From Poritiphilus flavus (lineage in GTDB: Bacteria > Bacteroidota > Bacteroidia > Flavobacteriales > Flavobacteriaceae), in contig NZ_WXYO01000008.1 of the NCBI RefSeq assembly GCF_009901585.1, positions 124,001-188,000 of the forward strand: a DNA stretch of 64,000 bases, in the 5' to 3' direction. The notes beneath the pieces are model-generated. The model was given only the letters and a program-made list of their open reading frames with translations. It did no database searches and had not been told where the DNA came from. This document shows, one piece after another, positions 1 through 64,000 of the stretch (position 1 is its first letter; every line of letters starts with the position of its first letter). The translations under genes and the position numbers were made by a program.

Positions 1-676
1 GCTGGCCAACAGAATCCGCGAAGATCACGGATAATATGTTCTCAAACTCCCTGGAGGCAAGTAAATCCGTATGTAATGTTTTGTGCCTGCTGGGCGGTAC
101 CTTTAGCCCGTATTCCAGGAGCAGGGTTTTTAGTGGGTAATTTTTCATAAAATAAGGCAAGATCAACAGCTTAAAATCGTCTTCCGCATACCGGTAATAT
201 AGGGCTGCCTCATCAATGGAAGTTTTATAGTCAGATAACCTATACTGTAGCTCAGTAGATGTTATAAGATCTATCTGTTCTGACCCCAATACGCGTTCCA
301 GATCGGCCTTGATAGGGGTATAGGGAGGAAACAGAAATGCCTGAATCATTATGGAGTCAAAAGTACTGGCGGTTATAGTTTGCACTTCGCGGGAAGTATG
401 TTCCATAAGGGTGGTAGCCGATAAAGTTCGTTTTTCAATTTCTGCCAGGATGTTCTGACTATACTCCAGGTTTTGGTCTAGTTCAGTGTATATGTTTTGC
501 ACCACCTGCCTTTCCTTTTTGCGATCTATCCTGGACTCATTCCAGTTATTCAGTTGCAAGGCGATCAGTATCCCTATGACCACCAGGAAAATCTCCCCCA
601 GGGCGTACAAAAGGTATTTGCGGAGTTTGTTTTCGTGAAGCAATTGCTGTCTGATCCTGCGGAAGAATTTGATCAT
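1..676 (-). CDS. DUF6090 family membrane protein (3' end outside window)
   Basis: Reading the minus strand from an ATG at 676 gives an open frame that runs off the left edge, about 225 codons inside the window. The N-terminus is basic (MIKFFRRIRQQLL), then about residues 20-42 form one membrane segment ending in LIALQLNNW. A charged, coiled-coil-prone region with ERQVVQNIYTELDQNL follows. This layout is typical of the DUF6090 proteins that are abundant and often multicopy in Flavobacteriia. Their function is unknown. The single N-terminal anchor suggests a membrane-bound protein with a large soluble domain. The C-terminus is missing, so length and stop cannot be judged. Confidence 0.8.
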   Translation of the reverse strand, partial: MIKFFRRIRQQLLHENKLRKYLLYALGEIFLVVIGILIALQLNNWNESRIDRKKERQVVQNIYTELDQNLEYSQNILAEIEKRTLSATTLMEHTSREVQTITASTFDSIMIQAFLFPPYTPIKADLERVLGSEQIDLITSTELQYRLSDYKTSIDEAALYYRYAEDDFKLLILPYFMKNYPLKTLLLEYGLKVPPSRHKTLHTDLLASREFENILSVIFADSVGQ

Positions 677-800
677 GGGTTGGCGGTGTTGGTTGTTGCG
701 AAGGAATACTGACCCTTATAATATGTCAAATCTATAAAGATTTTTTAAGTTAAGGACTTAGCACTCCAAAGCGGGCAGATCAGATTAAAAATCAACCGAT

Positions 801-1733
801 TCACCTCATCCAGACCGGGCTGGTCTCTGACTGGTGTTCTTTTCCGATAATATCTTTGTAGAGCTCCGGCCTTCGGGCGTTCTTGTATCTCCAACCTCCG
901 GAGAGGGATAACTTGTCCTTGGTGATCTTAGCGATTGCAATGTCGTCATCAAAGGACCTGACCTCCGTTAGTACCTCCCCATAGGGGTCTAAGATCATGG
1001 AATTACCATTTTTAAGATGTTCACCATCGTATCCGATGGGGTTGGTAAAGGCGTAATAAACCCCATTGTCATAGGCCCTTCCCGGTAGCCAGCGCATCAG
1101 CCAGCGCCTGCCCTTGGGTCCGTCAAATTCCAATCTAAGGGAAACGGGGTCCTTCTCACGGTTTTGCCAGAGTTCGTCGGCTACAAATCCCCTTCCTGGC
1201 ATGGCAGATGGGGTACAGCCGGTAACATGGGGCGCAAAGATGATCTCAGCACCCAAAAGACTGGTTGCCCGGACATTTTCTATTACGTTATTGTCGTAGC
1301 AGATCAGGATACCACATTTCCATCCAAGTAAGTCAAATACACAATAGTCATCTCCGGCAGACATATATTTACTGATAAAGGGATGGATTTTACGGTATTT
1401 GGCGACCAAATCTCCCTGGTTGACACAGACATAAGTATTGTAGATCTTTCCGTTTGATCTTTCCACCAGGCCTGCCAGAATCGGTAGTTCGAACTCTTTG
1501 GAGATGGCCATTAACTGCCGGGTGCTCTCACCCTGCGGTACCTCCTCCGCAAGGGTAGTAATTTCTTCCAGACTGAGGTCTTTGGTATAAGTATAGGCCG
1601 TGATAGACATTTCGTGAAAACTGATCAGATCTGCCCCACCGTCCCTGGCTTTTTTGGTCAATTCCCGGATCACTGAAAGATTATAGGCTTTATCTCCGTC
1701 TTTTGGTTCAAATTGGGCTACTGCTAAATTCAT
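801..1733 (-). CDS. Nitrilase-superfamily carbon-nitrogen hydrolase
   Basis: A 310-residue protein of the nitrilase superfamily, whose members hydrolyse nitriles, amides or carbamoyl groups. The Glu-Lys-Cys triad is visible: Glu41 in SFHEMS, Lys115 in KYRKIHPF and Cys145 in GILICYDNN. It starts without a signal peptide (MNLAVAQFEP), so it is cytoplasmic. The length is normal for a single-domain member. The substrate cannot be read from the sequence; aliphatic amidase/nitrilase-like and N-carbamoyl hydrolase activities are both possible. The gene stands between a small lipoprotein gene and a DUF6090 gene on the same strand, with no obvious pathway partner. Confidence 0.88.
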   Translation of the reverse strand: MNLAVAQFEPKDGDKAYNLSVIRELTKKARDGGADLISFHEMSITAYTYTKDLSLEEITTLAEEVPQGESTRQLMAISKEFELPILAGLVERSNGKIYNTYVCVNQGDLVAKYRKIHPFISKYMSAGDDYCVFDLLGWKCGILICYDNNVIENVRATSLLGAEIIFAPHVTGCTPSAMPGRGFVADELWQNREKDPVSLRLEFDGPKGRRWLMRWLPGRAYDNGVYYAFTNPIGYDGEHLKNGNSMILDPYGEVLTEVRSFDDDIAIAKITKDKLSLSGGWRYKNARRPELYKDIIGKEHQSETSPVWMR

Positions 1734-1762
1734 GGTACAGGGTTGTTTATGTGTTGTGCAAG

Positions 1763-2152
1763 TTAGTCTATCAGATCATCTGTAATTACTAAAGTGTACT
1801 CATATCGGTTTACAGACGGCTCATTAAAGATCCATAGAGCATCGTCGAGTGGTTCCTGATCATAGACCAGGATAAAATCATCTCCATCGGTTCTGTACAG
1901 TTTGATGTCTTCAAAAATAAGGGATTCCGAGGGTACTACGGGTTCTGTGACTGAATTAAGGGTACTTCCTATGGATACCTCGGATTGACTTTCCAAGTCT
2001 ACCAGGCTATTTCCATTGCTCAGCAAAATCAGATCGATACCGGATTCATTCTGAAGTAAATAAGTCGTTTCAAAACCGGAATTATCCAAATCATCTTCGC
2101 ATTGGAAGGAAACTAAAAACGGAAGTAAGACCAGCAGGTATATTCTTTTCAT
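1763..2152 (-). CDS. Small lipoprotein of unknown function
   Basis: A 129-residue protein starting MKRIYLLVLLPFLVSFQC. This is a lysine/arginine n-region, a hydrophobic core and a lipobox-like Cys18, so it is probably exported and lipidated by the SPII pathway. The mature part is acidic (CEDDLDN) and looks beta-rich, with repeated short hydrophobic strands. No enzyme motif is seen. Such short Cys-anchored proteins are common in flavobacteria and usually remain unassigned. It sits 29 bp upstream of the nitrilase gene on the same strand and may be co-transcribed with it, but a functional link is not evident. Confidence 0.7.
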   Translation of the reverse strand: MKRIYLLVLLPFLVSFQCEDDLDNSGFETTYLLQNESGIDLILLSNGNSLVDLESQSEVSIGSTLNSVTEPVVPSESLIFEDIKLYRTDGDDFILVYDQEPLDDALWIFNEPSVNRYEYTLVITDDLID

Positions 2153-2295
2153 TTTGATGCAATTGTTTGATTTCCTTTTTTAGATGTAGAGATCCCAAAA
2201 TAGTTGAGTGAAAAGCTATACAAATATGGCTATATCATAAATATATTGAGATTAGCATTCTGTGACTGTATTTCACTTCCTGAATCCCGACATTC

Positions 2296-3762
2296 TTATT
2301 CCAGTCTTTTCCTTAGTTCTTGTGTTAGTTTTTCCACCAATTCAGGGTTTTCCTCAGCGACATTTCTGGTTTCCTTTTCAGAGGAGTCGTGATCGTACAA
2401 TTCCGTATATCCATCCTTGTGCAATATCAGGCGATGACTGCTATTTCGTATGGTAGTAGCCTTGCTGTGATATGCGATAGCCGGATTACCAGCTACTTGA
2501 GGATCCTCCATCATTGGCCTTAGAGAACTCCCCTGGACAAAATCTGGTATCGCAATCCCGGACAGATCACAGAGGGTAGGGAAGAGGTCCAGCGTTTCCA
2601 CAATGGCATCAGTTTCTGCTCCCGGCAGCTTTATATCCGGGTATTGAATGATCAAAGGGGAGTGTAAGGATTCCTCAAACAAGGTGTGCTTTCCCCAGAC
2701 CGCGTGTTCTCCAAGATGCCAGCCGTGATCTCCCCAAAGCACCACAATGGTATTTTTATCCGCCTCTATTCGTTTTAGTTCCTCCAGGATCTTTCCAACC
2801 TGCGCGTCGGCATAACTTACACAGGCCGCATAATGTCGGCGTAAGGCAACTGCAAAGTCCGGATCTTCATTAGGGTCTGATCCCCATAGGTTATATTGCC
2901 TGAATTCGCCGGATCCATGCCAGGTAGTTCTGCCTTCTGGTTTCCCGGGATGGTTTATATCAGGCAATTGTACACTGTCATACAGATCCAGGTAAGCCTT
3001 TGGAGCTCCAAACGGCAAATGAGGCTTTATTAGGCCAACAGCCAGAAAAAAAGGCTTCTCTTCTTTACTTAAATCCTTTATTTGTTTCAAAGCCTCCTTG
3101 GCTATAAGCCCGTCCGGATAGATACTGTCATCTCCCTCCACTGCCTGATACACGTCCATTTCCTTCGGCTTAACCCGAATTTCTCCATGAGCCAGGCCAT
3201 GCATCGCCCCACGTGGATGTTTCCAGGGCCCACTGGGCATAAGCTGTTTGTCCCAGGATCTTGGCATTTCCAATTGGGTACTGTCATTCCAGTCCGCTCC
3301 GCCCATCCCTCCCGGATGATGCGACACTTTTCCCACGGAAATAGCGGTATACCCATGGGTCCGGAACCATTCCGGCATACTGGGATTTATATGCTCCTTG
3401 CCCTGTTTCAACCTGACTGAACGGCGAAATAGGGCATCATTCCCCCTGGGGCCATAAAGACCTGTTAGCAGGGTATAACGAGAAGGGCCGCAACTGGGGG
3501 CATTCACATAATGTCGTCGAAAGGAGATTCCGCTTTGCGCCAAGCGGTCAATATTGGGCGAAATGATGTATTCGGCACCAAAACTGCGCAATTCCGGGCG
3601 CAGGTCATCTACACAAATGAGCAAAATATTGGGCTTTTGTACTACGACCTCTTTTTTGCAATTAATGAATAACAGGGAGAAAAGGAACCCAAGGGATATT
3701 GAAAACAGGCCTCGAAATTTGCCCTGGATAAGTCGGTATTTGAAATTGTTCAATGCTCGCAT
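2296..3762 (-). CDS. Sulfatase lipoprotein, iduronate-2-sulfatase-like
   Basis: A 488-residue type I sulfatase that removes sulfate esters, probably from a sulfated glycan. The N-terminus has a long signal ending in LLFINC with the lipidation Cys at 35, so it should be a periplasmic or surface lipoprotein. Metal ligands Asp52-Asp53 lie in [11 protein letters not shown]. The sulfatase signature [11 protein letters not shown] starts at Cys91, the formylglycine precursor of the Cys-type enzymes, so an anaerobic or FGE-type maturase must exist elsewhere. A second metal/substrate motif is [10 protein letters not shown]. The overall pattern resembles iduronate-2-sulfatase-type enzymes. No SusC/SusD pair is nearby, so this is not a complete polysaccharide utilization locus. 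Confidence 0.9.
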
Positions 3763-3777
3763 TCCGAAAGGGTTGAT

Positions 3778-4200
3778 CTATTTCATTCTTTTCACTATTG
3801 GATGGTCAGGCTTTAATTCCAACAAATCCCATAGATTCCCATACAGGTCTTTAAACACCGCCACGGTGCCGTAATCCGCTGTTTTGGGTTCGCGGACAAA
3901 CTCTATCCCCCTGGATACCATTTGATTGTAATCCCTCCAAAAATCATCGGTGTTCAGAAACAGAAATACCCTTCCGCCACTCTGATTTCCGATAAATTCC
4001 TCCTGTTCGGGTTTTGAGGCCCTGGCGAGCAAAATCGTAGTTCCTGTGGAATTTGGCGGGGCAACAACCACCCATCTTTTGTCTTGTTCGGGTTGATAAG
4101 TGTCTTCGAGCAGCGCAAAGTTCAGTTTTTGGGTATAGAATTCAATGGCCTCGTCATAGTCTTTTACTACAAGGGCTATATGGACAATGGCTTGTTTCAT
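3778..4200 (-). CDS. VOC-superfamily (glyoxalase-like) protein
   Basis: A 140-residue vicinal-oxygen-chelate fold protein. The N-terminal half (VALVVKDYDEAIEFYTQKLNF) and the C-terminal half (VFKDLYGNLWDLLE) carry the paired beta-alpha-beta-beta-beta pattern. His7 and a C-terminal Glu (DLLELK) are likely metal ligands. Members include glyoxalase I, fosfomycin resistance enzymes and dioxygenases; the sequence alone does not choose between them. The gene lies 15 bp upstream of the sulfatase start on the same strand, so the two may share a transcript. It is one of three VOC genes in the window, the others being at 21.9 and 29.0 kb. Confidence 0.85.
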   Translation of the reverse strand: MKQAIVHIALVVKDYDEAIEFYTQKLNFALLEDTYQPEQDKRWVVVAPPNSTGTTILLARASKPEQEEFIGNQSGGRVFLFLNTDDFWRDYNQMVSRGIEFVREPKTADYGTVAVFKDLYGNLWDLLELKPDHPIVKRMK

Positions 4201-4530
4201 ATGGTGTTTTAGTAAAACTCCGGGATTTTGATCGGGGTATCCCCGCTATTGTCTAAAGATAGTGGATTGTGAAATACTTTGTCCAAAAGTAGATCCGGAG
4301 ATGAATTGCCGTTGTTAAGCTATGAGTGTATTTCTGATATCCCAACACCTTTTGCGGAGACCATTTTGACATTTTGAATTTTCCCACCTTAGCAAAGTCT
4401 TAACTTCCAGTTAATTACAGTTTGGGCTTTCCGGGCTATGGCCTATACTGATTTCGGTCATTTTAATTTATAGCTTTACATCATAGCTTTGAACATTCCA
4501 TGTACTTACACCAAACTATACTCGAGCAAA
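4201..4530. other. Divergent intergenic region
   Basis: About 330 bp between the divergent VOC gene and the FemAB-like operon. It is AT-rich and holds a -7-like box at 4484-4491 for the rightward operon. No further gene, hairpin terminator or repeat is seen. Confidence 0.6.
4484..4491 (+). promoter_or_regulatory. Candidate -7 element TAGCTTTG for the FemAB-like operon
   Basis: TAGCTTTG matches the Bacteroidota -7 consensus TAnnTTTG and lies 40 bp before the ATG at 4531. A TTG at 4489, which opens the longest frame, falls inside this box and so cannot be the start if the promoter is real. No convincing -33 TTTG was found. Confidence 0.4.
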
Positions 4531-5631
4531 ATGATTCAACTTATTACCGACAGAATCAGATGGGATGTTATCCTGAAAAATATGGATATCTCAGATTTCT
4601 ATCATACCTATGAATACCACTATTTTGACAGAAATGATGAAGATAAGCCTGTTTTACTGTATTATTCGGAGAACAACAGTAAAATTGCCATTCCCTTATT
4701 GATTCGGAAGGTACCCGGCACTGATTATTTTGATGCTACTTCAGTTAGCGGTTACGCAGGCCCCATTACAAGTCATATAGGCCCTGACTTTGACAACAGC
4801 AACTTTAGAAAGGAACTTCAGGACTTGCTTGAACAGGAGCGGATCGTTTCTGTTTTTTCCAGGCTAAACCCCTTTGTCCCCAACCAGGAAACCTGCCTTA
4901 CCAATATTGGTGAAACCACCACTATGGGAGACATAGTCACCATTGATCTGGAAAAACCCTTGGAAGAACAACGCAAAGCTTATCAGAAAAGACTAAAAAC
5001 CTACATTAACAAGACCAGACGTCTTTGCCAGGCAAAGATTGAGAATACTCCGGACGGTTTGATGGAATTCATGAATCTCTATAACGAGACCATGGTCCGC
5101 GTTAAGGCCACTCCCCGTTACTTTTTTCCTAAGTCCTATTTTGAAGGCCTAATGCAGAGCGAGGAATTCACGACCGAGATCTGGCTGGCCCGTGAAAATG
5201 AAACAGGGAAAGCGATTGCCGGAGCTATGATCGTGAAAAAAAATCGTTTGGTGCACTATCATCTGGCCGGGGCTAAATCTGATTTCTGGCACCTTAACCC
5301 TGCAAAACTTATTATTGATGAGGTGAGAATACAGGCAACCAAGCAAGATTTTTCCGTTCTAAATTTAGGTGGAGGCGTGGGTAGCCGGCAAGACTCACTG
5401 TTCCGGTTCAAAAACAGTTTCTCAAAAGATACCATTCCTTTTAAGGTGTGGAAATATATAGTTGATGTAGATGTCTATGCGGATTTGGTTTCGAAGAAGC
5501 ACCGGGATTTTGGCTTCTTTGTGAATAACGATTGCCAGGATTATTTCCCGCTATACCGTTGCAGCAGGCCAGGCACCAATGCAGCCCGCAGCCCGGACAT
5601 ATTGCTCGTAGGCAGGTGTATTCACATGTAG
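4531..5631 (+). CDS. FemAB-like / GNAT-fold acyltransferase
   Basis: The chosen product of 366 residues starts at MIQLITDRIRWD; an upstream TTG at 4489 lies in a likely promoter. The protein resembles the FemAB/CelD-type branch of the GNAT fold: a first half with a substrate pocket (LLYYSENNSKIAIPLLIRKV) and a central motif KRLKTYINKTRRL. The second half has WLARENETGKAIAGAMIV and NLGGGVG, reminiscent of FemAB proteins that transfer aminoacyl groups. The tail after DYFPLYR is unusually Cys/Arg-rich (RCSRPGTNAARS) and may be a degenerate extension. It heads a three-gene operon with an ATP-grasp ligase and a phosphoesterase, suggesting modification of an amino- or glycan-containing molecule. 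The substrate is unknown. Confidence 0.75.
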   Translation: MIQLITDRIRWDVILKNMDISDFYHTYEYHYFDRNDEDKPVLLYYSENNSKIAIPLLIRKVPGTDYFDATSVSGYAGPITSHIGPDFDNSNFRKELQDLLEQERIVSVFSRLNPFVPNQETCLTNIGETTTMGDIVTIDLEKPLEEQRKAYQKRLKTYINKTRRLCQAKIENTPDGLMEFMNLYNETMVRVKATPRYFFPKSYFEGLMQSEEFTTEIWLARENETGKAIAGAMIVKKNRLVHYHLAGAKSDFWHLNPAKLIIDEVRIQATKQDFSVLNLGGGVGSRQDSLFRFKNSFSKDTIPFKVWKYIVDVDVYADLVSKKHRDFGFFVNNDCQDYFPLYRCSRPGTNAARSPDILLVGRCIHM

Positions 5632-5674
5632 ATTTCTTACAAAAATGAGATAATCCATATTGAAAAGAAAAGAA

Positions 5675-6637
5675 ATGAAAAACGTGCTGGTCTCCGGAGC
5701 TCATGGACTTATAGGTTATGGTATTATCAGGTCCATCAGAATGTCTGAAACGCCGTATAAGGTCATTGGAATTACCATCTTTGAAGATTCTGTCGCTCCC
5801 GGATTCTGCGATCTGGTCTTAAAAGCCCCCTTAAGCCGTTCCGAAGGATATATAGATTGGCTACTCTCTACTATCAGGGATCATAGGGTCGATATCGTTT
5901 TCCCGGGTTTTGAGGATGATGTAACGATTTGGAATGAAAATATCCAGGCCCTAAGAGATACCGGTGTAGCAGTGGTGATGAATAAAAGCGAGCTCATTCC
6001 GCTCTGTAATGACAAGTGGGACTTCTACGAAGTGTTGCGAAACCATAATTTTCCAAAAGCCATCCCTACCTTCCTTTCTGCCGATTTTGCCTGGCTGGAA
6101 GACAATTTAGGTCTGCCCTTATTGCTGAAACCGAGAGTAGGTGGAGCCTCCAGGGGGATCGTTCTCGTAAAGGACGAAGAGACCTTTAACCTACATAAAG
6201 ACAGAATTGGTCCGGAACTCATGGTACAGCCTTATATTGGAAATGATGAGGAAGAGTATACCACAGCAGCATTTGGTGATGGAAACGGAGGGTACACCGC
6301 CATTATGACCATGAAAAGAAAGTTGTCTAAGCAGGGTTTTACCGAAAAAGCAACGGTAGTAGAATCTCCACTAATTGAAGAGACTGTATCTGCACTTTGC
6401 GATATTTTTAAACCAATTGGTCCGACAAATTTTCAATTTAGACAGGACGACGGGGAATTCAAACTCCTGGAAATAAACCCACGAATCTCATCGGCATCAT
6501 CCATTCGCAGCGCATTTGGATATAACGAGCCAGAAATGGCCCTTGAGTACTATCTGGATAACAAATTACCAGAACAGCCCACCATTCGAAAGGGCAGAGC
6601 AGTTCGATATGTTGAAGACTTTATATTTAAGGAATGA
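5675..6637 (+). CDS. ATP-grasp ligase, carbamoyl-phosphate-synthase-like
   Basis: A 320-residue ATP-grasp protein. The start is placed at the ATG at 5675, preceded by the purine-rich AAAAGAAAAGAA, rather than an upstream TTG. The N-terminal Rossmann-like preATP-grasp domain begins NVLVSGAHGLIGYGIIRS. The grasp domain follows with PLLLKPRVGGASRGI (lysine and glycine-rich loop), MVQPYIG, and the metal-binding end FKLLEINPRIS. Family members couple ATP to carboxylate-amine ligation. It overlaps the next gene by 4 bp (ATGA), so it is translationally coupled to the phosphoesterase. With the FemAB-like gene upstream it forms a compact operon that could add an amino acid to a carrier or glycan; this is inference. 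Confidence 0.85.
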   Translation: MKNVLVSGAHGLIGYGIIRSIRMSETPYKVIGITIFEDSVAPGFCDLVLKAPLSRSEGYIDWLLSTIRDHRVDIVFPGFEDDVTIWNENIQALRDTGVAVVMNKSELIPLCNDKWDFYEVLRNHNFPKAIPTFLSADFAWLEDNLGLPLLLKPRVGGASRGIVLVKDEETFNLHKDRIGPELMVQPYIGNDEEEYTTAAFGDGNGGYTAIMTMKRKLSKQGFTEKATVVESPLIEETVSALCDIFKPIGPTNFQFRQDDGEFKLLEINPRISSASSIRSAFGYNEPEMALEYYLDNKLPEQPTIRKGRAVRYVEDFIFKE

Positions 6638-7308
6638 AAATAGGAATCATATCAGATATACATGGCAATTATGAGGCCCTTAAATCCGTACTTTCCGAAC
6701 TGGATAGGCTCAAGGTTGATGAGATCTATTGTTTGGGCGATGTAGCAGGCTATTATTCGCAAATTAATGAATGCATTGAGGAACTCCGGAAACGCAGGAT
6801 ACCTTCATTAATGGGCAATCATGACTGGTACCTGGCGAGCGGTGGTTTTTGCCCCAGGGGAAATAGTGCCAACAAGTGTATTGAATATCAAAGAAGCGTG
6901 ATTAAACCGGAAAACCTGGAATGGTTGCGAAAAAGTGCCATTCAACGCTTTGTGGGAAATATCCAAATGGTCCACGGAGGCTGGTCTGATCCTATTGACG
7001 AATATATAAGCCAGCCTTCCGAAGCGTATTTCTCGCGTATAGAAGGAAAGATTTTCATGTCTGGACATACCCATGTACAACGGCTGGAGGAATACGGGAA
7101 TAAAACTTACTGCAACCCCGGATCCGTAGGGCAGCCCAGGGATAATGACCCCAGGGCGGCTTTTGCCGTAGTGCATGATGACAAGATCTCCATGCATCGC
7201 GTGGAGTACGATATGGAAACGGTTTTTAACCTTATGAACAAGGCGGGTTTCAGTGATTATTTCTACGGTTGCCTGAAAACAGGAGCTAAAAATCTATGCC
7301 GGCCTTAA
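6634..7308 (+). CDS. Calcineurin-like metallophosphoesterase
   Basis: A 224-residue phosphoesterase with every family motif: Asp8/His10 in SDIHGN, GD at 35-36, GNHD at 61-64, the VHGG box and GHTH, then CNPGSVGQPRD. The layout is close to the MJ0936/YfcE type of small dimetal phosphodiesterases, which act on cyclic or diesterified nucleotides and sugar phosphates. It is cytoplasmic (no signal). The ATG overlaps the stop of the ATP-grasp gene. In the operon it might remove a phosphate from the ligation product or from a nucleotide-activated donor. A convergent serine hydrolase gene ends 16 bp beyond its stop. Confidence 0.9.
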   Translation: MKIGIISDIHGNYEALKSVLSELDRLKVDEIYCLGDVAGYYSQINECIEELRKRRIPSLMGNHDWYLASGGFCPRGNSANKCIEYQRSVIKPENLEWLRKSAIQRFVGNIQMVHGGWSDPIDEYISQPSEAYFSRIEGKIFMSGHTHVQRLEEYGNKTYCNPGSVGQPRDNDPRAAFAVVHDDKISMHRVEYDMETVFNLMNKAGFSDYFYGCLKTGAKNLCRP

Positions 7309-7324
7309 GTCTGAATATTCGGGT

Positions 7325-8365
7325 TTATTGCTTCCTCAGAATTTTTACGACTTTGCTATATACAATCTCCCCGATAGACCAGGCATTTCCACCGCTGGTG
7401 TTTACGAAGAGGATCACCACAGTATCCATATCCCGGTGGTATTTAGCTATGCTCTGATAGCCCGGTAACAATCCGGTATGTTCGTATACGTAAACAGAGG
7501 AATAGGTCTTCTGTTCACTTTCAGTCAAAAGTGAGCCATCGTTCAAAGCCCTGAGGAATATGCCCACGTCCTCTGCCGTTGCCACCATGGAACCGCCGGG
7601 GTTGATGAAATCATTGGCTTTGATATCCGGCTCATAACCGATAAAATAACCGCTCATTACCTCATCCAGATTTACCTCTGAAAGCAAATTGTAGGTGTTT
7701 TTCAATTTCAGAGGGGTCAGGATCTCCTCATTAATGTATTGGTGATGACTATAGCCGAGGGTTTTGTCCAGGATTTCACCGATCAATAGAAAGTTGGTAT
7801 TGGAGTAGCTGTATCTTTCATCAGGATCAAAGTCGGCCGGAGCGTCCAGCACCAATTCAAGGGTTTCCAAATTGGTTTTAGGCGGACTGGACCAGGGATA
7901 ATCCGGGTCGTCCATATAATTGGGAATACCGCTTCGATGTTGTAGCATCAATCTCAGGGTGATCTCATCCGCATTTTCAATGCGTCCGGAGTATTCCGGT
8001 AATAGATCCGCCAGGCTGTCGTCCAAAGACAAGGCTCCACTGTTTACAACCTTTACAGCGGTCACTGCTACATAAAGTTTACTGATACTTGCTATCTTAA
8101 ACAGCGTGTGTGGGTCTGCCGGTATTTTTTTATCCCTATTGTTCCATCCGGATGCGTAAAACTCCGGCGGTTTCCCGTTTTGATCCACATATACAATAGT
8201 ACCATCCAGATCATAGTTCAGGGCATTGTCCAGTTGTTCCTGCACGGTATCGGGCAGAGGAGCCATCCAGGCCCTGACGATAAGCCAGGGTACAAAAAAC
8301 AGGGAAATAATACCTGCCAGAGGGAAAACAATTCTCAGGATGCGTTTGTTTCGTTTCTTATTCAT
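7325..8365 (-). CDS. Membrane-anchored serine hydrolase, class C beta-lactamase/PBP-like
   Basis: A 346-residue protein starting MNKKRNKRIL. An ATG 69 bp further upstream is open but would overlap the aldo/keto reductase gene, so the inner start is preferred. A hydrophobic segment at about 9-30 is an uncleaved anchor or signal. The serine active site is Ser93-x-x-Lys96 in IASISKLY, the second motif is YSN in RYSYSNTNFL and the third is HTG in YEHTGLLPG. These belong to the beta-lactamase/D-Ala-D-Ala carboxypeptidase family that also includes periplasmic esterases. The physiological substrate is not deducible. It starts 14 bp after the reductase stop, so co-transcription is likely. Confidence 0.88.
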   Translation of the reverse strand: MNKKRNKRILRIVFPLAGIISLFFVPWLIVRAWMAPLPDTVQEQLDNALNYDLDGTIVYVDQNGKPPEFYASGWNNRDKKIPADPHTLFKIASISKLYVAVTAVKVVNSGALSLDDSLADLLPEYSGRIENADEITLRLMLQHRSGIPNYMDDPDYPWSSPPKTNLETLELVLDAPADFDPDERYSYSNTNFLLIGEILDKTLGYSHHQYINEEILTPLKLKNTYNLLSEVNLDEVMSGYFIGYEPDIKANDFINPGGSMVATAEDVGIFLRALNDGSLLTESEQKTYSSVYVYEHTGLLPGYQSIAKYHRDMDTVVILFVNTSGGNAWSIGEIVYSKVVKILRKQ

Positions 8366-8378
8366 TAAGTGGTTTTCG

Positions 8379-9203
8379 TTATTCGATATGCGATAGGTCT
8401 TCGCCCAGCCTTCTGTTCTGGTTAAGACTTTCAATGATAGCCATTTGATCCGCGCTTAATTCAAAATCGAAGATTTCACGGTTTTCTTTTATTCTTTTGG
8501 GTGTTACGGATTTTGGAATTACCGCTACGCCACGTTGAATCAACCACCGCAAAGTTACCTGTACGGCGGATTTTGAGTGAAATTTACCGATTTCTACCAA
8601 TTCAGGAATGCTGAGAACCTCTCCCATCATAATAGGTCGCCAGGCTTCGAGCTGAATACGGTGTTTTTTCGCAAATTCAAGCAATGCATTCTGACTCAAA
8701 TGCGGATGCATTTCTACCTGATTGAGTGCAGGGGTAAGCTGGGAATGCTCCATCAGATCTTCCAATTGCGGGATGCTGAAATTACATACTCCAATGGCCC
8801 TGGCTTTCCCATCGGAATATAGTCTCTCCAGGGCTTTATAAGTTTCTTTGTATTTCGACTTTACCGGCCAATGTATCAAATACAGGTCAATGTATTCTGT
8901 CTGTAAACGCCTCAAACTCTCATCAAAGGAATTCAGGGTTTGGTCATAACCTTGTTCTGTATTCCACACCTTGGTGGTTAGAAAGATCTCTTTTCTTTCC
9001 AGGCCACTTGAAATTATCCCCTTGCCGACACCTTCCTCATTCTGATAGGCCGAAGCGGTATCTATCTTCCGGTAGCCATTCTCTAAGGCCGAGCGTACGG
9101 CATTTTCTACTTCATCATTGTTTTCGGCAAATAATACCCCCAGGCCTATGGAGGGCATTTTAAGTCCGTTGTTAAGTGTAAATAATGTATTCGGATCTTC
9201 CAT
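8379..9203 (-). CDS. Aldo/keto reductase
   Basis: A 274-residue TIM-barrel NADPH-dependent reductase. The catalytic tetrad is complete: Asp48 in KIDTASAY, Tyr53, Lys78 in TTKVW and His111 in LIHWP. The C-terminal coenzyme motif is IPKSVTPKRIKEN. It resembles the AKR5-type 2,5-diketo-gluconate/methylglyoxal reductases that reduce small carbonyl compounds in the cytoplasm. The serine hydrolase gene follows closely on the same strand. The upstream region is an AT-rich 396 bp gap, so this gene probably carries the promoter for both. Confidence 0.92.
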   Translation of the reverse strand: MEDPNTLFTLNNGLKMPSIGLGVLFAENNDEVENAVRSALENGYRKIDTASAYQNEEGVGKGIISSGLERKEIFLTTKVWNTEQGYDQTLNSFDESLRRLQTEYIDLYLIHWPVKSKYKETYKALERLYSDGKARAIGVCNFSIPQLEDLMEHSQLTPALNQVEMHPHLSQNALLEFAKKHRIQLEAWRPIMMGEVLSIPELVEIGKFHSKSAVQVTLRWLIQRGVAVIPKSVTPKRIKENREIFDFELSADQMAIIESLNQNRRLGEDLSHIE

Positions 9204-9599
9204 GTTTTATTCTATTGGCCGTAAAGGATAGGCTGGGAGGTTTGTCATATCCTGCATGTGGTAAAATAAAGTGTAAGATGGTCTTTATCTCCTCTTCTTA
9301 AAAACCAAGTGAAATTTAAGGATAATTTAAAATGTGCCTTTGGATATTGGTTTCAAAAAAACCTTGGCTTCGAGAAAAGAAAAATTACAGTTAAGGTTTT
9401 TGTCTATGGTTTCGTTAAGGACTGGGATGTGATTATCATTTCAACGTAACCTTAAATTTGGTATAAAGCTTAAAATTCAGAATTGTTGTTTAAGCCTTAA
9501 TGAACTATAGTCACTGTCAGCGTACAATGTAAAAAAATAAAATCAAATGTTTTGCTGTAAATTCCCACATTCAAAGTTATATTCATTCAAATTTGTCAG
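9204..9599. other. AT-rich intergenic gap
   Basis: About 396 bp between the leftward aldo/keto reductase gene and the rightward orphan membrane protein gene. The sequence is strongly AT-rich like the orphan gene itself. No reading frame with coding character, hairpin or copy of the local repeat family is seen. It presumably contains both divergent promoters. Confidence 0.5.
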
Positions 9600-10550
9600 A
9601 TGGAAGAAATAAAAAAGGTTCAAAAGTGGATTTATGCCAATATGGTTTGGCTCCTGATAATAGTTGCATTTCTATTATTTATTCTTTCAAAAATTGGTGT
9701 TTTTTCCATTAACGTTAATTTATTACTCGAAAAGTTAAGTTTTACTGTTTTATCCTCCGGTGTTTTTGCTGCGGTACTAAAATCGATTCAGTTTACGGGA
9801 ATATTTAAAAGTGTAATTGAAGAAATAATTTTAGGCACAGACTTTATTGAGAATCGTAGCGAAAAAAATCAACAAGAGCTTTGGAAAGCCACTTCAAAGG
9901 CAATTTATAAAAAGAAATTTCCGGAATTAAGTGATTTGGTAGAAAATAGAATATTACAAACGTATCTTCCAACAACCAAGAAACACTATAATAGAGATTT
10001 TGTTATTACAATAAATATTTCGGAAATAAACGATGACTTTGTAATTAGTTACACTCAAACATTCAAATATGATATTGTTTTGGACGAAAGCGTCGATGAA
10101 TCAGAGATTATATCTAAATTAAGTATTAGCCAAGAAGACGAAGAATCTGGATTCAAAAATGATATTATTTTTTATACGGTTAATGACAAAGATGTTGAAC
10201 CAGAGGAAATAGATAATGATAACAAAAATTATGTTGTTACCAAAGTCCCTTTAATTAGTGAAAATGGAAATAGAGTTTTTCGAATTCATAAGAAAGTTGA
10301 GCGGAGATATTCGCTGAAAAATGAAAACTACAAATTAATAAGAATGGCAACATTTACTAAGGGCATTGATGTAGTCATTTCATTTCCAGAAAATGTTGGC
10401 GTTTCATTTTTTAATATTGGAAATGTTAATTTCTTTGAAGAGGAACATGTTGATGTCAAAAATCAAATTTCCAGAAGTCACAGAAATGATGTGATATTAC
10501 CTTTTCAAGGGTTTGGCATGAGTTTTGAATTAAAAAACAATGTAAAATAA
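9600..10550 (+). CDS. AT-rich orphan two-segment membrane protein, unknown function
   Basis: A 316-residue protein that I cannot assign. Residues about 15-35 (LLIIVAFLLFILSKIGVF) are a clear transmembrane helix. About 47-66 (FTVLSSGVFAAVLKS) is a second, weaker one. An amphipathic helical linker with KFPELSDLVENRIL follows, and then a long beta-rich domain ending ILPFQGFGMSFEL. Base composition is much more AT-rich than the flanking genes, as are 400 bp upstream, which suggests recent acquisition. It has its own terminator and no partner gene. Two N-terminal membrane helices plus a C-terminal beta domain is an architecture also used by some membrane effectors, but no effector motif is visible, so this stays speculative. 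Confidence 0.75.
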   Translation: MEEIKKVQKWIYANMVWLLIIVAFLLFILSKIGVFSINVNLLLEKLSFTVLSSGVFAAVLKSIQFTGIFKSVIEEIILGTDFIENRSEKNQQELWKATSKAIYKKKFPELSDLVENRILQTYLPTTKKHYNRDFVITINISEINDDFVISYTQTFKYDIVLDESVDESEIISKLSISQEDEESGFKNDIIFYTVNDKDVEPEEIDNDNKNYVVTKVPLISENGNRVFRIHKKVERRYSLKNENYKLIRMATFTKGIDVVISFPENVGVSFFNIGNVNFFEEEHVDVKNQISRSHRNDVILPFQGFGMSFELKNNVK

Positions 10551-10685
10551 ATATTAAAATATACAGTTATACTAGTAAAGATTTGTAATATTTAGTATTA
10601 TTGATATATAAAACTGATAACTATGAAAACATATAAAGGAAGTGACGAACTAACATAATGTTTCATTGTACAAAACAATATTGAC

Positions 10686-10713
10686 AAAGGACCGTTTTTT
10701 AGCGGTCTTTTTT
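10686..10713 (+). terminator. Rho-independent terminator of the orphan gene
   Basis: AAGGACCG pairs with CGGTCTTT across an 8-nt loop, followed by a run of T. It lies about 135 bp after the stop at 10550, in the convergent gap. Confidence 0.7.
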
Positions 10714-10789
10714 ATTGAAATAATAATGGTCTTTTTTGTCTTTAAATCGACTACTCTGAGAATTGAAGTTTTAAGGGGGGTTATCTCGT

Positions 10790-11464
10790 CTAGCTCTTAC
10801 GAACGGTCAATTGCCAGATACTCGCCAGATGAGAAAATAAGACCAGGGGCACTATAATGGCTGGAAGCCATACGAAGGGAAATTGGGTCACCCCTACATT
10901 GGGTTGGTCGAATGCCAGTTTTTGGAACGGTGTCTCAGCGCTTAAAGCAGCAATAGTTAAAATGTTGAGCAAGAGCGCCAGGCAGATGAAATTCCATATC
11001 AGAAGACTTTTCCGCCCCAGTTTTTTGTTTACAAAAACGAAGTAATAAATAGCCGGAGCCGTTATTCCGGATAAGATATCGTAATTGTAGCCCTCAAAGG
11101 TCATTAGTACGGGAATGGATCCGGCCAGATACATGCGATAAAGGATAATTTCTACCGGAACGCGAACTATATGTAAGAGCGTCAGCCATTTTAAGTTCAG
11201 CTTATCTATCCACGCTTTAGCCTTTTTGGATGAAAAGAGTATTATTACCAAAATTATTCCAGGCATGAGAAGGAAGACAATTCTAGGCGGAATTACTTCA
11301 GTTTCCTGATAAAAACCCATAATTCCAAGGATGCCAACCAGGATCATCCAGATGATAACCCCATAAATGACCTTTTTATGGCTTGAAGCTTTATAGAACA
11401 GCCAAAGAGTAAGTAAGGTTGTCAGAATCAGGCCGGCAGATGAATATATTGATATGGCTCCCAT
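10790..11464 (-). CDS. Polytopic membrane protein of unknown function
   Basis: A 224-residue, very hydrophobic protein with about seven predicted membrane helices, for example SAGLILTTLLTLWLF, IIWMILVGILGIMG, LLMPGIILVIILF and FICLALLLNILTIAAL. Short basic loops such as SSKKAK and NKKLGRK suggest the topology. No signature of a known transporter or enzyme was recognised; similar unnamed proteins occur in Bacteroidota. It is followed leftward by the orphan gene's terminator and preceded by a Crp-type regulator gene 72 bp upstream on the same strand. They may form one unit with the cupin gene (cupin, regulator, membrane protein). Confidence 0.7.
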   Translation of the reverse strand: MGAISIYSSAGLILTTLLTLWLFYKASSHKKVIYGVIIWMILVGILGIMGFYQETEVIPPRIVFLLMPGIILVIILFSSKKAKAWIDKLNLKWLTLLHIVRVPVEIILYRMYLAGSIPVLMTFEGYNYDILSGITAPAIYYFVFVNKKLGRKSLLIWNFICLALLLNILTIAALSAETPFQKLAFDQPNVGVTQFPFVWLPAIIVPLVLFSHLASIWQLTVRKS

Positions 11465-11536
11465 TTGATATGATTTTTGACCACAAAACTAGGAAGCCAA
11501 AAATGGGCTCTACTTGACAAAAGGCAAGAAATGGAG

Positions 11537-12118
11537 CTATTGGGTTTTCTTCCGTATCCTGCTCAGGGTACTATCGGTCACACCCAGGTAGGAGGCGATA
11601 TATTTTAGAGGCGCATACTTCAATATCTCCGGTCTGGAAGTGAGCAAATGCTGGTACCGTTGTTCTGCGGTCTGATTGATCATGGCATAGTTTCTTTTGT
11701 TGGAAGCTATAAAGCATTTGACCAGAATTGCTCTCCCAAAATCCCTGAAATCCGGTTTGTTGTGGAACAGCCGGTTTAGTTCCTCATAGGAAAGACGGAA
11801 ACCACTACAGTCTGTTATAGCTTGAATATTGGCATCAGACCGGACGCGGTTGAAAAAGGAAGTGATCTCAAATACAATATTATTTTCAGTGAAGATCTCT
11901 GTGGTTATTTCATTTCCTTCCAGATCATAGAGAAAGGTTCGCATCAATCCTTTTTGAAGGTAGACATAATCATCACTGATTTCATTTTCTCTTAGCAGGA
12001 GTTGACCTTTATTAATTTTCAAAGGACGAAATGCCTTAGCGATTTCCCAGGCTTCGGTGTCCCGAATTGGAATGATCCCTTTAATAAAATTGAACAGTAA
12101 ATCATAGTTTTCATCCAT
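11537..12118 (-). CDS. Crp/Fnr-family transcriptional regulator
   Basis: A 193-residue protein with an N-terminal cyclic-nucleotide-binding-like beta-roll (GQLLLRENEISDDYVYLQKG). A C-terminal short HTH follows in KYIASYLGVTDSTLSRIRKK. Canonical cAMP-contacting residues of E. coli Crp are not evident, as is usual for the many Bacteroidota paralogues of unknown ligand. The HTH recognition helix is SDSTLSR-like. It lies 13 bp downstream of the cupin gene and upstream of the membrane-protein gene, so it may regulate that small cluster. Confidence 0.87.
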   Translation of the reverse strand: MDENYDLLFNFIKGIIPIRDTEAWEIAKAFRPLKINKGQLLLRENEISDDYVYLQKGLMRTFLYDLEGNEITTEIFTENNIVFEITSFFNRVRSDANIQAITDCSGFRLSYEELNRLFHNKPDFRDFGRAILVKCFIASNKRNYAMINQTAEQRYQHLLTSRPEILKYAPLKYIASYLGVTDSTLSRIRKKTQ

Positions 12119-12131
12119 AAACTAAAGTCGT

Positions 12132-12536
12132 TTATCCCTCCAGGTCAGGGGCGCTAAGCGCTTCCCCTTCACGGGGCAGGTCGTATTGGATCCATTCACT
12201 GTTCATATGTACATCCACAGAATCTAACCGGCCTGGTCCCAGGTTCTTGTAGGCATGGGGTACATTGGCAGGCCCTATGACAATGGCGCCCTCTTCCGCG
12301 GTAAACTTTCGGTTTCCAACAGTAAACTCGGCCCGTCCTTCGATAATATGGAAAAGCTCGTCATAAGGATGTACATGAAGATTCGGGCCAACTCCTATCT
12401 CGTCTGTGCTGTAGCGGATGACTACGCAATTGATGCCGTATAGATGGCCTTCCATGACTCCTCTTGGCGGGTCCTGATTCTTAATCCATTCTTCTTTGGC
12501 GATATGTGCGGGTGCTACCCTGGACTCTTTTGGCAT
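12132..12536 (-). CDS. Single-domain cupin protein
   Basis: A 134-residue RmlC-like cupin. Motif 1 has the metal ligands in LHVHPYDELFHIIEG (two His, one Glu), and motif 2 has PANVPHAYKNLG (His). This gives the three-His/one-Glu metal site. Cupins of this size are isomerases, dioxygenases or sensors; the substrate is not evident. It is the first gene of a minus-strand group with the Crp-type regulator 13 bp downstream. Its upstream side is occupied by a long 8-bp-phased repeat element, whose nearest octamer begins about 40 bp from the start codon, so the promoter must lie within or next to that repeat. Confidence 0.85.
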   Translation of the reverse strand: MPKESRVAPAHIAKEEWIKNQDPPRGVMEGHLYGINCVVIRYSTDEIGVGPNLHVHPYDELFHIIEGRAEFTVGNRKFTAEEGAIVIGPANVPHAYKNLGPGRLDSVDVHMNSEWIQYDLPREGEALSAPDLEG

Positions 12537-12578
12537 GGCATAAACTTTTAAAGGTTGAATATTGCAGAACGCTGTTCT

Positions 12579-13425
12579 AATTTACCAATAAATTAATGTA
12601 ACAATCTACCAATGTGCTAATTTGAAAATGTAAAATCGTGAAATTGTAAAAAGGAGTATTCAAAAGTTTATTTGGGTCGGCCTAATGGCTACTACCAAAT
12701 GCGCGCTCCCATATACCAGTTTGCTTCCAACTGATTTTATCCTCCGTAGCTTTAGCGAAGGAGGACTGCCAACCGCGTATTGCCTACTGCCTACTGAAAC
12801 AGGGGTTCCAATCCCCACCCCAAATTCAAGTTAAGGCTCAAAGCTGCAATTTACAAGCAGAAAAGCTATCCGATAATTTGAAAATGTAAAATCGTAAAAT
12901 CGAGGAATTGTAAAATGGTTCGTGACTGGTGACTGGTGACTGCCTACTGAAACTGGGGTCCGAACCCCATCCCAAATTCAAGTTAAGGCTCAAGGCTGCA
13001 ATTTAAAAGCAGAAAAACTATACTATTATTTGAAGATTGGTCAATTTAAAAATTTGAAAATGTTATTATACATCAACGATCTAAAAGTCTAAAGATCCAA
13101 TGTACCGATTTGGCAATGTAGCATTGGTCAGCCCAACCTTCTAATATTCTAATAGTCTGGCCCGTCTAACTATCCAACCTGCCTAACCATCTAATCATCA
13201 AATAGTACAGTAATCTAACCGTCTGACCAATCCAGACCATCCAGCTGTCTAACCATCTATCAATCCAACAGTCCAATAATCTAACCGTCCAACAAATCCA
13301 GACCGTCCAGCTGTCTAACCATCTAACAATCCAATAGTCCAGTAATCTAACTGTCTAATCATCCAAAAATCCAATAATCCAACTGTCTAACAATCTAACC
13401 GTCTAACCCACTATCCAAATAATAT
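12579..13425 (+). repeat. Octamer-phased intergenic element E1
   Basis: Left arm: nine consecutive 8-bp units at 12579-12650 (AATTTACC ... ATTGTAAA). The core is 12650-13020. It holds the hairpin TCCTCC...GGAGGA (about 12739-12764) and two copies of a module with GGGG...CCCC, a CCCAAATTCAAGTTAAGGCTC stretch and CTGC...GCAG. Between them are heptamers GTGACTG x3 plus CCTACTG (12922-12949). Right arm: more octamers, including twelve in perfect phase at 13306-13401 with consensus TCYAAYNR. The element fills the gap between the cupin start and the S41 peptidase stop. Confidence 0.85.
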
Positions 13426-13476
13426 ATCTGGAGTTTTGACAAATTTAATTTCACTTGCAAATCCTTGAAGAGGATC

Positions 13477-14904
13477 TTACTTATCCAATGCTTCTATGGC
13501 CTCTAAAATATCGGCTTTATCTTTCTCTAAATTGTTCACTACACTTCTAAAAAAGTCCTGCCTATCCTCAGGATAATTTAGTCTATAATCGGGTGGTACA
13601 CCTACATTTTCATAAGAATTACCATCCTTATCCATATAGATTTCATTGGAAATGGAAAAGGCCCAGCCGTTAGGCAGGCTTTTTTCCAAAGCCGTAGAAA
13701 GCGCCCCCTGTGTATTGCTGCCTATAATTGTAAAATGAGGGAGCGAAATAGCTCCGATCGCTAAGGCTTCTGCAGCACTGCCGGTCTGCTGGGAAGTGAG
13801 TACATAAACAGGATTGGTATAGGCCTTAGGTGAGGCCTCAAGAAAAAGGGATTGCAATGGTGAGAACTTTTTACCGTGTTTCAACCTGGTCATAACGACC
13901 TTGCGGCGTTCAGGATTGAACCGACGTAATATTTCAAAATTTACAGCATCTTGTCCTCCACCGTTGAACCTAACATCTATGACCATGGACGTTGTTTGTG
14001 AAAGATCTTCCATAACCTTATCCATGATCTTTCTAACCCCAAAAACTTCTTTTTCAATATAGGCTCCTTCATACATTTGGTGAAATGTGGTGACATAGGC
14101 ATCTACGTAGCCTTGCTTTTCTATAAGGGCTTTGGGGATATCAAGATCGGCATACAGCCACATGGCTTTTAGCTGTATATACCCGGTGGTCTCATTTAAT
14201 TTTCCCCATTGGATCAGCCAGGAGTCTTCAGTCATTTCTTCCTGCATATGATGTTTTGCAACCATCTGAGCCACCTGAAAATCTCCATATTCGGGAAGCT
14301 GTTCATCATTGGTTTCACTAGAGTCTTCGGAAGAAGAATCAACAGCTTCATATACGTCTTCTGTCGCTTCCAGATAGGCGTGGTTGTCGTTTAACTTTTC
14401 CAGGATTTCCTCAATGGTCAGGTATAGCTTTACATCGGTGGGATCCTTTGCCAGCCTGTCTTTCTGTTGTTCATACAGCTCATCCCAACGTAGGTTGTTT
14501 AGTTTAAAGAAGGCATAGTGCTCTCTGACGGTCTCCGCGAAGACTTCAAAGTTGTAAAGCGGATCATCTTGTTTGGCTGCTTCAGGAGTGCTAAGACATA
14601 CCTCGGGCAGGGTGTTTTGCCTAACAAAATTGTAGGTCATAACCCCCTTTAAAAGGGAAAGTGTATCATTTTTGATTTTCAGGACCTCCTGGATCTCTTC
14701 GAATGCTCCAATTCTATTCGGCAAGCAGGAAATGGAAGTGATATCGTATAGCGAATAGGCCGCACTATCCTGAATTTGCAAGACCCAACCAGAACCTATG
14801 GATTCCCAGATCCCATTGACGGAATTGTTTTTTTCTTTTTCATTTGGCTGGCAAGACGATATGATAATTGCAAGAAGTAGGGCTAGTGGGTAAAGATGTC
14901 TCAT
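13477..14904 (-). CDS. S41-family peptidase, lipoprotein
   Basis: A 475-residue exported protease of the C-terminal-processing (tail-specific) family. The signal MRHLYPLALLLAIIISSC ends in a lipobox Cys at about 18, so it is a lipoprotein. After an N-terminal domain comes the S41 catalytic part: VIDVRFNGGGQDA and the nucleophile Ser in LTSQQTGSAAEALAIG, with GALSTALEKSLPNGW further on. No PDZ domain is obvious between the two parts, so it resembles the PDZ-less S41 proteins of Bacteroidota. Both flanks are repeat elements (E1 downstream, E2 upstream), leaving it as a monocistronic gene. Confidence 0.87.
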   Translation of the reverse strand: MRHLYPLALLLAIIISSCQPNEKEKNNSVNGIWESIGSGWVLQIQDSAAYSLYDITSISCLPNRIGAFEEIQEVLKIKNDTLSLLKGVMTYNFVRQNTLPEVCLSTPEAAKQDDPLYNFEVFAETVREHYAFFKLNNLRWDELYEQQKDRLAKDPTDVKLYLTIEEILEKLNDNHAYLEATEDVYEAVDSSSEDSSETNDEQLPEYGDFQVAQMVAKHHMQEEMTEDSWLIQWGKLNETTGYIQLKAMWLYADLDIPKALIEKQGYVDAYVTTFHQMYEGAYIEKEVFGVRKIMDKVMEDLSQTTSMVIDVRFNGGGQDAVNFEILRRFNPERRKVVMTRLKHGKKFSPLQSLFLEASPKAYTNPVYVLTSQQTGSAAEALAIGAISLPHFTIIGSNTQGALSTALEKSLPNGWAFSISNEIYMDKDGNSYENVGVPPDYRLNYPEDRQDFFRSVVNNLEKDKADILEAIEALDK

Positions 14905-14952
14905 TATTTTTTTTCTAAAGACAAGTTCTTTTTTCCACTGTTACAGTTGAGC

Positions 14953-15503
14953 AATTAATCAATGTAATGCTTTGAAAATGTAAAATTGTAAAATCGAGAA
15001 ATTGTAAAAAGGAGTAATCAAAAGATTATTGGGGACGGCCTAATGCCTACTGCTAACTGCCATCTGCCAAATACCAGTTTGCTTCCAACTGATTTCATCC
15101 TCCGTAGCTTTAGCGAAGGAGGACTGCCAACTGCCTACTGAAAATGGGGTTCCAAACCCCACCCCAGATTCAAGTTATGCCTCGAGGCTGCAATTTACAA
15201 GCAGAATAGCTATCCTATAATTTGAAGATTGGTCAATTTGAAAATTTGAAAATGTTATTATACATCAACGGTCTAAAAGTCTAAAGATCCAATGTGCCAA
15301 TTTAGCAATTGGTTAGTCCAACCTTCTAATAGTCTAGCCCGTCTAACCAATCCAGACTATCCAGTTGTCTAACCATCTAACAGTCTAATCGTCTAACCAT
15401 CCAATCGTCCAGAAGTCTAACAGTCCAACAATCTAAGCGTCGAACCATCCAAACATCCAACAATCTAAGGGTCTAGCCATCCAAACCATCTAACCGTCCA
15501 ACG
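14953..15503 (+). repeat. Octamer-phased intergenic element E2
   Basis: Same architecture and orientation as E1 but with one core: GAAAATGTAAAA-type octamers, heptamers GCCTACT GCTAACT GCCATCT, and the TCCTCC...GGAGGA hairpin around 15098-15123. Then comes GGGGTTCCAAACCCC (6-bp stem) and CTGC...GCAG, ending in TCTAA-type octamers to 15503. The last unit touches the stop codon of the small ORF at 15505. Confidence 0.85.
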
Positions 15504-15504
15504 A

Positions 15505-15648
15505 TCACTTCTTCTTCTGTTGCTTTTTGATGGTCTTTTCGTTGAAATCGAATTTGTTCGTCTCAATATTTGTGTTTCCCGTGGGATTCGTGGGATTTTT
15601 CTGTTCCGTTTTTCTCTTGAACTTTCTATTATCTTCTATTCTTCCCAT
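15505..15648 (-). CDS. Small lysine-rich hypothetical protein (47 aa)
   Basis: An ATG at 15648 opens a 47-codon frame ending TGA at 15505-15507. The product is hydrophilic and basic, with NPTNPTGNTN in the middle and a C-terminal KKQQKKK. No domain is recognised. Support: it fills the only non-repeat stretch between element E2 and the cytochrome gene, it is on the same strand as its neighbours, and E2 stops exactly at its stop codon, as E3 does at the next gene. No clear ribosome binding site is seen, but this is common in Bacteroidota. It could also be a chance frame. Confidence 0.4.
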   Translation of the reverse strand: MGRIEDNRKFKRKTEQKNPTNPTGNTNIETNKFDFNEKTIKKQQKKK

Positions 15649-15698
15649 TGCTATTTATTTAATTTGAACTTCATGTATTCCTTCCTCATCTGAATTAA

Positions 15699-16166
15699 TC
15701 AATAATAAGGAGAGTAATGTGTTGAAGGCGGACTTATTTCATATTCTGATTGAAGAAACGTAACTAAATCAACAAGTTCCTGAACGGTCATAACCTCATT
15801 GTAATTCTTCATCTTTGAAAGTCCTTCTTCGGTAACGTCTTTTTCTTTATAGCCCGATGCGATTTTGTGAGAAGGATTTATAACTGAAGTTACCAGGTCT
15901 CCATAGCTTTTCATGGTCCTTACTTCACCTCCAAGTTGTATTTGGAGACTATCGATTCCTCCCTTCCACTCAATCTCCGGGATACTGTGACACGCATTAC
16001 ATTCTAATCGTTTATAGGTCGCTTTTCCTTGTTCAATGTCGCCCGCAGGTAATGCAAATCCACGTGCTTGGTCATCGCAACTGCTTATAAGCAAGCCTCC
16101 GCATATTATAATGAACGCCAGTAAATATTTTGAAGTGGTGCACCAGGTTTTGTACTTTCCAGACAT
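15699..16166 (-). CDS. Mono-haem cytochrome c lipoprotein
   Basis: A 155-residue product from the ATG at 16166. A longer frame opens at 16223, but the shorter start puts a normal signal peptide first (MSGKYKTWCTTSKYLL). The signal ends in LLISSC, a lipobox, so the protein is exported and lipid-anchored. One haem attachment site CNACH follows in KRLECNACHSIPE. A distal Met in the region SKMKNYNEVM is the likely axial ligand, as in class I cytochromes c. A role in periplasmic electron transfer is probable, but its partner oxidoreductase is not nearby. Confidence 0.85.
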   Translation of the reverse strand: MSGKYKTWCTTSKYLLAFIIICGGLLISSCDDQARGFALPAGDIEQGKATYKRLECNACHSIPEIEWKGGIDSLQIQLGGEVRTMKSYGDLVTSVINPSHKIASGYKEKDVTEEGLSKMKNYNEVMTVQELVDLVTFLQSEYEISPPSTHYSPYY

Positions 16167-16282
16167 CGGTTGTTGTTTTAAATTAAGGATTTGTTTCCCC
16201 ATCATAATGAATGATGCAAACAAACATACTGACTAAGAAGAACTTGCGAAATGACCTGCATCAACCGGCGGGGGCATAGTCC

Positions 16283-16956
16283 GATGTGGAAATGTACCGG
16301 TGTGGAAATATACTTATGTGGAAATGTAGTAAAGTGAAAATTTGAAGATTTGAAAATGTAAAATTGTAAAATCGTGAAATTGTAAAAAGGAGTAATCAAA
16401 AGATTATTTGGGACTGCCTAGAGCCCACCGCGAATACCAGTTTACCTCCAACTGATTTCATCCTCCGTAGCTTTAGCGAAGGAGGACTGCCAACTGCCTA
16501 CTGAAAATGGGGTTCCAAACCCCTCCCCAAATTCAAGTTATGCCTCGAGGCTGTAATTTAAAAGCAGAAAAACTATACTATTATTTGAAGATTGGTCAAT
16601 TTGAAAATGTAAAACCGTAAAATCGAAGAATTGTAAAATGGTTCGTGACTGGTGACTGCCTACTGCCTACTGAAACTGGGGTCTAAACCCCACCCCAAGC
16701 TTAAGTTAAGCCTCTAAGCTGCAATTTAAAAGCAGAAATACTATAATTTGAAAATTTGAGAATGTACCAATTGCCCAGGAATCCAGCCGTCTAACTATCC
16801 AACCTGTCTAACCATCCAACAGTCCAATCATCTAACCGTCCACCAATCCAACCGTCTAATAGTCCAAGAATCTGGTCCTCTAACCGTCTAACTATCCAAA
16901 CTGTCTAACCATCCAACCTGTCTAACTAGTCCAATAAACTAAACATCTAACCCTCC
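16283..16956 (+). repeat. Octamer-phased intergenic element E3
   Basis: Thirteen consecutive octamers in one phase at 16283-16386 (GATGTGGA AATGTACC ... ATTGTAAA) drift from a GTGGA type to a GTAAA type. A first core follows with TCCTCC...GGAGGA (about 16460-16485) and GGGGTTCCAAACCCC (16509-16523). Next come short octamers, heptamers (GTGACTG GTGACTG CCTACTG CCTACTG) and a second module with GGGGTCTAAACCCC. Eleven perfect octamers of the TCYAAYNR type lie at 16807-16894, then slightly irregular ones. It ends at the stop codon of the transglutaminase-like gene. Confidence 0.88.
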
Positions 16957-17592
16957 CTAGAGTTTGAACTCAGTCTTAGGCTCTTTGGTGTCGAAAATAT
17001 GAGGATAGTGCTCCTTAATATTCCGTTTCATAAAATCCAGTGGAACGTCCTCAAAGTGTCCGTAATCTTCTATATATTCCATGAACCGGCTTCCTTCGCT
17101 ATTGTATTGTTGTAGAAAGGAATTGTTCTTGCCATCAAATTCCAGGGGCTCAACATTGAATTTTTTGCAGAGGGATTTGTTAAATGCCGGGGATACTTTA
17201 AGCCATTGATCGTTCAGATAAACGTTGACCATTCCGTGAGGTGTAAGTTCGTTAGAGCCAAATTTTTCGATAAGCCTTTCAACGGCGATATGATTCTTGA
17301 CTTTTCCCAGATGCAATCTCGCGGGGATACCCAGGGCCCGAAGACAGGTGATCAATAGGATGGACTTCTCAACACAATTAGCGGTCGTTTTTTGTGCTAT
17401 GGTACTTGCCCGATAATTCTGCTCGGAAAGACTAATGGTGTAAGGGTCGTATTTCCAATGGTCTCGTACATATAAATACATCGCAATGGCCAGATCCGCC
17501 TCAGGGAGCGTTTTGTCTTTAAATGGTGATATGAGTTTCTGGACAGGCTCGCTTTCAAAGTCAAAATAATATGAGGATTGCAGGTAGTTCAT
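16957..17592 (-). CDS. Transglutaminase-like (papain-fold) domain protein
   Basis: A 211-residue protein from MNYLQSSYYF; an ATG 39 bp upstream is also open. The transglutaminase-core Cys lies in TTANCVEKSILL and the His in LTPHGMVNVYL. The position where the family usually has Asp (D-x-T/P) reads WLKVSPAFN, so the canonical third residue appears to be replaced. It is cytoplasmic by lack of a signal. In bacteria these proteins are cysteine proteases, amidases or catalytically inactive scaffolds. Repeat element E3 reaches up to its stop codon. A DUF1801 gene lies 58 bp upstream on the same strand. Confidence 0.8.
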   Translation of the reverse strand: MNYLQSSYYFDFESEPVQKLISPFKDKTLPEADLAIAMYLYVRDHWKYDPYTISLSEQNYRASTIAQKTTANCVEKSILLITCLRALGIPARLHLGKVKNHIAVERLIEKFGSNELTPHGMVNVYLNDQWLKVSPAFNKSLCKKFNVEPLEFDGKNNSFLQQYNSEGSRFMEYIEDYGHFEDVPLDFMKRNIKEHYPHIFDTKEPKTEFKL

Positions 17593-17649
17593 CAAGATAA
17601 TTGCAGTATTAATTTCGGGCTGACAGACCACTAAAATAGGGCGTTTTTT

Positions 17650-18117
17650 CTAGTTGTCTTTCTTTTTGGGTCTGATTTTCCTAGCTGAAACAGACATCAC
17701 AATACTTCTCGGATTGGAGTTACTTTGTATCAATTCGGTATTTAAGCTCTCTGAGATCCCCACCGCTTCCCATATCATTTTTTCAATTTCCTGTTTGGGG
17801 AAGGTATCAAATTCCTTTACAGAAATATGCCGTATCAACTTTCCCGTTCCCTTCAGCTTAATATCTGTTTTAGTAAGCTCTGCTCCCCGGTTAAACCCAA
17901 AATTCACATGTCCGGAATATACTGCCAAATGGCAAAAGGCATCCTTTAGCTTTTCCGATTTGGAATAAGCGATGGCCACGGCATTGTAGTTGTCCCAGAT
18001 CAGTTCGTTTGCCTCAGGAACCAGCCCTGTGATGTAATCCCGTAATTGCAGGGTCAACTTTTGAATTTCCTTGTCATAGGGTTCCAGAAAGTTATTAAGT
18101 TGCCGGTTTGGTTCCAT
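17650..18117 (-). CDS. DUF1801 (YdhG-like) domain protein
   Basis: A 155-residue protein with the YdhG/DUF1801 pattern. It has an N-terminal helix pair (NNFLEPYDKEIQKLTLQLRDYI), the typical ELIWDNYNAVAIAYS segment, a central CHLAVYSGHVNFGFNRGAEL, and GTGKLIRHISVK. The tail is strongly basic (ARKIRPKKKDN). The fold is small and cytoplasmic. The biochemical role is not established; related proteins are involved in iron or stress responses in some bacteria, which cannot be inferred here. It sits between a transglutaminase-like gene and an alpha/beta hydrolase gene, all on the minus strand. Confidence 0.82.
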   Translation of the reverse strand: MEPNRQLNNFLEPYDKEIQKLTLQLRDYITGLVPEANELIWDNYNAVAIAYSKSEKLKDAFCHLAVYSGHVNFGFNRGAELTKTDIKLKGTGKLIRHISVKEFDTFPKQEIEKMIWEAVGISESLNTELIQSNSNPRSIVMSVSARKIRPKKKDN

Positions 18118-18205
18118 TTGGAAATAATTTTTTCAATTTATGCTTACCGTAAAAAGCAAATCATTTCGAAGAGATTACGCCTTTAGGCCTATCTACAGTA
18201 GTAAT

Positions 18206-19057
18206 TTACACTTTTTCGTACCAATCAGCAGTCTGTTCCCATAAACTATGTTTAAACCTTCTGCTAAAAAATCCGAAGTGACCTATTTTTTTGGCTCCAA
18301 TTGCATCGGGGCTGATGTGTTTGATTGCCGTACTGGCCGATGTAAACAGCTCATAGACGCGTTGAATGGCTTTTTCTGTACCAATAACATCGTCTTCTAT
18401 GGCCAGTGTTAAAAGCTTCCCCTGGAAACGGTCAAAAAACAATTGGTTCCCTTCATTTTCCATTTGATGGACCATATTCGGGTCCTTTTTTCTCGCATTC
18501 CACTGGGCTATAATACCCTTTGGGATATCTTCTAAGAGTCCCAGTTTCTTACCGGGAAAGTACCCGTAAACCTGTGTTACGGCAGGGAATAATATATGCC
18601 ATAAAAAGTATAACCTGTAGCGATCTTTGTCCCAGTCTTTGTAATAGGAGGTTTGTGCCCCAATGTTGATAATGCCGCTGATTATGCTACATTTTTCTGA
18701 CATACCAACTATGGTTCCTCCAATGCTATGTCCCATAATCAATATCTTATGGTCTGGTAAACGGGTTTTGGCATAGGCTAAGACGGCTGTAAAATCCAGT
18801 TGTCCCCAGGCTGTAAAAGAAGCGTGGAATCCTCTAAGCTTGTCTGGCCTTGAATCCGCAATTCCTCTATAGTCATAAGTGATCACCTCAAAACCATTGG
18901 CCGCCAGATAGCGGGCATAATTCATATAAAGCCCCCGACTTACAGCAGTAGCCGAATTGATAATGACTACTTTGTGTTTTTGCTTATCGGCCTGGGCGGG
19001 GAAATGGTCACCTTTAATGACCATGCCATCTTCACACGTTATATCGATGGGTTTCAT
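18206..19057 (-). CDS. Alpha/beta hydrolase (serine type)
   Basis: A 283-residue alpha/beta hydrolase. The nucleophile elbow is GHSIGG in ILIMGHSIGGTIVG, the oxyanion region is near VIINSATAVSRG, and the acid is probably Asp in AIEDDVIGTE. A C-terminal His lies in KKIGHFGFFS. The N-terminal motif ITCEDGMVIKGDHFPA and the lid-like insertion HILFPAVTQVYGYFPG match a family of Bacteroidota and proteobacterial hydrolases often annotated as YheT/serine aminopeptidase-like. No signal peptide is seen. Substrate unknown. It is followed by the DUF1801 gene and preceded 39 bp upstream by an acetyltransferase gene. Confidence 0.86.
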   Translation of the reverse strand: MKPIDITCEDGMVIKGDHFPAQADKQKHKVVIINSATAVSRGLYMNYARYLAANGFEVITYDYRGIADSRPDKLRGFHASFTAWGQLDFTAVLAYAKTRLPDHKILIMGHSIGGTIVGMSEKCSIISGIINIGAQTSYYKDWDKDRYRLYFLWHILFPAVTQVYGYFPGKKLGLLEDIPKGIIAQWNARKKDPNMVHQMENEGNQLFFDRFQGKLLTLAIEDDVIGTEKAIQRVYELFTSASTAIKHISPDAIGAKKIGHFGFFSRRFKHSLWEQTADWYEKV

Positions 19058-19096
19058 ACTGCTATATGCGGTTTGGCCATTGGAAGTTTAATTCAA

Positions 19097-19546
19097 CTAC
19101 AACTCAATCTCGTATATCCTGGACGCCTCTTCCCAGGGGTGATAACCCTGTCCAACATATTGAAAACCGTATTTTTCATAAAAGCCGACATGTTCGGTAC
19201 ACAAATACAAATACTGGTATCTAAATTTTTTGGAATCCTTTTTTGCCCGATCTATTAGGAGCGTACTGTACTCATGGCCACGATGGTTCTCAGCGATAAA
19301 CAGGCCACAGATCCAGGGGTACAGATCACCCCGACTGATAAAATCGTTCGTAATCAGGCCTGCGCAACCGATGATCTCATCCTCTTTTTCCAGCAAATAC
19401 CACTGAGGCAGGTTATTCCGCGCATGGATACTGTGGTTGATGCTGTCCTCGTATATCACAGGCCATACGCTTTTCCAATGCTCCTGAAAATAACGTATCG
19501 CGATGTCTTTATACTCTGGGTTTTCTCTTATGGATATGATTCTCAT
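19097..19546 (-). CDS. GNAT-family N-acetyltransferase
   Basis: A 149-residue acetyltransferase from MRIISIRENPEYK. The open frame continues 66 bp upstream to an ATG at 19612, but that extension (VQKSSDLKIQLTQ...) is simply the translation of octamer repeat DNA, so it is excluded. The acetyl-CoA loop is in ICGLFIAENHRGHEYSTLL (the usual R/Q-x-x-G-x-G/A reads RGHEYS). The C-terminal strand is YVGFYEKYGFQYVG-like (EHVGFYEKYGFQYVG). Acceptor unknown. The repeat element E4 abuts its 5' end, so its promoter must lie inside or beyond the element. Confidence 0.86.
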   Translation of the reverse strand: MRIISIRENPEYKDIAIRYFQEHWKSVWPVIYEDSINHSIHARNNLPQWYLLEKEDEIIGCAGLITNDFISRGDLYPWICGLFIAENHRGHEYSTLLIDRAKKDSKKFRYQYLYLCTEHVGFYEKYGFQYVGQGYHPWEEASRIYEIEL

Positions 19547-19549
19547 TGG

Positions 19550-19845
19550 GGTTGTTGGATATTTAGACTCTTGGGTTAGTTGGATCTTTAGATCGCTAGA
19601 TTTTTGGACCATTGATGCATTTTCAAATTTTCACATTGCCAGATTGATATATTGTTACATGGGAACTTTTAGAAGGTTAGATATTTTAGATTTTTAGACT
19701 CTTGGACAACTAAGACATTTTCAAATTTACAAATCCTCAAATCTTCAAATTGCCAAAGTTTCGAATTGACTAATTGCTTCATTATTACATTGATTCATTG
19801 ATAAATTATCTCATTGTAATTTTAAACTTTACACTATCTGACCTT
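19550..19845 (-). repeat. Octamer-phased intergenic element E4 (core-less)
   Basis: TTRGA-type octamers (TTGGA, TTTAGA, CTAGA) give way to CATTTTCAAATT-type units and then CATTATTACATTGATTCATT-type units, without the GGGG/CCCC and TCCTCC modules. Orientation is opposite to E1-E3. It lies between the agmatine-deiminase-family stop and the GNAT start. Confidence 0.75.
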
Positions 19846-19851
19846 GCTCGT

Positions 19852-21144
19852 TCAATTTGTGTTTAGAACAGGTTGGTGCATACTAATGCAGTGCAATCCT
19901 CCACCTCCCAAATTCACTGCCAGGGCGTCCAACATCACTACTTTTCTGTTGGGGAATACTTCCTCAAGAATCCGCTTTGCCTCATTGTCCTGCATTTTGA
20001 TCTTATCAGGCATGCCTTCCCGCCAATATTTTTGACCGAGAACTACCTTGTTGGTAATAATAAAATTCAAGTAGCTGGCCGGGGCCACCACCGTAATAGT
20101 GTCTCCGTCGGGAAAATGACTACCGTCGCGGTACTCCAGGGTTTTGATATAATCATAGACATAGTCCCCCGGACTCATGGTGGTTAGGATGGTTTGAGGC
20201 AATGGTAGCCTTACAATGTTCAGCGGATTGCCATCCTGGTCATTACTTTTAGATAGTATTGCAAAGTTTTCTTCCATTCGTAAATGATTTTCACGAGCGA
20301 TTGGGTCTTCCAATTCTGTAGTGTCTATACTTGCGAGGAGAACGGTGGAATCATTGACAAACCGGGCAAATTCATCCACATGACCGTTTGTGGTAACCAC
20401 AGTATAGGCTTTGGTAGAATCCACTGTGGTCAAAGGGCCAAGAAATGTATGCTGGTCCTCTTGCAGTCCATTTTTTAACCATATCACCTTCTTAACACCC
20501 AGTAAGCGCTCGTATTCCTTTTCCATTTGAACTTTGGTCATTTCCGGATTCCGACCCATTTCAACAACTTCCGTGACCAGTAAAGTTCCCTTGCCATTGA
20601 GTTCCCGATTGCCACCCTCGCTAATCATAGTACTGGAAACAATGGGCAAATCGAGTAATTCTGCCACCCTTTCATCAAACTTTTCTTCGATCTTACTGCT
20701 AAGGTCTAAAGTATCTGAGTACCCCCAGGAATTAAAATTAAAGTCGGCAATAGCGTGTTTTCCATCTTCAGTTTCCACAAAAACAGGTCCCATATCCCTT
20801 GCCCACAATTCAACGGATGGGATGAGTTGAAAGCTTAGATTATCCAGGTTCGTATATTTTTTTCCCAAGACAGCTTTGGCCTCAACCAGTGCCTCTTCGT
20901 CTGCGCAGCTTATTACGATTTTCAGATCTGAACGAAGTTCATCAATGATCCTCATACTAACTTCTTTTACGGATTCACCTTTTTTATGATCTGTAGCAGG
21001 CCAAATTAGCCAGAGCGCATCTATTTTCTCGAACTCGCCCATCTGCCGGGCTACCTCAACTTGCTGCTGCCTTTTAACAGGAGCCGTGTTGCAGCTTAGT
21101 AGTGATAGTGTAAATACCAAAACTAAAAATATACTTCTCATCAT
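19852..21144 (-). CDS. Agmatine deiminase/peptidylarginine deiminase-family lipoprotein
   Basis: A 430-residue protein from MMRSIFLVLV; 26 in-frame residues further upstream lack signal character. The signal ends LSLLSC, giving an exported lipoprotein. It belongs to the guanidino-group-modifying superfamily with the AIH/PAD_porph pattern: WLIWPATDHK, the SVELWARDMGPVFVE box, AIADFNFNSWG, ISEGGNRELNG, a His in GHVDEFARF, and the catalytic Cys near the C-terminus in LGGGGLHCISMHQP. Relatives convert agmatine to N-carbamoylputrescine or citrullinate peptides. A lipidated, periplasmic form is less usual than the cytoplasmic polyamine enzyme, so peptidyl or free arginine derivatives in the periplasm are possible substrates. 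Confidence 0.88.
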   Translation of the reverse strand: MMRSIFLVLVFTLSLLSCNTAPVKRQQQVEVARQMGEFEKIDALWLIWPATDHKKGESVKEVSMRIIDELRSDLKIVISCADEEALVEAKAVLGKKYTNLDNLSFQLIPSVELWARDMGPVFVETEDGKHAIADFNFNSWGYSDTLDLSSKIEEKFDERVAELLDLPIVSSTMISEGGNRELNGKGTLLVTEVVEMGRNPEMTKVQMEKEYERLLGVKKVIWLKNGLQEDQHTFLGPLTTVDSTKAYTVVTTNGHVDEFARFVNDSTVLLASIDTTELEDPIARENHLRMEENFAILSKSNDQDGNPLNIVRLPLPQTILTTMSPGDYVYDYIKTLEYRDGSHFPDGDTITVVAPASYLNFIITNKVVLGQKYWREGMPDKIKMQDNEAKRILEEVFPNRKVVMLDALAVNLGGGGLHCISMHQPVLNTN

Positions 21145-21239
21145 TGTTATTACGATTGGGTAGTTGCATGCGGAAAACCCTACTGGTTTGGGTTCCTGTA
21201 ACGTGCATAACGAAGTTAGCAAAAACTGATACTATTGAC

Positions 21240-21866
21240 TATAGCTGGGAGGTTGGATTGTTGGATTCTTGGATTGGTTGGAAGGTTGGATGGGTTAGAC
21301 GGCTAGACAGCTTGGATAATTTGATGTTTAGACTTTTGGACAATAGCGACATTTTCAAATTGACAAATCTTCAAATTATGGTATAGCTTTTCTGCTTTTA
21401 AATTGCAGCTTTTAGGCTTAACTTAAGCTTGGGGTGGGGTTTAGACCCCAGTTTCAGTAGACAGCCCTCCTTCGCTGGAGCTTCGGAGGATGAAATCAGT
21501 TGGCAGTCAATTTCACAATTCCTCGATTTCACGATTTTACATTTTCAAATCTTCAAATCATAATATAGCCTTTCTGCTATTAAATTGCGGCTTTGAGGCT
21601 TAACTTAAACTTGGGGTGGGGTTTAGACCCCAGTTTCAGTAGACAGCCCTCCTTCGCCAAAGCTTCGGAGGATGAATCAGTTGGCAGTCAATTTCACAAT
21701 TCCTCAATTTTACAATTTTACATTTTCAAATTCTCGCATTGTTACATTAGATCATTAGATTGTTGGATCGCTAGACTATAAGATTTTTAGAATTTCAGAT
21801 CATTAATTCATAATTCCATTTTCAAATTTTCACATTGATACATTATTACATTGATTCATTGCAATC
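21240..21866 (-). repeat. Octamer-phased intergenic element E5 (two cores)
   Basis: Reading the minus strand it matches E1-E3. On the plus strand the order is TTGGA-type octamers, CTGCTTTTAAATTGCAG, GGGGTTTAGACCCC and CCTCCTTCGCTGGAGCTTCGGAGG. Then come TTTTACATTTTCAAAT octamers and a second complete core (about 21560-21685) with loop variants (CCAAAG for CTGGAG). TTAGAT-type octamers finish it. It fills the gap between the deiminase-family start and the VOC stop. Confidence 0.85.
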
Positions 21867-21882
21867 ACTCACTCTTGCCTCA

Positions 21883-22359
21883 CTAATTGGCTGAATGCAA
21901 CCCCAGCTTATTCCCCTCGGTATCCAGAAAAAGGGCAAAATGGCCGCTGTCATCCGCGTGGGGGGTTTTGGGGACCAGGACTTGTCCACCATTTTGTGCT
22001 ACCTTATCGAGAATGGGTTGCAGATCATCTCCGGCGTTTAAATAGACGGTTACCCCATCCGCTGAGGGCAGGTAGCCTTCCGCTTTGGTGATCACTCCGG
22101 TAACCATTTGATCTTCGTACGGAAAAATGCCCATTTCCAATCCGGGCATTTCAAATTTCTCGATCTTAAGGTCTAAAATTGTCTGATAAAATTTAATGGC
22201 CCTGGCTACGTCTGTGGCGGGAATCTCAAAAATTGCAATAAAACTGTTCATTTTTTTGGCGCTTTGTGGCGGTGTTTTGGAAGGCTCTTGGCTTTGGCCG
22301 TATGAGTTAAAGAAGCTAAAAACCAGAACGACAACTATGCCTAATCTTATACTTTTCAT
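21883..22359 (-). CDS. Exported VOC-superfamily protein
   Basis: A 158-residue protein with an N-terminal signal (MKSIRLGIVVVLVFSFFNSYG, cleavage after about residue 21) followed by a VOC domain: FIAIFEIPATDVARAIKFYQ, a middle TVYLNAGDD, and HFALFLDTEGNKLGLHS at the end. Exported glyoxalase-like proteins are uncommon, and the signal is clear here. It may handle a periplasmic small molecule, but no substrate can be named. The second half matches the fosfomycin/bleomycin-type subgroup in length only. Its stop adjoins element E5, and an AraC-type regulator lies 75 bp upstream on the same strand. Confidence 0.82.
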   Translation of the reverse strand: MKSIRLGIVVVLVFSFFNSYGQSQEPSKTPPQSAKKMNSFIAIFEIPATDVARAIKFYQTILDLKIEKFEMPGLEMGIFPYEDQMVTGVITKAEGYLPSADGVTVYLNAGDDLQPILDKVAQNGGQVLVPKTPHADDSGHFALFLDTEGNKLGLHSAN

Positions 22360-22434
22360 ATATCAGATGTGATGATATGTCAAAGTTATTAGCTCTGATA
22401 GCCTGGGAATTGTAAAAATGCGACAGTCAGACTT

Positions 22435-23250
22435 TTATTTGTAGAATAGGGTAGAAAGGGCCAGTTTTTCGTTACCCAAAAACTCCCCGGGGCTGCTGCC
22501 TGTAAATTCCTTAAAGTCTTTTATAAAATGAGCCTGATCGTAGTACTCACTTTCGTAGGCAATATTGGTTAGGCTTTCAGGCTCATCGTTAAGTAATAAT
22601 TTTAGGGCAGATTGCAGCCGTATTACCTTAGCAAGTTGTTTTGGGCTTACTCCGATTTGTTTTGCAAACATCCGCTCCAGTTGCCTTCTTTTAGATGGGT
22701 CTTCTTTCAGTATACTTTTAATTGGGGCATTTCCTTTGGTCTGGATCAGGGTATCTACTGTGCTTTGCACAATCTGGTCTATGGTTTTTTGGTCGTTGAG
22801 TCTTTGCAAAAGGAATTCCTCAATAATGGCTATACGTTGGTGCACGTCTGTGGCCTGAATCATTGCCTTTTCCAGCTCATTTGCGGAATGCTCTTCGAAT
22901 AGGGTCGATATAGCGGTTTCTTTGTTCGCGAGACTTTTGATAGGTACAGATACAAAATTGGCAAAGCCATATGGGTAAAAGCGGATGGCAAAAGTGTAGA
23001 CATAACCCGCAGGCTGGATATAAAAGGGCTCAATGGTCTGCCCCAGTACCATGGCCCGGGGTTGAAGGATAAATTCATCACCAGTGGTATATCGCTTAAT
23101 GTCATCCCCCAGTATAAAAGCCATTTCAATACAGCCGTCTGGTACTATCCGCTGTCTTTGTGAGTCGTTGTCCGCAGGCACCTCCAAAGTCCAGTAACAA
23201 CTGATTAGCGATGCTAAGTCCGGATGAGGCGGGTAGGTTTGATAGTCCAT
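22435..23250 (-). CDS. AraC-family regulator with DUF6597-type N-terminal domain
   Basis: A 271-residue protein. The first half begins YQTYPPHPDLASLISCYWTLEVP and contains RIVPDGCIEMAFILGDD, the DUF6597-like sensor pattern found in AraC regulators that recognise small effectors. The C-terminal third is the two-HTH AraC domain: IGVSPKQLAKVIRLQSAL and the conserved IAYESEYYDQAHFIKDFKEF, then GSSPGEFL. No effector is known. It is 60 bp downstream of two tandem SDR genes on the same strand and could regulate them, though distance and orientation would also allow independent control. Confidence 0.88.
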   Translation of the reverse strand: MDYQTYPPHPDLASLISCYWTLEVPADNDSQRQRIVPDGCIEMAFILGDDIKRYTTGDEFILQPRAMVLGQTIEPFYIQPAGYVYTFAIRFYPYGFANFVSVPIKSLANKETAISTLFEEHSANELEKAMIQATDVHQRIAIIEEFLLQRLNDQKTIDQIVQSTVDTLIQTKGNAPIKSILKEDPSKRRQLERMFAKQIGVSPKQLAKVIRLQSALKLLLNDEPESLTNIAYESEYYDQAHFIKDFKEFTGSSPGEFLGNEKLALSTLFYK

Positions 23251-23310
23251 ATGAGTTTCAATCTAATGAGTTAGGTGCTATGGGTAAATGACATAAAGGA
23301 TCCGTAATTT

Positions 23311-23982
23311 CTATCCATTCCAGGTTCCTAATCTTTCTCCACCATCCACATCAATTATGGTGGCCGTTACCGCCGGGTTCTTAATTACGGCATAAATCAT
23401 ATCGGCAATATCCTCTACCTGTCCCTTGTGTTCTGTTAGTTGTCTGTCGGTATTTATTCCTATACCACCAGGAGAAACCGCATTTACCCTTATTGGGGCT
23501 ATGTCTATTGCTGCCTGTTTAACTAAAGCATTTATGCTTCCATGCAAGGTGCCCCATACTCCGTAACCCCTTAAAGGTGTTTTGGCGCTACTTCCTGAGA
23601 GTAAAGTTACTGAACCATTCCGATTCATATATTCCGGGGCAAGATGTAGTACGTTATAACTGGTCCAGAATCTTTCAAATGCCTTTCTGGCTTCCATCTC
23701 AAGGGTGTTATTTATGCCCCTCGCATTGGCGTTTGCAGATATTGCTACAATTATGTGGTCCACCCCTCTATGCTGGATAAGTGCGCTTTTTAATTCTGAC
23801 TCGTTGGAAGCATCAAAAACCGAAAAGGAACTATGATCTCCCAAAGCTTTTGATGCTGAAATTAACTTTTCTTTGTTTCTGCCCGCAATTACTACTTCAA
23901 AATTATTTGCACTAAGTGTTTTTGCTGTTGCCAGACCCATTCCACCTGTGCCGCCTAATATCAAAACACGCTGTTCTCTCAT
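23311..23982 (-). CDS. Atypical short-chain dehydrogenase/reductase-like protein
   Basis: A 223-residue SDR-fold protein with a good dinucleotide-binding motif (LILGGTGGMGLATAKTL) and VVIAGRNKEKL. The catalytic region is abnormal. The SDR serine is present in LLSGSSAKTP, but where Tyr-x-x-x-Lys is expected the sequence reads WGTLH before GSINALVKQ, so neither catalytic residue is kept. It may bind NAD(P) without classical dehydrogenase activity. Only one base separates its start from the stop of the preceding SDR gene, implying translational coupling with that protein, which is also degenerate at the same site. Confidence 0.82.
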   Translation of the reverse strand: MREQRVLILGGTGGMGLATAKTLSANNFEVVIAGRNKEKLISASKALGDHSSFSVFDASNESELKSALIQHRGVDHIIVAISANANARGINNTLEMEARKAFERFWTSYNVLHLAPEYMNRNGSVTLLSGSSAKTPLRGYGVWGTLHGSINALVKQAAIDIAPIRVNAVSPGGIGINTDRQLTEHKGQVEDIADMIYAVIKNPAVTATIIDVDGGERLGTWNG

Positions 23983-23983
23983 T

Positions 23984-24700
23984 TTAGATCAAGGTTAGAC
24001 CGCCATCAACATTGGTTATGCTACCGGTCATATATGGATTCGTAAGTATAGAATAATAGGCATAAGCAAGTTCCTGCGGAGTGCCCAGATGTTCTACCGG
24101 TAAGGTTTTCTTAGCCCATTCCTTGTAGTTTTCTGTTTCTTCTTGTGTCCAAACTCCAGTGCCAACAACACCTGGTGCAACGACACTCACTCGTGTTGGG
24201 GCTATCTCAAGGGCCAGGGCCTTTGCAAACACTCCTACCGCCGCACTTGCAGCATTCATAATTGAAGCGTTTTTAGATGGTTTATAAATGGCTATACTAG
24301 AGGTAAGTACCATGGCGCCTTCTTTTGAGATATAATTTGCCGCGGCTCTGCAGCAATTGAAAGTTCCCCAAAACTTTTCCATTCCTCTGTGGGCTATTTC
24401 CGTAGGCATAGATTTTATTGGAGAAAACAATTTGGTCTCATCTGCCACGGCGGTCAATGCCATATAATCAAATTCACCAATTTGCCTGAAAGTTTCGTTT
24501 ACAGCCGTTTCATCTAGCATGTCCATCGGCTGAACAAAAGATTTTTCACCCAATTCCTGTTGCAATTCCAGTAGTTTGCTTTCAGTTCGGCTTACCAAAT
24601 AGATAATCGCCCCTTTTCCGGCACAGATCTTAGCTAACTCCCGCCCGATTCCAGATGAAGCCCCTACAATTACAATTTTCTTGTCTTTAATTTCAATCAT
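23984..24700 (-). CDS. Atypical short-chain dehydrogenase/reductase-like protein
   Basis: A 238-residue SDR-fold protein with the Rossmann motif VGASSGIGRELAKI and IYLVSRTESKL. The active-site Ser is in LTSSIAIYKPS, but the Tyr-x-x-x-Lys position reads NAASA in IMNAASAAVGVFAKAL, so both catalytic residues look replaced by Asn and Ala. The NNAG segment is also altered (MALTAVADE). Its stop is one base from the start of a second SDR-like gene with a similar loss. The pair may form a heteromeric, NAD(P)-binding, non-dehydrogenase complex, or may be decaying. Confidence 0.82.
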   Translation of the reverse strand: MIEIKDKKIVIVGASSGIGRELAKICAGKGAIIYLVSRTESKLLELQQELGEKSFVQPMDMLDETAVNETFRQIGEFDYMALTAVADETKLFSPIKSMPTEIAHRGMEKFWGTFNCCRAAANYISKEGAMVLTSSIAIYKPSKNASIMNAASAAVGVFAKALALEIAPTRVSVVAPGVVGTGVWTQEETENYKEWAKKTLPVEHLGTPQELAYAYYSILTNPYMTGSITNVDGGLTLI

Positions 24701-24869
24701 TTTCTTTTCCAGGAAAAGTATAAAACTTTTAATACCTGAAGGTTGATCTCATGGTAAATTGTTTGTTAATTATTAGGAGATTTGACCAGGATTCCCATCC
24801 GGGGGGTTTGTCGAAATAGCATTCGGTTTATCCCATTATAAACAGAACCTTTTTCACGCCCCGCCAAAG

Positions 24870-25316
24870 TCATTTTTTTGAATAGAAATGATCTAATAAA
24901 AGCTTACCGCCAAAAGCAATCCCTTTTAGCAAATGCTCTTGAATCGGGAATCCATCCCTAATCCACTTTGCCATTAAGTCCTGAGGGACCCGCATGATAT
25001 AACTATGGGAAGTAGCTTTTATCTCGGCAGTTGCAATGGTATCGATTAACGAGATCCCGCCGTGCCAGGAACCCAGTCTACCTGTTTCATATACCACAGG
25101 CTTTTGGGTAGAGTTCAAATATCGCTTCATGGACCAGCTTCCGTACAAAAGAATCCAAAATGGATTGTTGGTCTCATCGGTGCTCCTGATGATTTCTCCT
25201 GCATCAAAGGAATACTCCTGTGCTTCCTGTGCTACCTGTTCTAGTTGTTCTTGAGAGAGCGTACTAAAAAAAGGTGCTTTACTCAGTTTTGCTAGGTTTA
25301 TTGCTGTGGGTATCAT
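24870..25316 (-). CDS. Cyclic-nucleotide-binding-domain protein without HTH
   Basis: A 148-residue protein from MIPTAINLAKL; a start at 25346 is open but would lie in a strong hairpin (25330-25355). It consists essentially of one Crp-type beta-roll: FFSTLSQEQLEQVAQEAQEY, DAGEIIRSTDE, WILLYGSWSMKRYL, and helix PQDLMAKWIRDGF. A C-terminal helix follows. No DNA-binding domain is present, so it is not a normal transcription factor; it may be a ligand-binding or dimerising partner. It lies downstream of a classical SDR gene on the same strand, in a cluster of three SDR genes and two AraC regulators. Confidence 0.75.
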   Translation of the reverse strand: MIPTAINLAKLSKAPFFSTLSQEQLEQVAQEAQEYSFDAGEIIRSTDETNNPFWILLYGSWSMKRYLNSTQKPVVYETGRLGSWHGGISLIDTIATAEIKATSHSYIMRVPQDLMAKWIRDGFPIQEHLLKGIAFGGKLLLDHFYSKK

Positions 25317-25329
25317 TTTATAGTTTTTT

Positions 25330-25355
25330 AAAGGCAGGACGTTCATCCTGCCTTT
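25330..25355 (-). terminator. Perfect 10-bp hairpin between SDR and CNB genes
   Basis: AAAGGCAGGA pairs with TCCTGCCTTT around a 6-nt loop. It follows the SDR stop by about 25 bp and precedes the CNB start. The T run is only three long, so termination may be partial. It also blocks use of the ATG at 25346. Confidence 0.55.
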
Positions 25356-25380
25356 GGTTATGTATTAATTGAAGTGAATT

Positions 25381-26139
25381 TTAGAACATTCCACCGTTTA
25401 CCCTGATGGTTTGGGCAGTTACCCAACCGGCATCCGGACTGGTTAAAAACTTAACCATTGGCAAGACATCGGAGATCTCTCCAAGCCTGTTCTGAACAGA
25501 CATATGCTTGAGATAATCAATGGAGTGATCGTTTTCTACAGGGTAGAAGAATGAAGTGTTCAGGGGACCAGGTGCAATTGAATTTACTGTGATCCCTCTG
25601 GAACCGATCTCTTTGGCGATCATTTTGACAAACTGCTCGGAAGCCGCTTTTGCCCCTGCATACACTGAGTAAAGGCCTGTTGTTACGGATGTAAGGGTAG
25701 TGGAAATGTTTACGATTCGTCCACCGTCTTGCAGTCTTTTGGCGGCTTCGCTCAACAGGAAGAATGCAGATTTCGTATGTATGCTGAACATTTGGTCATA
25801 CTCATCTTCCGAAACTTCTGCAGCTGGCTTTTTGAGCATGGTTCCGGCTGTATTTACCAGAATGTCTACTTTTCCGAAGCTGTTTTCAGCTTCATCGAAT
25901 AGGCGTTTGATCTCAGATACCTTTCTAAGGTCTGCCTGCACCACTTTTGCGTCGTTGCCTGAAGCTTTGATTTTTTCTGCTACGCCTTGGGCTTCTTCTC
26001 TACTGCTATCACTAAAATGATGTACGATTACATTGGCTCCAATGCTTCCTAAATACGTTGCGGTTTCGGCACCCAGATTTTTAGATGCTCCTGTTACAAT
26101 TGCTACTTTTCCGTTTAATGTTTGATTTAAAGTTTCCAT
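25381..26139 (-). CDS. Classical SDR-family oxidoreductase
   Basis: A 252-residue short-chain dehydrogenase/reductase with a complete motif set. It has VTGASKNLGAETATYLG for NAD(P) binding, DILVNTAGTM, Ser in NISTTLTSV and the Tyr-x-x-x-Lys in YSVYAGAKAASEQ. After this comes the PGP-type substrate loop, SIAPGPLNTSFF. It resembles 3-oxoacyl-ACP reductase/glucose dehydrogenase-like SDRs, which reduce or oxidise a range of alcohols. Unlike the two SDR-like genes 700 bp away it should be catalytically competent. An AraC regulator starts 102 bp upstream on the same strand and probably controls it. Confidence 0.92.
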   Translation of the reverse strand: METLNQTLNGKVAIVTGASKNLGAETATYLGSIGANVIVHHFSDSSREEAQGVAEKIKASGNDAKVVQADLRKVSEIKRLFDEAENSFGKVDILVNTAGTMLKKPAAEVSEDEYDQMFSIHTKSAFFLLSEAAKRLQDGGRIVNISTTLTSVTTGLYSVYAGAKAASEQFVKMIAKEIGSRGITVNSIAPGPLNTSFFYPVENDHSIDYLKHMSVQNRLGEISDVLPMVKFLTSPDAGWVTAQTIRVNGGMF

Positions 26140-26241
26140 TTTACTAAAATTTTGAGTGAATTATTTTTTTAACTACACTGCAAAGGTTGAGTAAAATGGG
26201 AGCTGGTTTTAGGTCAGTTTTGAAGGTCTGACAGTCAATTT

Positions 26242-27144
26242 CTAAGAATTGCGATAATTTGCCGGAGTAAGTCCTGTTTTTTTCTTGAAAAACCTCGAAA
26301 AATTCGAACTATCCTCATAGGTAAGGCTGTACGCGATTTCTGAAACGGACATATCCGTATTCTTTAAGAGGGATTTAGCTTCAGATATGATACGTTCGTC
26401 AATCCACTGTTTTGCGGTTTTACCTGTTTGAGATTTCACACTGCTACTCAGGTAATTGGGATGCATATTGAGTTTGTTGGCGTAGTCCTGTACATTCCAG
26501 ATAAATTCCGCTTTGCCCCTGGTGATATCCAAAAGGTTTTTATTAAGCGCGAGCTGAAAGGATTTTACAATTTCGGCAGGCCGGTTTTCCATGGAGATGG
26601 TGGCCTGATGTGACAGTAGTAATTCCTTGGTTTGAAACAGAAAAGTAACCAGCTGATTGGCAAGGATACGCTTTTTAAAGGCGGAATTGCCGTTGTACTC
26701 CTGGATAAAAACTTCACATAGTCTATTGATCCGGGCATAATCCTGGTCTTGAAGATACATTACCGGTACCGTTTCCTTTAACAGGAATGGAAAGTCTTGT
26801 TCCACACTGCCCGGGTAATTCGATTTTAAAAACTCCAGGGAAAAGGTTAGCATATATCCTTTCCAGTTTTCTTCAATTGTAAATGATTTTAAATGTCCGG
26901 GAAGTGTAAAATAAAACGACATGGGTTTAAGCTCAAACCAATGTTCGTCTATGGTATAATGACCTTTGCCAGACTCAATGATCAGGAAGGCTACATAATT
27001 GGTCCTGAAAAAGGGCGATGAAATGGCCTTGTCTCCGTGAAGCCTGTCCAGGCTGTGAATGGTAAAATCAAAGTCCTGCTCAATTTCCAGGTTGATCGAA
27101 TGGAAGAATTCTGATATTGAATTGTATATTTTTTGTGCTTTCAT
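26242..27144 (-). CDS. AraC-family transcriptional regulator
   Basis: A 300-residue regulator. The N-terminal part (HSLDRLHGDKAISSPFFRTNYVAFL then KGHYTIDEHWFELKP) looks like the cupin-type AraC ligand pocket. The C-terminal HTH pair is clear: YANKLNMHPNYLSSSVKSQTG and IAYSLTYEDSSNFSRFFKKKTG followed by LTPANYR. The effector is unknown. The gene directly precedes a complete SDR gene on the same strand and is preceded by element E6, so its promoter must lie at the edge of that repeat. AraC plus SDR pairs often form stress-inducible detoxification modules in flavobacteria. Confidence 0.92.
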   Translation of the reverse strand: MKAQKIYNSISEFFHSINLEIEQDFDFTIHSLDRLHGDKAISSPFFRTNYVAFLIIESGKGHYTIDEHWFELKPMSFYFTLPGHLKSFTIEENWKGYMLTFSLEFLKSNYPGSVEQDFPFLLKETVPVMYLQDQDYARINRLCEVFIQEYNGNSAFKKRILANQLVTFLFQTKELLLSHQATISMENRPAEIVKSFQLALNKNLLDITRGKAEFIWNVQDYANKLNMHPNYLSSSVKSQTGKTAKQWIDERIISEAKSLLKNTDMSVSEIAYSLTYEDSSNFSRFFKKKTGLTPANYRNS

Positions 27145-27221
27145 TTAAGCTTTCTGATTTAAGACGGTATATTCTCTAACTAGACTCCTACCTGAAAGAG
27201 AATTCCTTTTGACGGCAGACG

Positions 27222-27790
27222 TAAGGTTAGACATTGCTGGATTTTTAGAATCTCAGATCATTGATACACGATCACATTTTCAAATTGACAAATCTTCAAA
27301 TTATGTTATAGCTTTTCTGCTTTTAAATTGCAGCCTCGAGGCATAACTTGAATTTGGGGTGGGGTTTGGACCCCAGTTTCAGTAGGCAGTTATCAGTCAC
27401 CAGTCACGAGCCATTTCACAATTCCTCGATTTTACGATTTTACATTTTCAAATTCTCACATTGTTACATTAGATCATTAGATTGTTGGATCGCTAGACTA
27501 TAAGATTTTTAGAATCTCAGATCATTGATACACGATCACATTTTCAAATTGACAAATCTTCAAATTATGGTATAGCTTTTCTGCTTTTAAATTGCAGCTT
27601 TTAGGCTTAACTTAAGCTTGGAGTGGGGTTTAGACCCTGTTTCAGTAGACAGCCCTCCTTCGCTAAAGCTTCGGAGGATGAATCAGTTGGCAGTCAATTT
27701 CACAATTCCTCGATTTTACGATTTTACTTTTTTAAATTCTCAAATTGTTACATTAATCCATTACTACATTAATCCATTGATCCATTGGAA
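27222..27790 (-). repeat. Octamer-phased intergenic element E6 (two cores)
   Basis: Two cores, 27310-27420 and 27570-27690, are separated by seventeen octamers in perfect phase at 27427-27562 (CGATTTTA CGATTTTA CATTTTCA ... AATCTTCA). These change from TTTTACA type to TTAGAT type and back without losing the 8-bp frame. Hairpins GGGGTTTGGACCCC and CCTCCTTCGCTAAAGCTTCGGAGG are present. The element ends a few bases from the stop codon of the GNAT gene at 27793. Confidence 0.87.
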
Positions 27791-27792
27791 AT

Positions 27793-28317
27793 CTATGATT
27801 TCCTTCCGTAATTCGAATTAAACCAGGCCATATGCAAAGGTGTTTCAAACTCGGAAGCGGAAACGAAGATCTTGTCTTTTTGCCGCCCTTCATTAATAAA
27901 ACCAAGGCTCTCGTAAAACTTCACATTCCGCTTATTGTACTCCCGGGTGTAAAGCTCAATTCTTTTGATGTGCGTAAGTTCAGAACTTACCTTATTCAGG
28001 AATACTTCAAATAGCTTTCTTCCAATCCCCTTTCCCTGATGGGCCGGATCTACCACTATGGTCAGGTCTGTCAGTATATGTTGAAAGGCAAATATATCCG
28101 GGGTGTATGCATGGATCTCTCCAACGATCTTGCTCTCTATTAAGGCGGTAAGGATGAGCCCGTTGCCTATGGACTTCCCCAAAAGATCTTCAATAAAAAC
28201 TTTGGTGATCTCATTTTCATTTCTGATAATACCATCAGAAATTCCAGCCACCTTGGTGTACAGTTCTAAAAGTTCCGGACCACTTTCTAAAGTAGCTTTT
28301 CTTATTTCGATTTCCAT
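27793..28317 (-). CDS. GNAT-family N-acetyltransferase
   Basis: A 174-residue acetyltransferase. The acetyl-CoA motif is DPAHQGKGIGRKLFEVF, and the substrate-side strands are LTDLTIVV and RIELYTREYNKRNVKFYESLGF. The last is the common RimI-like C-terminal pattern. It is cytoplasmic, and the acceptor is unknown; protein N-terminal or small-molecule amines are equally possible. Element E6 ends two bases before its stop codon. The next gene upstream, a DHFR-like reductase, ends 41 bp from its start, so a shared transcript with 28359-29880 is plausible. Confidence 0.9.
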   Translation of the reverse strand: MEIEIRKATLESGPELLELYTKVAGISDGIIRNENEITKVFIEDLLGKSIGNGLILTALIESKIVGEIHAYTPDIFAFQHILTDLTIVVDPAHQGKGIGRKLFEVFLNKVSSELTHIKRIELYTREYNKRNVKFYESLGFINEGRQKDKIFVSASEFETPLHMAWFNSNYGRKS

Positions 28318-28358
28318 TTCGTTGTTTGGCCAGCAGCTTATAGATTAGACTTCGTTTT

Positions 28359-28898
28359 TTAGCTTTTTCGTTTGTAATGATTCTGGGTGATCTGTCCCAA
28401 GAAGGTTTTGGAGGAAACCAGTTCAAATTCCAGCCGGTCCGGAAATTCGGAAAACAGTCGGAATCCTCCTCCTAAAACAATCGGGATTGTTGTGATGATC
28501 ATCTCGTGGATCAGATCCTCCTTAAGGAAGTTGCTTATGGTGATTCCTCCGTCAATATAGAGTTTGTAGTACCCTTGTTTATGGATATGTTCCAGAATTT
28601 CGGTTAAAGTACCTTTTACCAAAAAGGCCTTGCCCTGATACGCTTCAGGGATCTCTTTTAGGGAATGGCTCAGCACGAATACTGGTTTGGTATAGGGCCA
28701 ATCCATATCGAACGCCAGAACGGTCTCAAAGGTGCTTCGCCCCATCACCAGGGCATCAATGTCTTTGTTGAATGCCAGGTAGCCCATATCGTCACGCTCC
28801 GGGTTGGGAATGGCATGGAGCCAGTCTAGTCCACCGTTTTTATCCGCGATATAGCCGTCTATACTGCTAGCAATAAATACACTGTTTTTCTTTGTCAT
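28359..28898 (-). CDS. DHFR/RibD-like reductase family protein
   Basis: A 179-residue protein of the dihydrofolate-reductase/RibD C-terminal fold. It begins SVFIASSIDGYIADKNGGLDWL (the family's N-terminal strand and loop) and contains ALVMGRSTFETVL, VFVLSHSLKEIPE, LYIDGGITISNFL and the late EMIITTIPIVLGGGFRLF. These give an NADPH site and a small substrate pocket. The family is widespread as YyaP/YwjB-like proteins of unknown physiological substrate. True folate-reductase function is unlikely without the classic folA residues. It lies in a run of small enzyme genes all on the minus strand. Confidence 0.9.
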   Translation of the reverse strand: MTKKNSVFIASSIDGYIADKNGGLDWLHAIPNPERDDMGYLAFNKDIDALVMGRSTFETVLAFDMDWPYTKPVFVLSHSLKEIPEAYQGKAFLVKGTLTEILEHIHKQGYYKLYIDGGITISNFLKEDLIHEMIITTIPIVLGGGFRLFSEFPDRLEFELVSSKTFLGQITQNHYKRKS

Positions 28899-28956
28899 TC
28901 TTTAAGCGGTTTACCCTTCTAAATAACCATCCTTAAACTTAAACCTAATCTTGGAC

Positions 28957-29391
28957 TTAAACTTTCTTTTCCTGGTAAATTATGATCTGTAGCCCATCCG
29001 GATCTCTCAGATAGAGGTAGTAAGAGCCCCAGGGCCTTAAGACCGGACCTTTGGCGCTCCATTTTTCCTTTAATAATTCCGCCCAGTAATTTACATCATC
29101 TGTGCTTATTTGGATATCCGTCTTATCATCTTCAAAACTTTGGCTGAACGCTGCCTGATAATAGCTGTGCTGATCGGATATTTCGGAGATCTCCAGGAAG
29201 GCATTGCTGCCCGGAGGCCCTAATCGAAGAATAACTCCCCTGGACCCGTCGCCGTCGTCATATTCCTGGACTGTTTCCAGCTTTAGAATTTGGGTGTAGA
29301 AGGCTTTGGAAGCCTCAAAGTCTTTTGTTCTTATGACAGTTTTTAAGCTTATAAACCCGGCCTTGGAAGTCTTGTTTTCCTTGTTGGTCAT
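28957..29391 (-). CDS. VOC-superfamily (glyoxalase-like) protein
   Basis: A 144-residue VOC-fold protein: ISLKTVIRTKDFEASKAFYTQIL at the start, then VQEYDDGDGSRGVILRLGPPG, a central ISTDDVNYWAE, and the closing YLYLRDPDGLQIIIYQ with a Glu/Gln in the usual metal position. It may be a glyoxalase, a dioxygenase or a small-molecule-binding protein; no specific signature is present. It starts 36 bp downstream of an NTF2-like exported protein gene and ends 58 bp upstream of a DHFR-like gene. The three genes could be one operon. Confidence 0.85.
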   Translation of the reverse strand: MTNKENKTSKAGFISLKTVIRTKDFEASKAFYTQILKLETVQEYDDGDGSRGVILRLGPPGSNAFLEISEISDQHSYYQAAFSQSFEDDKTDIQISTDDVNYWAELLKEKWSAKGPVLRPWGSYYLYLRDPDGLQIIIYQEKKV

Positions 29392-29427
29392 TGTGATGAT
29401 GTCTTTTCTTAGTTGTAAAAGGCTCTC

Positions 29428-29880
29428 TTAATGGCTTTCGGAATCGTTGAATTGCCAGAGCACATTCACCAATTGCCATTTTCCATTCAGTTTTACAATA
29501 TGCATGTAATCGATCCAATCGTCTGCAACGAGTTTTACCGAAGCGGTTTTATCAAAAATATCCAGAATGATTACTTCTTTTTTAGGATTCTCGGGAAAAC
29601 GGTCACCATCTTTGTTGTACGTTTCCGCGAGCAATATCATAGCATCCGCAAAGGTTTCCCTTAAGTACTCCTTTCCGGTTTTTTTGTCCGTCCAAAAAGT
29701 GCGTTTTACCATTCTGGGATGGGCGGCACGTTCAAACTGTTCCGGTTTGGCATTATGTTGAGATTCGATATAATCCAGGGCTACTTGTTTAATCTCCAGG
29801 GAATCTTTTTGTGTTTGCGCTTGGACAGAAAAACCAAGAAGGCCAACAATAGCCAGGATCAGGATAGTGATTTGTTTCAT
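29428..29880 (-). CDS. Exported NTF2-like (lumazine-binding type) protein
   Basis: A 150-residue protein with a signal peptide (MKQITILILAIVGLLGFSVQAQ, cleavage after about 22). It is followed by an NTF2-like cone: IKQVALDYIESQHNAKPEQFERAAHP, MVKRTFWTDKKTGKEYL, then DIFDKTASVKLVADDWIDYMHIVKLNGKWQLVNVLW. The pattern matches the putative lumazine-binding subgroup common in Bacteroidota. Function is unknown: ligand binding or an isomerase-like role in the periplasm. It probably heads the VOC and DHFR-like genes. Confidence 0.85.
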   Translation of the reverse strand: MKQITILILAIVGLLGFSVQAQTQKDSLEIKQVALDYIESQHNAKPEQFERAAHPRMVKRTFWTDKKTGKEYLRETFADAMILLAETYNKDGDRFPENPKKEVIILDIFDKTASVKLVADDWIDYMHIVKLNGKWQLVNVLWQFNDSESH

Positions 29881-30087
29881 TGTGGATTTTTTGATGATGA
29901 ATTACGGGTTCTACGTTTAAGAAATACAGGGAATTGACCTCGTATTCCATTGGGGGGATCTAAATGTAAAACATTCCCAAGAGGAAACGGCATGAATTAT
30001 AAGGCTGTTAACATTTGGTAGGAAAGGTATGGCTATTAGGTTGATGAGATATTCAATTGGCGCCTAAGCTATCAACTGTATTGCTTA

Positions 30088-30708
30088 CTAGTTTCCTTTT
30101 AAATCTTCCTTATAAAACACCTCAATTTCCGGGTAGGAGTCCGATGTTTCCTGGTAGCGTTCGTGCGTCAACTTCCAGATCATGGTATCCCTGGGCTTGC
30201 CCTCAGGAGTGGTACTGTGGTTTTTGAGGATCTCAGCCAATTCAAAGCTGAGTTTTTTTGGGATTTGTTGGCTCGCTGCATTGTTGGGGTCGCAGTGGAT
30301 TTCAATATGGTCTATCTCATGGTACTCAAATCCAACTTTGATCAATGCATGAGTGCATTCCGTGGCATAGCCTTGATTGAGGTAAGCTGAGTTGATCCAA
30401 TACCCAATTTCCCTGGCATTTGGAGCGATCCTGGTATGTAATCCGGCTGATCCTATGAAAACATCCTGCTTTCTGTTAAACAGTCCAAAATTGTAATCGA
30501 TATTTTTGAGAAAGTCCAGTTCGAATTTTTGGAGCAACTCTTTTTTGGCTTCCAGACTACTGGGTTCCGTCTTTGCCCAAGGCATCCATTTCTTTAGATT
30601 ATCCAGGCTGTTGGTTATGGCTTCTAAAAGTAATTCGGCGTCTGCCGGGCGGTAACAGCGGATAACTAACCTATCGGTAATTATTCCGTATGGAATTTCT
30701 TTTTGCAT
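30088..30708 (-). CDS. RimJ/RimL-type GNAT acetyltransferase
   Basis: A 206-residue acetyltransferase of the Acetyltransf_3 type: TDRLVIRCYRPADAELLLEAI at the start, FIGSAGLHTRIAPNAREIGYWINSAYLNQGYATE for acetyl-CoA and domain core, then the IEIHCDPNNAASQQIPKKLSFE C-terminal motif in which Asn-Ala-Ala-Ser is diagnostic. Relatives acetylate ribosomal proteins or small amines. The C-terminal tail (about 180-206, ETSDSYPEIEVFYK) is longer than usual. A MarR regulator gene ends 37 bp upstream on the same strand and may control it. Confidence 0.9.
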   Translation of the reverse strand: MQKEIPYGIITDRLVIRCYRPADAELLLEAITNSLDNLKKWMPWAKTEPSSLEAKKELLQKFELDFLKNIDYNFGLFNRKQDVFIGSAGLHTRIAPNAREIGYWINSAYLNQGYATECTHALIKVGFEYHEIDHIEIHCDPNNAASQQIPKKLSFELAEILKNHSTTPEGKPRDTMIWKLTHERYQETSDSYPEIEVFYKEDLKGN

Positions 30709-30745
30709 AGGAATCGGGATGAAATTAAGCGCAGTTATGACGAAA

Positions 30746-31375
30746 TTAACTCCTTAGCAAGGAGGTATGAAAGCTGTTGAGTCGTTTTAGCGTATTCAAC
30801 AGTATTTCTCTTTCCTTTATCTCCAAATCTCCCAGGACATCCGTTATATTTTTGAATCTTTCCAAAATCAAAAACAGTACTTCCTGTCCTTTTTGGCTCA
30901 GGGATATTATTTTTTGGCGTTTATCTGCAGGATTGATCCTCTCGCTCAGCAAGCCGGTTTTGATCATGCGTTTCAACATATCCATGCCTGTAGTGAATTC
31001 AATAAGGTTTTCGCCAATAATTTCCTTTTTGGGGCTTTCTCTATTTTCCAGAAGGAAGGCCAAAATGACGAATTCATCCATAGAATTCAATCCAACATCC
31101 TGCAACACAGGTTTTCCATAGATCCGTATGAATTTGTTTAGCCTGAAAATCAGTTCTGCCGCTTCTGCGGTAAGATACGGAGCGCTTTCCTGATTTGGTC
31201 GCGTTTCGGCCGATGCCTCATCACCCGGTTCTTGACCTGTGAAAGCATCTGATGAGGTCTTTGTATCGCTTAACAACAAATACTTTGCGAAGTCCCTAAG
31301 ACTGGGGTCCCGGGTAGACTGCAGATAGTTTTCCCAGTTTAATATCAAGGGCTGATACGAAAGATTATGCTTCAT
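30746..31375 (-). CDS. MarR-family transcriptional regulator
   Basis: A 209-residue protein with an N-terminal, partly acidic extension (SSDAFTGQEPGDEASAETRPN, low complexity) and a winged-helix domain: LNSMDEFVILAFLLENRES, IGENLIEFTTGMDMLKRMIKTG (recognition region) and the wing SERINPADKRQKIISLSQKG. This is MarR-like, a repressor responding to a small ligand or oxidant. The extension of about 70 residues is unusual. The gene is divergent from a TspO-like membrane protein gene with a -7 box TATATTTG between them, so autoregulation and control of that gene are both possible. Confidence 0.85.
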   Translation of the reverse strand: MKHNLSYQPLILNWENYLQSTRDPSLRDFAKYLLLSDTKTSSDAFTGQEPGDEASAETRPNQESAPYLTAEAAELIFRLNKFIRIYGKPVLQDVGLNSMDEFVILAFLLENRESPKKEIIGENLIEFTTGMDMLKRMIKTGLLSERINPADKRQKIISLSQKGQEVLFLILERFKNITDVLGDLEIKEREILLNTLKRLNSFHTSLLRS

Positions 31376-31445
31376 ATTTAGGCATTTGAAATCTTAAATT
31401 ATTCACAAAAGTACGAAAACGTAGTAAATAAATACGAAATCATAT

Positions 31446-31453
31446 TATATTTG
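31446..31453 (+). promoter_or_regulatory. Candidate -7 element TATATTTG upstream of the TspO-like gene
   Basis: Exact match to TAnnTTTG, 58 bp before the ATG at 31512 in the divergent gap with the MarR gene. No clear -33 motif. Confidence 0.45.
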
Positions 31454-31511
31454 ATTCAAAACAAAAATAATTATTCTAGTAATCCCTGGTTAACCTTAAA
31501 ACTTTTTTCTC

Positions 31512-32285
31512 ATGTCACGCAAACAATCACTTTATCTTTCAATGGGTTCCATGTTTGTATTTGTAACCCTATACCTTTTAACATCTACGGGTATAATAGG
31601 TTTTAATCCTGTTGGAGAAGCCGGTAGTTATGGGGCTCCCCTGGTAGTACCCGAGGCTTATGCCTTTACCATTTGGGCTCCGATTTATCTATTTTTAATC
31701 GCGTTTCCAATCTTTCAATTACTTAAGAAGCAGGAAGCAGATAAATCCTGGAATGAGATCCGGGTTTGGTATTCCTTTAATGTAATAGCCAATGGCCTGT
31801 GGCTGGTTTTTGCATCCTATGATTGGCAAATCGGAACTTTACTACTTATCGTTTTCATGCTGATTTCGCTATTTAAGATAAATGGTCTGCTCTTAAAACT
31901 TAAGTCAAATGGAGCAAAAGTGAATTTCTGGTTTGAGCGTATCGGGTTTAGTCTGTATTTCGGCTGGATAACCCTGGCAACCGCCCTCAATGTTAGTACG
32001 GCCTTGAAATTCTATCAATGGCAGGGGTTCGGGATCTCTGAGGTTTCCTGGTCCTTGCTTATTCTTTCTGTAGCCGCTTTGATCGCAGCGGCAACTTTTT
32101 GGAAATACCGGGATACCGCCTACGCACTGGTGGTCGTTTGGGCCTTTACAGCCCTGATCGTAAAACATCTGAATTTTGAGGTTCTTATTGCCTATTTGTC
32201 TATGGCAATAGTAACCTTATTTATTGGGTTAATATTGACCAATGAAGTGAAAACCCTAAAAGCTCGCTCTGTAAATGATGTATAA
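31512..32285 (+). CDS. TspO/MBR-like tryptophan-rich membrane protein
   Basis: A 257-residue polytopic protein with about seven membrane helices and many Trp residues (FTIWAPIYLFLIAFPIF, VIANGLWLVFASYDWQI, IGFSLYFGWITLATALN). These resemble the TspO/tryptophan-rich sensory protein family, in a longer version common in Bacteroidota. TspO proteins bind porphyrins or lipids and influence stress signalling; here that is inference. Divergent from the MarR regulator, with a likely -7 box in the gap. An HD-domain gene ends 21 bp beyond its stop on the opposite strand. Confidence 0.8.
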   Translation: MSRKQSLYLSMGSMFVFVTLYLLTSTGIIGFNPVGEAGSYGAPLVVPEAYAFTIWAPIYLFLIAFPIFQLLKKQEADKSWNEIRVWYSFNVIANGLWLVFASYDWQIGTLLLIVFMLISLFKINGLLLKLKSNGAKVNFWFERIGFSLYFGWITLATALNVSTALKFYQWQGFGISEVSWSLLILSVAALIAAATFWKYRDTAYALVVVWAFTALIVKHLNFEVLIAYLSMAIVTLFIGLILTNEVKTLKARSVNDV

Positions 32286-32305
32286 CCTTCTGGAATACTC
32301 ACTTT

Positions 32306-32860
32306 TCATACTTTTTCCAATGCAATTAGTTGCCGCATTAAATTCTCAAACAGCTCGAGAGTAAATTGGAATTTGGAAACATGAGGATGGTATTTCTGCC
32401 GTATGAGGTCTTCGGTAAATCCATCCTCTTTGGAAGCATTGCTGTCGTTCAGATTCCGGATGCAGGAGTCAATACAATCTACAGCTTTGGCAAATTCGGA
32501 TTCCCTGGTTTCCCGATTTTCGTATTCGTGTAGTATTTTTTCAAATCTGCCGGCATTAGGAAGAAAGGAAGTGATCTTTTGGATCGCCTTTTCTTCCTTT
32601 TCCTGTTTCAGTTTCATCTCCTCCGGATTGTTGAATTTGGCGTCTCCGGCATATACTTCCACAACATCGTGATACAGTAGATATTCAAAAACTTTAAGCC
32701 TGTCCAGCGGTTCCTCCATATAGTCCAGGACTACATCTGCAATAAGCATACAACTCCAGGAATGCTCGGCGCTGCTCTCTTTCCTGTTGCCCACATTGAG
32801 ACCGCGTTCAACGGTTTTTAGTTTTTCCAGTTCGGTAAGGCTTTTGATGAGTTGTTCCAT
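32306..32860 (-). CDS. HD-domain phosphohydrolase, YfbR/HDDC2-like
   Basis: A 184-residue HD-domain protein. Metal ligands are visible as His in SAEHSWSCMLIADVV, His-Asp in YLLYHDVVEVYAGD and a later Asp in AKAVDCIDSCIRNL. The layout matches the YfbR/HDDC2 5'-deoxynucleotidases, which hydrolyse dNMPs, so nucleotide pool control is the most likely role. It is cytoplasmic. It lies convergent to the TspO-like gene and upstream of the histidine-kinase duplication, with no partner genes. Confidence 0.87.
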   Translation of the reverse strand: MEQLIKSLTELEKLKTVERGLNVGNRKESSAEHSWSCMLIADVVLDYMEEPLDRLKVFEYLLYHDVVEVYAGDAKFNNPEEMKLKQEKEEKAIQKITSFLPNAGRFEKILHEYENRETRESEFAKAVDCIDSCIRNLNDSNASKEDGFTEDLIRQKYHPHVSKFQFTLELFENLMRQLIALEKV

Positions 32861-33061
32861 TTTGTGATCAGGCTTAAAGGCTTTTCGATAATGCTTTTTC
32901 TATATGAGACTAAATTTAATAAAAAGGGTGATGGAAGATGAATTTCGGGAACGGGAATTGCTCGCCACAAAGTACCGTCTCCATAAAAGCCATAGCCAAT
33001 GATCTTTTATTGTCAAAGTATTAAGTCCTGGTTCTTTTCTAACCTCCCTTAGCAAATTTCT

Positions 33062-33069
33062 TATATTTG
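33062..33069 (+). promoter_or_regulatory. Candidate -7 element TATATTTG of kinase copy A
   Basis: Exact TAnnTTTG match 23 bp before the ATG at 33093, conserved in copy B at 36271-36278. Confidence 0.5.
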
Positions 33070-33092
33070 ACTTCTCAAGACTTCCCCAGGTC

Positions 33093-35114
33093 ATGAAAGT
33101 AATTTGCTCTTTTTTTTTGTGTCTGTTCACCCTGTCCCTTTCGGCGCAGGAGGTGGATCTGACAAGCTCTGTCCAATCCCTAAAACAAAAGATCCATAGC
33201 TCCGAATCGGGTGAACGCCTGATGTGGATGGACAGTCTCGCCACATTGGTTGAAGACAGGACTGATTTTGGGTACGATTCCATCGCCAGGAGCACGATTG
33301 ATTACGCCCTGAAGCGAGACTCCACGCGATTGGCCCTGGAACACGCTATCTCCCTGACTCAATATATCATGCAGGAATTGGGAAACCCTGAGCAGGCCTT
33401 AGACCTTTTCAACGACTTAATGGGTAAGGTTCCTGACGATCAACATTTTTTAGAGTTGAGCGGTATGTATACAGAAGCCGGTAGGAACTATAAAATGCTC
33501 AACCGTCTTAAAAAGTCTGTGGATAGTTTTGAGAAGGCTTATGCCTATGCGGCACAGGCCAATGACCGGACCCAAATGGGCGTTACTAAAAATTTCATAG
33601 GCCAGGTGCTTGCTTTTATGGGCGATTTCCAGGGGGCAGCCTCAGCACTGCAGGAAGCCTATCAAATTTTATTGGAGAGCGATCCTGAATGGGCATGGCG
33701 TCCAAAAACGACACTGGCGATCCTATACTCCCAGAACGGGCTGCAGGAGGAGGCCAAAAAAATGCGTTTGGAGATCATAGAAGAGGCCAGGGGATATGTA
33801 AGCGAAAAGAACAAAAATGAAGTACTAAATAGTCAGTTTTTTAATCAGGCCTTTGACGAGATGCTCAATGGTAGCCAGAAAGAACGGATCCGATTCCTTG
33901 ACTCCACCCGGGTGTATGCTTTCAAAACGGATTATGTGTATCACGAACTGCAGGTATTGGTGGCCCAGCTGAGCGCCTATGCCGAAAACGGGGTACTGGA
34001 CAAGGCTGAGGCGGTCAAGAAAGAGTTGGATGAGCGGAGAAAGAACGAGGACTTCTTTGAAGTGGATGAATACAACCTGGCCATGGCGCATTATGAATTT
34101 GCAAAGGGCAATTTCAGTAGCGCGGCCACCTTGGGGGAGCGGGAATATGCCAATGTCCGGAACACTCAATTCTACGAGGGGATCTATATGGCCCATGGCT
34201 TCCTGGCCAAGGTTTACGATAGCTTGGGGGATTTGGGCAGGTCGCATGAACATCTCAGAGCCCATCACAAAATAAAGGATTCCATAGAAAGCGTCCAGAA
34301 GGCGAACGGTTTTTCCTATTACCAGGCCCTTTACGAGGCGGAGAAGAAGGATTCGGAGATCGTATCCCAGAAGTCGGAGATCGCACTGTTAAACGCCAGG
34401 AACCGGGCGCAGAACATGTGGATCACTTTTGGTGGTTTGGGGATACTGGCTGTGCTTACGATCCTTTACCTGGTATGGGTACAGAATGCCACCAAAAGGA
34501 AACAGCAGGCTCAGGCCCGCTTCTCCAGGAACCTGATCAAGGGTCAGGAGGAGGAGCGTACCCGTGTGGCCAGAGAACTGCACGATGGGGTAGGGCAAAA
34601 GCTGATGCTGTTGGCCAAAAGGTCAAAGTCCGGCGAGGATGCAGCAGTAAAATCCCTGGCGATGGATACCCTGGAGGAACTGCGAAGCGTTTCCCGCTAC
34701 CTGCATCCGGCCACCCTGGAGAAGTTGGGATTCTCTGCGGCTGTGAGGGCGATCATCGATGAGGTGGATGCCAACACAGACATCTTTTTTACCCATAGCA
34801 TTGAAGATGTGGATGACCTACTTAATGATGAGAAATCTCTGCAACTCTACCGGATCATGCAAGAGCTATTGAACAATATCGTGAAGCATTCAGAGGCCAG
34901 GTCGGTATCGGTAGACATAGAAAGAAAGGCCGGTACGATAGAAATAGTGGTGAAAGACAACGGGAAAGGCTTTAGCTTCAAGGAGAAAATTCGCGACAGT
35001 GCCAGTCTGGGCATGCGAACCATCCTGGAACGCAGCAAAATAGCCGGGGCCAAACTGCATGTGGAGAGCGAGCTATCTGCTGGCACGACGGTCTCATTGA
35101 AAATGGCTATCTAA
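33093..35114 (+). CDS. TPR-sensor histidine kinase, NarL-type, copy A
   Basis: A 673-residue membrane histidine kinase. Signal peptide 1-19 (ends SLSAQ), an all-helical TPR-like sensor region about 20-430, one transmembrane helix about 441-463 (WITFGGLGILAVLTILYL), then HisKA_3 with phospho-acceptor His about 497 in RVARELHDGVGQKL. The ATPase domain has the N box in LLNNIVKHS and the G box DNGKGF. This is the HPK7/NarX-type kinase with a periplasmic TPR sensor, typical of Bacteroidota. No response regulator lies beside it, so its partner is elsewhere or the output is indirect. The TPR middle (about 75-290) differs strongly from copy B while the ends are nearly the same, suggesting a changed input. 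Confidence 0.93.
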   Translation: MKVICSFFLCLFTLSLSAQEVDLTSSVQSLKQKIHSSESGERLMWMDSLATLVEDRTDFGYDSIARSTIDYALKRDSTRLALEHAISLTQYIMQELGNPEQALDLFNDLMGKVPDDQHFLELSGMYTEAGRNYKMLNRLKKSVDSFEKAYAYAAQANDRTQMGVTKNFIGQVLAFMGDFQGAASALQEAYQILLESDPEWAWRPKTTLAILYSQNGLQEEAKKMRLEIIEEARGYVSEKNKNEVLNSQFFNQAFDEMLNGSQKERIRFLDSTRVYAFKTDYVYHELQVLVAQLSAYAENGVLDKAEAVKKELDERRKNEDFFEVDEYNLAMAHYEFAKGNFSSAATLGEREYANVRNTQFYEGIYMAHGFLAKVYDSLGDLGRSHEHLRAHHKIKDSIESVQKANGFSYYQALYEAEKKDSEIVSQKSEIALLNARNRAQNMWITFGGLGILAVLTILYLVWVQNATKRKQQAQARFSRNLIKGQEEERTRVARELHDGVGQKLMLLAKRSKSGEDAAVKSLAMDTLEELRSVSRYLHPATLEKLGFSAAVRAIIDEVDANTDIFFTHSIEDVDDLLNDEKSLQLYRIMQELLNNIVKHSEARSVSVDIERKAGTIEIVVKDNGKGFSFKEKIRDSASLGMRTILERSKIAGAKLHVESELSAGTTVSLKMAI

Positions 35115-35221
35115 AAAATTGTCTTTTACACCCTTTTAATCCTTGCGGTTTTATAATGTATCTTACCTCCGTATAACAGCTTGTAGGCCTTGAGCGGTAA
35201 TATCAATAAAACGCGGAATAG

Positions 35222-36086
35222 TTGATAAATATAGAAAGCTTAGAATTAAAAAAGCTAAACAAGAGTGGTTTGGAGACTTTGGTCGGATGGGCTAAGGCTG
35301 AAGGATGGAATCCTGGTGAAAATGATTTTGAGGTTTTTTGGAAGGCGGACCCGGATGGCTATTATGGATTTTTTCAGGAGAACGAGTTAATTGCGGGAGG
35401 TGCTATAGTCTCCTATAATGGTCAGTTCGGATTTATGGGATTATTTATTGTTCGTCCTGATTTCCGAGGCCAGGGCATTGGTAAAAAAACTCTGGTATTT
35501 AAGAAGGGATCAGCTCCTTGGCAGGCTTGAAGATGGAGCAGCTATCGGTATGGATGGTGTGGTAGACATGCAGTCTTTTTACGAAAAAGGGGGCTTTAAC
35601 ATTGCCTTTCGGGATGAAAGATATGAGCGGGTCGGTCAAAAAATGGCTGTTAGTACTGCCATATCAGTCATAGAAACCGAAGATTTTGAAACATTACTTG
35701 ATTACGATTTAGAATGTTTTGGCTATGATAGGAAAGCGTTTTTAAAGAACTGGTTGCTTATTCCGGATAGCAAGGCATTCAAATTTTCAGTAGGTAATTT
35801 GGTTAGGGGTTATGCAGTTATCCGAAAAGTTAATTCCGGTTATAAGATAGGGCCGTTATTTACGGATAATGATGAAATTGCTGAAGAATTATATAAGGCC
35901 TGCCTCAACTCGGCCGAAGGAAAGCCAGTATACCTTGATATTCCGGTAGTAAATGGCGGAGCAATTGATTTGGTAAGGAAATATAAGGCTAAATATGTTT
36001 TTGAATGTGCCAGAATGTACTGTGGGAAACCTCCGGAAATAGCCCTGGATAAAATATATGGAATAACCACCTTTGAATTGGGATAA
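35222..36086 (+). pseudogene. GNAT acetyltransferase, copy A, frameshifted
   Basis: The intact copy B encodes 287 residues. Copy A is split into two overlapping frames, 35222-35530 and 35418-36086. The difference is one extra A: seven A at 35483-35489 against six at 38686-38691, in the segment coding GQGIGKK. Downstream of the tract the frame is closely similar to copy B, so the break is recent, or a sequencing error, or slippage. Both copies start at TTG, immediately after an in-frame TAG. The intact protein has an N-terminal GNAT domain (FIVRPDFRGQGIGKKLWYL) and a C-terminal extension like Acetyltransf_18. Role unknown, but it is duplicated together with the kinase. Confidence 0.85.
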
Positions 36087-36270
36087 AACTGGCACAATAA
36101 CGTATAAAAACCAATCCTATCGGTCATCGAAGCTGAAAGAGTTTCACCGGGCTCAAGGAACGGGAATTGCTCGCCACAAAGTACCGTCTCCATAAAAGCC
36201 ATAGCCGATGATCTTTTATTGTCAAAGTATTAAGTTCTGGTTCTTTTCTGACCTCCCTTAGCAAATTTCT

Positions 36271-36278
36271 TATATTTG
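36271..36278 (+). promoter_or_regulatory. Candidate -7 element TATATTTG of kinase copy B
   Basis: Same position relative to the ATG (23 bp) as in copy A; the region from the boundary motif to the start codon is nearly identical in both units. Confidence 0.5.
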
Positions 36279-36301
36279 ACTTCTCAAGACTTCCCCAGGT
36301 C

Positions 36302-38317
36302 ATGAAAGTAATTTGCTCTTTTTTTTTGTGTCTGTTCACCCTGTCCCTTTCGGCGCAGGAGGTGGATCTGACCAGTGCTGTCCAGTCCCTTAAACAAAAG
36401 ATCCATAGCTCCGAATCGGGTGAACGCCTGATGTGGATGGACAGTCTCGCCACATTGGTTGAAGACAGGACTGATTTTGGGTACGATTCCATCGCCAGGA
36501 GCACCATTGATTACGCCCTGGAACTTGACTCCACGCGATTGGCTTTGGAGCATGCCATACCCCTGGTGGATCATATCACAGTGGGTTTGGGAAATCCGGA
36601 GGAGGCTATAGAGTTATTCAATAACTTAAGGGACAGAATCCCCAGGGACCGATATTTTATGGTGCTGAGCGACTTTTATGATGAAGGGGCATACAGCAAT
36701 ATGCTGCTCCACCGTTATGTAGAGTCCCTGGATCTTCTTGAACAGGCCTACGAGTTCTCTCTTCAGACCAATGATCGGACAGATCCGGGCATCTTTAAAG
36801 AAAAAATAGGCACGATACTGTGCTTTATGGGGGAATTTCAGGAATCGGCTGCGGCACTGGAGGAGGCCTATCAAATCCTAAAGGACCACAGTAATCCTGA
36901 ACTGGCATGGCGGCCAAAGGAATCCTTGTCGATACTATACTCCCAGAATGGACTCCAGGCGGAAGCAAAGAAAATACGTATGGAAATCATAGAGGAGGCC
37001 AGGAAATATGGGAATATAGAGGCAATACATGATCAGTTTTACAACCAGGCCTTTGACGAGATGTTGCATGGGAGCCAAAACGAACATCTCAGATATCTTG
37101 ATTCGGTACGGGCCTATACCTTTATACCAGAACACAATAAATTTGATATTCAGGAATCCTTGGTGTCCCAGTTGGGCGGCTATGCCGAAAACGGGATGCT
37201 GGAAAAGGCGGAAGAGGTAAAGCAAGAGTTGGATGAACAGAGGAAGCAGAGTGAATACTTTGAAATAAAAGAATACAACCTGGCCATGGCGCATTATGAA
37301 TTTGCAAAGGGCAATTACCAAATAGCAGCCACCTTGGGGGAAAGGGAATATGCCAATGTAAAAGACACCCAGTTCTATGAAGGCATCTATATGGCCCATG
37401 GCTTCCTGGCCAAAGTGTACGACAGTTTGGGGAATTTGGGCAGGTCCCATACTCATCTAAAGGCCTATCACAAAATAAAGGATTCCATAGAGACCGTCCA
37501 GAAGGCCAACGGTTTTTCCTATTACCAGGCACTATACGAGGCAGAAAAGAAGGATTCGGAGATCGCATCCCAGAAGTCGGAGATCGCACTGTTAAACGCC
37601 AGGAACCGGGCGCAGAACATGTGGATCACTTTTGGTGGTTTGGGGATACTGGCTGTGCTTGCGATCCTTTACCTGGTATGGGTACAGAATGCCACCAAAA
37701 GGAAACAGCAGGCTCAGGCCCGCTTCTCCAGGAACCTGATCAGGGGTCAGGAGGAGGAGCGTACCCGTGTGGCCAGAGAACTGCACGATGGGGTAGGGCA
37801 AAAGCTGATGCTGTTGGCCAAAAGGTCAAAGTCCGGCGAGGATGCAGCAGTAAAATCCCTGGCGATGGATACCCTGGAGGAACTGCGAAGCGTTTCCCGC
37901 CACCTGCATCCGGCCACTTTAGAGAAGTTGGGTTTCTCCGGAGCAATCAGGGCGATCATCGATGAGGTGGATGCCAACACAGACATTTTTTTTACCCATA
38001 GTATTGAAGATGTGGATGACTTACTTAATGATGAGAAATCTCTGCAACTCTACCGGATCATGCAGGAGCTATTGAACAATATCGTGAAGCACTCCGGGGC
38101 CAGGGAGGTATCGGTGGACATAGAAAGAAAGGCCGGTACTATAGAAATGATTGTAAAAGACAACGGCAAAGGTTTCCGTTTCAGGGAGAAACTCCGCGAG
38201 AGTGGCAGTCTGGGTATGCGAACCATCCTGGAACGCAGCAAAATGGCAGGGGCCAAACTTCATGTGGACAGCGAGCTATCTACCGGAACCACCGTCTCCC
38301 TGGAAATGGCTATTTAA
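36302..38317 (+). CDS. TPR-sensor histidine kinase, NarL-type, copy B
   Basis: A 671-residue paralogue of the kinase at 33093. Signal peptide, TPR-like sensor, a single transmembrane helix, HisKA_3 with HDGVGQKL, and an ATPase domain with LLNNIVKHS and DNGKGF. Residues 1-75 and about 395-671 are almost the same as copy A. The middle (for example ALEHAIPLVDHITVGLGNPEEA and EHNKFDIQESLVSQLGG) is substantially different, with about two residues fewer. Conserved signalling end plus diverged sensor suggests either divergence of the sensor after duplication or gene conversion of the ends. No response regulator is adjacent; an intact GNAT gene follows 107 bp downstream. Confidence 0.93.
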   Translation: MKVICSFFLCLFTLSLSAQEVDLTSAVQSLKQKIHSSESGERLMWMDSLATLVEDRTDFGYDSIARSTIDYALELDSTRLALEHAIPLVDHITVGLGNPEEAIELFNNLRDRIPRDRYFMVLSDFYDEGAYSNMLLHRYVESLDLLEQAYEFSLQTNDRTDPGIFKEKIGTILCFMGEFQESAAALEEAYQILKDHSNPELAWRPKESLSILYSQNGLQAEAKKIRMEIIEEARKYGNIEAIHDQFYNQAFDEMLHGSQNEHLRYLDSVRAYTFIPEHNKFDIQESLVSQLGGYAENGMLEKAEEVKQELDEQRKQSEYFEIKEYNLAMAHYEFAKGNYQIAATLGEREYANVKDTQFYEGIYMAHGFLAKVYDSLGNLGRSHTHLKAYHKIKDSIETVQKANGFSYYQALYEAEKKDSEIASQKSEIALLNARNRAQNMWITFGGLGILAVLAILYLVWVQNATKRKQQAQARFSRNLIRGQEEERTRVARELHDGVGQKLMLLAKRSKSGEDAAVKSLAMDTLEELRSVSRHLHPATLEKLGFSGAIRAIIDEVDANTDIFFTHSIEDVDDLLNDEKSLQLYRIMQELLNNIVKHSGAREVSVDIERKAGTIEMIVKDNGKGFRFREKLRESGSLGMRTILERSKMAGAKLHVDSELSTGTTVSLEMAI

Positions 38318-38424
38318 AAATTTGTCTATCACACTCTTTTAATCCTTGCGGTTTTATAATGTATCTTACCTCCATATAACAGCTTGTAGGCCTTGAGCGG
38401 TAATATCAATAAAACGCGGAATAG

Positions 38425-39288
38425 TTGATAAATATAGAAAGCTTGGCATTAAAAAAACTCAACAAAAGTGGCCTGAGTGCTTTGGTTGGGTGGGCAAAAG
38501 AAGAAGGATGGAATCCTGGTGCAAATGATTTTGAGGTGTTTTGGAAGACGGATCCCGATGGCTATTATGGATTCTACCTGGAGAATGAATTAATAGCAGG
38601 AGGTGCCGTAATCTCTTATGATGGTCAGTTCGGATTCATGGGATTATTTATCGTTCGTCCTGATTTTCGCGGGCAAGGCATTGGTAAAAAACTCTGGTAT
38701 CTAAGAAGGGATCTGCTAGTTGGAAGGCTTAAGACCGGAGCAGCTATTGGTATGGATGGGGTGGTTGACATGCAGCCTTTTTATGAAAAAGGGGGCTTTA
38801 ACATTGCCTTTCGGGATGAAAGATATGAGCGGCTTGGTCAAAAAATGGCTGTTAGTACTGCCATATCAGCCATAGGAACAGAAGATTTTGAAACATTACT
38901 TGATTACGATTTAGAATGTTTTGGCTATGATAGGAAAGCGTTTTTAAAGAACTGGTTGCTTATTCCCTATAGCAAGGCATTTAAATTTTCAGTAGGTAAT
39001 TTGGTTAAGGGTTTTGCAGTTATCCGAAAGGTTAATACCGGTTATAAGATAGGGCCCTTATTTGCGGATAATGATGAAATTGCTGAAGAGCTGTATAAAG
39101 CTTGCCTAAGCTCAGCCAACGGACAGCCTGTTTATCTCGATATTCCGGTAGTAAATGGCGGAGCAGTTGATTTGGTAAAGAAGTATAAGGCTAAATATGT
39201 TTTTGAATGTGCCAGAATGTACTATGGGAAACCTCCGGAAATAGCCCTGGATAAAATATATGGAATAACCACCTTTGAACTGGGATAA
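38425..39288 (+). CDS. GNAT acetyltransferase with Acetyltransf_18-like C-terminus, copy B
   Basis: A 287-residue protein with a TTG start at 38425, directly after an in-frame TAG and with no ATG in the first 90 codons. The N-terminal GNAT domain has GGAVISYDGQFGFMGLFIV followed by RPDFRGQGIGKKLWYLRRD (acetyl-CoA loop). The second half, with YDLECFGYDRKAFLKNW, GYKIGPLFADNDEIAEELY and VYLDIPVVNGGAVDLVKKY, matches the YitH-like C-terminal acetyltransferase domain. It is the intact partner of the frameshifted copy at 35222. Being duplicated with a sensor kinase suggests a link to that pathway, for instance acetylation of a signalling protein, but this is inference. Confidence 0.88.
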   Translation: MINIESLALKKLNKSGLSALVGWAKEEGWNPGANDFEVFWKTDPDGYYGFYLENELIAGGAVISYDGQFGFMGLFIVRPDFRGQGIGKKLWYLRRDLLVGRLKTGAAIGMDGVVDMQPFYEKGGFNIAFRDERYERLGQKMAVSTAISAIGTEDFETLLDYDLECFGYDRKAFLKNWLLIPYSKAFKFSVGNLVKGFAVIRKVNTGYKIGPLFADNDEIAEELYKACLSSANGQPVYLDIPVVNGGAVDLVKKYKAKYVFECARMYYGKPPEIALDKIYGITTFELG

Positions 39289-39358
39289 AACTGGCACTAT
39301 AACATATAAAAACCAGTCCTTTCAGTCAATGAAGTTGAAAGAGTTTCACCAGGCTCCA

Positions 39359-39530
39359 GGAACGGGAATTGCGCGTCCTTGCAGGTCTCGCGAGTCCCGA
39401 CCGAACATTTTGAGAATGGAAAAAGGTGCGTTAGGTAGTTGAATTCGAATAAACCCGGTTAGACAGGAACGGGAATTGCTCGCCCTTAAAGGCCTCGCGA
39501 GTCCCGACCGAACATCTTGAGAATGGAAAA
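39359..39530. repeat. Two copies of a REP-like inverted repeat
   Basis: Two roughly 65-bp copies (39359-39424 and 39466-39530). In the second, CGGGAATTGCTCGC ... GCGAGTCCCG can pair through CGGGA/TCCCG and CTCGC/GCGAG; both continue CCGAACATYTTGAGAATGG. The first 19 bp also occur at the starts of duplication units A and B, where the downstream half is missing. Confidence 0.7.
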
Positions 39531-39604
39531 ACCAATCCCTCCAGGATTATTTTTTAATGTCGCAAAACCTCACTCAAGCGAGCTTGATTCGGTTTGCTCC
39601 ATAA

Positions 39605-39632
39605 AAAAACCAAAGCGATCGCTTTGGTTTTT
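39605..39632 (-). terminator. Palindromic terminator after tRNA-Leu
   Basis: AAAAACCAAAGCGATCGCTTTGGTTTTT is a perfect palindrome with T runs on either strand, 12 bp beyond the 3' end of tRNA-Leu. Confidence 0.8.
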
Positions 39633-39643
39633 CCATTCATCTG

Positions 39644-39727
39644 TACTCGGGACGGGACTTGAACCCGTACGGCCTAATGGCCATTGGATTTTAAGTCCAA
39701 CGTGTCTACCAATTCCACCACCCGAGC
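39644..39727 (-). tRNA. tRNA-Leu (anticodon UAA)
   Basis: 84 nt on the minus strand. 5' GCTCGGG pairs with 3' CCCGAGT (one G-U), the anticodon loop is CTTAAAA giving UAA, a long variable arm is present as in class II tRNAs, and the T loop is GGTTCAAGTC. The CCA end is not encoded. Confidence 0.93.
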
Positions 39728-39756
39728 GTGGCTGTCCATTCGGACCTTGTAAGAAC

Positions 39757-39780
39757 AAAAAAACGCTGACCCGCAGCGTT
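39757..39780 (-). terminator. Terminator between tRNA-Gly and tRNA-Leu
   Basis: On the minus strand AACGCTG...CAGCGTT with a 5-nt loop, then seven T. It would separate a transcript containing tRNA-Gly from tRNA-Leu. Confidence 0.75.
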
Positions 39781-39783
39781 TCC

Positions 39784-39874
39784 TAGAGCGAAAAACGGGA
39801 TTCGAATGCTGATAAGGCAACGCCTATCAGCATGCAGACATAGAATCGTCTGTACCCGCGACGGATAAACCGTC
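39784..39874 (-). other. Partial tRNA-Gly copy with hairpin insertion
   Basis: 39784-39806 is identical to the 3' end of tRNA-Gly (39901-39923, 23 bp). Then come two hairpins (39806-39833 ATGCTGATA/TATCAGCAT; 39834-39853 GCAGAC/GTCTGT), then ACCCGCGAC, the sequence that should follow directly in tRNA-Gly, and a third small hairpin at 39860-39874. Confidence 0.65.
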
Positions 39875-39903
39875 ACTACACCCAGAATTTCAAAACTACT
39901 TAG

Positions 39904-39976
39904 AGCGAAAAACGGGATTCGAACCCGCGACCTCCACCTTGGCAAGGTGGCGCTCTACCAACTGAGCTATTTTCGC
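39904..39976 (-). tRNA. tRNA-Gly (anticodon GCC)
   Basis: 73 nt on the minus strand. Acceptor GCGAAAA/TTTTCGC, D arm AGCTCAGTTGGTAGAGC, anticodon loop TTGCCAA giving GCC, T arm GCGGGTTCGAACCCG. The CCA end is not encoded. Flanked on both sides by short duplicates of its own ends. Confidence 0.95.
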
Positions 39977-39993
39977 ATTATGGGCGCTCACTG

Positions 39994-40032
39994 CTGTCCT
40001 GATGTCAATCAGCGACAGTAAGCTATTTTCGC
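39994..40032. other. Hairpin plus 12-bp copy of the tRNA-Gly 5' end
   Basis: CTGTC-CTGAT-GTCA-ATCAG-C-GACAG forms a bulged hairpin at 39994-40018. It is followed at 40021-40032 by AGCTATTTTCGC, identical to the tRNA-Gly 5' end at 39965-39976. Confidence 0.6.
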
Positions 40033-40167
40033 GTGTGTTAAAGAACAGGCGTCACTGAGAACGCGGACGCAAATTTAATACAATTCTAATAAAAGCAAAG
40101 AACTTTTCTGTAAAAACAAAGTGAGATTACTAGCTAAATACTTCTGAGTGCTGTAGCTGGTTTTTCA

Positions 40168-42789
40168 CTAAGAGCTAGCCTTTTTCTTCTTGCTGAGCAG
40201 TCGCTTTATCTCGTTAAGTTTCATCAAAGCTTCCACCGGGGTTAGGGTATCAATATCCAGGTGTAGTATCTCTTCCTTGATCTGTTCCAATAAGGGATCG
40301 TCCAGGTTAAAGAAACTCAGTTGCATCTCTGCCTGGGCCGTTTGTAGTTTATCCGTTAACTCTTCGCTGGAATGGGATTGCTCCAGTTTTTTCAGGATCT
40401 TATTGGCCTTGCTGATCACCTGGTTTGGCATACCCGCCATCTTGGCCACATGGATCCCGAAACTGTGCTCACTACCGCCTTCAACCAGTTTGCGCAAGAA
40501 AAGCACCGTGTCTTTCGTCTCCTTCACCGCCACATTAAAATTTTTGATCCTTTCAAACGTAGCGGCCATCTCGTTCAGCTCGTGGTAGTGCGTAGCGAAC
40601 AGGGTTTTAGCCTTACTCGGGTGTTCGTGCAGGTATTCGGAGATCGCCCAGGCAATGGAAATACCATCGTAAGTGCTGGTTCCTCTTCCTATTTCATCCA
40701 GTAATATCAGGCTGCGTTCCGAAAGGTTGTTCAGAATAGAAGCCGTTTCATTCATCTCCACCATAAAAGTAGATTCCCCCATGGAGATATTGTCGCTGGC
40801 GCCTACACGGGTAAAGATCTTGTCCACTATACCTATTCTTGCAGCAGTGGCCGGAACAAAACTGCCCATTTGGGCCAACAGCACGATCAGGGCGGTTTGC
40901 CGCAGTATGGCCGACTTTCCACTCATATTCGGCCCGGTGATCATGATGATCTGTTGGGTCTCCCGATTCAGGACAACATCGTTCGGTACGTATTTTTTGC
41001 CTAGGGGTAATTGCTTTTCAATTACCGGGTGGCGACCATTTTCTATACTTATTGAAGTAGAATCGTCAATAAGGGGTAGGGTATAGCCGTTTTCAACAGC
41101 GAGCTGAGCAAAACCGCACAGGCAATCCAATCTGGCGATCTGCTGTGCGGTTTGTTGTATGGGGTGTATGTATTCCTGCATCCAGACCACCAACTGCGCA
41201 AACAATTGCTGTTCCAGTTCCAGGATACGCTCTTCAGCTCCTAATATCTTGGTTTCGTATTCCTTTAGTTCCTCAGTAATGTAACGCTCCGCGCTTACCA
41301 GGGTCTGTTTCCGGATCCATTCCTCCGGTACTTTGTCTTTATGAGTATTCCGTACCTCTATATAGTAGCCGAAAACGTTGTTCGAAGCGATTTTCAGGGA
41401 ACTGATCCCGGTCCGCTCCATCTCCCGTTTTAGCATCTGGTCCAGGTGGTCCTTGCCGGAAAAGGCCAGGTTTCGCAACTCATCCAGCTCGCTGGAATAG
41501 CCCTCTGCAATGGTCTTTCCCTTTAATATGTTCACCGGTGCCTCTTCAAAGATCATTTCCTTTACCCTGTTCCTCAAAGGCTCGCAAGAGTCTAGCTGGG
41601 ATGCTATCTCCTTAAGGGCTTCGTTCTGCTGCTCTGAAAGCAACTGCTTTATGGGCACCAGGGCTTCCAAAGAGTTTTTAAGTTGTACGGTCTCCCTGGG
41701 GTTTACCTTACCCGTGGCTACCTTAGAAATGAGTCGTTCCAGGTCCCCGATCTGCTTGATCCATCCTTGCAGTTTGGCCAGCACTGTATCCTGATCCAAC
41801 AGATGGGAAATGGCCTGGTGGCGGAATTGTATCTTTTTCTGATTTTTTAAAGGGAAAGCCAGCCATCTTTTCAGCATACGGCTACCCATGGCCGAGCGGG
41901 TTTTGTCTATAATGTCTAACAAAGTAACCGCCCCTTCATTGGTAGAATGGTAGAGCTCCAGGTTTTTAATGGTAAAGCGGTCCATCCAGATATGGTCTTC
42001 CTCCGCGATACGCTTAAGGCTACTAATATGTTGTAATCTTCTGTGTTGGGTTTCCGAAAGGTAGTGCAAAGCAGCACCCGAAGCTACAATACCCTGGTTA
42101 AGGTGGTCTACCCCAAATCCTTTCAGGGTACTGGTCTTAAAGTGGTTGGTGAGGGTCTCCCTGGCAAAATCCTCTTGAAAGACCCAGTCTTCCATATAAA
42201 AGGTGTGGAAGGATGTACCAAAGAGCTCCGAAAAATCCGTCCGGTGTTGTTTGGAGATCAATACTTCCTTAGGGGCGAAGTTCTGTAGTAGTTTATCCAC
42301 TTGCTCACTTTGCCCTTCGGCCGTCAGGAATTCCCCTGTAGAAACATCCAGAAAGGCTATTCCCAATTTATTCGGCCCGAAATGCAGTGCGGCCAGGAAG
42401 TTGTTGGAGGTAGCCTGGAGGATGTCGTCATTCAGCGCCACCCCGGGAGTGACCAGTTCTGTAACTCCTCTTTTTACGATGGTCTTAGTAAGTTTCGGGT
42501 CTTCCAACTGATCACAGATGGCTACCCTTTCACCGGCTTTAACCAACTTGGGAAGATAGGTATTCAATGAGTGATGTGGAAAGCCCGCCAATTCCGTCTG
42601 GTCTCCACCATTGTTTCTATGGGTCAGTATGATCCCCAATATTTTAGAGGCACGCACGGCGTCTTCCCCAAAGGTTTCGTAAAAATCTCCCACCCGAAAT
42701 AGTAGTAATGCATCAGGGTATTTCGCCTTGATGGTGTTATACTGTTTCATTAGAGGAGTAACCCGCGCTGTTTTCCCGGTCTTAGCCAA
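40168..42789 (-). CDS. mutS: DNA mismatch repair protein MutS
   Basis: A MutS of about 873 residues. The longest frame starts GTG at 42810, but the usual family N-terminus (AK...VTPLMKQYN) fits a TTG start at 42789, which is preferred. The mismatch-binding domain carries [19 protein letters not shown], in which the Phe-x-Glu element contacts DNA. The clamp and core follow. The ATPase domain has Walker [10 protein letters not shown] and Walker B with [16 protein letters not shown]. The C-terminal helical region is present. It initiates mismatch repair with MutL. The gene is divergent from a TrmH-family methyltransferase gene. Confidence 0.96.
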
Positions 42790-42900
42790 AACAATTACTT
42801 TTACGCTCACGAAGTATGAACGAAAATACCATTTTCCTTTCCCTCAGGGAACCTTTGTTAATATTTCTGGATAAAAAAATCGGAAGCTGTTAAAGAGCGC

Positions 42901-43428
42901 ATGAGAAAACTTAAAAATTCCGAATTAGACCGCCTGGATGTGAAACAATTCCGACAGGCCGCGAAAACGCCTGTGGTGGTGGTACTGGACAATATTCGTA
43001 GCCTGAATAACATCGGCTCGGTATTCCGCACCGCCGATGCCTTTCTGATTGAAAAGATATATCTCTGCGGTATTACAGCTCGTCCTCCTCATAAGGACAT
43101 TCACAAAACAGCCCTGGGTGCAACGGAAAGTGTGGCCTGGGAATATGCCGGGGATACCCTGGAGCTTGTCCGGAACTTAAAAAAAGACTACCACTGCCTG
43201 GCTGTGGAGCAAACAGAGCAGGCTACCCTGCTTAATGAATTCTCAGTTCAGAAGGACACCAAATACGCCCTGGTTTTTGGGAATGAGGTAAAAGGGGTGT
43301 CCCAGGAGGTGGTAGACCAGTGCCATGAAGCCCTGGAGATCCCTCAGTACGGTACCAAACACTCCCTGAATATCTCCGTAAGCGTGGGAATCGTGCTCTG
43401 GGATATGTGGAAAAAGATCACCCAATAA
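42901..43428 (+). CDS. TrmH/SpoU-family RNA 2'-O-methyltransferase
   Basis: A 175-residue SPOUT methyltransferase with all three trefoil-knot motifs. They are motif 1 in SLNNIGSVFRTADAFLIEKIY, motif 2 in ALVFGNEVKGVSQEV and motif 3 in IPQYGTKHSLNISVSVGIVLW. The enzyme transfers methyl from SAM to a ribose 2'-OH of tRNA or rRNA. It lacks the N-terminal substrate-binding domain of longer TrmH/RlmB proteins, so the exact target is unclear. Divergent from mutS. A tandemly duplicated terminator follows its stop, starting two bases later, and is shared with the convergent folK-dNK gene. Confidence 0.92.
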   Translation: MRKLKNSELDRLDVKQFRQAAKTPVVVVLDNIRSLNNIGSVFRTADAFLIEKIYLCGITARPPHKDIHKTALGATESVAWEYAGDTLELVRNLKKDYHCLAVEQTEQATLLNEFSVQKDTKYALVFGNEVKGVSQEVVDQCHEALEIPQYGTKHSLNISVSVGIVLWDMWKKITQ

Positions 43429-43430
43429 AA

Positions 43431-43452
43431 CCCTGATGGCGATGCGTCAGGG
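43431..43452. terminator. Terminator hairpin copy 1
   Basis: CCCTGATG/CGTCAGGG around GCGATG, with one G-U-type pair. Shared by the convergent TrmH-family and folK-dNK genes. Confidence 0.7.
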
Positions 43453-43499
43453 TCAATATATATAGAGTTTGAGTTAGTTAGTTTCTCTAAATAAAAAAA

Positions 43500-43521
43500 C
43501 CCTGACGGCGATGCGTCAGGG
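43500..43521 (-). terminator. Terminator hairpin copy 2
   Basis: CCCTGACG/CGTCAGGG around GCGATG, perfect 8-bp stem. On the minus strand it is followed by seven T, so it ends folK-dNK transcripts. Confidence 0.78.
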
Positions 43522-43619
43522 TCAACATATATAGAGTTTGAGTTAGTTAGTTTCTCTAATAATGGGCATGCAATAAAATAAATCCATTTGTTCTATGCAA
43601 GGAATTTGCTAATATTTTC

Positions 43620-44765
43620 TTAAAAAGTAAGCCCGGATGCGAACTTTTGGATCTCCCCCAGAATGAATTCATAATCCTCCTTTTTACCGACAAAGTCCCG
43701 CTCACTAAGGTCTAAAACCAGGTTGTTCTGTTCCGGATAACTGCGGATAAAATCAAAATACCCCCGGTTGATCTTATCCAGGTAATCTGCCGAAATTTTC
43801 TGCTCATAATCCCTGCCGCGCTTTTTAATGTTATCCAGCAGTCGTTCCGTAGTTTGGTACAAATAGACGTAGATACGTGGTTTTTTTACTTCCTGGTACA
43901 TAAAATTGAACAGCCTGCGATAGAGGGAGAACTCGTCTGGCGGAAGTGTGATCTTGGCAAAGATCAGGGATTTATAAATGTCGTAGTCACTCACCATAAA
44001 TTGCCTGAAAAGATCAAATTGGGTAGTGTCGTCAGTAAATTGTTGGAAACGGTCTGCCAGAAAAGACATTTCCAGGGGAAAAGCATAACGGGCCTGATCT
44101 TCATAAAATTTCGGCAGGAATGCGTTGTCCGCAAATCGCTCCAGTACCAGTTTAGCATTGAAATCAGCCGCGATCTTCCTGGCCAGAGTGGTTTTTCCGG
44201 CCCCGATATTTCCCTCAATCGCGATGAAGTTCAAACCGGTAAACAGCGCAGACCGGTCCTTGAACAGGCGGTATGGTGTTTTAAATGGGATGATCTTATC
44301 TCTACATTCCTGCAACAGATTCCTGCTGTCCTTTTTAAGAACGGGATGGTAAAACTGCGGAGCAATGTCTGCCAACGGCTTAAGCACAAATCGTCTTAAA
44401 TGCAACTGCGGATGCGGTATGGTCAGGGCGTCCGTATTGATGACTTCCTGCCCGAAGTACAGTATGTCAATATCTATGGTCCTGGCCGTGTAGGAAGCCG
44501 TTTGTTCCCGTTCACGCCCCAAAAAGCGTTCTATGTCCAGCAATACCTCCAGCAATTCAATCGGACTAAGGCTGGTTTCAAGGGAAATGCAGCAGTTTAG
44601 GAAGTCTGCCGACTCAAACCCCCAGGAAGCGGTCTGGTATACTTTGGAAATACGATGGATGCTGCCCGTTTTTTCCTGTATGAGAAACAAGGCGCGCTGC
44701 AGATAGTCTTGTCTGTCCCCCAAATTACTGCCCAGGGAAAGATATGAGATGGTAGGCTCTTGCAT
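43620..44765 (-). CDS. folK: FolK (HPPK) fused to a deoxynucleoside kinase
   Basis: A 381-residue two-domain protein. Residues about 1-160 are 6-hydroxymethyl-7,8-dihydropterin pyrophosphokinase: SLGSNLGDRQDYLQRAL, SWGFESADFLNCCISLET and the HPQLHLRRFVLKPLADIAP end. From about 178 a deoxynucleoside kinase domain follows: FIAIEGNIGAGKTTLARKIA (Walker A), RFADNAFLPKFYED and the DRF/ERS-like region FLADRFQQF. The fusion links folate synthesis to dNMP salvage and is a known arrangement in Bacteroidota, not specific to this strain. It is divergent from sppA with a 71-bp gap and convergent with the TrmH-family gene. Confidence 0.94.
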   Translation of the reverse strand: MQEPTISYLSLGSNLGDRQDYLQRALFLIQEKTGSIHRISKVYQTASWGFESADFLNCCISLETSLSPIELLEVLLDIERFLGREREQTASYTARTIDIDILYFGQEVINTDALTIPHPQLHLRRFVLKPLADIAPQFYHPVLKKDSRNLLQECRDKIIPFKTPYRLFKDRSALFTGLNFIAIEGNIGAGKTTLARKIAADFNAKLVLERFADNAFLPKFYEDQARYAFPLEMSFLADRFQQFTDDTTQFDLFRQFMVSDYDIYKSLIFAKITLPPDEFSLYRRLFNFMYQEVKKPRIYVYLYQTTERLLDNIKKRGRDYEQKISADYLDKINRGYFDFIRSYPEQNNLVLDLSERDFVGKKEDYEFILGEIQKFASGLTF

Positions 44766-44804
44766 ATTCGTAAAACAAAATAAACAAAAGAAACCGACAT
44801 TGGT

Positions 44805-44812
44805 TATCTTTG
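44805..44812 (+). promoter_or_regulatory. Candidate -7 element TATCTTTG of sppA
   Basis: Exact TAnnTTTG match. The TTG at 44810 that opens the longest frame lies inside it, which supports the downstream GTG start at 44837. Confidence 0.45.
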
Positions 44813-44836
44813 GGGTTTAATAATAAATTGCTTGAA

Positions 44837-46594
44837 GTGAAATTCCTTAGAAATTTACTAGCTGCAATCCTTGGTAGCCTGATCGCTTTCGGTATCGTCT
44901 TTGTGATGTTTTTCATCTTTGTGAGCATCGCTGGCGCGGACAGCGGGGTTGTAGTAAAAAAGAACTCCATACTGGAATTGCGTTTGCCATACCCGATAAG
45001 CGATTATACTGGTAATGGTAGTGAAGATCCTTTCTCTTTATTTGAGGAACGCAGACAGGGACTGGATGAGGTGATACATGCCATACAGGTGGCAAAAGAT
45101 GATGACGATATTAGCGGAATAAGCCTGAATGGCAATTTTCTGATGGCCGGAATGTCTCAGACACAAGCCATACGGAATGCCTTGAAGGATTTTAAGGATG
45201 AGGGTAAGTTTGTATACGCTTATGGCGATTTTTTTCTTCAGAAAGACTATTATCTTGCCAGTGTGGCAGACAGTTTATTCCTGAACCCCGTAGGCGCTAT
45301 GGATTTCAAAGGATTGGCTGCTGAAGTGCTTTACTTCAAAGACCTTCAGGAGAAGACAGGTGTCAAAATGGAAGTGGTAAGGCACGGCAAATACAAAAGC
45401 GCGGTGGAACCCTTCCTCGATAATGAGATGAGCGATGCCAACCGCACTCAGATCAAGGAATTGATCGACGCCTTGTGGGGTTCTATGTTGGCTGATATCT
45501 CGGAGTCCCGGAATCTGAGTATCTCAGAGATAAACCAGATAGCGGATACCCTGGGAGGACGTACACCAGAGTACGCGGTGAGTTCAGGCCTGGTAGACGG
45601 GCTGATCTACCTGGACCAGTATGAGAGCAAACTTAAAACTGCCACCAACCTCAGTGAAGTTAATGATCTCAATTATATCAGCCTTTCAGACTATACGGAA
45701 CGCTCCAACGGCAGAAAAGTATATAAGGGAAATGATCGGATTGCGGTGATCTTTGCCCAGGGAGAGATCATGTATGGCGAAGGTGATCAGGACTTTATAG
45801 GGCAGGGCATCATTACCAAAGCCCTGATAAAAGCCAGGGAAGACGACAAGGTGAAGGCAGTGGTACTGCGCGTGAATTCTCCGGGAGGAAACGCGCTCAC
45901 CTCAGATATCATCTGGCGGGAAATTGAATTGACCAAGGAAAAAAAGCCGGTAGTGGTATCCATGGGTGATGTAGCGGCTTCAGGAGGGTACTACATCGCC
46001 GTCGGGGCTGATAAGATCTATGCTGAACCTACCACCATAACCGGTTCCATAGGAGTTTTTGGGACTATCCCGAACATCAGCGAACTGGCCGGAAACATCG
46101 GGATCAATGCCGAACAGGTAGGAACCAATAAGAACTCCGTGGATTACTCCCTTTTTGAACCCATGACAGATGAATTCAGAGAGGTAGTGCAGGAAGGCAT
46201 TGAGGCTACTTATACCACTTTTTTGCAGCGGGTAGCCGAGGGGAGGAATATTACTGTTGCGGAGGCAGATAGCCTGGCACAAGGTCGTGTATGGAGCGGA
46301 ACTGATGCGAAAAGGCTCGGACTTATTGATGAACTGGGCAGCCTGGATGACGCCATTGCCGCTGCTGCAGAACTGGCGGAGACGGAAGCCTACAGCATTA
46401 GAAAATACCCCAGATACAAATCCGGTTTTGAAAAGTTTATGGAAGACCTGGAAGGCGCGAGTGTGAAAAGTGCTGAAAGAACGGTCCAAAATCAGCTCGG
46501 AAGCGAAATGTATCAAATATTTAAAGAAGTAAAATCGGCAATAGAACAAAAAGGGATCCAGGCCCGGATGCCGTTTACTTTAAACATTAAATAG
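44837..46594 (+). CDS. sppA: Signal peptide peptidase SppA, 67 kDa type
   Basis: A 585-residue inner-membrane serine protease of the 67K type, two ClpP-like domains in one chain. The start is placed at GTG 44837, giving MKFLRNLLAAILGSL, the usual family N-terminus. The upstream TTG starts overlap or closely follow a promoter box. An N-terminal anchor runs about 5-35. The general-base Lys is in VVRHGKYKSAVEPF of the first half, and the nucleophile Ser is in SMGDVAASGGYYIAVGA of the second half, as in E. coli SppA. It cleaves remnant signal peptides in the membrane. The next gene begins 4 bp after its stop, so the two are co-transcribed. Confidence 0.93.
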   Translation: MKFLRNLLAAILGSLIAFGIVFVMFFIFVSIAGADSGVVVKKNSILELRLPYPISDYTGNGSEDPFSLFEERRQGLDEVIHAIQVAKDDDDISGISLNGNFLMAGMSQTQAIRNALKDFKDEGKFVYAYGDFFLQKDYYLASVADSLFLNPVGAMDFKGLAAEVLYFKDLQEKTGVKMEVVRHGKYKSAVEPFLDNEMSDANRTQIKELIDALWGSMLADISESRNLSISEINQIADTLGGRTPEYAVSSGLVDGLIYLDQYESKLKTATNLSEVNDLNYISLSDYTERSNGRKVYKGNDRIAVIFAQGEIMYGEGDQDFIGQGIITKALIKAREDDKVKAVVLRVNSPGGNALTSDIIWREIELTKEKKPVVVSMGDVAASGGYYIAVGADKIYAEPTTITGSIGVFGTIPNISELAGNIGINAEQVGTNKNSVDYSLFEPMTDEFREVVQEGIEATYTTFLQRVAEGRNITVAEADSLAQGRVWSGTDAKRLGLIDELGSLDDAIAAAAELAETEAYSIRKYPRYKSGFEKFMEDLEGASVKSAERTVQNQLGSEMYQIFKEVKSAIEQKGIQARMPFTLNIK

Positions 46595-46598
46595 CTGC

Positions 46599-47333
46599 AT
46601 GACGCTTAAAGAAAAAAAACTGGCGTACACCATCTATTTGTACTTGGGAGCCCTTTTTATTACCTCCCTTGTGGTTTCTAACCTGATCTTTCAGAAGTTC
46701 TTCTTTTGGAAGCCCTTTGGGGATGTTAGCGTTTTTGGAGCCCCCCTTTTTGAGATTTCCGTAGGGGTATTACCTTATCCGATCACCTTCCTGATCACGG
46801 ACATTATCTCAGAGATCTATGGCAGGAAAAAAGCCAATCAGATCGTTACGGCCGGAATATTTGCCTCATTTTTCTCCATGGGTATCGTATTGATAGCGGA
46901 CCTGGCACCTGCCATCCCTTCCTCTCCGGTAGGAGATGAGGTCTTTAGCAGTGTCTTTGCCCTGTCGCCCATAGCCGTTTTGGCATCAATGCTGGCCTAT
47001 TTGGCGGCCCAGTATGTAGATATTGCGATTTACCATTTCTGGAAAAAGCTGACCAAAGGCAAATACCTCTGGTTGCGCAATAACTTTTCCACCTTTTCAT
47101 CGCAGTTCATAGATACATTTACCGTGGTAGGTCTGCTATGCCTTTTTGGGGTACTTCCCTGGAGCATGTTCTATGGTCTCGTGGTGAGCGGTGTAAGTTT
47201 TAAGATTTTTATAGCATTTCTGGACACCCCTTTGCTCTATCTCTTCGTATATATCCTTAGAAGAAAGTTCGGTTTGGGCCGGGAGGATGAAATTGATCTG
47301 GAAACAGGTATAACTCCCATTGGTGCGGATTAA
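46599..47333 (+). CDS. Queuosine precursor transporter (YhhQ/DUF165 family)
   Basis: A 244-residue membrane protein with about six helices, of the YhhQ family that imports queuosine precursors (preQ0/preQ1) in E. coli. It shows LGALFITSLVVSNLIFQKFF, the hallmark GVLPYPITFLITDIISEIYG (helix 2-3 region) and WLRNNFSTFSSQFIDTFTVV. The C-terminus is charged and cytoplasmic. Assignment of the substrate to queuosine precursors is by family only. It starts 4 bp after sppA, probably sharing its promoter. No preQ1 riboswitch is seen in the short gap, nor upstream of sppA. Confidence 0.92.
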   Translation: MTLKEKKLAYTIYLYLGALFITSLVVSNLIFQKFFFWKPFGDVSVFGAPLFEISVGVLPYPITFLITDIISEIYGRKKANQIVTAGIFASFFSMGIVLIADLAPAIPSSPVGDEVFSSVFALSPIAVLASMLAYLAAQYVDIAIYHFWKKLTKGKYLWLRNNFSTFSSQFIDTFTVVGLLCLFGVLPWSMFYGLVVSGVSFKIFIAFLDTPLLYLFVYILRRKFGLGREDEIDLETGITPIGAD

Positions 47334-47468
47334 ACGTGCTTTATTGCCCTGTAAAATCCCATTTTTGAGGTTGCCAGCCCCGGTATTTTTATAGCTGCCT
47401 TAGAAACCCGACTTTTTATATACTAATTGGAGCTTTTTTAAGTTCTTATCGAACAGTACCTCAATACC

Positions 47469-50177
47469 ATGAAAAAGAAACTTCTCAAAATCGCGGGAAT
47501 CCTGCTTTTCCTGTTCCTGGCCGTCCTGATAGGCCTGCCTTTTCTTCTCGAAGCCAAGATAGGGGATCTGATCAAGAACAATGTCAACTCAAATATCAAT
47601 GGAGAGCTTGGTTTTAGCGAAGCCAGTTTGAGCCTTATCAGCAGCTTTCCGAATGCGGAAGTCTCTATTGATGAGGTATACCTGCTCAATAAGCAACCCT
47701 TTGAAGGGGATACGCTTTTTAGCGCTGGTCTTGTGGAATTAAAATTGGGTCTGGGAGAATTGTTTAAAAGTGCCGGGGAACCTATCAGCATAAAACGCCT
47801 TTTTATAGACAAAGCCCGGCTGAACATCAAAGTGGATGAATCTGAAAATGCGAACTACGATATAGGTACTGCTTCGGGAACCGAAACAGAGGAGAGCTCA
47901 GACAGCGGTTTTACCTTTGCCATGGACTCTTACGAGATCCGGGATTCCGAGATCCGATACCTGGACCAGGCTTCTGGCATTGGTCTGGAACTAGTGGAAT
48001 TGAACCACAAGGGCAGTGGCGACCTCTCACTGGAACAGTCCGAACTTCAGACCAATACTACGGCCCTGGTCTCCTTCAATATGGACAGTACAAATTACCT
48101 GGATAAGAACCCTGTTAGCCTGGAGGCGCTTTTTGGTATAGATCTAAAGGAAAACAAATATTCTTTTTTAAAGAACGAAGCGGTGATCAACCAGTTACCG
48201 CTGATTTTCGAAGGCTTTGTACAACTTCATGAGGATCATCAGGAGGTAGCCTTGAGCTTTAAGACCCCTTCCTCGGATTTCAAAAACTTCCTGGCCCTGG
48301 TCCCTGAAAACTATACCAGTAGTATAGAAGGAGTAAAGACCGAAGGGAACTTTGAAGTGGCCGGATCCATAAACGGCAGGGTGGATGACACTCATATCCC
48401 AAAGTTGGACATCAGCCTGAAATCGCACAATGCCTCTTTCAAATATCCAGACCTTCCTAAAGCCGTTACCAATATCAACATAGATGCGGAAATAAAGAAC
48501 AACAGCGGTAAGACGGAAGATACTTTTGTGGATATCAAAAAAGCTTCCTTTAATATCGATAAAGACCACTTTGCCCTGGCTTCAAGGATTACGGAACTTA
48601 CAGGTAATACCAGGGTGAATGCGGAATTAAAGGGTAATATGGATCTGTCCAATATTTCCAAAGCCTACCCCATGCCGGAAAGCATGGATCTGAAAGGGAT
48701 ATTGATTGCCGATGTCTCCACAGCTTTTGATATGGCTTCTATTGAGAAAAAGCAATATCAGAATACCAGAACCATCGGGACACTAAATCTCAGGGATTTC
48801 CAATACAGTGGTACCGAGCTTAAAACTCCGCTTAACATACAGGGCGCAAACATTACGTTTAGCCCTGATAACGTGATTTTAAATGCTCTGGACGGGAAAC
48901 TTGGGCAAACGGATTTTGGAGTATCCGGTAGCTTAGAAAACTTACTCGGGTTTGCTTTCAACGACGAAAAGATAGAAGGGAACTTTAAGATGTATTCCAA
49001 AAATTTTGAGGTTGTTGATTTTATGGTGGATGAGGAGGTCCCCGAATCGGAGGCCGGTACAACTTCCGGATCCTCGGAGCGTATTAAGATCCCGGCTTTT
49101 TTAGACTGCTTTATTGCAGCCCGAGCAGATAGAGTGGTGTACGATAATCTAAACCTGAATAATGTATCCGGTAACCTCATTGTAAAAGACGAAACGGTTA
49201 CGCTGCAAAACCTCAGATCGGACCTCTTTGGTGGCTCCATAGGACTGGCAGGTTCCGTATCTACTAAAGAAGAGACCTCCAGCTTTGATATGGATCTCAG
49301 TATGAGCGACCTGAATATCGGGCAGTCTTTCGCTTCCCTGGACCTGTTCAAGACCCTGGCACCTCTTGCCAGCGCACTACAGGGGAAGATCACTTCGGAT
49401 ATCAATATCTCCGGTAACCTAAAGGAAGATATGACCCCTAACCTGGCAAGCATATCCGGAGATCTGCTGGCGAAAATCTTTGCCACAGAGGTAGATGCCC
49501 AAAAAGCTCCACTGCTTTCCGCCCTGGACAGTAAGCTGAGTTTTTTAGACACCAAAGACCTGAACCTACAGGACCTTAAGACCGCTCTTTCCTTTGAAAA
49601 TGGTACGGTAAAAGTGAAACCCTTTACGATAAACTATAATGACATCGCTGTAGAAGTTGCAGGAGGGCATAGCTTTGACCAAAAGTTGGCCTATACCGCT
49701 ACCTTGCAGGTGCCTGCCAAATACCTGGGTAATGAAGTAAACAACCTGATCGCCAAAATCGACGAACAGGAACTGGAAAACCTAACTATACCGGTTACTG
49801 CCAATATCGGTGGCGGTTATACCAGTCCGGAAGTAAGCACGGATCTGACTTCAGGGGTCAAGCAATTGACAGCCCAGTTGGTAGACATCCAAAAGAAAAA
49901 ACTGATCAATCAGGGAAAGGATGGTGCCAAAGACCTTCTCGGAGGACTTCTGGCCTCTAACAACTCCTCTCAGGATTCTACAACTACTGAAAGCGATGAA
50001 CCGGCTGTAAAGCAGGTGCTCGGCGGGATACTAGGGGACTCAGAAACCCAAAAAGACAGTACAGTGGCTCAAAAGGATTCTGTAAAAACAAAGGATCCGA
50101 TCAAAGACGCCGCGAAGGAAGTCCTGGGCGGACTCTTTTCCAGGAAGAAAAAGTCTAAAAAGGATTCAGTTAATTGA
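47469..50177 (+). CDS. AsmA-like protein with C-terminal low-complexity tail
   Basis: A 902-residue protein. The N-terminus is a signal anchor (IAGILLFLFLAVLIGLPFLL). The body is the long repetitive beta-sheet architecture of the AsmA/TamB-type lipid-transfer family: NVNSNINGELGFSEASLSLI, many SGS/ITISF-like strands, and the AsmA C-terminal pattern SDINISGNL, LDTKDLNLQDLKTAL, FTINYNDIAVEVAGGHS. The last 90 residues are charged and repetitive (QVLGGILGD, EVLGGLFSRKKKSKK). AsmA-family proteins transport or organise phospholipids between the membranes in Gram-negatives. Its stop overlaps the convergent DUF2797 gene by 8 bp. Confidence 0.88.
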   Translation: MKKKLLKIAGILLFLFLAVLIGLPFLLEAKIGDLIKNNVNSNINGELGFSEASLSLISSFPNAEVSIDEVYLLNKQPFEGDTLFSAGLVELKLGLGELFKSAGEPISIKRLFIDKARLNIKVDESENANYDIGTASGTETEESSDSGFTFAMDSYEIRDSEIRYLDQASGIGLELVELNHKGSGDLSLEQSELQTNTTALVSFNMDSTNYLDKNPVSLEALFGIDLKENKYSFLKNEAVINQLPLIFEGFVQLHEDHQEVALSFKTPSSDFKNFLALVPENYTSSIEGVKTEGNFEVAGSINGRVDDTHIPKLDISLKSHNASFKYPDLPKAVTNINIDAEIKNNSGKTEDTFVDIKKASFNIDKDHFALASRITELTGNTRVNAELKGNMDLSNISKAYPMPESMDLKGILIADVSTAFDMASIEKKQYQNTRTIGTLNLRDFQYSGTELKTPLNIQGANITFSPDNVILNALDGKLGQTDFGVSGSLENLLGFAFNDEKIEGNFKMYSKNFEVVDFMVDEEVPESEAGTTSGSSERIKIPAFLDCFIAARADRVVYDNLNLNNVSGNLIVKDETVTLQNLRSDLFGGSIGLAGSVSTKEETSSFDMDLSMSDLNIGQSFASLDLFKTLAPLASALQGKITSDINISGNLKEDMTPNLASISGDLLAKIFATEVDAQKAPLLSALDSKLSFLDTKDLNLQDLKTALSFENGTVKVKPFTINYNDIAVEVAGGHSFDQKLAYTATLQVPAKYLGNEVNNLIAKIDEQELENLTIPVTANIGGGYTSPEVSTDLTSGVKQLTAQLVDIQKKKLINQGKDGAKDLLGGLLASNNSSQDSTTTESDEPAVKQVLGGILGDSETQKDSTVAQKDSVKTKDPIKDAAKEVLGGLFSRKKKSKKDSVN

Positions 50178-50964
50178 TGTCCAGGCCGATATAGTAACCC
50201 TCGCTACCCCTGACATTGAAAACCGTACTATCCTCAAAGATGAGGTATTGCCCTTTTATGCCTTTTAGAACCCCTTTAAAATCCGGGGTCTTATCCAGAT
50301 TGAGGCTTTTCAGCTTTTCAGGGTAATTGAGTACAGGAAACTCCATATGGGTCTCTGAGCGCGCCTCAAGGAAATAATCCGCTGCCTCCTCTGGAATATA
50401 GGGTTTGAGTTCTGACCGCCATTGTACCAGGTCCTCGTCCTTCACGTCATTCCTAAGCATCTTTCGCCAATTGGTCTTATCGCTGATATGATCCTTTAGG
50501 GCCACTTCCGTGATGCCTGCAAGGTAGCGGTTGGGAACTTCTACGATCTCTATGGCTTCATGAGCTCCCTGGTCTATCCATCTTGTAGGAACCTGAGACT
50601 TTCGGGTTACGCCCACTTTAACACTACTTGAATTTGCCAGGTAGACAATATGGGGTTGCAATTGCATTTTCTTTTCGTATTCCAGGTCTCGGTCTTCCTT
50701 GTCCAGGTGAGCGGTACTCAATTCAGGCCTCATGATCCAATCCCCGGCAGCCGGAGTTTCAAAAAAACACGTTCGGCAGAAACCCTGTCGGTAAATGGGC
50801 CTGTTTTCACCGCAATTCAGGCATTGGTACTTGATAAAGTGAATGTGAAGCTCTTTGTTCAGCGCCTGGTTTAAATTGAGAAAATCATTGTCGAAAAGCA
50901 GGTAATACTGAATTGGTTGACCCATTTCAGTCTGCATTTTGCGCAATACCCCTTCGTATAACAT
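50170..50964 (-). CDS. DUF2797 domain protein with zinc ribbon
   Basis: A 264-residue protein of the DUF2797 family, which is widespread in Bacteroidota and present in actinomycetes. N-terminal zinc ribbon: two CxxC pairs, CLNCGENRPIYRQG and FCRTCFF. The body has RWIDQGAHEAIEIVEVPNRYLAGITEVALKDHIS (GIY-YIG-like strand/helix order) and a C-terminal SKTDFKGVLK-type end. The function is not established. The presence of a zinc ribbon and a GIY-YIG-like pattern would fit a nucleic-acid-binding role. Its stop lies inside the last codons of the convergent AsmA-like gene. Confidence 0.85.
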   Translation of the reverse strand: MLYEGVLRKMQTEMGQPIQYYLLFDNDFLNLNQALNKELHIHFIKYQCLNCGENRPIYRQGFCRTCFFETPAAGDWIMRPELSTAHLDKEDRDLEYEKKMQLQPHIVYLANSSSVKVGVTRKSQVPTRWIDQGAHEAIEIVEVPNRYLAGITEVALKDHISDKTNWRKMLRNDVKDEDLVQWRSELKPYIPEEAADYFLEARSETHMEFPVLNYPEKLKSLNLDKTPDFKGVLKGIKGQYLIFEDSTVFNVRGSEGYYIGLDIN

Positions 50965-51041
50965 AAGTGTTCTGTTTGTTTAAATCGATTTTTAAATGCT
51001 AACTTTAAAAGTTAAATTTAGCAAGCTAAAGATACCTAAAA

Positions 51042-52556
51042 ATGCCAATACCGCTATTCAATTCCATTGCATCCTGGCTTATCAAAAAGCGCTATCATCA
51101 GATTGAGCTTTTTCTGAAATATCCGGGGGAGGTACAGCAGGAGGTGCTTCATCAATTATTGGATATTGCCAAGGATACTGAGCTAGGTAAAAAATACGAT
51201 TTCGAATCCATACTGAATTACGAAACCTTTGCAGACAGATTGCCAGTAGTGGACTATGAGGAGGTGGAACCCCTGATAGAAAGGACCCGCCGTGGGGAGC
51301 AGAATATATTTTGGCCCACTGCGATCAAATGGTTTGCGAAGAGCAGCGGTACTACCAATGCCAAGAGTAAATTCATTCCCGTTAGTACGGAAGCCCTGGA
51401 GGACTGCCACTACAAATCGGGTAAAGACCTTTTATGCCTTTATCTGAATAACAATGAAAACTCCCAGCTGTTTACAGGAAAGAGTTTGAGGTTGGGTGGG
51501 AGTAAGGAATTGTACGAGGACAACGGAACCTTCTTTGGCGACTTATCAGCCATTCTTATAGACAACATGCCGCTATGGGCAGAGCTTAGTAGTACACCCA
51601 GCAACAGGATATCCCTGATGAGTGAATGGGAAACCAAAATGGGAGCTATTGTCAAAGAAAGTATACAGGAAAATGTGACCAGCCTGGCCGGTGTCCCTTC
51701 CTGGATGTTGGTGTTGTTAAACAACGTGCTGGAAGAAACCGGTAAAGAACACCTTTTTGAGGTTTGGGAAAACCTGGAGGTGTACTTTCACGGAGGGGTT
51801 AGCTTTAATCCTTACCGGGAGCAATACCGTAAGCTTTTGCCCAGGAAGAGTTTTCAGTACTACGAGATCTACAACGCCTCGGAAGGATTCTTTGCCATAC
51901 AGGACCGCAATGACGCCGATGATCTCTTACTGATGTTGGATTATGGGATATTTTATGAGTTCGTGCCTATGGATCTGTACAATGCTGACGAACAAAGGGC
52001 TATCCCGTTATGGGAAGTGGAGACAGGAAAGAACTACGCTATCATAATAACTACCAACGCAGGCCTATGGCGCTATAAAATTGGGGATACGGTACGCTTC
52101 ACATCCATAAAACCTTACCGCATCAAGATCACGGGAAGGACCAAACATCATATCAACGTCTTTGGGGAAGAACTCATTATTGAGAATGCCGAAGAGGCCC
52201 TGAAGAATATATGCCTAAAAACCGGGGCGGAGATCAAAGATTATACGGTAGCGCCGGTATTTATGTCGGGCAAAGAAAAGGGCGCACATGAATGGATCAT
52301 TGAGTTTAGAAAGGCTCCGGATGAGATCGAGTACTTTACGGAATTTCTGGATAATGCACTGAAATCCCTGAATTCCGACTACGAAGCAAAGCGCTATAAC
52401 AATATGACCCTGAAAATGCCTAAAGTCCACGTTGCCCGGGAGAACCTCTTTTACGATTGGCTGAAGTCTAAGGATAAATTAGGAGGGCAGCACAAGATCC
52501 CCAGACTTTCCAATGAAAGGGAGTATGTGGAAGAGCTCCTGGAAATGAATAAATAA
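51042..52556 (+). CDS. GH3-family acyl-acid-amido synthetase-like protein
   Basis: A 504-residue protein of the GH3 family, best known from plants, where members adenylate jasmonate or auxin and couple them to amino acids, and also present in many bacteria. AMP-binding motifs are visible: the phosphate loop AKSSGTTNAKSKFIPVS, YEIYNASEGFFAIQD, and GLWRYKIGDTVRFTS with ITGRTKHHINVFGEELI (hinge/C-terminal lid). The bacterial substrate is not known. A seven-helix AraC-type regulator gene follows 29 bp downstream, possibly in the same transcript. Confidence 0.93.
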   Translation: MPIPLFNSIASWLIKKRYHQIELFLKYPGEVQQEVLHQLLDIAKDTELGKKYDFESILNYETFADRLPVVDYEEVEPLIERTRRGEQNIFWPTAIKWFAKSSGTTNAKSKFIPVSTEALEDCHYKSGKDLLCLYLNNNENSQLFTGKSLRLGGSKELYEDNGTFFGDLSAILIDNMPLWAELSSTPSNRISLMSEWETKMGAIVKESIQENVTSLAGVPSWMLVLLNNVLEETGKEHLFEVWENLEVYFHGGVSFNPYREQYRKLLPRKSFQYYEIYNASEGFFAIQDRNDADDLLLMLDYGIFYEFVPMDLYNADEQRAIPLWEVETGKNYAIIITTNAGLWRYKIGDTVRFTSIKPYRIKITGRTKHHINVFGEELIIENAEEALKNICLKTGAEIKDYTVAPVFMSGKEKGAHEWIIEFRKAPDEIEYFTEFLDNALKSLNSDYEAKRYNNMTLKMPKVHVARENLFYDWLKSKDKLGGQHKIPRLSNEREYVEELLEMNK

Positions 52557-52585
52557 ACCGTCCGCTCCACTGAAATCTGCACCCT

Positions 52586-53725
52586 ATGGATGTAACTGCC
52601 ATCTTTAATTTTTTGCTGCTGGCAGGGGCGTTACACGGGCTTATTTTCATCATTGTTACCTTTCTGGCCAGGAAAAGCATTGAAAAACCAGTACTCTTCC
52701 TAAACCTGTTTGTACTATTCCTTTCCTTAAATAATTTTCAGTCCTGGTTGATAGATAAAGGTCTGGTAGGCCCGGGTTTCTTTCTTTCCCAATTTAAGCT
52801 ACCCTGGTATGTGCTTATCGTGCCCATGTTTTACGCCTTCCTGGTGCACTATCTCAGGATCGAAAAGAAAAAGTGGCCGTTTCTGGGCTTGTCAATAGCC
52901 ATTTTTGCAATTGAAGTAGTTTGCAGAAGCCTGGTCTTATACCTGGCATACAGAGGGCCATTGGATGAGGGGTCCATTGCGCTCTACGATTCCATAGAGG
53001 ATGCGGTAACGCTTTCATATTCAATCTTTCTGTATTTTAAGGCCCTCCGTATTCTTTACAAGTATGGGGATCTGTATGAACCCATCCTGGCTTTTGACAA
53101 TCTCAAGTGGACCAAGAGATTTATGAATATTGGGGGAGGGGTGATCTTGCTGTGGTTTGTAGCAGTACTTTTGAATTTGTTCTCGGACGTCATCAAACCA
53201 CCATACAGCTATTACCCTCTAAGGCTGGCTTCTTCCATATTGATCTATTGGGTAGGATATCAGGCATTCTTTCAGTATGTGCTCTTAAAGGACAGGCTTG
53301 TACTGCGGACCAAGATCCGAAAGTCTGGCTCAGATCTGGTGCAAGCCGGGATGGAAAAGAGCGAGGCTCTAAGACCAAACGAACAGGATGATAAGGCCTT
53401 CCTGGATGTAAATGAGTACGTCATTGAAAATCAGCGTTTCCTGGACCCGAATTTCAGCCTGGAAAAACTAGCCGGGGAACTGCATCTAGGGGCCAGCACA
53501 TTGTCCAGGATCATCAATCAGCAGGCCGAAAAGAATTTTCCCGACTATATCAACACATTGAGAGTAGAGGAGGCCAAAAAGCTACTTAAGGACGATGAAT
53601 TCAGCGCTTATACCATCGTAGCCATAGGTCTGGAATGCGGCTTTAACTCTAAATCTACATTTTATTCGGCCTTCAAAAAATTCACGGGCTTAACGCCAAC
53701 TTCATACAGAAAAGAAATACACTGA
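52586..53725 (+). CDS. AraC-family regulator with N-terminal membrane domain
   Basis: A 379-residue protein. The first 230 residues hold about seven hydrophobic helices (FNFLLLAGALHGLIFIIVTF, LIVPMFYAFLVHYL, ILIYWVGYQAFFQYV), a 7TM-type sensor. A charged linker then leads to a C-terminal AraC domain: FSLEKLAGELHLGASTLSRIINQQ and VAIGLECGFNSKSTFYSAFKKFTG then LTPTSYRK. This makes it a membrane-tethered regulator, an architecture common in Bacteroidota, with unknown ligand. It follows the GH3-type gene closely. Confidence 0.92.
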   Translation: MDVTAIFNFLLLAGALHGLIFIIVTFLARKSIEKPVLFLNLFVLFLSLNNFQSWLIDKGLVGPGFFLSQFKLPWYVLIVPMFYAFLVHYLRIEKKKWPFLGLSIAIFAIEVVCRSLVLYLAYRGPLDEGSIALYDSIEDAVTLSYSIFLYFKALRILYKYGDLYEPILAFDNLKWTKRFMNIGGGVILLWFVAVLLNLFSDVIKPPYSYYPLRLASSILIYWVGYQAFFQYVLLKDRLVLRTKIRKSGSDLVQAGMEKSEALRPNEQDDKAFLDVNEYVIENQRFLDPNFSLEKLAGELHLGASTLSRIINQQAEKNFPDYINTLRVEEAKKLLKDDEFSAYTIVAIGLECGFNSKSTFYSAFKKFTGLTPTSYRKEIH

Positions 53726-53824
53726 ATTTCTCAAAAATCTTGTCCTGATTTCTCTCCGCCGGAGGATTTCGGACATCTAAACCTTTACGGTTCAATAGGT
53801 TTGGGGAAACATAAAATAAGAGAC

Positions 53825-54340
53825 ATGAGAAAGTTTGTGTGTATTGCCCTGATCAGTAATTTTTGTTTGCTTTCAGCTCAGCAACCTATGGAACCCTATG
53901 GAGGGGCCAACGAAATCAAATTCAATCTAGCCTATGGCCTGCTCGGGGTCCCGGAATTTGGATATGAAAGAATAATCAGCGATGAATCGGCCATGGGAAT
54001 TGATGCCATCCTGGCGTTTGATAGTAAAGCGGACTACAGATATGGTATAACACCTTATTATCGGTTTTACTTTGGTGAGAAAAGGGCTGGAGGTTTCTTT
54101 GTGGAAGCTCATACAGCTATTTATGCACTACGGGAATACGAGCAAAACACTCTAAGCGGCGAAGAAACATCCTCTAATCAATTGGTTGTGGGATTGGGTA
54201 CTGCCGTCGGCGGAAAATTCCTCAATAAGCAAGGTTGGGTAGGAGAGATCTACGGTGGCTTCGGAAGGAATCTAAACAGTGGAGATGACATTGACTGGGG
54301 TTACCCCCGTTTCGGATTTGTGATTGGAAAGCGGTTTTAG
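53825..54340 (+). CDS. Outer-membrane beta-barrel-like protein
   Basis: A 171-residue product from MRKFVCIALISNFCLLSAQ, a good signal peptide; an upstream TTG start is ignored. The mature part shows alternating short strands, for example EIKFNLAYGLLGVPEFGYERII, YRYGITPYYRFYF, GFFVEAHTAIYALREYE, and ends in Phe (FVIGKRF), as outer-membrane barrels do. It resembles the DUF3575-type small barrels of Bacteroidota. Function unknown. The 180 bp downstream contain no gene or clear terminator. Confidence 0.83.
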   Translation: MRKFVCIALISNFCLLSAQQPMEPYGGANEIKFNLAYGLLGVPEFGYERIISDESAMGIDAILAFDSKADYRYGITPYYRFYFGEKRAGGFFVEAHTAIYALREYEQNTLSGEETSSNQLVVGLGTAVGGKFLNKQGWVGEIYGGFGRNLNSGDDIDWGYPRFGFVIGKRF

Positions 54341-54529
54341 TATTTGAGGTAATATTGTTACTTCATTTTTACATCAACCAGCAAGCCCTAAAGTTGTAGG
54401 ATAAATCTCAATAAATCTTAACTACGTCGATGATTTGCTCCCGATGAACAATTAAATAAGCGTATTTAGCGTTAATTGTCCAACTTAGAGGACGAAACTT
54501 GACCAAACCTTATTAATAAAACTACTTCA

Positions 54530-55075
54530 ATGGCAGAAAGATTAGTTGTTTTATCGGACATGTGGGGGGCCAGAAAAGGCCTCTGGATCACTTCCTATCT
54601 CGGATACCTTCAGCAATATTTTGATATAGTTTACTACGATAGCCAGCAGTTGGCAGACCTGGACGTGGTTGTTCATACCCGTGAAAACCTCTGTAAAGCA
54701 TTTTTCGACGGAGGAAGAGAAACAGCTATTGCACAGATTTTGCGCAAAGAAACGGAACCCAGTCACTACCTGACCTTTTGTGCAGGTGGGACTATAGGTT
54801 GGGAAGCTGCCTTAAAAGGTTTGCCTATGAAATCGCTTTACGCGGTTTCTCCGATCAATCTGCACTTACAGGATCAGAAACCGGATTGCCCCGTTAACCT
54901 TCTTTTCGGGGAATATCAGGAAGAAAAACCGGATGCCGCCTGGGCCAAAGAGTTGGGCGTGACCATGGATGTGGTTCCTCAATTCGGGAATGAATTGTAC
55001 TCAGACGAGAAAATAATTCAGAAAGTCTGTTTAAGCCTGCTTGAGAGGGTGCTGAAGAAGCAGTTTCAGTATTAA
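54530..55075 (+). CDS. Putative alpha/beta-fold protein with altered nucleophile elbow
   Basis: A 181-residue cytoplasmic protein not assigned with certainty. The order [35 protein letters not shown], the segment [15 protein letters not shown] and the late [15 protein letters not shown] resembles an alpha/beta hydrolase. However, where the GxSxG nucleophile should be, the sequence reads TFCAGG, that is Cys in place of Ser. It could be a Cys-dependent or an inactive member. It overlaps the end of clpX by 4 bp in the opposite orientation. No signal or membrane segment is seen. Confidence 0.65.
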
Positions 55076-56307
55076 GATACCGCCTTTAATTTTTTCACAG
55101 TTTCATGCGATAGCTTGTCTTCCGCATAAGGTTTGGTGACCTTAAATTCTTTTTCATCGCTGCTGGGCAATTCAAACATCGCATCGGTAAACACAGCTTC
55201 ACATAAAGATCTTAAACCTCTGGCCCCTAGTTTATACTCTATAGCCTTTTCAACGATATAGTCCAGCGCCTGTTCAGTGATTTTAAAACTGATCCCGTCC
55301 ATGGCAAAGAGCTTTTCGTACTGTTTGATGATGGCGTTCTTTGGTTCGGTAAGAATAGCTCTAAGCGTCTTTTTGTCCAGGGGATTCATATGAGTTAGTA
55401 CCGGTAGACGACCTATGATTTCAGGGATCAATCCAAATTCTTTCAGATCTTTTGGGATGATATACTGCAGCACATTGTCCTGGTCCAGGTTTTCCTCCCT
55501 TTTGGAAGCACTGTACCCGATTGCCTGCATGTTCAGCCGCCTGGTGATAATACGCTCAATACCGTCAAAAGCACCTCCGGCAACAAAGAGAATGTTCTCT
55601 GTATTTACTTCTATGAATTTTTGGTCCGGATGCTTTCTGCCTCCCTTGGGCGGTACATTCACGACGGTACCTTCGAGAAGTTTTAGCAGTCCTTGTTGCA
55701 CCCCTTCACCGGAAACATCACGGGTAATAGAAGGGTTATCACTTTTTCTGGCTATTTTGTCGATCTCATCGATAAAAACAATACCGCGTTCCGCCTTTTC
55801 AAGGTTGTAATCCGCGGCCTGCAGTAATCTGGTGAGAATACTCTCTACATCTTCTCCAACATAACCGGCCTCTGTAAGGACGGTGGCATCCACAATGGCG
55901 AGGGGTACGTTTAGCATTCTCGCGATGGTCTTGGCCATAAGGGTTTTTCCGGTACCGGTCTGGCCAACCATTACAATATTGCTTTTCTGAATTTCTATAT
56001 CGTCTTCCTTGGAACTGGGCTGCAACAAACGCTTATAGTGGTTGTAAACAGCAACGGACATCACTTTTTTGGTACGCTCCTGCCCGATGACGAAGGTATC
56101 CAGGAAATCTTTGATCTCCAGGGGCTTTTTCAGTATTAGCTCTGCGGAAAGGTCGTCACTTCTGGACTGCCGTGATTCCTCAGCTACTATGCCGTGGGCC
56201 TGTTCTATGCAGCGATCACAGATATGTGCATCCAAACCTGCGATCAACAGGTTGGTTTCCGGCTTTTTCCTGCCACAAAAAGAACATTCCAGATTTTCCT
56301 TTGCCAT
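55072..56307 (-). CDS. clpX: ATP-dependent protease ATPase subunit ClpX
   Basis: A 411-residue AAA+ unfoldase. The N-terminal zinc domain has Cys8/Cys11 and Cys30/Cys33 ([16 protein letters not shown]). The ATPase has Walker A GQTGTGKT near 115 and Walker [11 protein letters not shown] near 180. Pore loop GYVGED and sensor residues ([11 protein letters not shown] region, GARGLRS) are present. It recognises substrates and feeds them into ClpP. The gene order tig-clpP-clpX on the minus strand is the usual one. A 92-bp gap separates clpP and clpX. Confidence 0.97.
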
Positions 56308-56399
56308 AATTCCTTACTTTCTTATCTATAACGGCTTAAAACTAAATTTGGTTTATGAGGAGCCCGGTCTAAGCCGTAATCGGGTGTATTTTGTCGAAA

Positions 56400-57080
56400 T
56401 TAATCCTTATCCCTTTCTAAGATCTCATCAATCATACCGTATTCCAGTGCTTCCGCGGCTTTCATCCAGTAATCCCTGTCACTGTCTTCATAGACTTTCT
56501 CAAATTTCTGACCGGAATGTTTGGAGATGATCTGATACAATTCATCTTTGATCTTTAATACTTCCTTTGCCGCGATCTCAATATCACTTGCCTGTCCCTG
56601 GGCTCCGGACATGGGCTGGTGGATCATCACACGGCAATGCGTAAGCCCGCTGCGCTTGCCTTCCTCTCCTGCACATAGCAATACAGCCGCCATGGAAGCC
56701 GCCATTCCTGTGCAGATGGTAGCCACATCCGGCTTAATGAACTGCATGGTATCGTAAATTCCCAGGCCGGCATAGACACTTCCGCCAGGGGAATTGATAT
56801 AGATCTGAATATCTTTGGAAGAATCCGCACTGGCCAGAAATAGCAGCTGTGCCTGGACAATATTGGCAACCTGGTCGTTGATACCTGTGCCCATAAATAT
56901 GATCCTGTCCATCATAAGCCTGGAGAAAACGTCCATAGCAATAGCATTTAACTGCCTTTCCTCAATTATATTAGGAGTCATATTCGTAGGATACATACTG
57001 CTGATGATCCTGTCGTAATACAAACTGTTAACTCCTCGGTCTTTTATAGCGTAATTCTTGAATTCTTTGCCGTAATCCAT
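56400..57080 (-). CDS. clpP: ATP-dependent Clp protease proteolytic subunit ClpP
   Basis: A 226-residue serine protease subunit. Catalytic Ser129 is in TGMAASMAAVLL, His154 in VMIHQPMSG, and Asp is in the DSDRDYWM region. The handle helices follow. The N-terminus (GKEFKNYAIKDRG) is longer than the E. coli protein, as in other Bacteroidota. It assembles into the tetradecamer partner of ClpX. Located between tig upstream and clpX downstream on the same strand; a terminator hairpin for tig lies at 57112-57137, so clpP has its own promoter or partial read-through. Confidence 0.97.
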   Translation of the reverse strand: MDYGKEFKNYAIKDRGVNSLYYDRIISSMYPTNMTPNIIEERQLNAIAMDVFSRLMMDRIIFMGTGINDQVANIVQAQLLFLASADSSKDIQIYINSPGGSVYAGLGIYDTMQFIKPDVATICTGMAASMAAVLLCAGEEGKRSGLTHCRVMIHQPMSGAQGQASDIEIAAKEVLKIKDELYQIISKHSGQKFEKVYEDSDRDYWMKAAEALEYGMIDEILERDKD

Positions 57081-57103
57081 GTTTTTTATGACTGTTTTTT
57101 GAT

Positions 57104-57137
57104 AAAAAAAAGGTGCCGAAAAACAATTTTCGGCACC
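57104..57137 (-). terminator. Terminator between tig and clpP
   Basis: GGTGCCGAAAA pairs with TTTTCGGCACC around a short loop at 57112-57137, and the minus strand continues with eight T. It lies 28 bp after the tig stop. Confidence 0.85.
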
Positions 57138-57165
57138 GTAAAGATACTTATTTTATTTGGGAAAA

Positions 57166-58488
57166 TTACCCGTAGACCTCTTTGACGAAGTTTTCGTAAG
57201 TGACCTCCTTTACTTTCAAATTGGCCTTTTCCTTGTAGAGGTTCAGAAGTTTCTGACTCATCAGCTGTTCGGATAATCTCTTTACCTCATCCTGGTTGCT
57301 CATCACACGCATCACAATGGGCTCCAGCTCCTCGTCCTGCGGATTGGTTTGGCCGTATTGTGCCATCTGTGATTTAATGAAGTCCTTGGTGAATTCCTTG
57401 AGCTCGTCGAACTGGATATCCATATTGTTATCCTTGATGATCTTTCCTTCGATCAGCTGGTACCTTAGTCCTTTTTCGGACTTTTCGTATTCATCTTCAG
57501 CTTCCTCAGGTGTCAGGGGTTTTTCTCCCGTCATCTGGATCCACTTTTTCAGGAATTCCGTCGGCAACTCGAACTTGGTATTTTCGATCAGGTTTTCCGT
57601 AAGATCATTGAGCAGTTTCTGATCTGATTGTTGCTCAAACTGTTTTTCGGAATCCGTTTTGATCTTTGCCTTTAGTTCTTCCTCGGAACTAACTTCGTCC
57701 TTTCCAAAAAGTTTGTCAAATAACTCCTGGTCCATTTTAGCCAGTTCCCGCTCGTTGATCTCTTCAATGGTGAATTCAACTTCAATACTCAGCTTTTCCG
57801 CTTTATCCCTGGCTATGCCCAGGGCACTTGAAAGTAAATAGTCTTCCGAGAAGAGATCTTTGGTTTTGAGAGTGACCACATCGCCAACCTTTTTACCTTC
57901 CAGCAGGCTTTTGGATTTTTTGCTCTTAATTTTATCCAGCTCAATGGTGGTTTTATTCTCGATCTCCTCAGCTTCATTCCTGAAGGTACCGTTTAGCTCG
58001 TCATTTTTTCCGACTTCGCTTTTGCTTTTGAGTTTTCCGTATTGCTTTCTTATGCGCTCTACCTGCTCATCGATCATTTTTTTGTCCGCAACGATCTTGT
58101 AGTGGGTGATGGCCTTTTTGGACTTCAACGGAACCTCAAAGTCTGGGGCAAGCCCTAACTCAAACTCAAAGGCGAATTCTTCTGCATCCCAGTTAAAATT
58201 GTCCTGTTGCTTTGGCAGTGGGTTACCCAGTACGTCCAGTTTTTCTTCTGTGAGGTATTTGTTGAGGTTATCCTGTAATAGTTTATTCACCTCATCCACC
58301 AAAACGGCCTTACCGTATTGCTTTTTGATCAGCCCCATAGGCACATGACCCTTTCTAAAGCCTGGAATATTAGCCTGTCTTCTATAGTCTTTGAGGATCT
58401 TCTCTACCTTCTCATGGTAATCCTCTTTGGTAATTGCCACCGTTACAATGGCATTCAATTCATCAATCTGCTCTTTGGTGATATTCAT
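57166..58488 (-). CDS. tig: Trigger factor (ribosome-associated chaperone)
   Basis: A 440-residue protein. The N-terminal ribosome-binding domain has PGFRKGHVPMGLIKKQYG, the conserved ribosome contact motif (F-R-K-G). It is followed by a PPIase-like middle domain and a long charged, helical C-terminal arm region. The PPIase catalytic residues seem degenerate, as in other Bacteroidota trigger factors. It assists folding of nascent chains at the ribosome exit tunnel. It precedes clpP and clpX, the standard arrangement. Confidence 0.94.
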   Translation of the reverse strand: MNITKEQIDELNAIVTVAITKEDYHEKVEKILKDYRRQANIPGFRKGHVPMGLIKKQYGKAVLVDEVNKLLQDNLNKYLTEEKLDVLGNPLPKQQDNFNWDAEEFAFEFELGLAPDFEVPLKSKKAITHYKIVADKKMIDEQVERIRKQYGKLKSKSEVGKNDELNGTFRNEAEEIENKTTIELDKIKSKKSKSLLEGKKVGDVVTLKTKDLFSEDYLLSSALGIARDKAEKLSIEVEFTIEEINERELAKMDQELFDKLFGKDEVSSEEELKAKIKTDSEKQFEQQSDQKLLNDLTENLIENTKFELPTEFLKKWIQMTGEKPLTPEEAEDEYEKSEKGLRYQLIEGKIIKDNNMDIQFDELKEFTKDFIKSQMAQYGQTNPQDEELEPIVMRVMSNQDEVKRLSEQLMSQKLLNLYKEKANLKVKEVTYENFVKEVYG

Positions 58489-58637
58489 CGCACTCTTTTA
58501 TTTTCTTAGGTCTCCTTAAAACCCTAAACCTTAATCCGCCCTAAGGTTTCGTTTTTTTTGTCTGAAAACGGGTTGCAAAAGTAGTGTATTTTGTGAAGTT
58601 CAACAACTTTTTAGAGGCCGGAATTCCGAGGCTCAGT

Positions 58638-58988
58638 TCAATCCTTTTTTCCGTCTTTAAGCAGGGAAAAAAGTATGGATTGGAGAAAGGACAAAAGCAG
58701 GCTAAACAACAAGGCCCACCAGATGCTATTTACATAGAAACCGTCTATCAGGCGGTCAGCCAGCAGTATAATAATGGCATTAATAACCAGCAGGAATAGT
58801 CCGAATGTGATGATAGTCACCGGCAGTGTAAGGATGATGAGTATAGGTTTTACGATAAAGTTCAGCAGACTGAGCACCAGGGCCACAATGATGGCGGTGG
58901 TATAGGAATCTACTCCTGCCCCGGGAAGCACTTTTGCCAGGATAACCACGGCCAGTGCGCTTAATAGGATTCTGAGAATGAATTTCAT
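58638..58988 (-). CDS. YvlD/phage-holin-superfamily-IV membrane protein
   Basis: A 116-residue protein with four hydrophobic helices (ILRILLSALAVVILAKVL, TTAIIVALVLSLLNFIV, IILTLPVTIITFGLFLLVI, WALLFSLLLSFLQSILF) and a lysine-rich C-terminus. It matches the pattern of the YvlD-type 4-TMS family found in bacteria and some phages. The real function is not known; a holin role is not implied. It is preceded by the SGNH lipoprotein gene on the same strand, separated by a strong terminator at 59015-59040. Confidence 0.85.
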   Translation of the reverse strand: MKFILRILLSALAVVILAKVLPGAGVDSYTTAIIVALVLSLLNFIVKPILIILTLPVTIITFGLFLLVINAIIILLADRLIDGFYVNSIWWALLFSLLLSFLQSILFSLLKDGKKD

Positions 58989-59014
58989 GCCTTTTGGTTT
59001 TTAGTTAAAGAAAA

Positions 59015-59040
59015 AAGGTACCGATCTTGATCGGTACCTT
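59015..59040 (-). terminator. Terminator of the SGNH lipoprotein gene
   Basis: AAGGTACCGATC/GATCGGTACCTT with a 2-nt loop, followed by a T run on the minus strand; 24 bp after the stop at 59064. Confidence 0.85.
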
Positions 59041-59063
59041 TAAATGTAAAGAATATTTTCTTG

Positions 59064-60566
59064 CTAATTAACGTAAAGGCCGGTATAATCCAAAGGCTCT
59101 ACTCCAGGTAGGTTGGAACCGTATTTTTCATTGATGGTTTTTATAAATTCATTTGCGATGAGAGCATAACCCCGGGGTGACGGATGAACTCCGTCCAGAG
59201 AGAAGCCGCCGCCTGTACCATAGGTGGAAGATACCGTACTCCCATCTGATAATTGAACCCCTAACTGGTCTACAATATCCAGATACGTATTCATGTCTAC
59301 CAGGGCAACGTCATAGGTCTGGGCCAGGACCTCAAGGCTCTGATTGTAAGCCATCACTGCATTACCAATAGTGATCTGCTCTTCTGGAGTGAGCACCCAC
59401 TCATCCCCAAGTGGCACAGCCACACCGTTGATGGAGGTAGGATCGTTTGGATTCGCCAATGTCCCGATAAAAGTCTGAGAGGTAAAAATCAATAGATCCT
59501 GTTCCGTAGCCTGGCGCATATTGATCAGGGCCGGGTTAAATCCTGTAAGGTCCGTAAGGTCCTCGTCTATGATAACTACAGCGTTGGTATCACCAGCGCT
59601 GAAAGAGATCTGTCTGGCCTCGGCTTCCTGAGGGGTAAGCGCCATCAGTCCTGCTAATTGCGTTACTCCGGCATTATAAGCCGCATAGGCATTGTTTAAA
59701 AGTTCCGCGGTAGCGGCATCAAGCGGTACCGGATTATGAGGAACTGTTGTGAAAAAAGGTATGGAAGTAACATCGGGTATGTTCGCGATGACCCCTCCGC
59801 TTGCACTTGCTGTTAAGGTTGCCAAAAGACCGTCATAGATGCCGGCGAAAGCCGTAGGGTCTGTAATATCTGCCGGGCCATAACTACTCGGATCCGGATT
59901 TCCGGTCTGATCTACCCCTGATGCTCCGGCTATCGCATAACCAAGTATGTCGTTATTGCCTATCCACAAGGAGAAGAAAGTTGGTGCCTGAGCTGCTGCA
60001 TCTCCAATTACCGTTGCCGTGGGGGAGGATGCAAACCTGGCATAATAAGGATTCGCCAGGCCCAGGGCCACACCGCTTACATTACCGTAGCCGGGTGCCA
60101 CTAAATGATAGCTTTTCGCTCCGGGAACGCCCATATTGTTGAAAGGGCCAGAAAGTGTTTCTGTGATTTCCGTGGCTCCCATACCACTAACTTCTACCGG
60201 GGTTGGTGAACCTGAAGAAAAATCCAGGATCAGGCGGTTGCCCAAAATCGGGGTGCCTCCAAGGGTAGCTCCTCCGAGATTATCGGCCATAAATGGAATG
60301 GAAAAACTTCCACCGCCTGCAAGCGCGAAATTCGAAGCCAGCATATTAGGCATGGAAGCAGTTTGCCCGTCCATAAAAAGAGCGGCATCGGAAAAGCCCG
60401 CGGTAAGCGAATTTCCAACCGCGACATAATTAGAAAAATTAGCGCTACCGCTGGTGTATTCAACGGCTGGGGGATCTACTACTTCGGGCGGGATCACCTC
60501 GTCATCATCACTGCAGGAAAGAAGGAAAAGTCCTGCAAAAGCCATCAAGGCCAAAAGCTTTTTCAT
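59064..60566 (-). CDS. SGNH/GDSL-type hydrolase lipoprotein
   Basis: A 500-residue secreted lipoprotein from MKKLLALMAFAGLFLLSC (lipobox Cys at 18). The SGNH blocks are visible: the nucleophile Ser in AVGNSLTAGFSDA (block I), Asn in WIGNNDILG (block III) and Asp/His in DGVHPSPRGYALIAN (block V). The large insert between blocks carries Ala/Gly/Pro-rich stretches. Family members are esterases, lipases or acyl hydrolases; a surface or periplasmic location is likely. Its substrate is unknown. It stands alone between the YvlD-type gene and an alpha/beta hydrolase gene. Confidence 0.88.
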   Translation of the reverse strand: MKKLLALMAFAGLFLLSCSDDDEVIPPEVVDPPAVEYTSGSANFSNYVAVGNSLTAGFSDAALFMDGQTASMPNMLASNFALAGGGSFSIPFMADNLGGATLGGTPILGNRLILDFSSGSPTPVEVSGMGATEITETLSGPFNNMGVPGAKSYHLVAPGYGNVSGVALGLANPYYARFASSPTATVIGDAAAQAPTFFSLWIGNNDILGYAIAGASGVDQTGNPDPSSYGPADITDPTAFAGIYDGLLATLTASASGGVIANIPDVTSIPFFTTVPHNPVPLDAATAELLNNAYAAYNAGVTQLAGLMALTPQEAEARQISFSAGDTNAVVIIDEDLTDLTGFNPALINMRQATEQDLLIFTSQTFIGTLANPNDPTSINGVAVPLGDEWVLTPEEQITIGNAVMAYNQSLEVLAQTYDVALVDMNTYLDIVDQLGVQLSDGSTVSSTYGTGGGFSLDGVHPSPRGYALIANEFIKTINEKYGSNLPGVEPLDYTGLYVN

Positions 60567-60695
60567 ATACAAAAATTTGAGTTAGTTTATGAGAGTCCTT
60601 TAGTTTGTTAGGTTGGGCCAAATTAAAGGAAAATTATGACACCCACAACGAAAGGCCTTATAAAATTATGCATGCATAATAAATTGGGACGTTTT

Positions 60696-61466
60696 TTAGG
60701 AATTTAGAAATTTTTGGGTCACCTGGAAAAACTGCTCCGGATTTTCGGCATGCAGCCAATGCCCGGCCTTGTCAATAGTTTCGACTTCAGCATCCGGAAA
60801 ATACATCCTGATCATAGGAATATCCGCATCCGCGATGTATTCCGATCGGTCACCGCGAACAAACAAGGACTGGGATCCAAAAAGGCAGCCGCCACCTGCT
60901 TCTTCCCCGATCTCTTCCATTTTATGACGTAATACCTGAAGATTAAAGCGGAATCCAAGTTTACCGGGTTCCATCCAATAAAGGCTTTTCAAGAGGAACT
61001 GCCTTATTCCCCAATCAGACAGGTGTAGGGCAAGTTGCTTATCTGCTTCCCCTCTTGAGGACAATTCTTCCAGAGGCACTTTAAGCAGCGCGTCGATGAT
61101 CTGTTGGTGGTGAGGAGGATAATATTTAGGTGCAATATCAGCGATGAGGAGTTTTTCAACCCTTTCAGGAAAATCGCAGGCGAACTGCATAGCGGTTTTC
61201 CCTCCCATGGAATGCCCCAGAATATTGGCGCTCTGAATGCCGTGATAATCCTGGTAGGCCTTCAGGTCCTGTGCCATCAGACTGTAGTTGAAATCCTCTG
61301 ACCAAAAGCTCCTGCCATGGTTTCGCTGATCGATAAGGTGAACTTCAAATCCGGATGTCGCGTATCGATTCCCCAGGCTTTTCCAATTGTCAGCCATTCC
61401 CAGAAAGCCATGTAGAATACAAAGTGGTTGTCCGCTGCCCAGTATTTTAGAATGTAGTATCTCCAT
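60696..61466 (-). CDS. Alpha/beta hydrolase, YbfF-like esterase
   Basis: A 256-residue alpha/beta hydrolase: HGFLGMADNWKSLGNRYA at the start, the oxyanion HG motif, the nucleophile GHSMGGKTAMQFA, acid Asp near GDRSEYIADADI and His in DKAGHWLHAENP. This pattern is characteristic of the YbfF esterases, which hydrolyse short acyl esters and CoA esters in vitro. It is cytoplasmic. Its ATG is one base from the stop of pdxJ (shared base 61466), so the two are translationally coupled. This coupling is common in flavobacteria. Confidence 0.91.
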   Translation of the reverse strand: MEILHSKILGSGQPLCILHGFLGMADNWKSLGNRYATSGFEVHLIDQRNHGRSFWSEDFNYSLMAQDLKAYQDYHGIQSANILGHSMGGKTAMQFACDFPERVEKLLIADIAPKYYPPHHQQIIDALLKVPLEELSSRGEADKQLALHLSDWGIRQFLLKSLYWMEPGKLGFRFNLQVLRHKMEEIGEEAGGGCLFGSQSLFVRGDRSEYIADADIPMIRMYFPDAEVETIDKAGHWLHAENPEQFFQVTQKFLNS

Positions 61467-62179
61467 TATTTAAGTCGGTGTAAATACATATTGATCACAT
61501 TTTCCAGGCCAAGGTACAGGGACTCGCATATGAGGGCATGACCTATGGATACTTCCAACAGATTGGGTACATTCTCCTTAAAGTATCGGATGTTATCAAG
61601 ATTAAGATCGTGGCCGGCATTAATCCCCAAGCCTACCTCATTAGCCACAACGGCAGCCTCCGTAAAGGATCTTACAGCTTGCTGAGGGTCTTTAACGAAA
61701 GTCTTTGCATAAGTTTCGGTATACAATTCAATACGATCCGCACCTGTTTTGGCGGCACCTTCAACCTGTTTTGAGACCGGGTCCACAAAGATGGAAGTAC
61801 GTATACCGGCGTCTTTGAAAGTACTGATCACCTCCTTCAGGAAGTCCGCATTTTTATGGGTATCCCAACCCGCGTTGGAGGTAATGGCATCTACCGAGTC
61901 CGGAACAAGGGTTACCTGGGTAGGTTTTACCTCCAGTACCAGATCGACGAACTTAGGTATGGGATTACCTTCAATATTATATTCGGTAGTGACTACGCTT
62001 TTGAGGTCCCTGGCATCCTGATATCTGATATGCCTTTCATCCGGCCTTGGATGCACAGTGATACCTTCGGCACCAAAGCGCTCTATGTCCTGAGCCACAG
62101 CTACCACATCGGGTACATTGCCACCTCTTGAGTTCCTCAGGGTAGCAATTTTATTTATATTAACGCTTAATCTTGTCAT
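61466..62179 (-). CDS. pdxJ: Pyridoxine 5'-phosphate synthase PdxJ
   Basis: A 237-residue TIM-barrel enzyme of vitamin B6 synthesis (deoxyxylulose-5-phosphate-dependent pathway). The start is placed at [20 protein letters not shown], the family N-terminus; an ATG 30 bp upstream is open. Motifs include [20 protein letters not shown], the substrate-binding [12 protein letters not shown], and [10 protein letters not shown] with the conserved His. It condenses 3-amino-2-oxopropyl phosphate with deoxyxylulose-5-phosphate to give pyridoxine 5'-phosphate. It is coupled to an esterase gene downstream and divergent from the CBS-domain gene. Confidence 0.95.
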
Positions 62180-62206
62180 TTTATCGGATTGATAATTTAT
62201 GAGCCG

Positions 62207-62214
62207 CAAAAATA
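62207..62214 (-). promoter_or_regulatory. Candidate -7 element TATTTTTG of pdxJ
   Basis: On the minus strand, TATTTTTG fits TAnnTTTG and lies 27 bp before the ATG at 62179, in the divergent gap. No -33 motif stands out. Confidence 0.35.
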
Positions 62215-62263
62215 CAAATTAGGCATACCTTTTGATATTTAAAATTACTATTTTGCGAGAGTT

Positions 62264-62929
62264 ATGGGTCTAATGCAGATACAGTCACATATAATCAATT
62301 CAGTGCCGTACTTTGAGGTAAAGGATTCCTTAAAAGAAGTGATCACTTTTTTTAACAACAGTACCTATTCTCATGTGGCAATTATTGAAGACGGACGCTT
62401 TGCAGGAACCCTGTCTGAAAATGATCTGGCAACCTTTGAAAAAGAAAAGAACATAGAGGACTATCGTTATAACCTGGAGTCTTTTTTTGTGGATAAGCGC
62501 ACTTCCTGGCTGGATGTACTTGAGGTTTTCGCACGTAATGAGACCAATCTTGTTCCTGTATTGGACGATGATGGATATATACAGGGTTATTATGACCTGA
62601 ACGATGTTGTTGGCGTTTTCATTGATACTCCATTTTTTACCGAGCCTGGTGGGATACTGGTTGTGGCCAAAGGGATCAGGGATTACTCTTTTAGTGAGAT
62701 AGCCCAGATTGTGGAAAGCAATAATACCAAACTGTTGGGTGCCTTTATTACGGACTCCCGCAATGAGGTGATACAGATCACCCTGAAAATAGGTACAACG
62801 AATCTCAATGACGTCATACAAAGTTTTAGACGTTACAACTACAACATTTTGTTTGGGAATAATGATGACCAATTCCTGGAAGACCTCAAGCAAAGGTCAG
62901 ACTACCTCGATAAATACCTAAACGTATAG
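62264..62929 (+). CDS. CBS-domain protein
   Basis: A 221-residue protein with a CBS pair: SHVAIIEDGRFAGTLSENDL and NLVPVLDDDGYIQGYYDLNDVV. A further C-terminal region (KLLGAFITDSRNEVIQITLKIG then LNDVIQSFRRYNYNILF) resembles an ACT-like or similar small ligand domain. CBS pairs bind adenosyl nucleotides and regulate partner proteins. In flavobacteria this gene precedes the NAD kinase gene almost invariably. The NAD kinase ATG follows 4 bp after its stop, indicating an operon. It might sense an adenylate state and modulate NAD(P) metabolism; this is inference. Confidence 0.88.
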   Translation: MGLMQIQSHIINSVPYFEVKDSLKEVITFFNNSTYSHVAIIEDGRFAGTLSENDLATFEKEKNIEDYRYNLESFFVDKRTSWLDVLEVFARNETNLVPVLDDDGYIQGYYDLNDVVGVFIDTPFFTEPGGILVVAKGIRDYSFSEIAQIVESNNTKLLGAFITDSRNEVIQITLKIGTTNLNDVIQSFRRYNYNILFGNNDDQFLEDLKQRSDYLDKYLNV

Positions 62930-62933
62930 TAGC

Positions 62934-63815
62934 ATGAAAGTTGCTGTTTATGGTCAGGCCCAACAAGGAGGTGCCCTTGACTACGTTCTCGAATTACTGG
63001 AAGAACTGGCTTCGAGGAAGGCTCACGTCCTAATTGAATCTTCCTTTTACAAACTCCTGAAGGCCTCCAAAGGAATATCTGATTATCCCGTTTTCACAGA
63101 TACATACGGCCTGGATAGCTCCATGGACATGCTTGTAAGTTTCGGCGGGGACGGAACCATCCTCAGGGCTATTACCTTTATTGGGAATCTCGGCATCCCC
63201 GTGGTTGGCGTAAATACCGGAAGACTGGGATTCCTGTCTACCTTTAAGAAAGAGGATGTACGAAAGGTGATACAGGAATTTGAGGCAGGTGCCTATACCA
63301 TTGTTGAAAGAAGCCTGGTGGAAGTCCATGCAGATTATGAAATCCCGGAGTTTGGTCTGTTGAATTTCGCACTGAATGAGGTTACTGTAAGTAGAAAAGA
63401 TACCACTTCCATGATCACCGTGGAGACTCACCTGAACGGGGAATACCTCACATCTTATTGGGCGGATGGTCTTATTGTGGCCACGCCAACAGGTTCTACG
63501 GGCTACTCCCTGAGTTGTGGTGGGCCTGTGATCACCCCTACGGCTCAATCGCTGGTTATCACACCCATCGCACCGCATAATCTTAACGCCCGGCCATTAG
63601 TAATATCGGACGATACGGAGATCAGGCTAAAAGTATCCGGAAGAGAGATGAATCACCTTGTCTCCCTGGATTCCAGGATTGCCACCCTGGAGAACGGCCA
63701 GGAGATCATCATAAAAAAAGCCGGTTTTACCGTTAAGATGATCGAATATACTTCAGAGAGCTTTCTCAAAACGCTTAGAAACAAATTGCTGTGGGGCCAG
63801 GACAGGCGTAATTGA
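62934..63815 (+). CDS. nadK: NAD kinase
   Basis: A 293-residue ATP-NAD kinase, producing NADP+. The active-site GGDGT lies in LVSFGGDGTILRAITFIGN, followed by VVGVNTGRLGFLSTF (NE/D motif region), the second domain with ALNEVTVSRKDTTSMI, and the conserved GLIVATPTGSTGYSLSCGGPV loop that binds NAD. It begins 4 bp after the CBS gene, forming one operon with it, and a DUF6089-type gene starts 114 bp downstream. This order is conserved in the family. Confidence 0.96.
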   Translation: MKVAVYGQAQQGGALDYVLELLEELASRKAHVLIESSFYKLLKASKGISDYPVFTDTYGLDSSMDMLVSFGGDGTILRAITFIGNLGIPVVGVNTGRLGFLSTFKKEDVRKVIQEFEAGAYTIVERSLVEVHADYEIPEFGLLNFALNEVTVSRKDTTSMITVETHLNGEYLTSYWADGLIVATPTGSTGYSLSCGGPVITPTAQSLVITPIAPHNLNARPLVISDDTEIRLKVSGREMNHLVSLDSRIATLENGQEIIIKKAGFTVKMIEYTSESFLKTLRNKLLWGQDRRN

Positions 63816-63905
63816 TGGCTGGAGAAAACAATAAATAAGACCAAAAGCTGTTTATCAAAGGAGAACAGGAATATAATAATCGTATGGTTAAAAAGCCGGA
63901 ATTAT

Positions 63906-63913
63906 TATATTTG
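63906..63913 (+). promoter_or_regulatory. Candidate -7 element TATATTTG
   Basis: Exact TAnnTTTG match 16 bp before the ATG at 63930. Confidence 0.4.
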
Positions 63914-63929
63914 CAAACTTTTGGAATTA

Positions 63930-64000
63930 ATGAGAGTATTTCTTGTTGTAATCCTTACATTGATTTTTGTTGATCTAAGAGCGCAAACCTACGAAGTAGG
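63930..64000 (+). CDS. DUF6089-type outer-membrane protein, N-terminal fragment
   Basis: An ATG at 63930 opens a frame that runs off the right edge with 23 codons visible: a signal peptide (MRVFLVVILTLIFVDLRAQ, cleavage after Ala-Gln) and the first mature residues TYEVG. In flavobacteria the gene after nadK encodes a small outer-membrane barrel (DUF6089) and is followed by isoprenyl transferase and BamA genes. The call rests on position plus this N-terminus, which fits the family opening, so it is moderately sure. Confidence 0.65.
   Translation, partial: MRVFLVVILTLIFVDLRAQTYEV

Follow-up and report, generated by a model that had tools for sequence, protein, structure and literature searches.

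Five intergenic gaps of 648-940 bp in a 64,000-nt stretch of the Poritiphilus flavus genome, referred to here as the window, hold repeated sequences with several hairpins each. The locus raises the question of whether these sequences are copies of one structured element, as an earlier note on this DNA had it, and whether their pairing has been selected. The source genome has 4.99 Mb in 19 contigs. Nine copies of a core of about 75 nt were identified in the window, five on the plus strand and four on the minus strand (Table 1). Its parts are, in order, a hairpin with a GGGG stem (H1), an invariant CCCC run, an AARTTA box, a spacer of about 11 nt and a second hairpin with a TGC/GCA stem (H2). 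The earlier note had proposed that a TCCTCC hairpin, a GGGG hairpin and a CTGC(N9)GCAG stem follow each other in each complete copy. This order was found in six of the nine cores, which are preceded by the TCCTCC hairpin on their own strand; the hairpin is missing at 12946, 16669 and 27383. Each confirmed GGGG hairpin is followed by a CTGC(N9)GCAG-like stem, and this right stem deviates in two of the nine cores (CTGT at 16551 and CCGC at 21574-21590). The statement that the GGGG stem is kept while its loop differs was confirmed at the window sites listed for it, except for one AGGG stem (27625-27638).

Table 1. Positions of the structured repeats and associated arrays (window numbering, except for the last row)
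Feature	Position	Strand	Parts and remarks
Core	12793..12867	+	H1 12801-12816; H2 12844-12860
Core, no TCCTCC hairpin upstream	12946..13020	+	H1 12955-12968, GGGGTCCGAACCCC; H2 12996-13012
Core	15137..15211	+	H1 15146-15160, GGGGTTCCAAACCCC from 15146; H2 15188-15204
Core	16500..16574	+	H1 16509-16523, GGGGTTCCAAACCCC from 16509; H2 16551-16567 (CTGT)
Core, no TCCTCC hairpin upstream	16669..16743	+	H1 16678-16691, GGGGTCTAAACCCC at 16678; H2 16719-16735
Core	21384..21458	-	H1 21436-21449, GGGGTCTAAACCCC; H2 21392-21408
Core	21566..21640	-	H1 21618-21631, GGGGTCTAAACCCC; H2 21574-21590 (CCGC)
Core, no TCCTCC hairpin upstream	27309..27383	-	H1 27361-27374, GGGGTCCAAACCCC; H2 27317-27333
Core	27572..27646	-	H1 27625-27638 (AGGG); H2 27581-27597
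TCCTCC...GGAGG hairpin	12740..12764	+	Apex GTAGC-TTTA-GCGAA; 5' foot TTTA just upstream
TCCTCC hairpin	15098..15122	+	
TCCTCC hairpin	16461..16485	+	
TCCTCC hairpin	21466..21490	-	Apex TCCA
TCCTCC hairpin	21648..21672	-	Apex TTTG
TCCTCC hairpin	27654..27678	-	Apex TTTA
Period-7-like stretch (ACTGNNN)	12765..12796	+	Between TCCTCC hairpin and core; read directly
A+T-rich stretch, period 8	12578..12655	+	Upstream of the element; read directly
Period-8 array, NNRTCYAA type	13140..13415	+	Downstream of the element; repeat families D1, D2, D19
Core tandem arrays after 5S rRNA genes (G223)	L354:3529-4592 and L355:132-866		

The core is not a chance pattern, since a covariance model trained on 60 P. 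flavus copies had 94 matches in that genome at E ≤ 0.01, the weakest few being short or divergent, and a loose pattern for the TCCTCC hairpin found 85 sites in the same genome versus none in the reversed control. Zones within 500 bp of a core make up 1.4% of the genome and hold 46 of these 85 hairpins, each of which has its nearest core on its own strand. In a genome of another genus (G223), which has 78 cores, the loose pattern for the TCCTCC hairpin found nothing, and the hairpin occurs in records of many phyla; the association is therefore local. The window core is a composite in which two independent structured repeats are set in short tandem repeats.

The arrays that flank the cores have a period of 7 (ACTGNNN), of 8 or, at times, of 6 (AAGTNN), and a four-unit heptamer pattern has 422 matches genome-wide. 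Near the cores are degenerate arrays of period 8, some A+T-rich and others of the NNRTCYAA type, at 13140-13420, 15317-15500, 16787-16950, 19583-19810, 21240-21330 and 27730-27790; arrays of period 7 and period 6 accompany other core copies. Constant letters and free spacers in these arrays are not as expected from simple slippage. Intergenic arrays of period 7 are also known from the STRR repeats of cyanobacteria. TAACTGA heptamer repeats, again period-7 intergenic arrays with ACTG, have been reported also in five Bacteroidetes; unlike these, the P. flavus heptamers keep ACTG alone constant, vary in three bases and are joined to structured elements (PMC4679880). Between the heptamers and the GGGG stem, six of the 60 listed copies carry an extra hairpin, GAAAATTGG-NNNN-CCAATTTTC or a variant, and the loci with this hairpin upstream of the core are L206, L218, L219, L227 and L229. 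Seven divergent cores are found on one strand over 15 kb at L290:3044-18237 (contig C11 of the same genome), where two adjacent cores belong to units that are nearly identical, measure about 173 bp and have more hairpins, and a third core has the same flank. A segment of about 3.2 kb is directly duplicated at 32948-38985 of the window, with a spacing of 3202-3212 and blocks that are 79-97% identical; it carries paired open reading frames of 673/671 and 222/287 amino acids.

Selection on an RNA or cruciform structure had been deduced from stems that stay constant while their loops drift. This argument is not sufficient by itself: two segments left unpaired by the consensus structure, the second CCCC run and the AARTTA box, are as invariant as the stem, so conservation alone is no proof of a fold. 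Copies with AGGG..CCCC have one pair broken. The covariance test that had been suggested gave a weak result within the P. flavus genome. Inner pairs numbered 39 versus a shuffled mean of 36.7 (p 0.05), three double-change cells were present among 58 distinct rows, and the covariation score was 0.067 versus 0.050, a value reached by two of 500 shuffles. When the partners were slid by +3 columns the score was 0.090, above the 0.067 of the actual structure, and the RNAalifold covariation term was -0.04. This weakness is what would be expected if the copies were neutral remnants left by tandem duplication and gene conversion, their stems being conserved through recent paralogy. The local tandem duplication of the whole composite, for example at L199, and the lack of a gene-orientation bias in the amplified lineages are also in favor of that explanation. 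However, the divergent copies, those of other genera together with divergent ones from P. flavus, gave a different result. Their H1 inner stem takes the forms TT/AA, ATT/AAT, AGT/ACT, CAT/ATG, ACC/GGT and others. In a test anchored on the G-run and the C-runs only, 106 of 109 sites were usable and yielded 78 distinct hairpins, in which 179 of 234 inner pairs were Watson-Crick; the mean of 3000 shuffles, which ignore the kinship of copies (tandem units are related), was 125 and their maximum 146. All three inner pairs formed in 31 hairpins (shuffles, 8.3; maximum, 17), and a previous test on 29 distinct divergent hairpins had given 39 pairs versus 27.8. The inner pairing was not imposed by the search because the search models paired only the three outer G-C pairs. 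Selection on H1 pairing, seen with divergent copies, is thus supported, and the earlier claim is supported for the GGGG hairpin across such copies and not by the close paralogues of the window. Compensatory change of this strength weakens the explanation by neutral duplication, which must also account for invariant unpaired boxes at fixed spacing and for a core retained at an orthologous site (L353/L344) with a changed stem. We consider it unlikely.

H2 is kept less strictly than H1. Its outermost pair fails in 26 of 65 cells in the set from G223 and its sister species G582, and by eye it seems absent in several copies of G181. Folding energies of eight single cores were ordinary to moderate (z from -0.8 to -3.6). 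Pairing of the spacer with the sequence after H2 showed no excess over shuffled sequences either in G223/G582 (4.12 vs 4.39; 51 of 64 copies) or in P. flavus (4.24 vs 4.15; 51 of 60 copies).

The 75-nt core is an element of one bacterial family. Among 299 genomes of the family, 23 including P. flavus had matches at E ≤ 0.001, many of them weak; four of five weak matches were lost when rechecked, and a broader model kept matches at E ≤ 0.01 in nine of 13 selected genomes. With strict filters and a threshold of E ≤ 1e-4, a search of 395 genomes from the phylum returned P. flavus, G223 and G582, all of the same family. BLAST with a core fragment against 60 relatives matched four, including P. flavus itself, and the other three were 26-nt matches only. 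The search of Rfam models that had been proposed produced no match to the core in the parts scanned, which were window positions 12000-28500 and nine loci at E ≤ 1 and five loci at the gathering score. BOX, ERIC and NEMIS are intergenic non-coding repeats about 100 nt long, structured and modular in build. The core resembles them by general type, in being modular, structured, intergenic and non-coding, and differs from them in its H1-CCCC-AARTTA-H2 architecture.

The position of the core relative to genes was analyzed in a set of 22 loci from seven low-copy genera plus one doubtful hit (G201). Four of these are inside open frames, two on the same strand and two not, and two have no 5' neighbor; of the 16 that remain, 14 intergenic cores follow a same-strand gene, at 6-143 nt. 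By eye, the copies at L264 and L353/L344 lie between a stop codon and an apparent terminator. These observations would fit an explanation close to the view of the earlier note, namely that the two hairpins serve neighboring genes as cis-acting RNA regulators or as transcription terminators. Nevertheless, direct reading of the nine window cores shows after H1 no T-run of the kind that follows the GC stem of an intrinsic terminator; the five bases after H1 are ACCCC or TCCCC in seven of them, ATCCC in one and ACTCC in another. No functional relation links the ten genes tested upstream, which include L20, CorA, a Na/H exchanger and an oxidoreductase. The P. flavus cores are found in gaps of every gene orientation, and by eye an apparent terminator already precedes the element in L286 and in arrays after 5S genes. 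A role for both hairpins in the regulation or termination of their neighbors is therefore very improbable. A 3'-end position is not general either, since a same-strand gene is on the 5' side in only 11 of 31 clusters in G223/G582 and for 34 of 56 placed cores (38 gaps) in P. flavus.

The arrays after 5S genes belong to G223, where a 5.6-kb contig carries 16S, 23S and 5S rRNA. Fifty nucleotides that overlap the 5S gene end of this contig are also the ends of contigs C2 and C3; an Rfam scan of 44-50 nt at these two contig ends did not name a 5S gene, and that of the full operon contig did. After the 5S comes what appears by eye to be a terminator, and then tandem cores of about 80 nt each, with 13 core matches at the end of C2 (12 in sense; 11 of the 13 were recovered in the repeat search) and nine at the start of C3 (eight in sense).

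When G582 was compared with G223, some core sites were common, others were missing from G582, and copy number was different at more. These differences in presence and absence, together with the two hairpins, their fixed spacing and the repeated copies, could mean that the core acts as DNA and moves single-stranded, as a minimal, non-autonomous relative of IS200/IS605 whose left and right ends would be formed by the hairpins H1 and H2. On the other side, a Y1 transposase match was present in three of the eight other core-bearing genomes searched and missing in five, G223 with its 78 cores among the latter. Neither a clean junction nor a target tetranucleotide could be read between G223 and G582 because their intergenic DNA is too diverged, and the sense bias in the low-copy genera also argues against this origin, which we regard as doubtful.

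The TCCTCC hairpin differs from the core in range. In the window its apices are TTTA (four copies), TCCA (one) and TTTG (one), with a T-A or T-G closing pair kept. The unit has 30 nt, a 5-nt foot (its last letters mostly CTTG, CCTG or TTTA) followed by TCCTCC-GWAGC-YNNR-GCGAA-GGAGG. At least 115 stretches in the collection of species genomes carry the exact pattern, and their record titles name Bacteroidetes/Bacteroidota, Verrucomicrobia, Lentisphaeria, Planctomycetota, Omnitrophica, Elusimicrobia, Patescibacteria groups, Proteobacteria and others; most of the records are metagenome bins, so single cases may be contamination. The earlier suspicion that this module is widespread was therefore correct. 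Single matches to the loose apex pattern are at chance level, since 39 of 395 phylum genomes matched versus 38 for the reversed control (hand count); clearly above the control were P. flavus (85), G470 (12), G469 (9) and G497 (6). Anchoring on the apex only gave 178 hits at 159 loci, nearly all chosen for the hairpin or a Y1 gene, and 129 of the hits had the usual stem. Among 37 non-canonical flank combinations, ten were fully complementary, and 151 of 222 positions paired (shuffle mean, 108.6; maximum, 128; 5000 shuffles). The apex (G-W-A-G-C/G-C-G-A-A) is the signature, and the outer stem need only pair. The tetraloops TTTA, TCCA and TTTG had been correctly noted, and the idea of a kept outer stem with a drifting apex is inverted family-wide. 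DNA folding of two hairpin copies gave z values of -2.4 and -3.1; two others, clipped at the 3' end, gave +0.3 and -0.05, values that the clipping makes uninformative. By our own reading, the FAKASED string is the translation of this hairpin; the earlier note placed FAKASED-like strings in many spurious annotated proteins. A limited literature search with the peptide and DNA strings of the hairpin, FAKASED included, found no related paper.

Movement of the hairpin was assessed by joining the 45-nt flanks of 198 hairpins and searching the joined sequences against all collected loci. Without the window, the P. flavus genome and one heptamer-rich locus, 144 queries were left, of which 25 had a match that spans the junction. 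The best match was free of the hairpin in 12 queries; in the others (about 11-13 of the 25, including all six from one tandem-repeat locus) it bore the hairpin and was uninformative. The internal gap was exactly 30 nt, foot plus hairpin, in ten of the 12, three loci having an extra small gap elsewhere; only alignments with at most ten gap letters were kept, a filter by which very different gap sizes would be lost. L060 and L173 are the same place and L090 and L109 the same repeat type, and the distinct empty sites number five, in a Phycisphaerae, a Lentisphaerae repeat and three verrucomicrobial sequences. The pairs of filled and empty sites are all from other phyla, none being from P. flavus. 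L156 and L127, from different genomes, differ by 18 + 12 nt around a kept TCA, a sum of 30, and L167 has no 30-nt gap. Four of the five empty sites are palindromic (GCCCGC-GACA-GCGGGC, GGCTACCC-AA-AGGGTAACC and, twice, CCGGCTTCAGCCGG). Since the palindrome pre-exists, insertion is likelier than deletion. No target duplication was visible in the comparisons of filled and empty sites. Insertion into palindromes as a general rule was rejected: the mean flanking stem was not above the shuffle maximum, and flanking stems of at least 6 bp are a minority, present at ten of 109 hairpins (shuffled mean, 2.6; maximum, 8). Tentatively, a free-standing 30-nt DNA hairpin, recognized through its fixed internal-loop apex and not through its stem sequence, may be mobile in many phyla and insert precisely into palindrome loops, the enzyme that moves it being still unlinked.

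This behavior calls to mind the REPs served by TnpA-REP/RAYT transposases. The hairpin is like REPs in being an imperfect palindrome in the size range of 20-40 nt, with a terminal foot and many copies dispersed between genes (PMC3733652, PMC6006769), and in being sometimes sited within palindromes, as reported for REPs in three species (PMC3733652). Size, foot, palindrome and dispersal would thus favor a canonical REP served by a RAYT. Nonetheless, the foot is mostly CYTG or TTTA and neither GTRG nor CGTC. The commonest feet (n = 109) were CTTG (29), CCTG (16), TTTA (13), GGTG (4) and CTCG (4), and among the 30 commonest feet listed GTGG occurs once and CGTC does not occur. Also unlike REPs are the exact 30-nt differences of a single hairpin, the near-identical apex across phyla and the lack of a linked RAYT among the loci searched. 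A RAYT flanked by the TCCTCC hairpin was looked for and rejected: among 30 Y1 loci (one per matching genome or fewer, not all Y1 matches), the exact hairpin was found at one, where it differs from a paralogous repeat by a 30-nt gap, and four more have hairpin matches with 3-4 substitutions. A Y1 HMM from only four seeds had two hits (L060 and L090) in 115 hairpin loci and was too weak to use. Because the GTRG/CGTC foot and the RAYT link failed as tested, the hairpin is not filed as a canonical REP, though it is REP-like, and we see little probability in that assignment. REP-like structures of RAYT subclass 2.6 are atypical, without GTRG, with copies elsewhere in the genome and mostly from Bacteroidetes; compared by description only, the hairpin is like them in lacking GTRG and having copies elsewhere (PMC6006769). 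In P. flavus, the sole Y1_Tnp protein found (L031:1384-1938, contig C1) has the motifs SHLH/WQ/YIHNNP, looks subclass-2.6-like by them, and is flanked by a palindrome other than the TCCTCC hairpin. Palindromes like GCGGATTTGCAATCCG are repeated around this gene and probably form with it a separate REP system; the flanks differ from the TCCTCC hairpin except for a single degenerate TCCTCC-like stretch near L031:2333.

The best explanation, to which we give an even chance, is that a REP-like mobile hairpin of 30 nt and a family-specific, transcribed 3'-end element of about 75 nt with two hairpins have been fused in tandem repeats. We infer both the enzyme that would move the hairpin and the role that the core would have in the cell. 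The 30-nt unit would move as single-stranded hairpin DNA, on which a HUH-type (Y1) nuclease might act in trans. The 75-nt core would be a 3'-end element that is transcribed, with selection acting on its fold as RNA. Certain lineages, as seen in the window, may copy it passively along with the neighboring repeats.

If true, the reading of a free-standing mobile hairpin would place this 30-nt sequence among the smallest mobile DNA units known. Should the 30-nt differences be real transposition, the hairpin would offer a clean minimal substrate for the questions of how the smallest mobile DNA moves and by what route hairpins spread across phyla singly and not as REP dimers; it would also explain the recurrent spurious peptides that the earlier note mentioned. 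The 75-nt core represents a covarying structured family with no Rfam match where scanned, whose position at 3' ends is testable, and the core arrays that follow 5S rRNA genes offer a way to test an RNA role directly.
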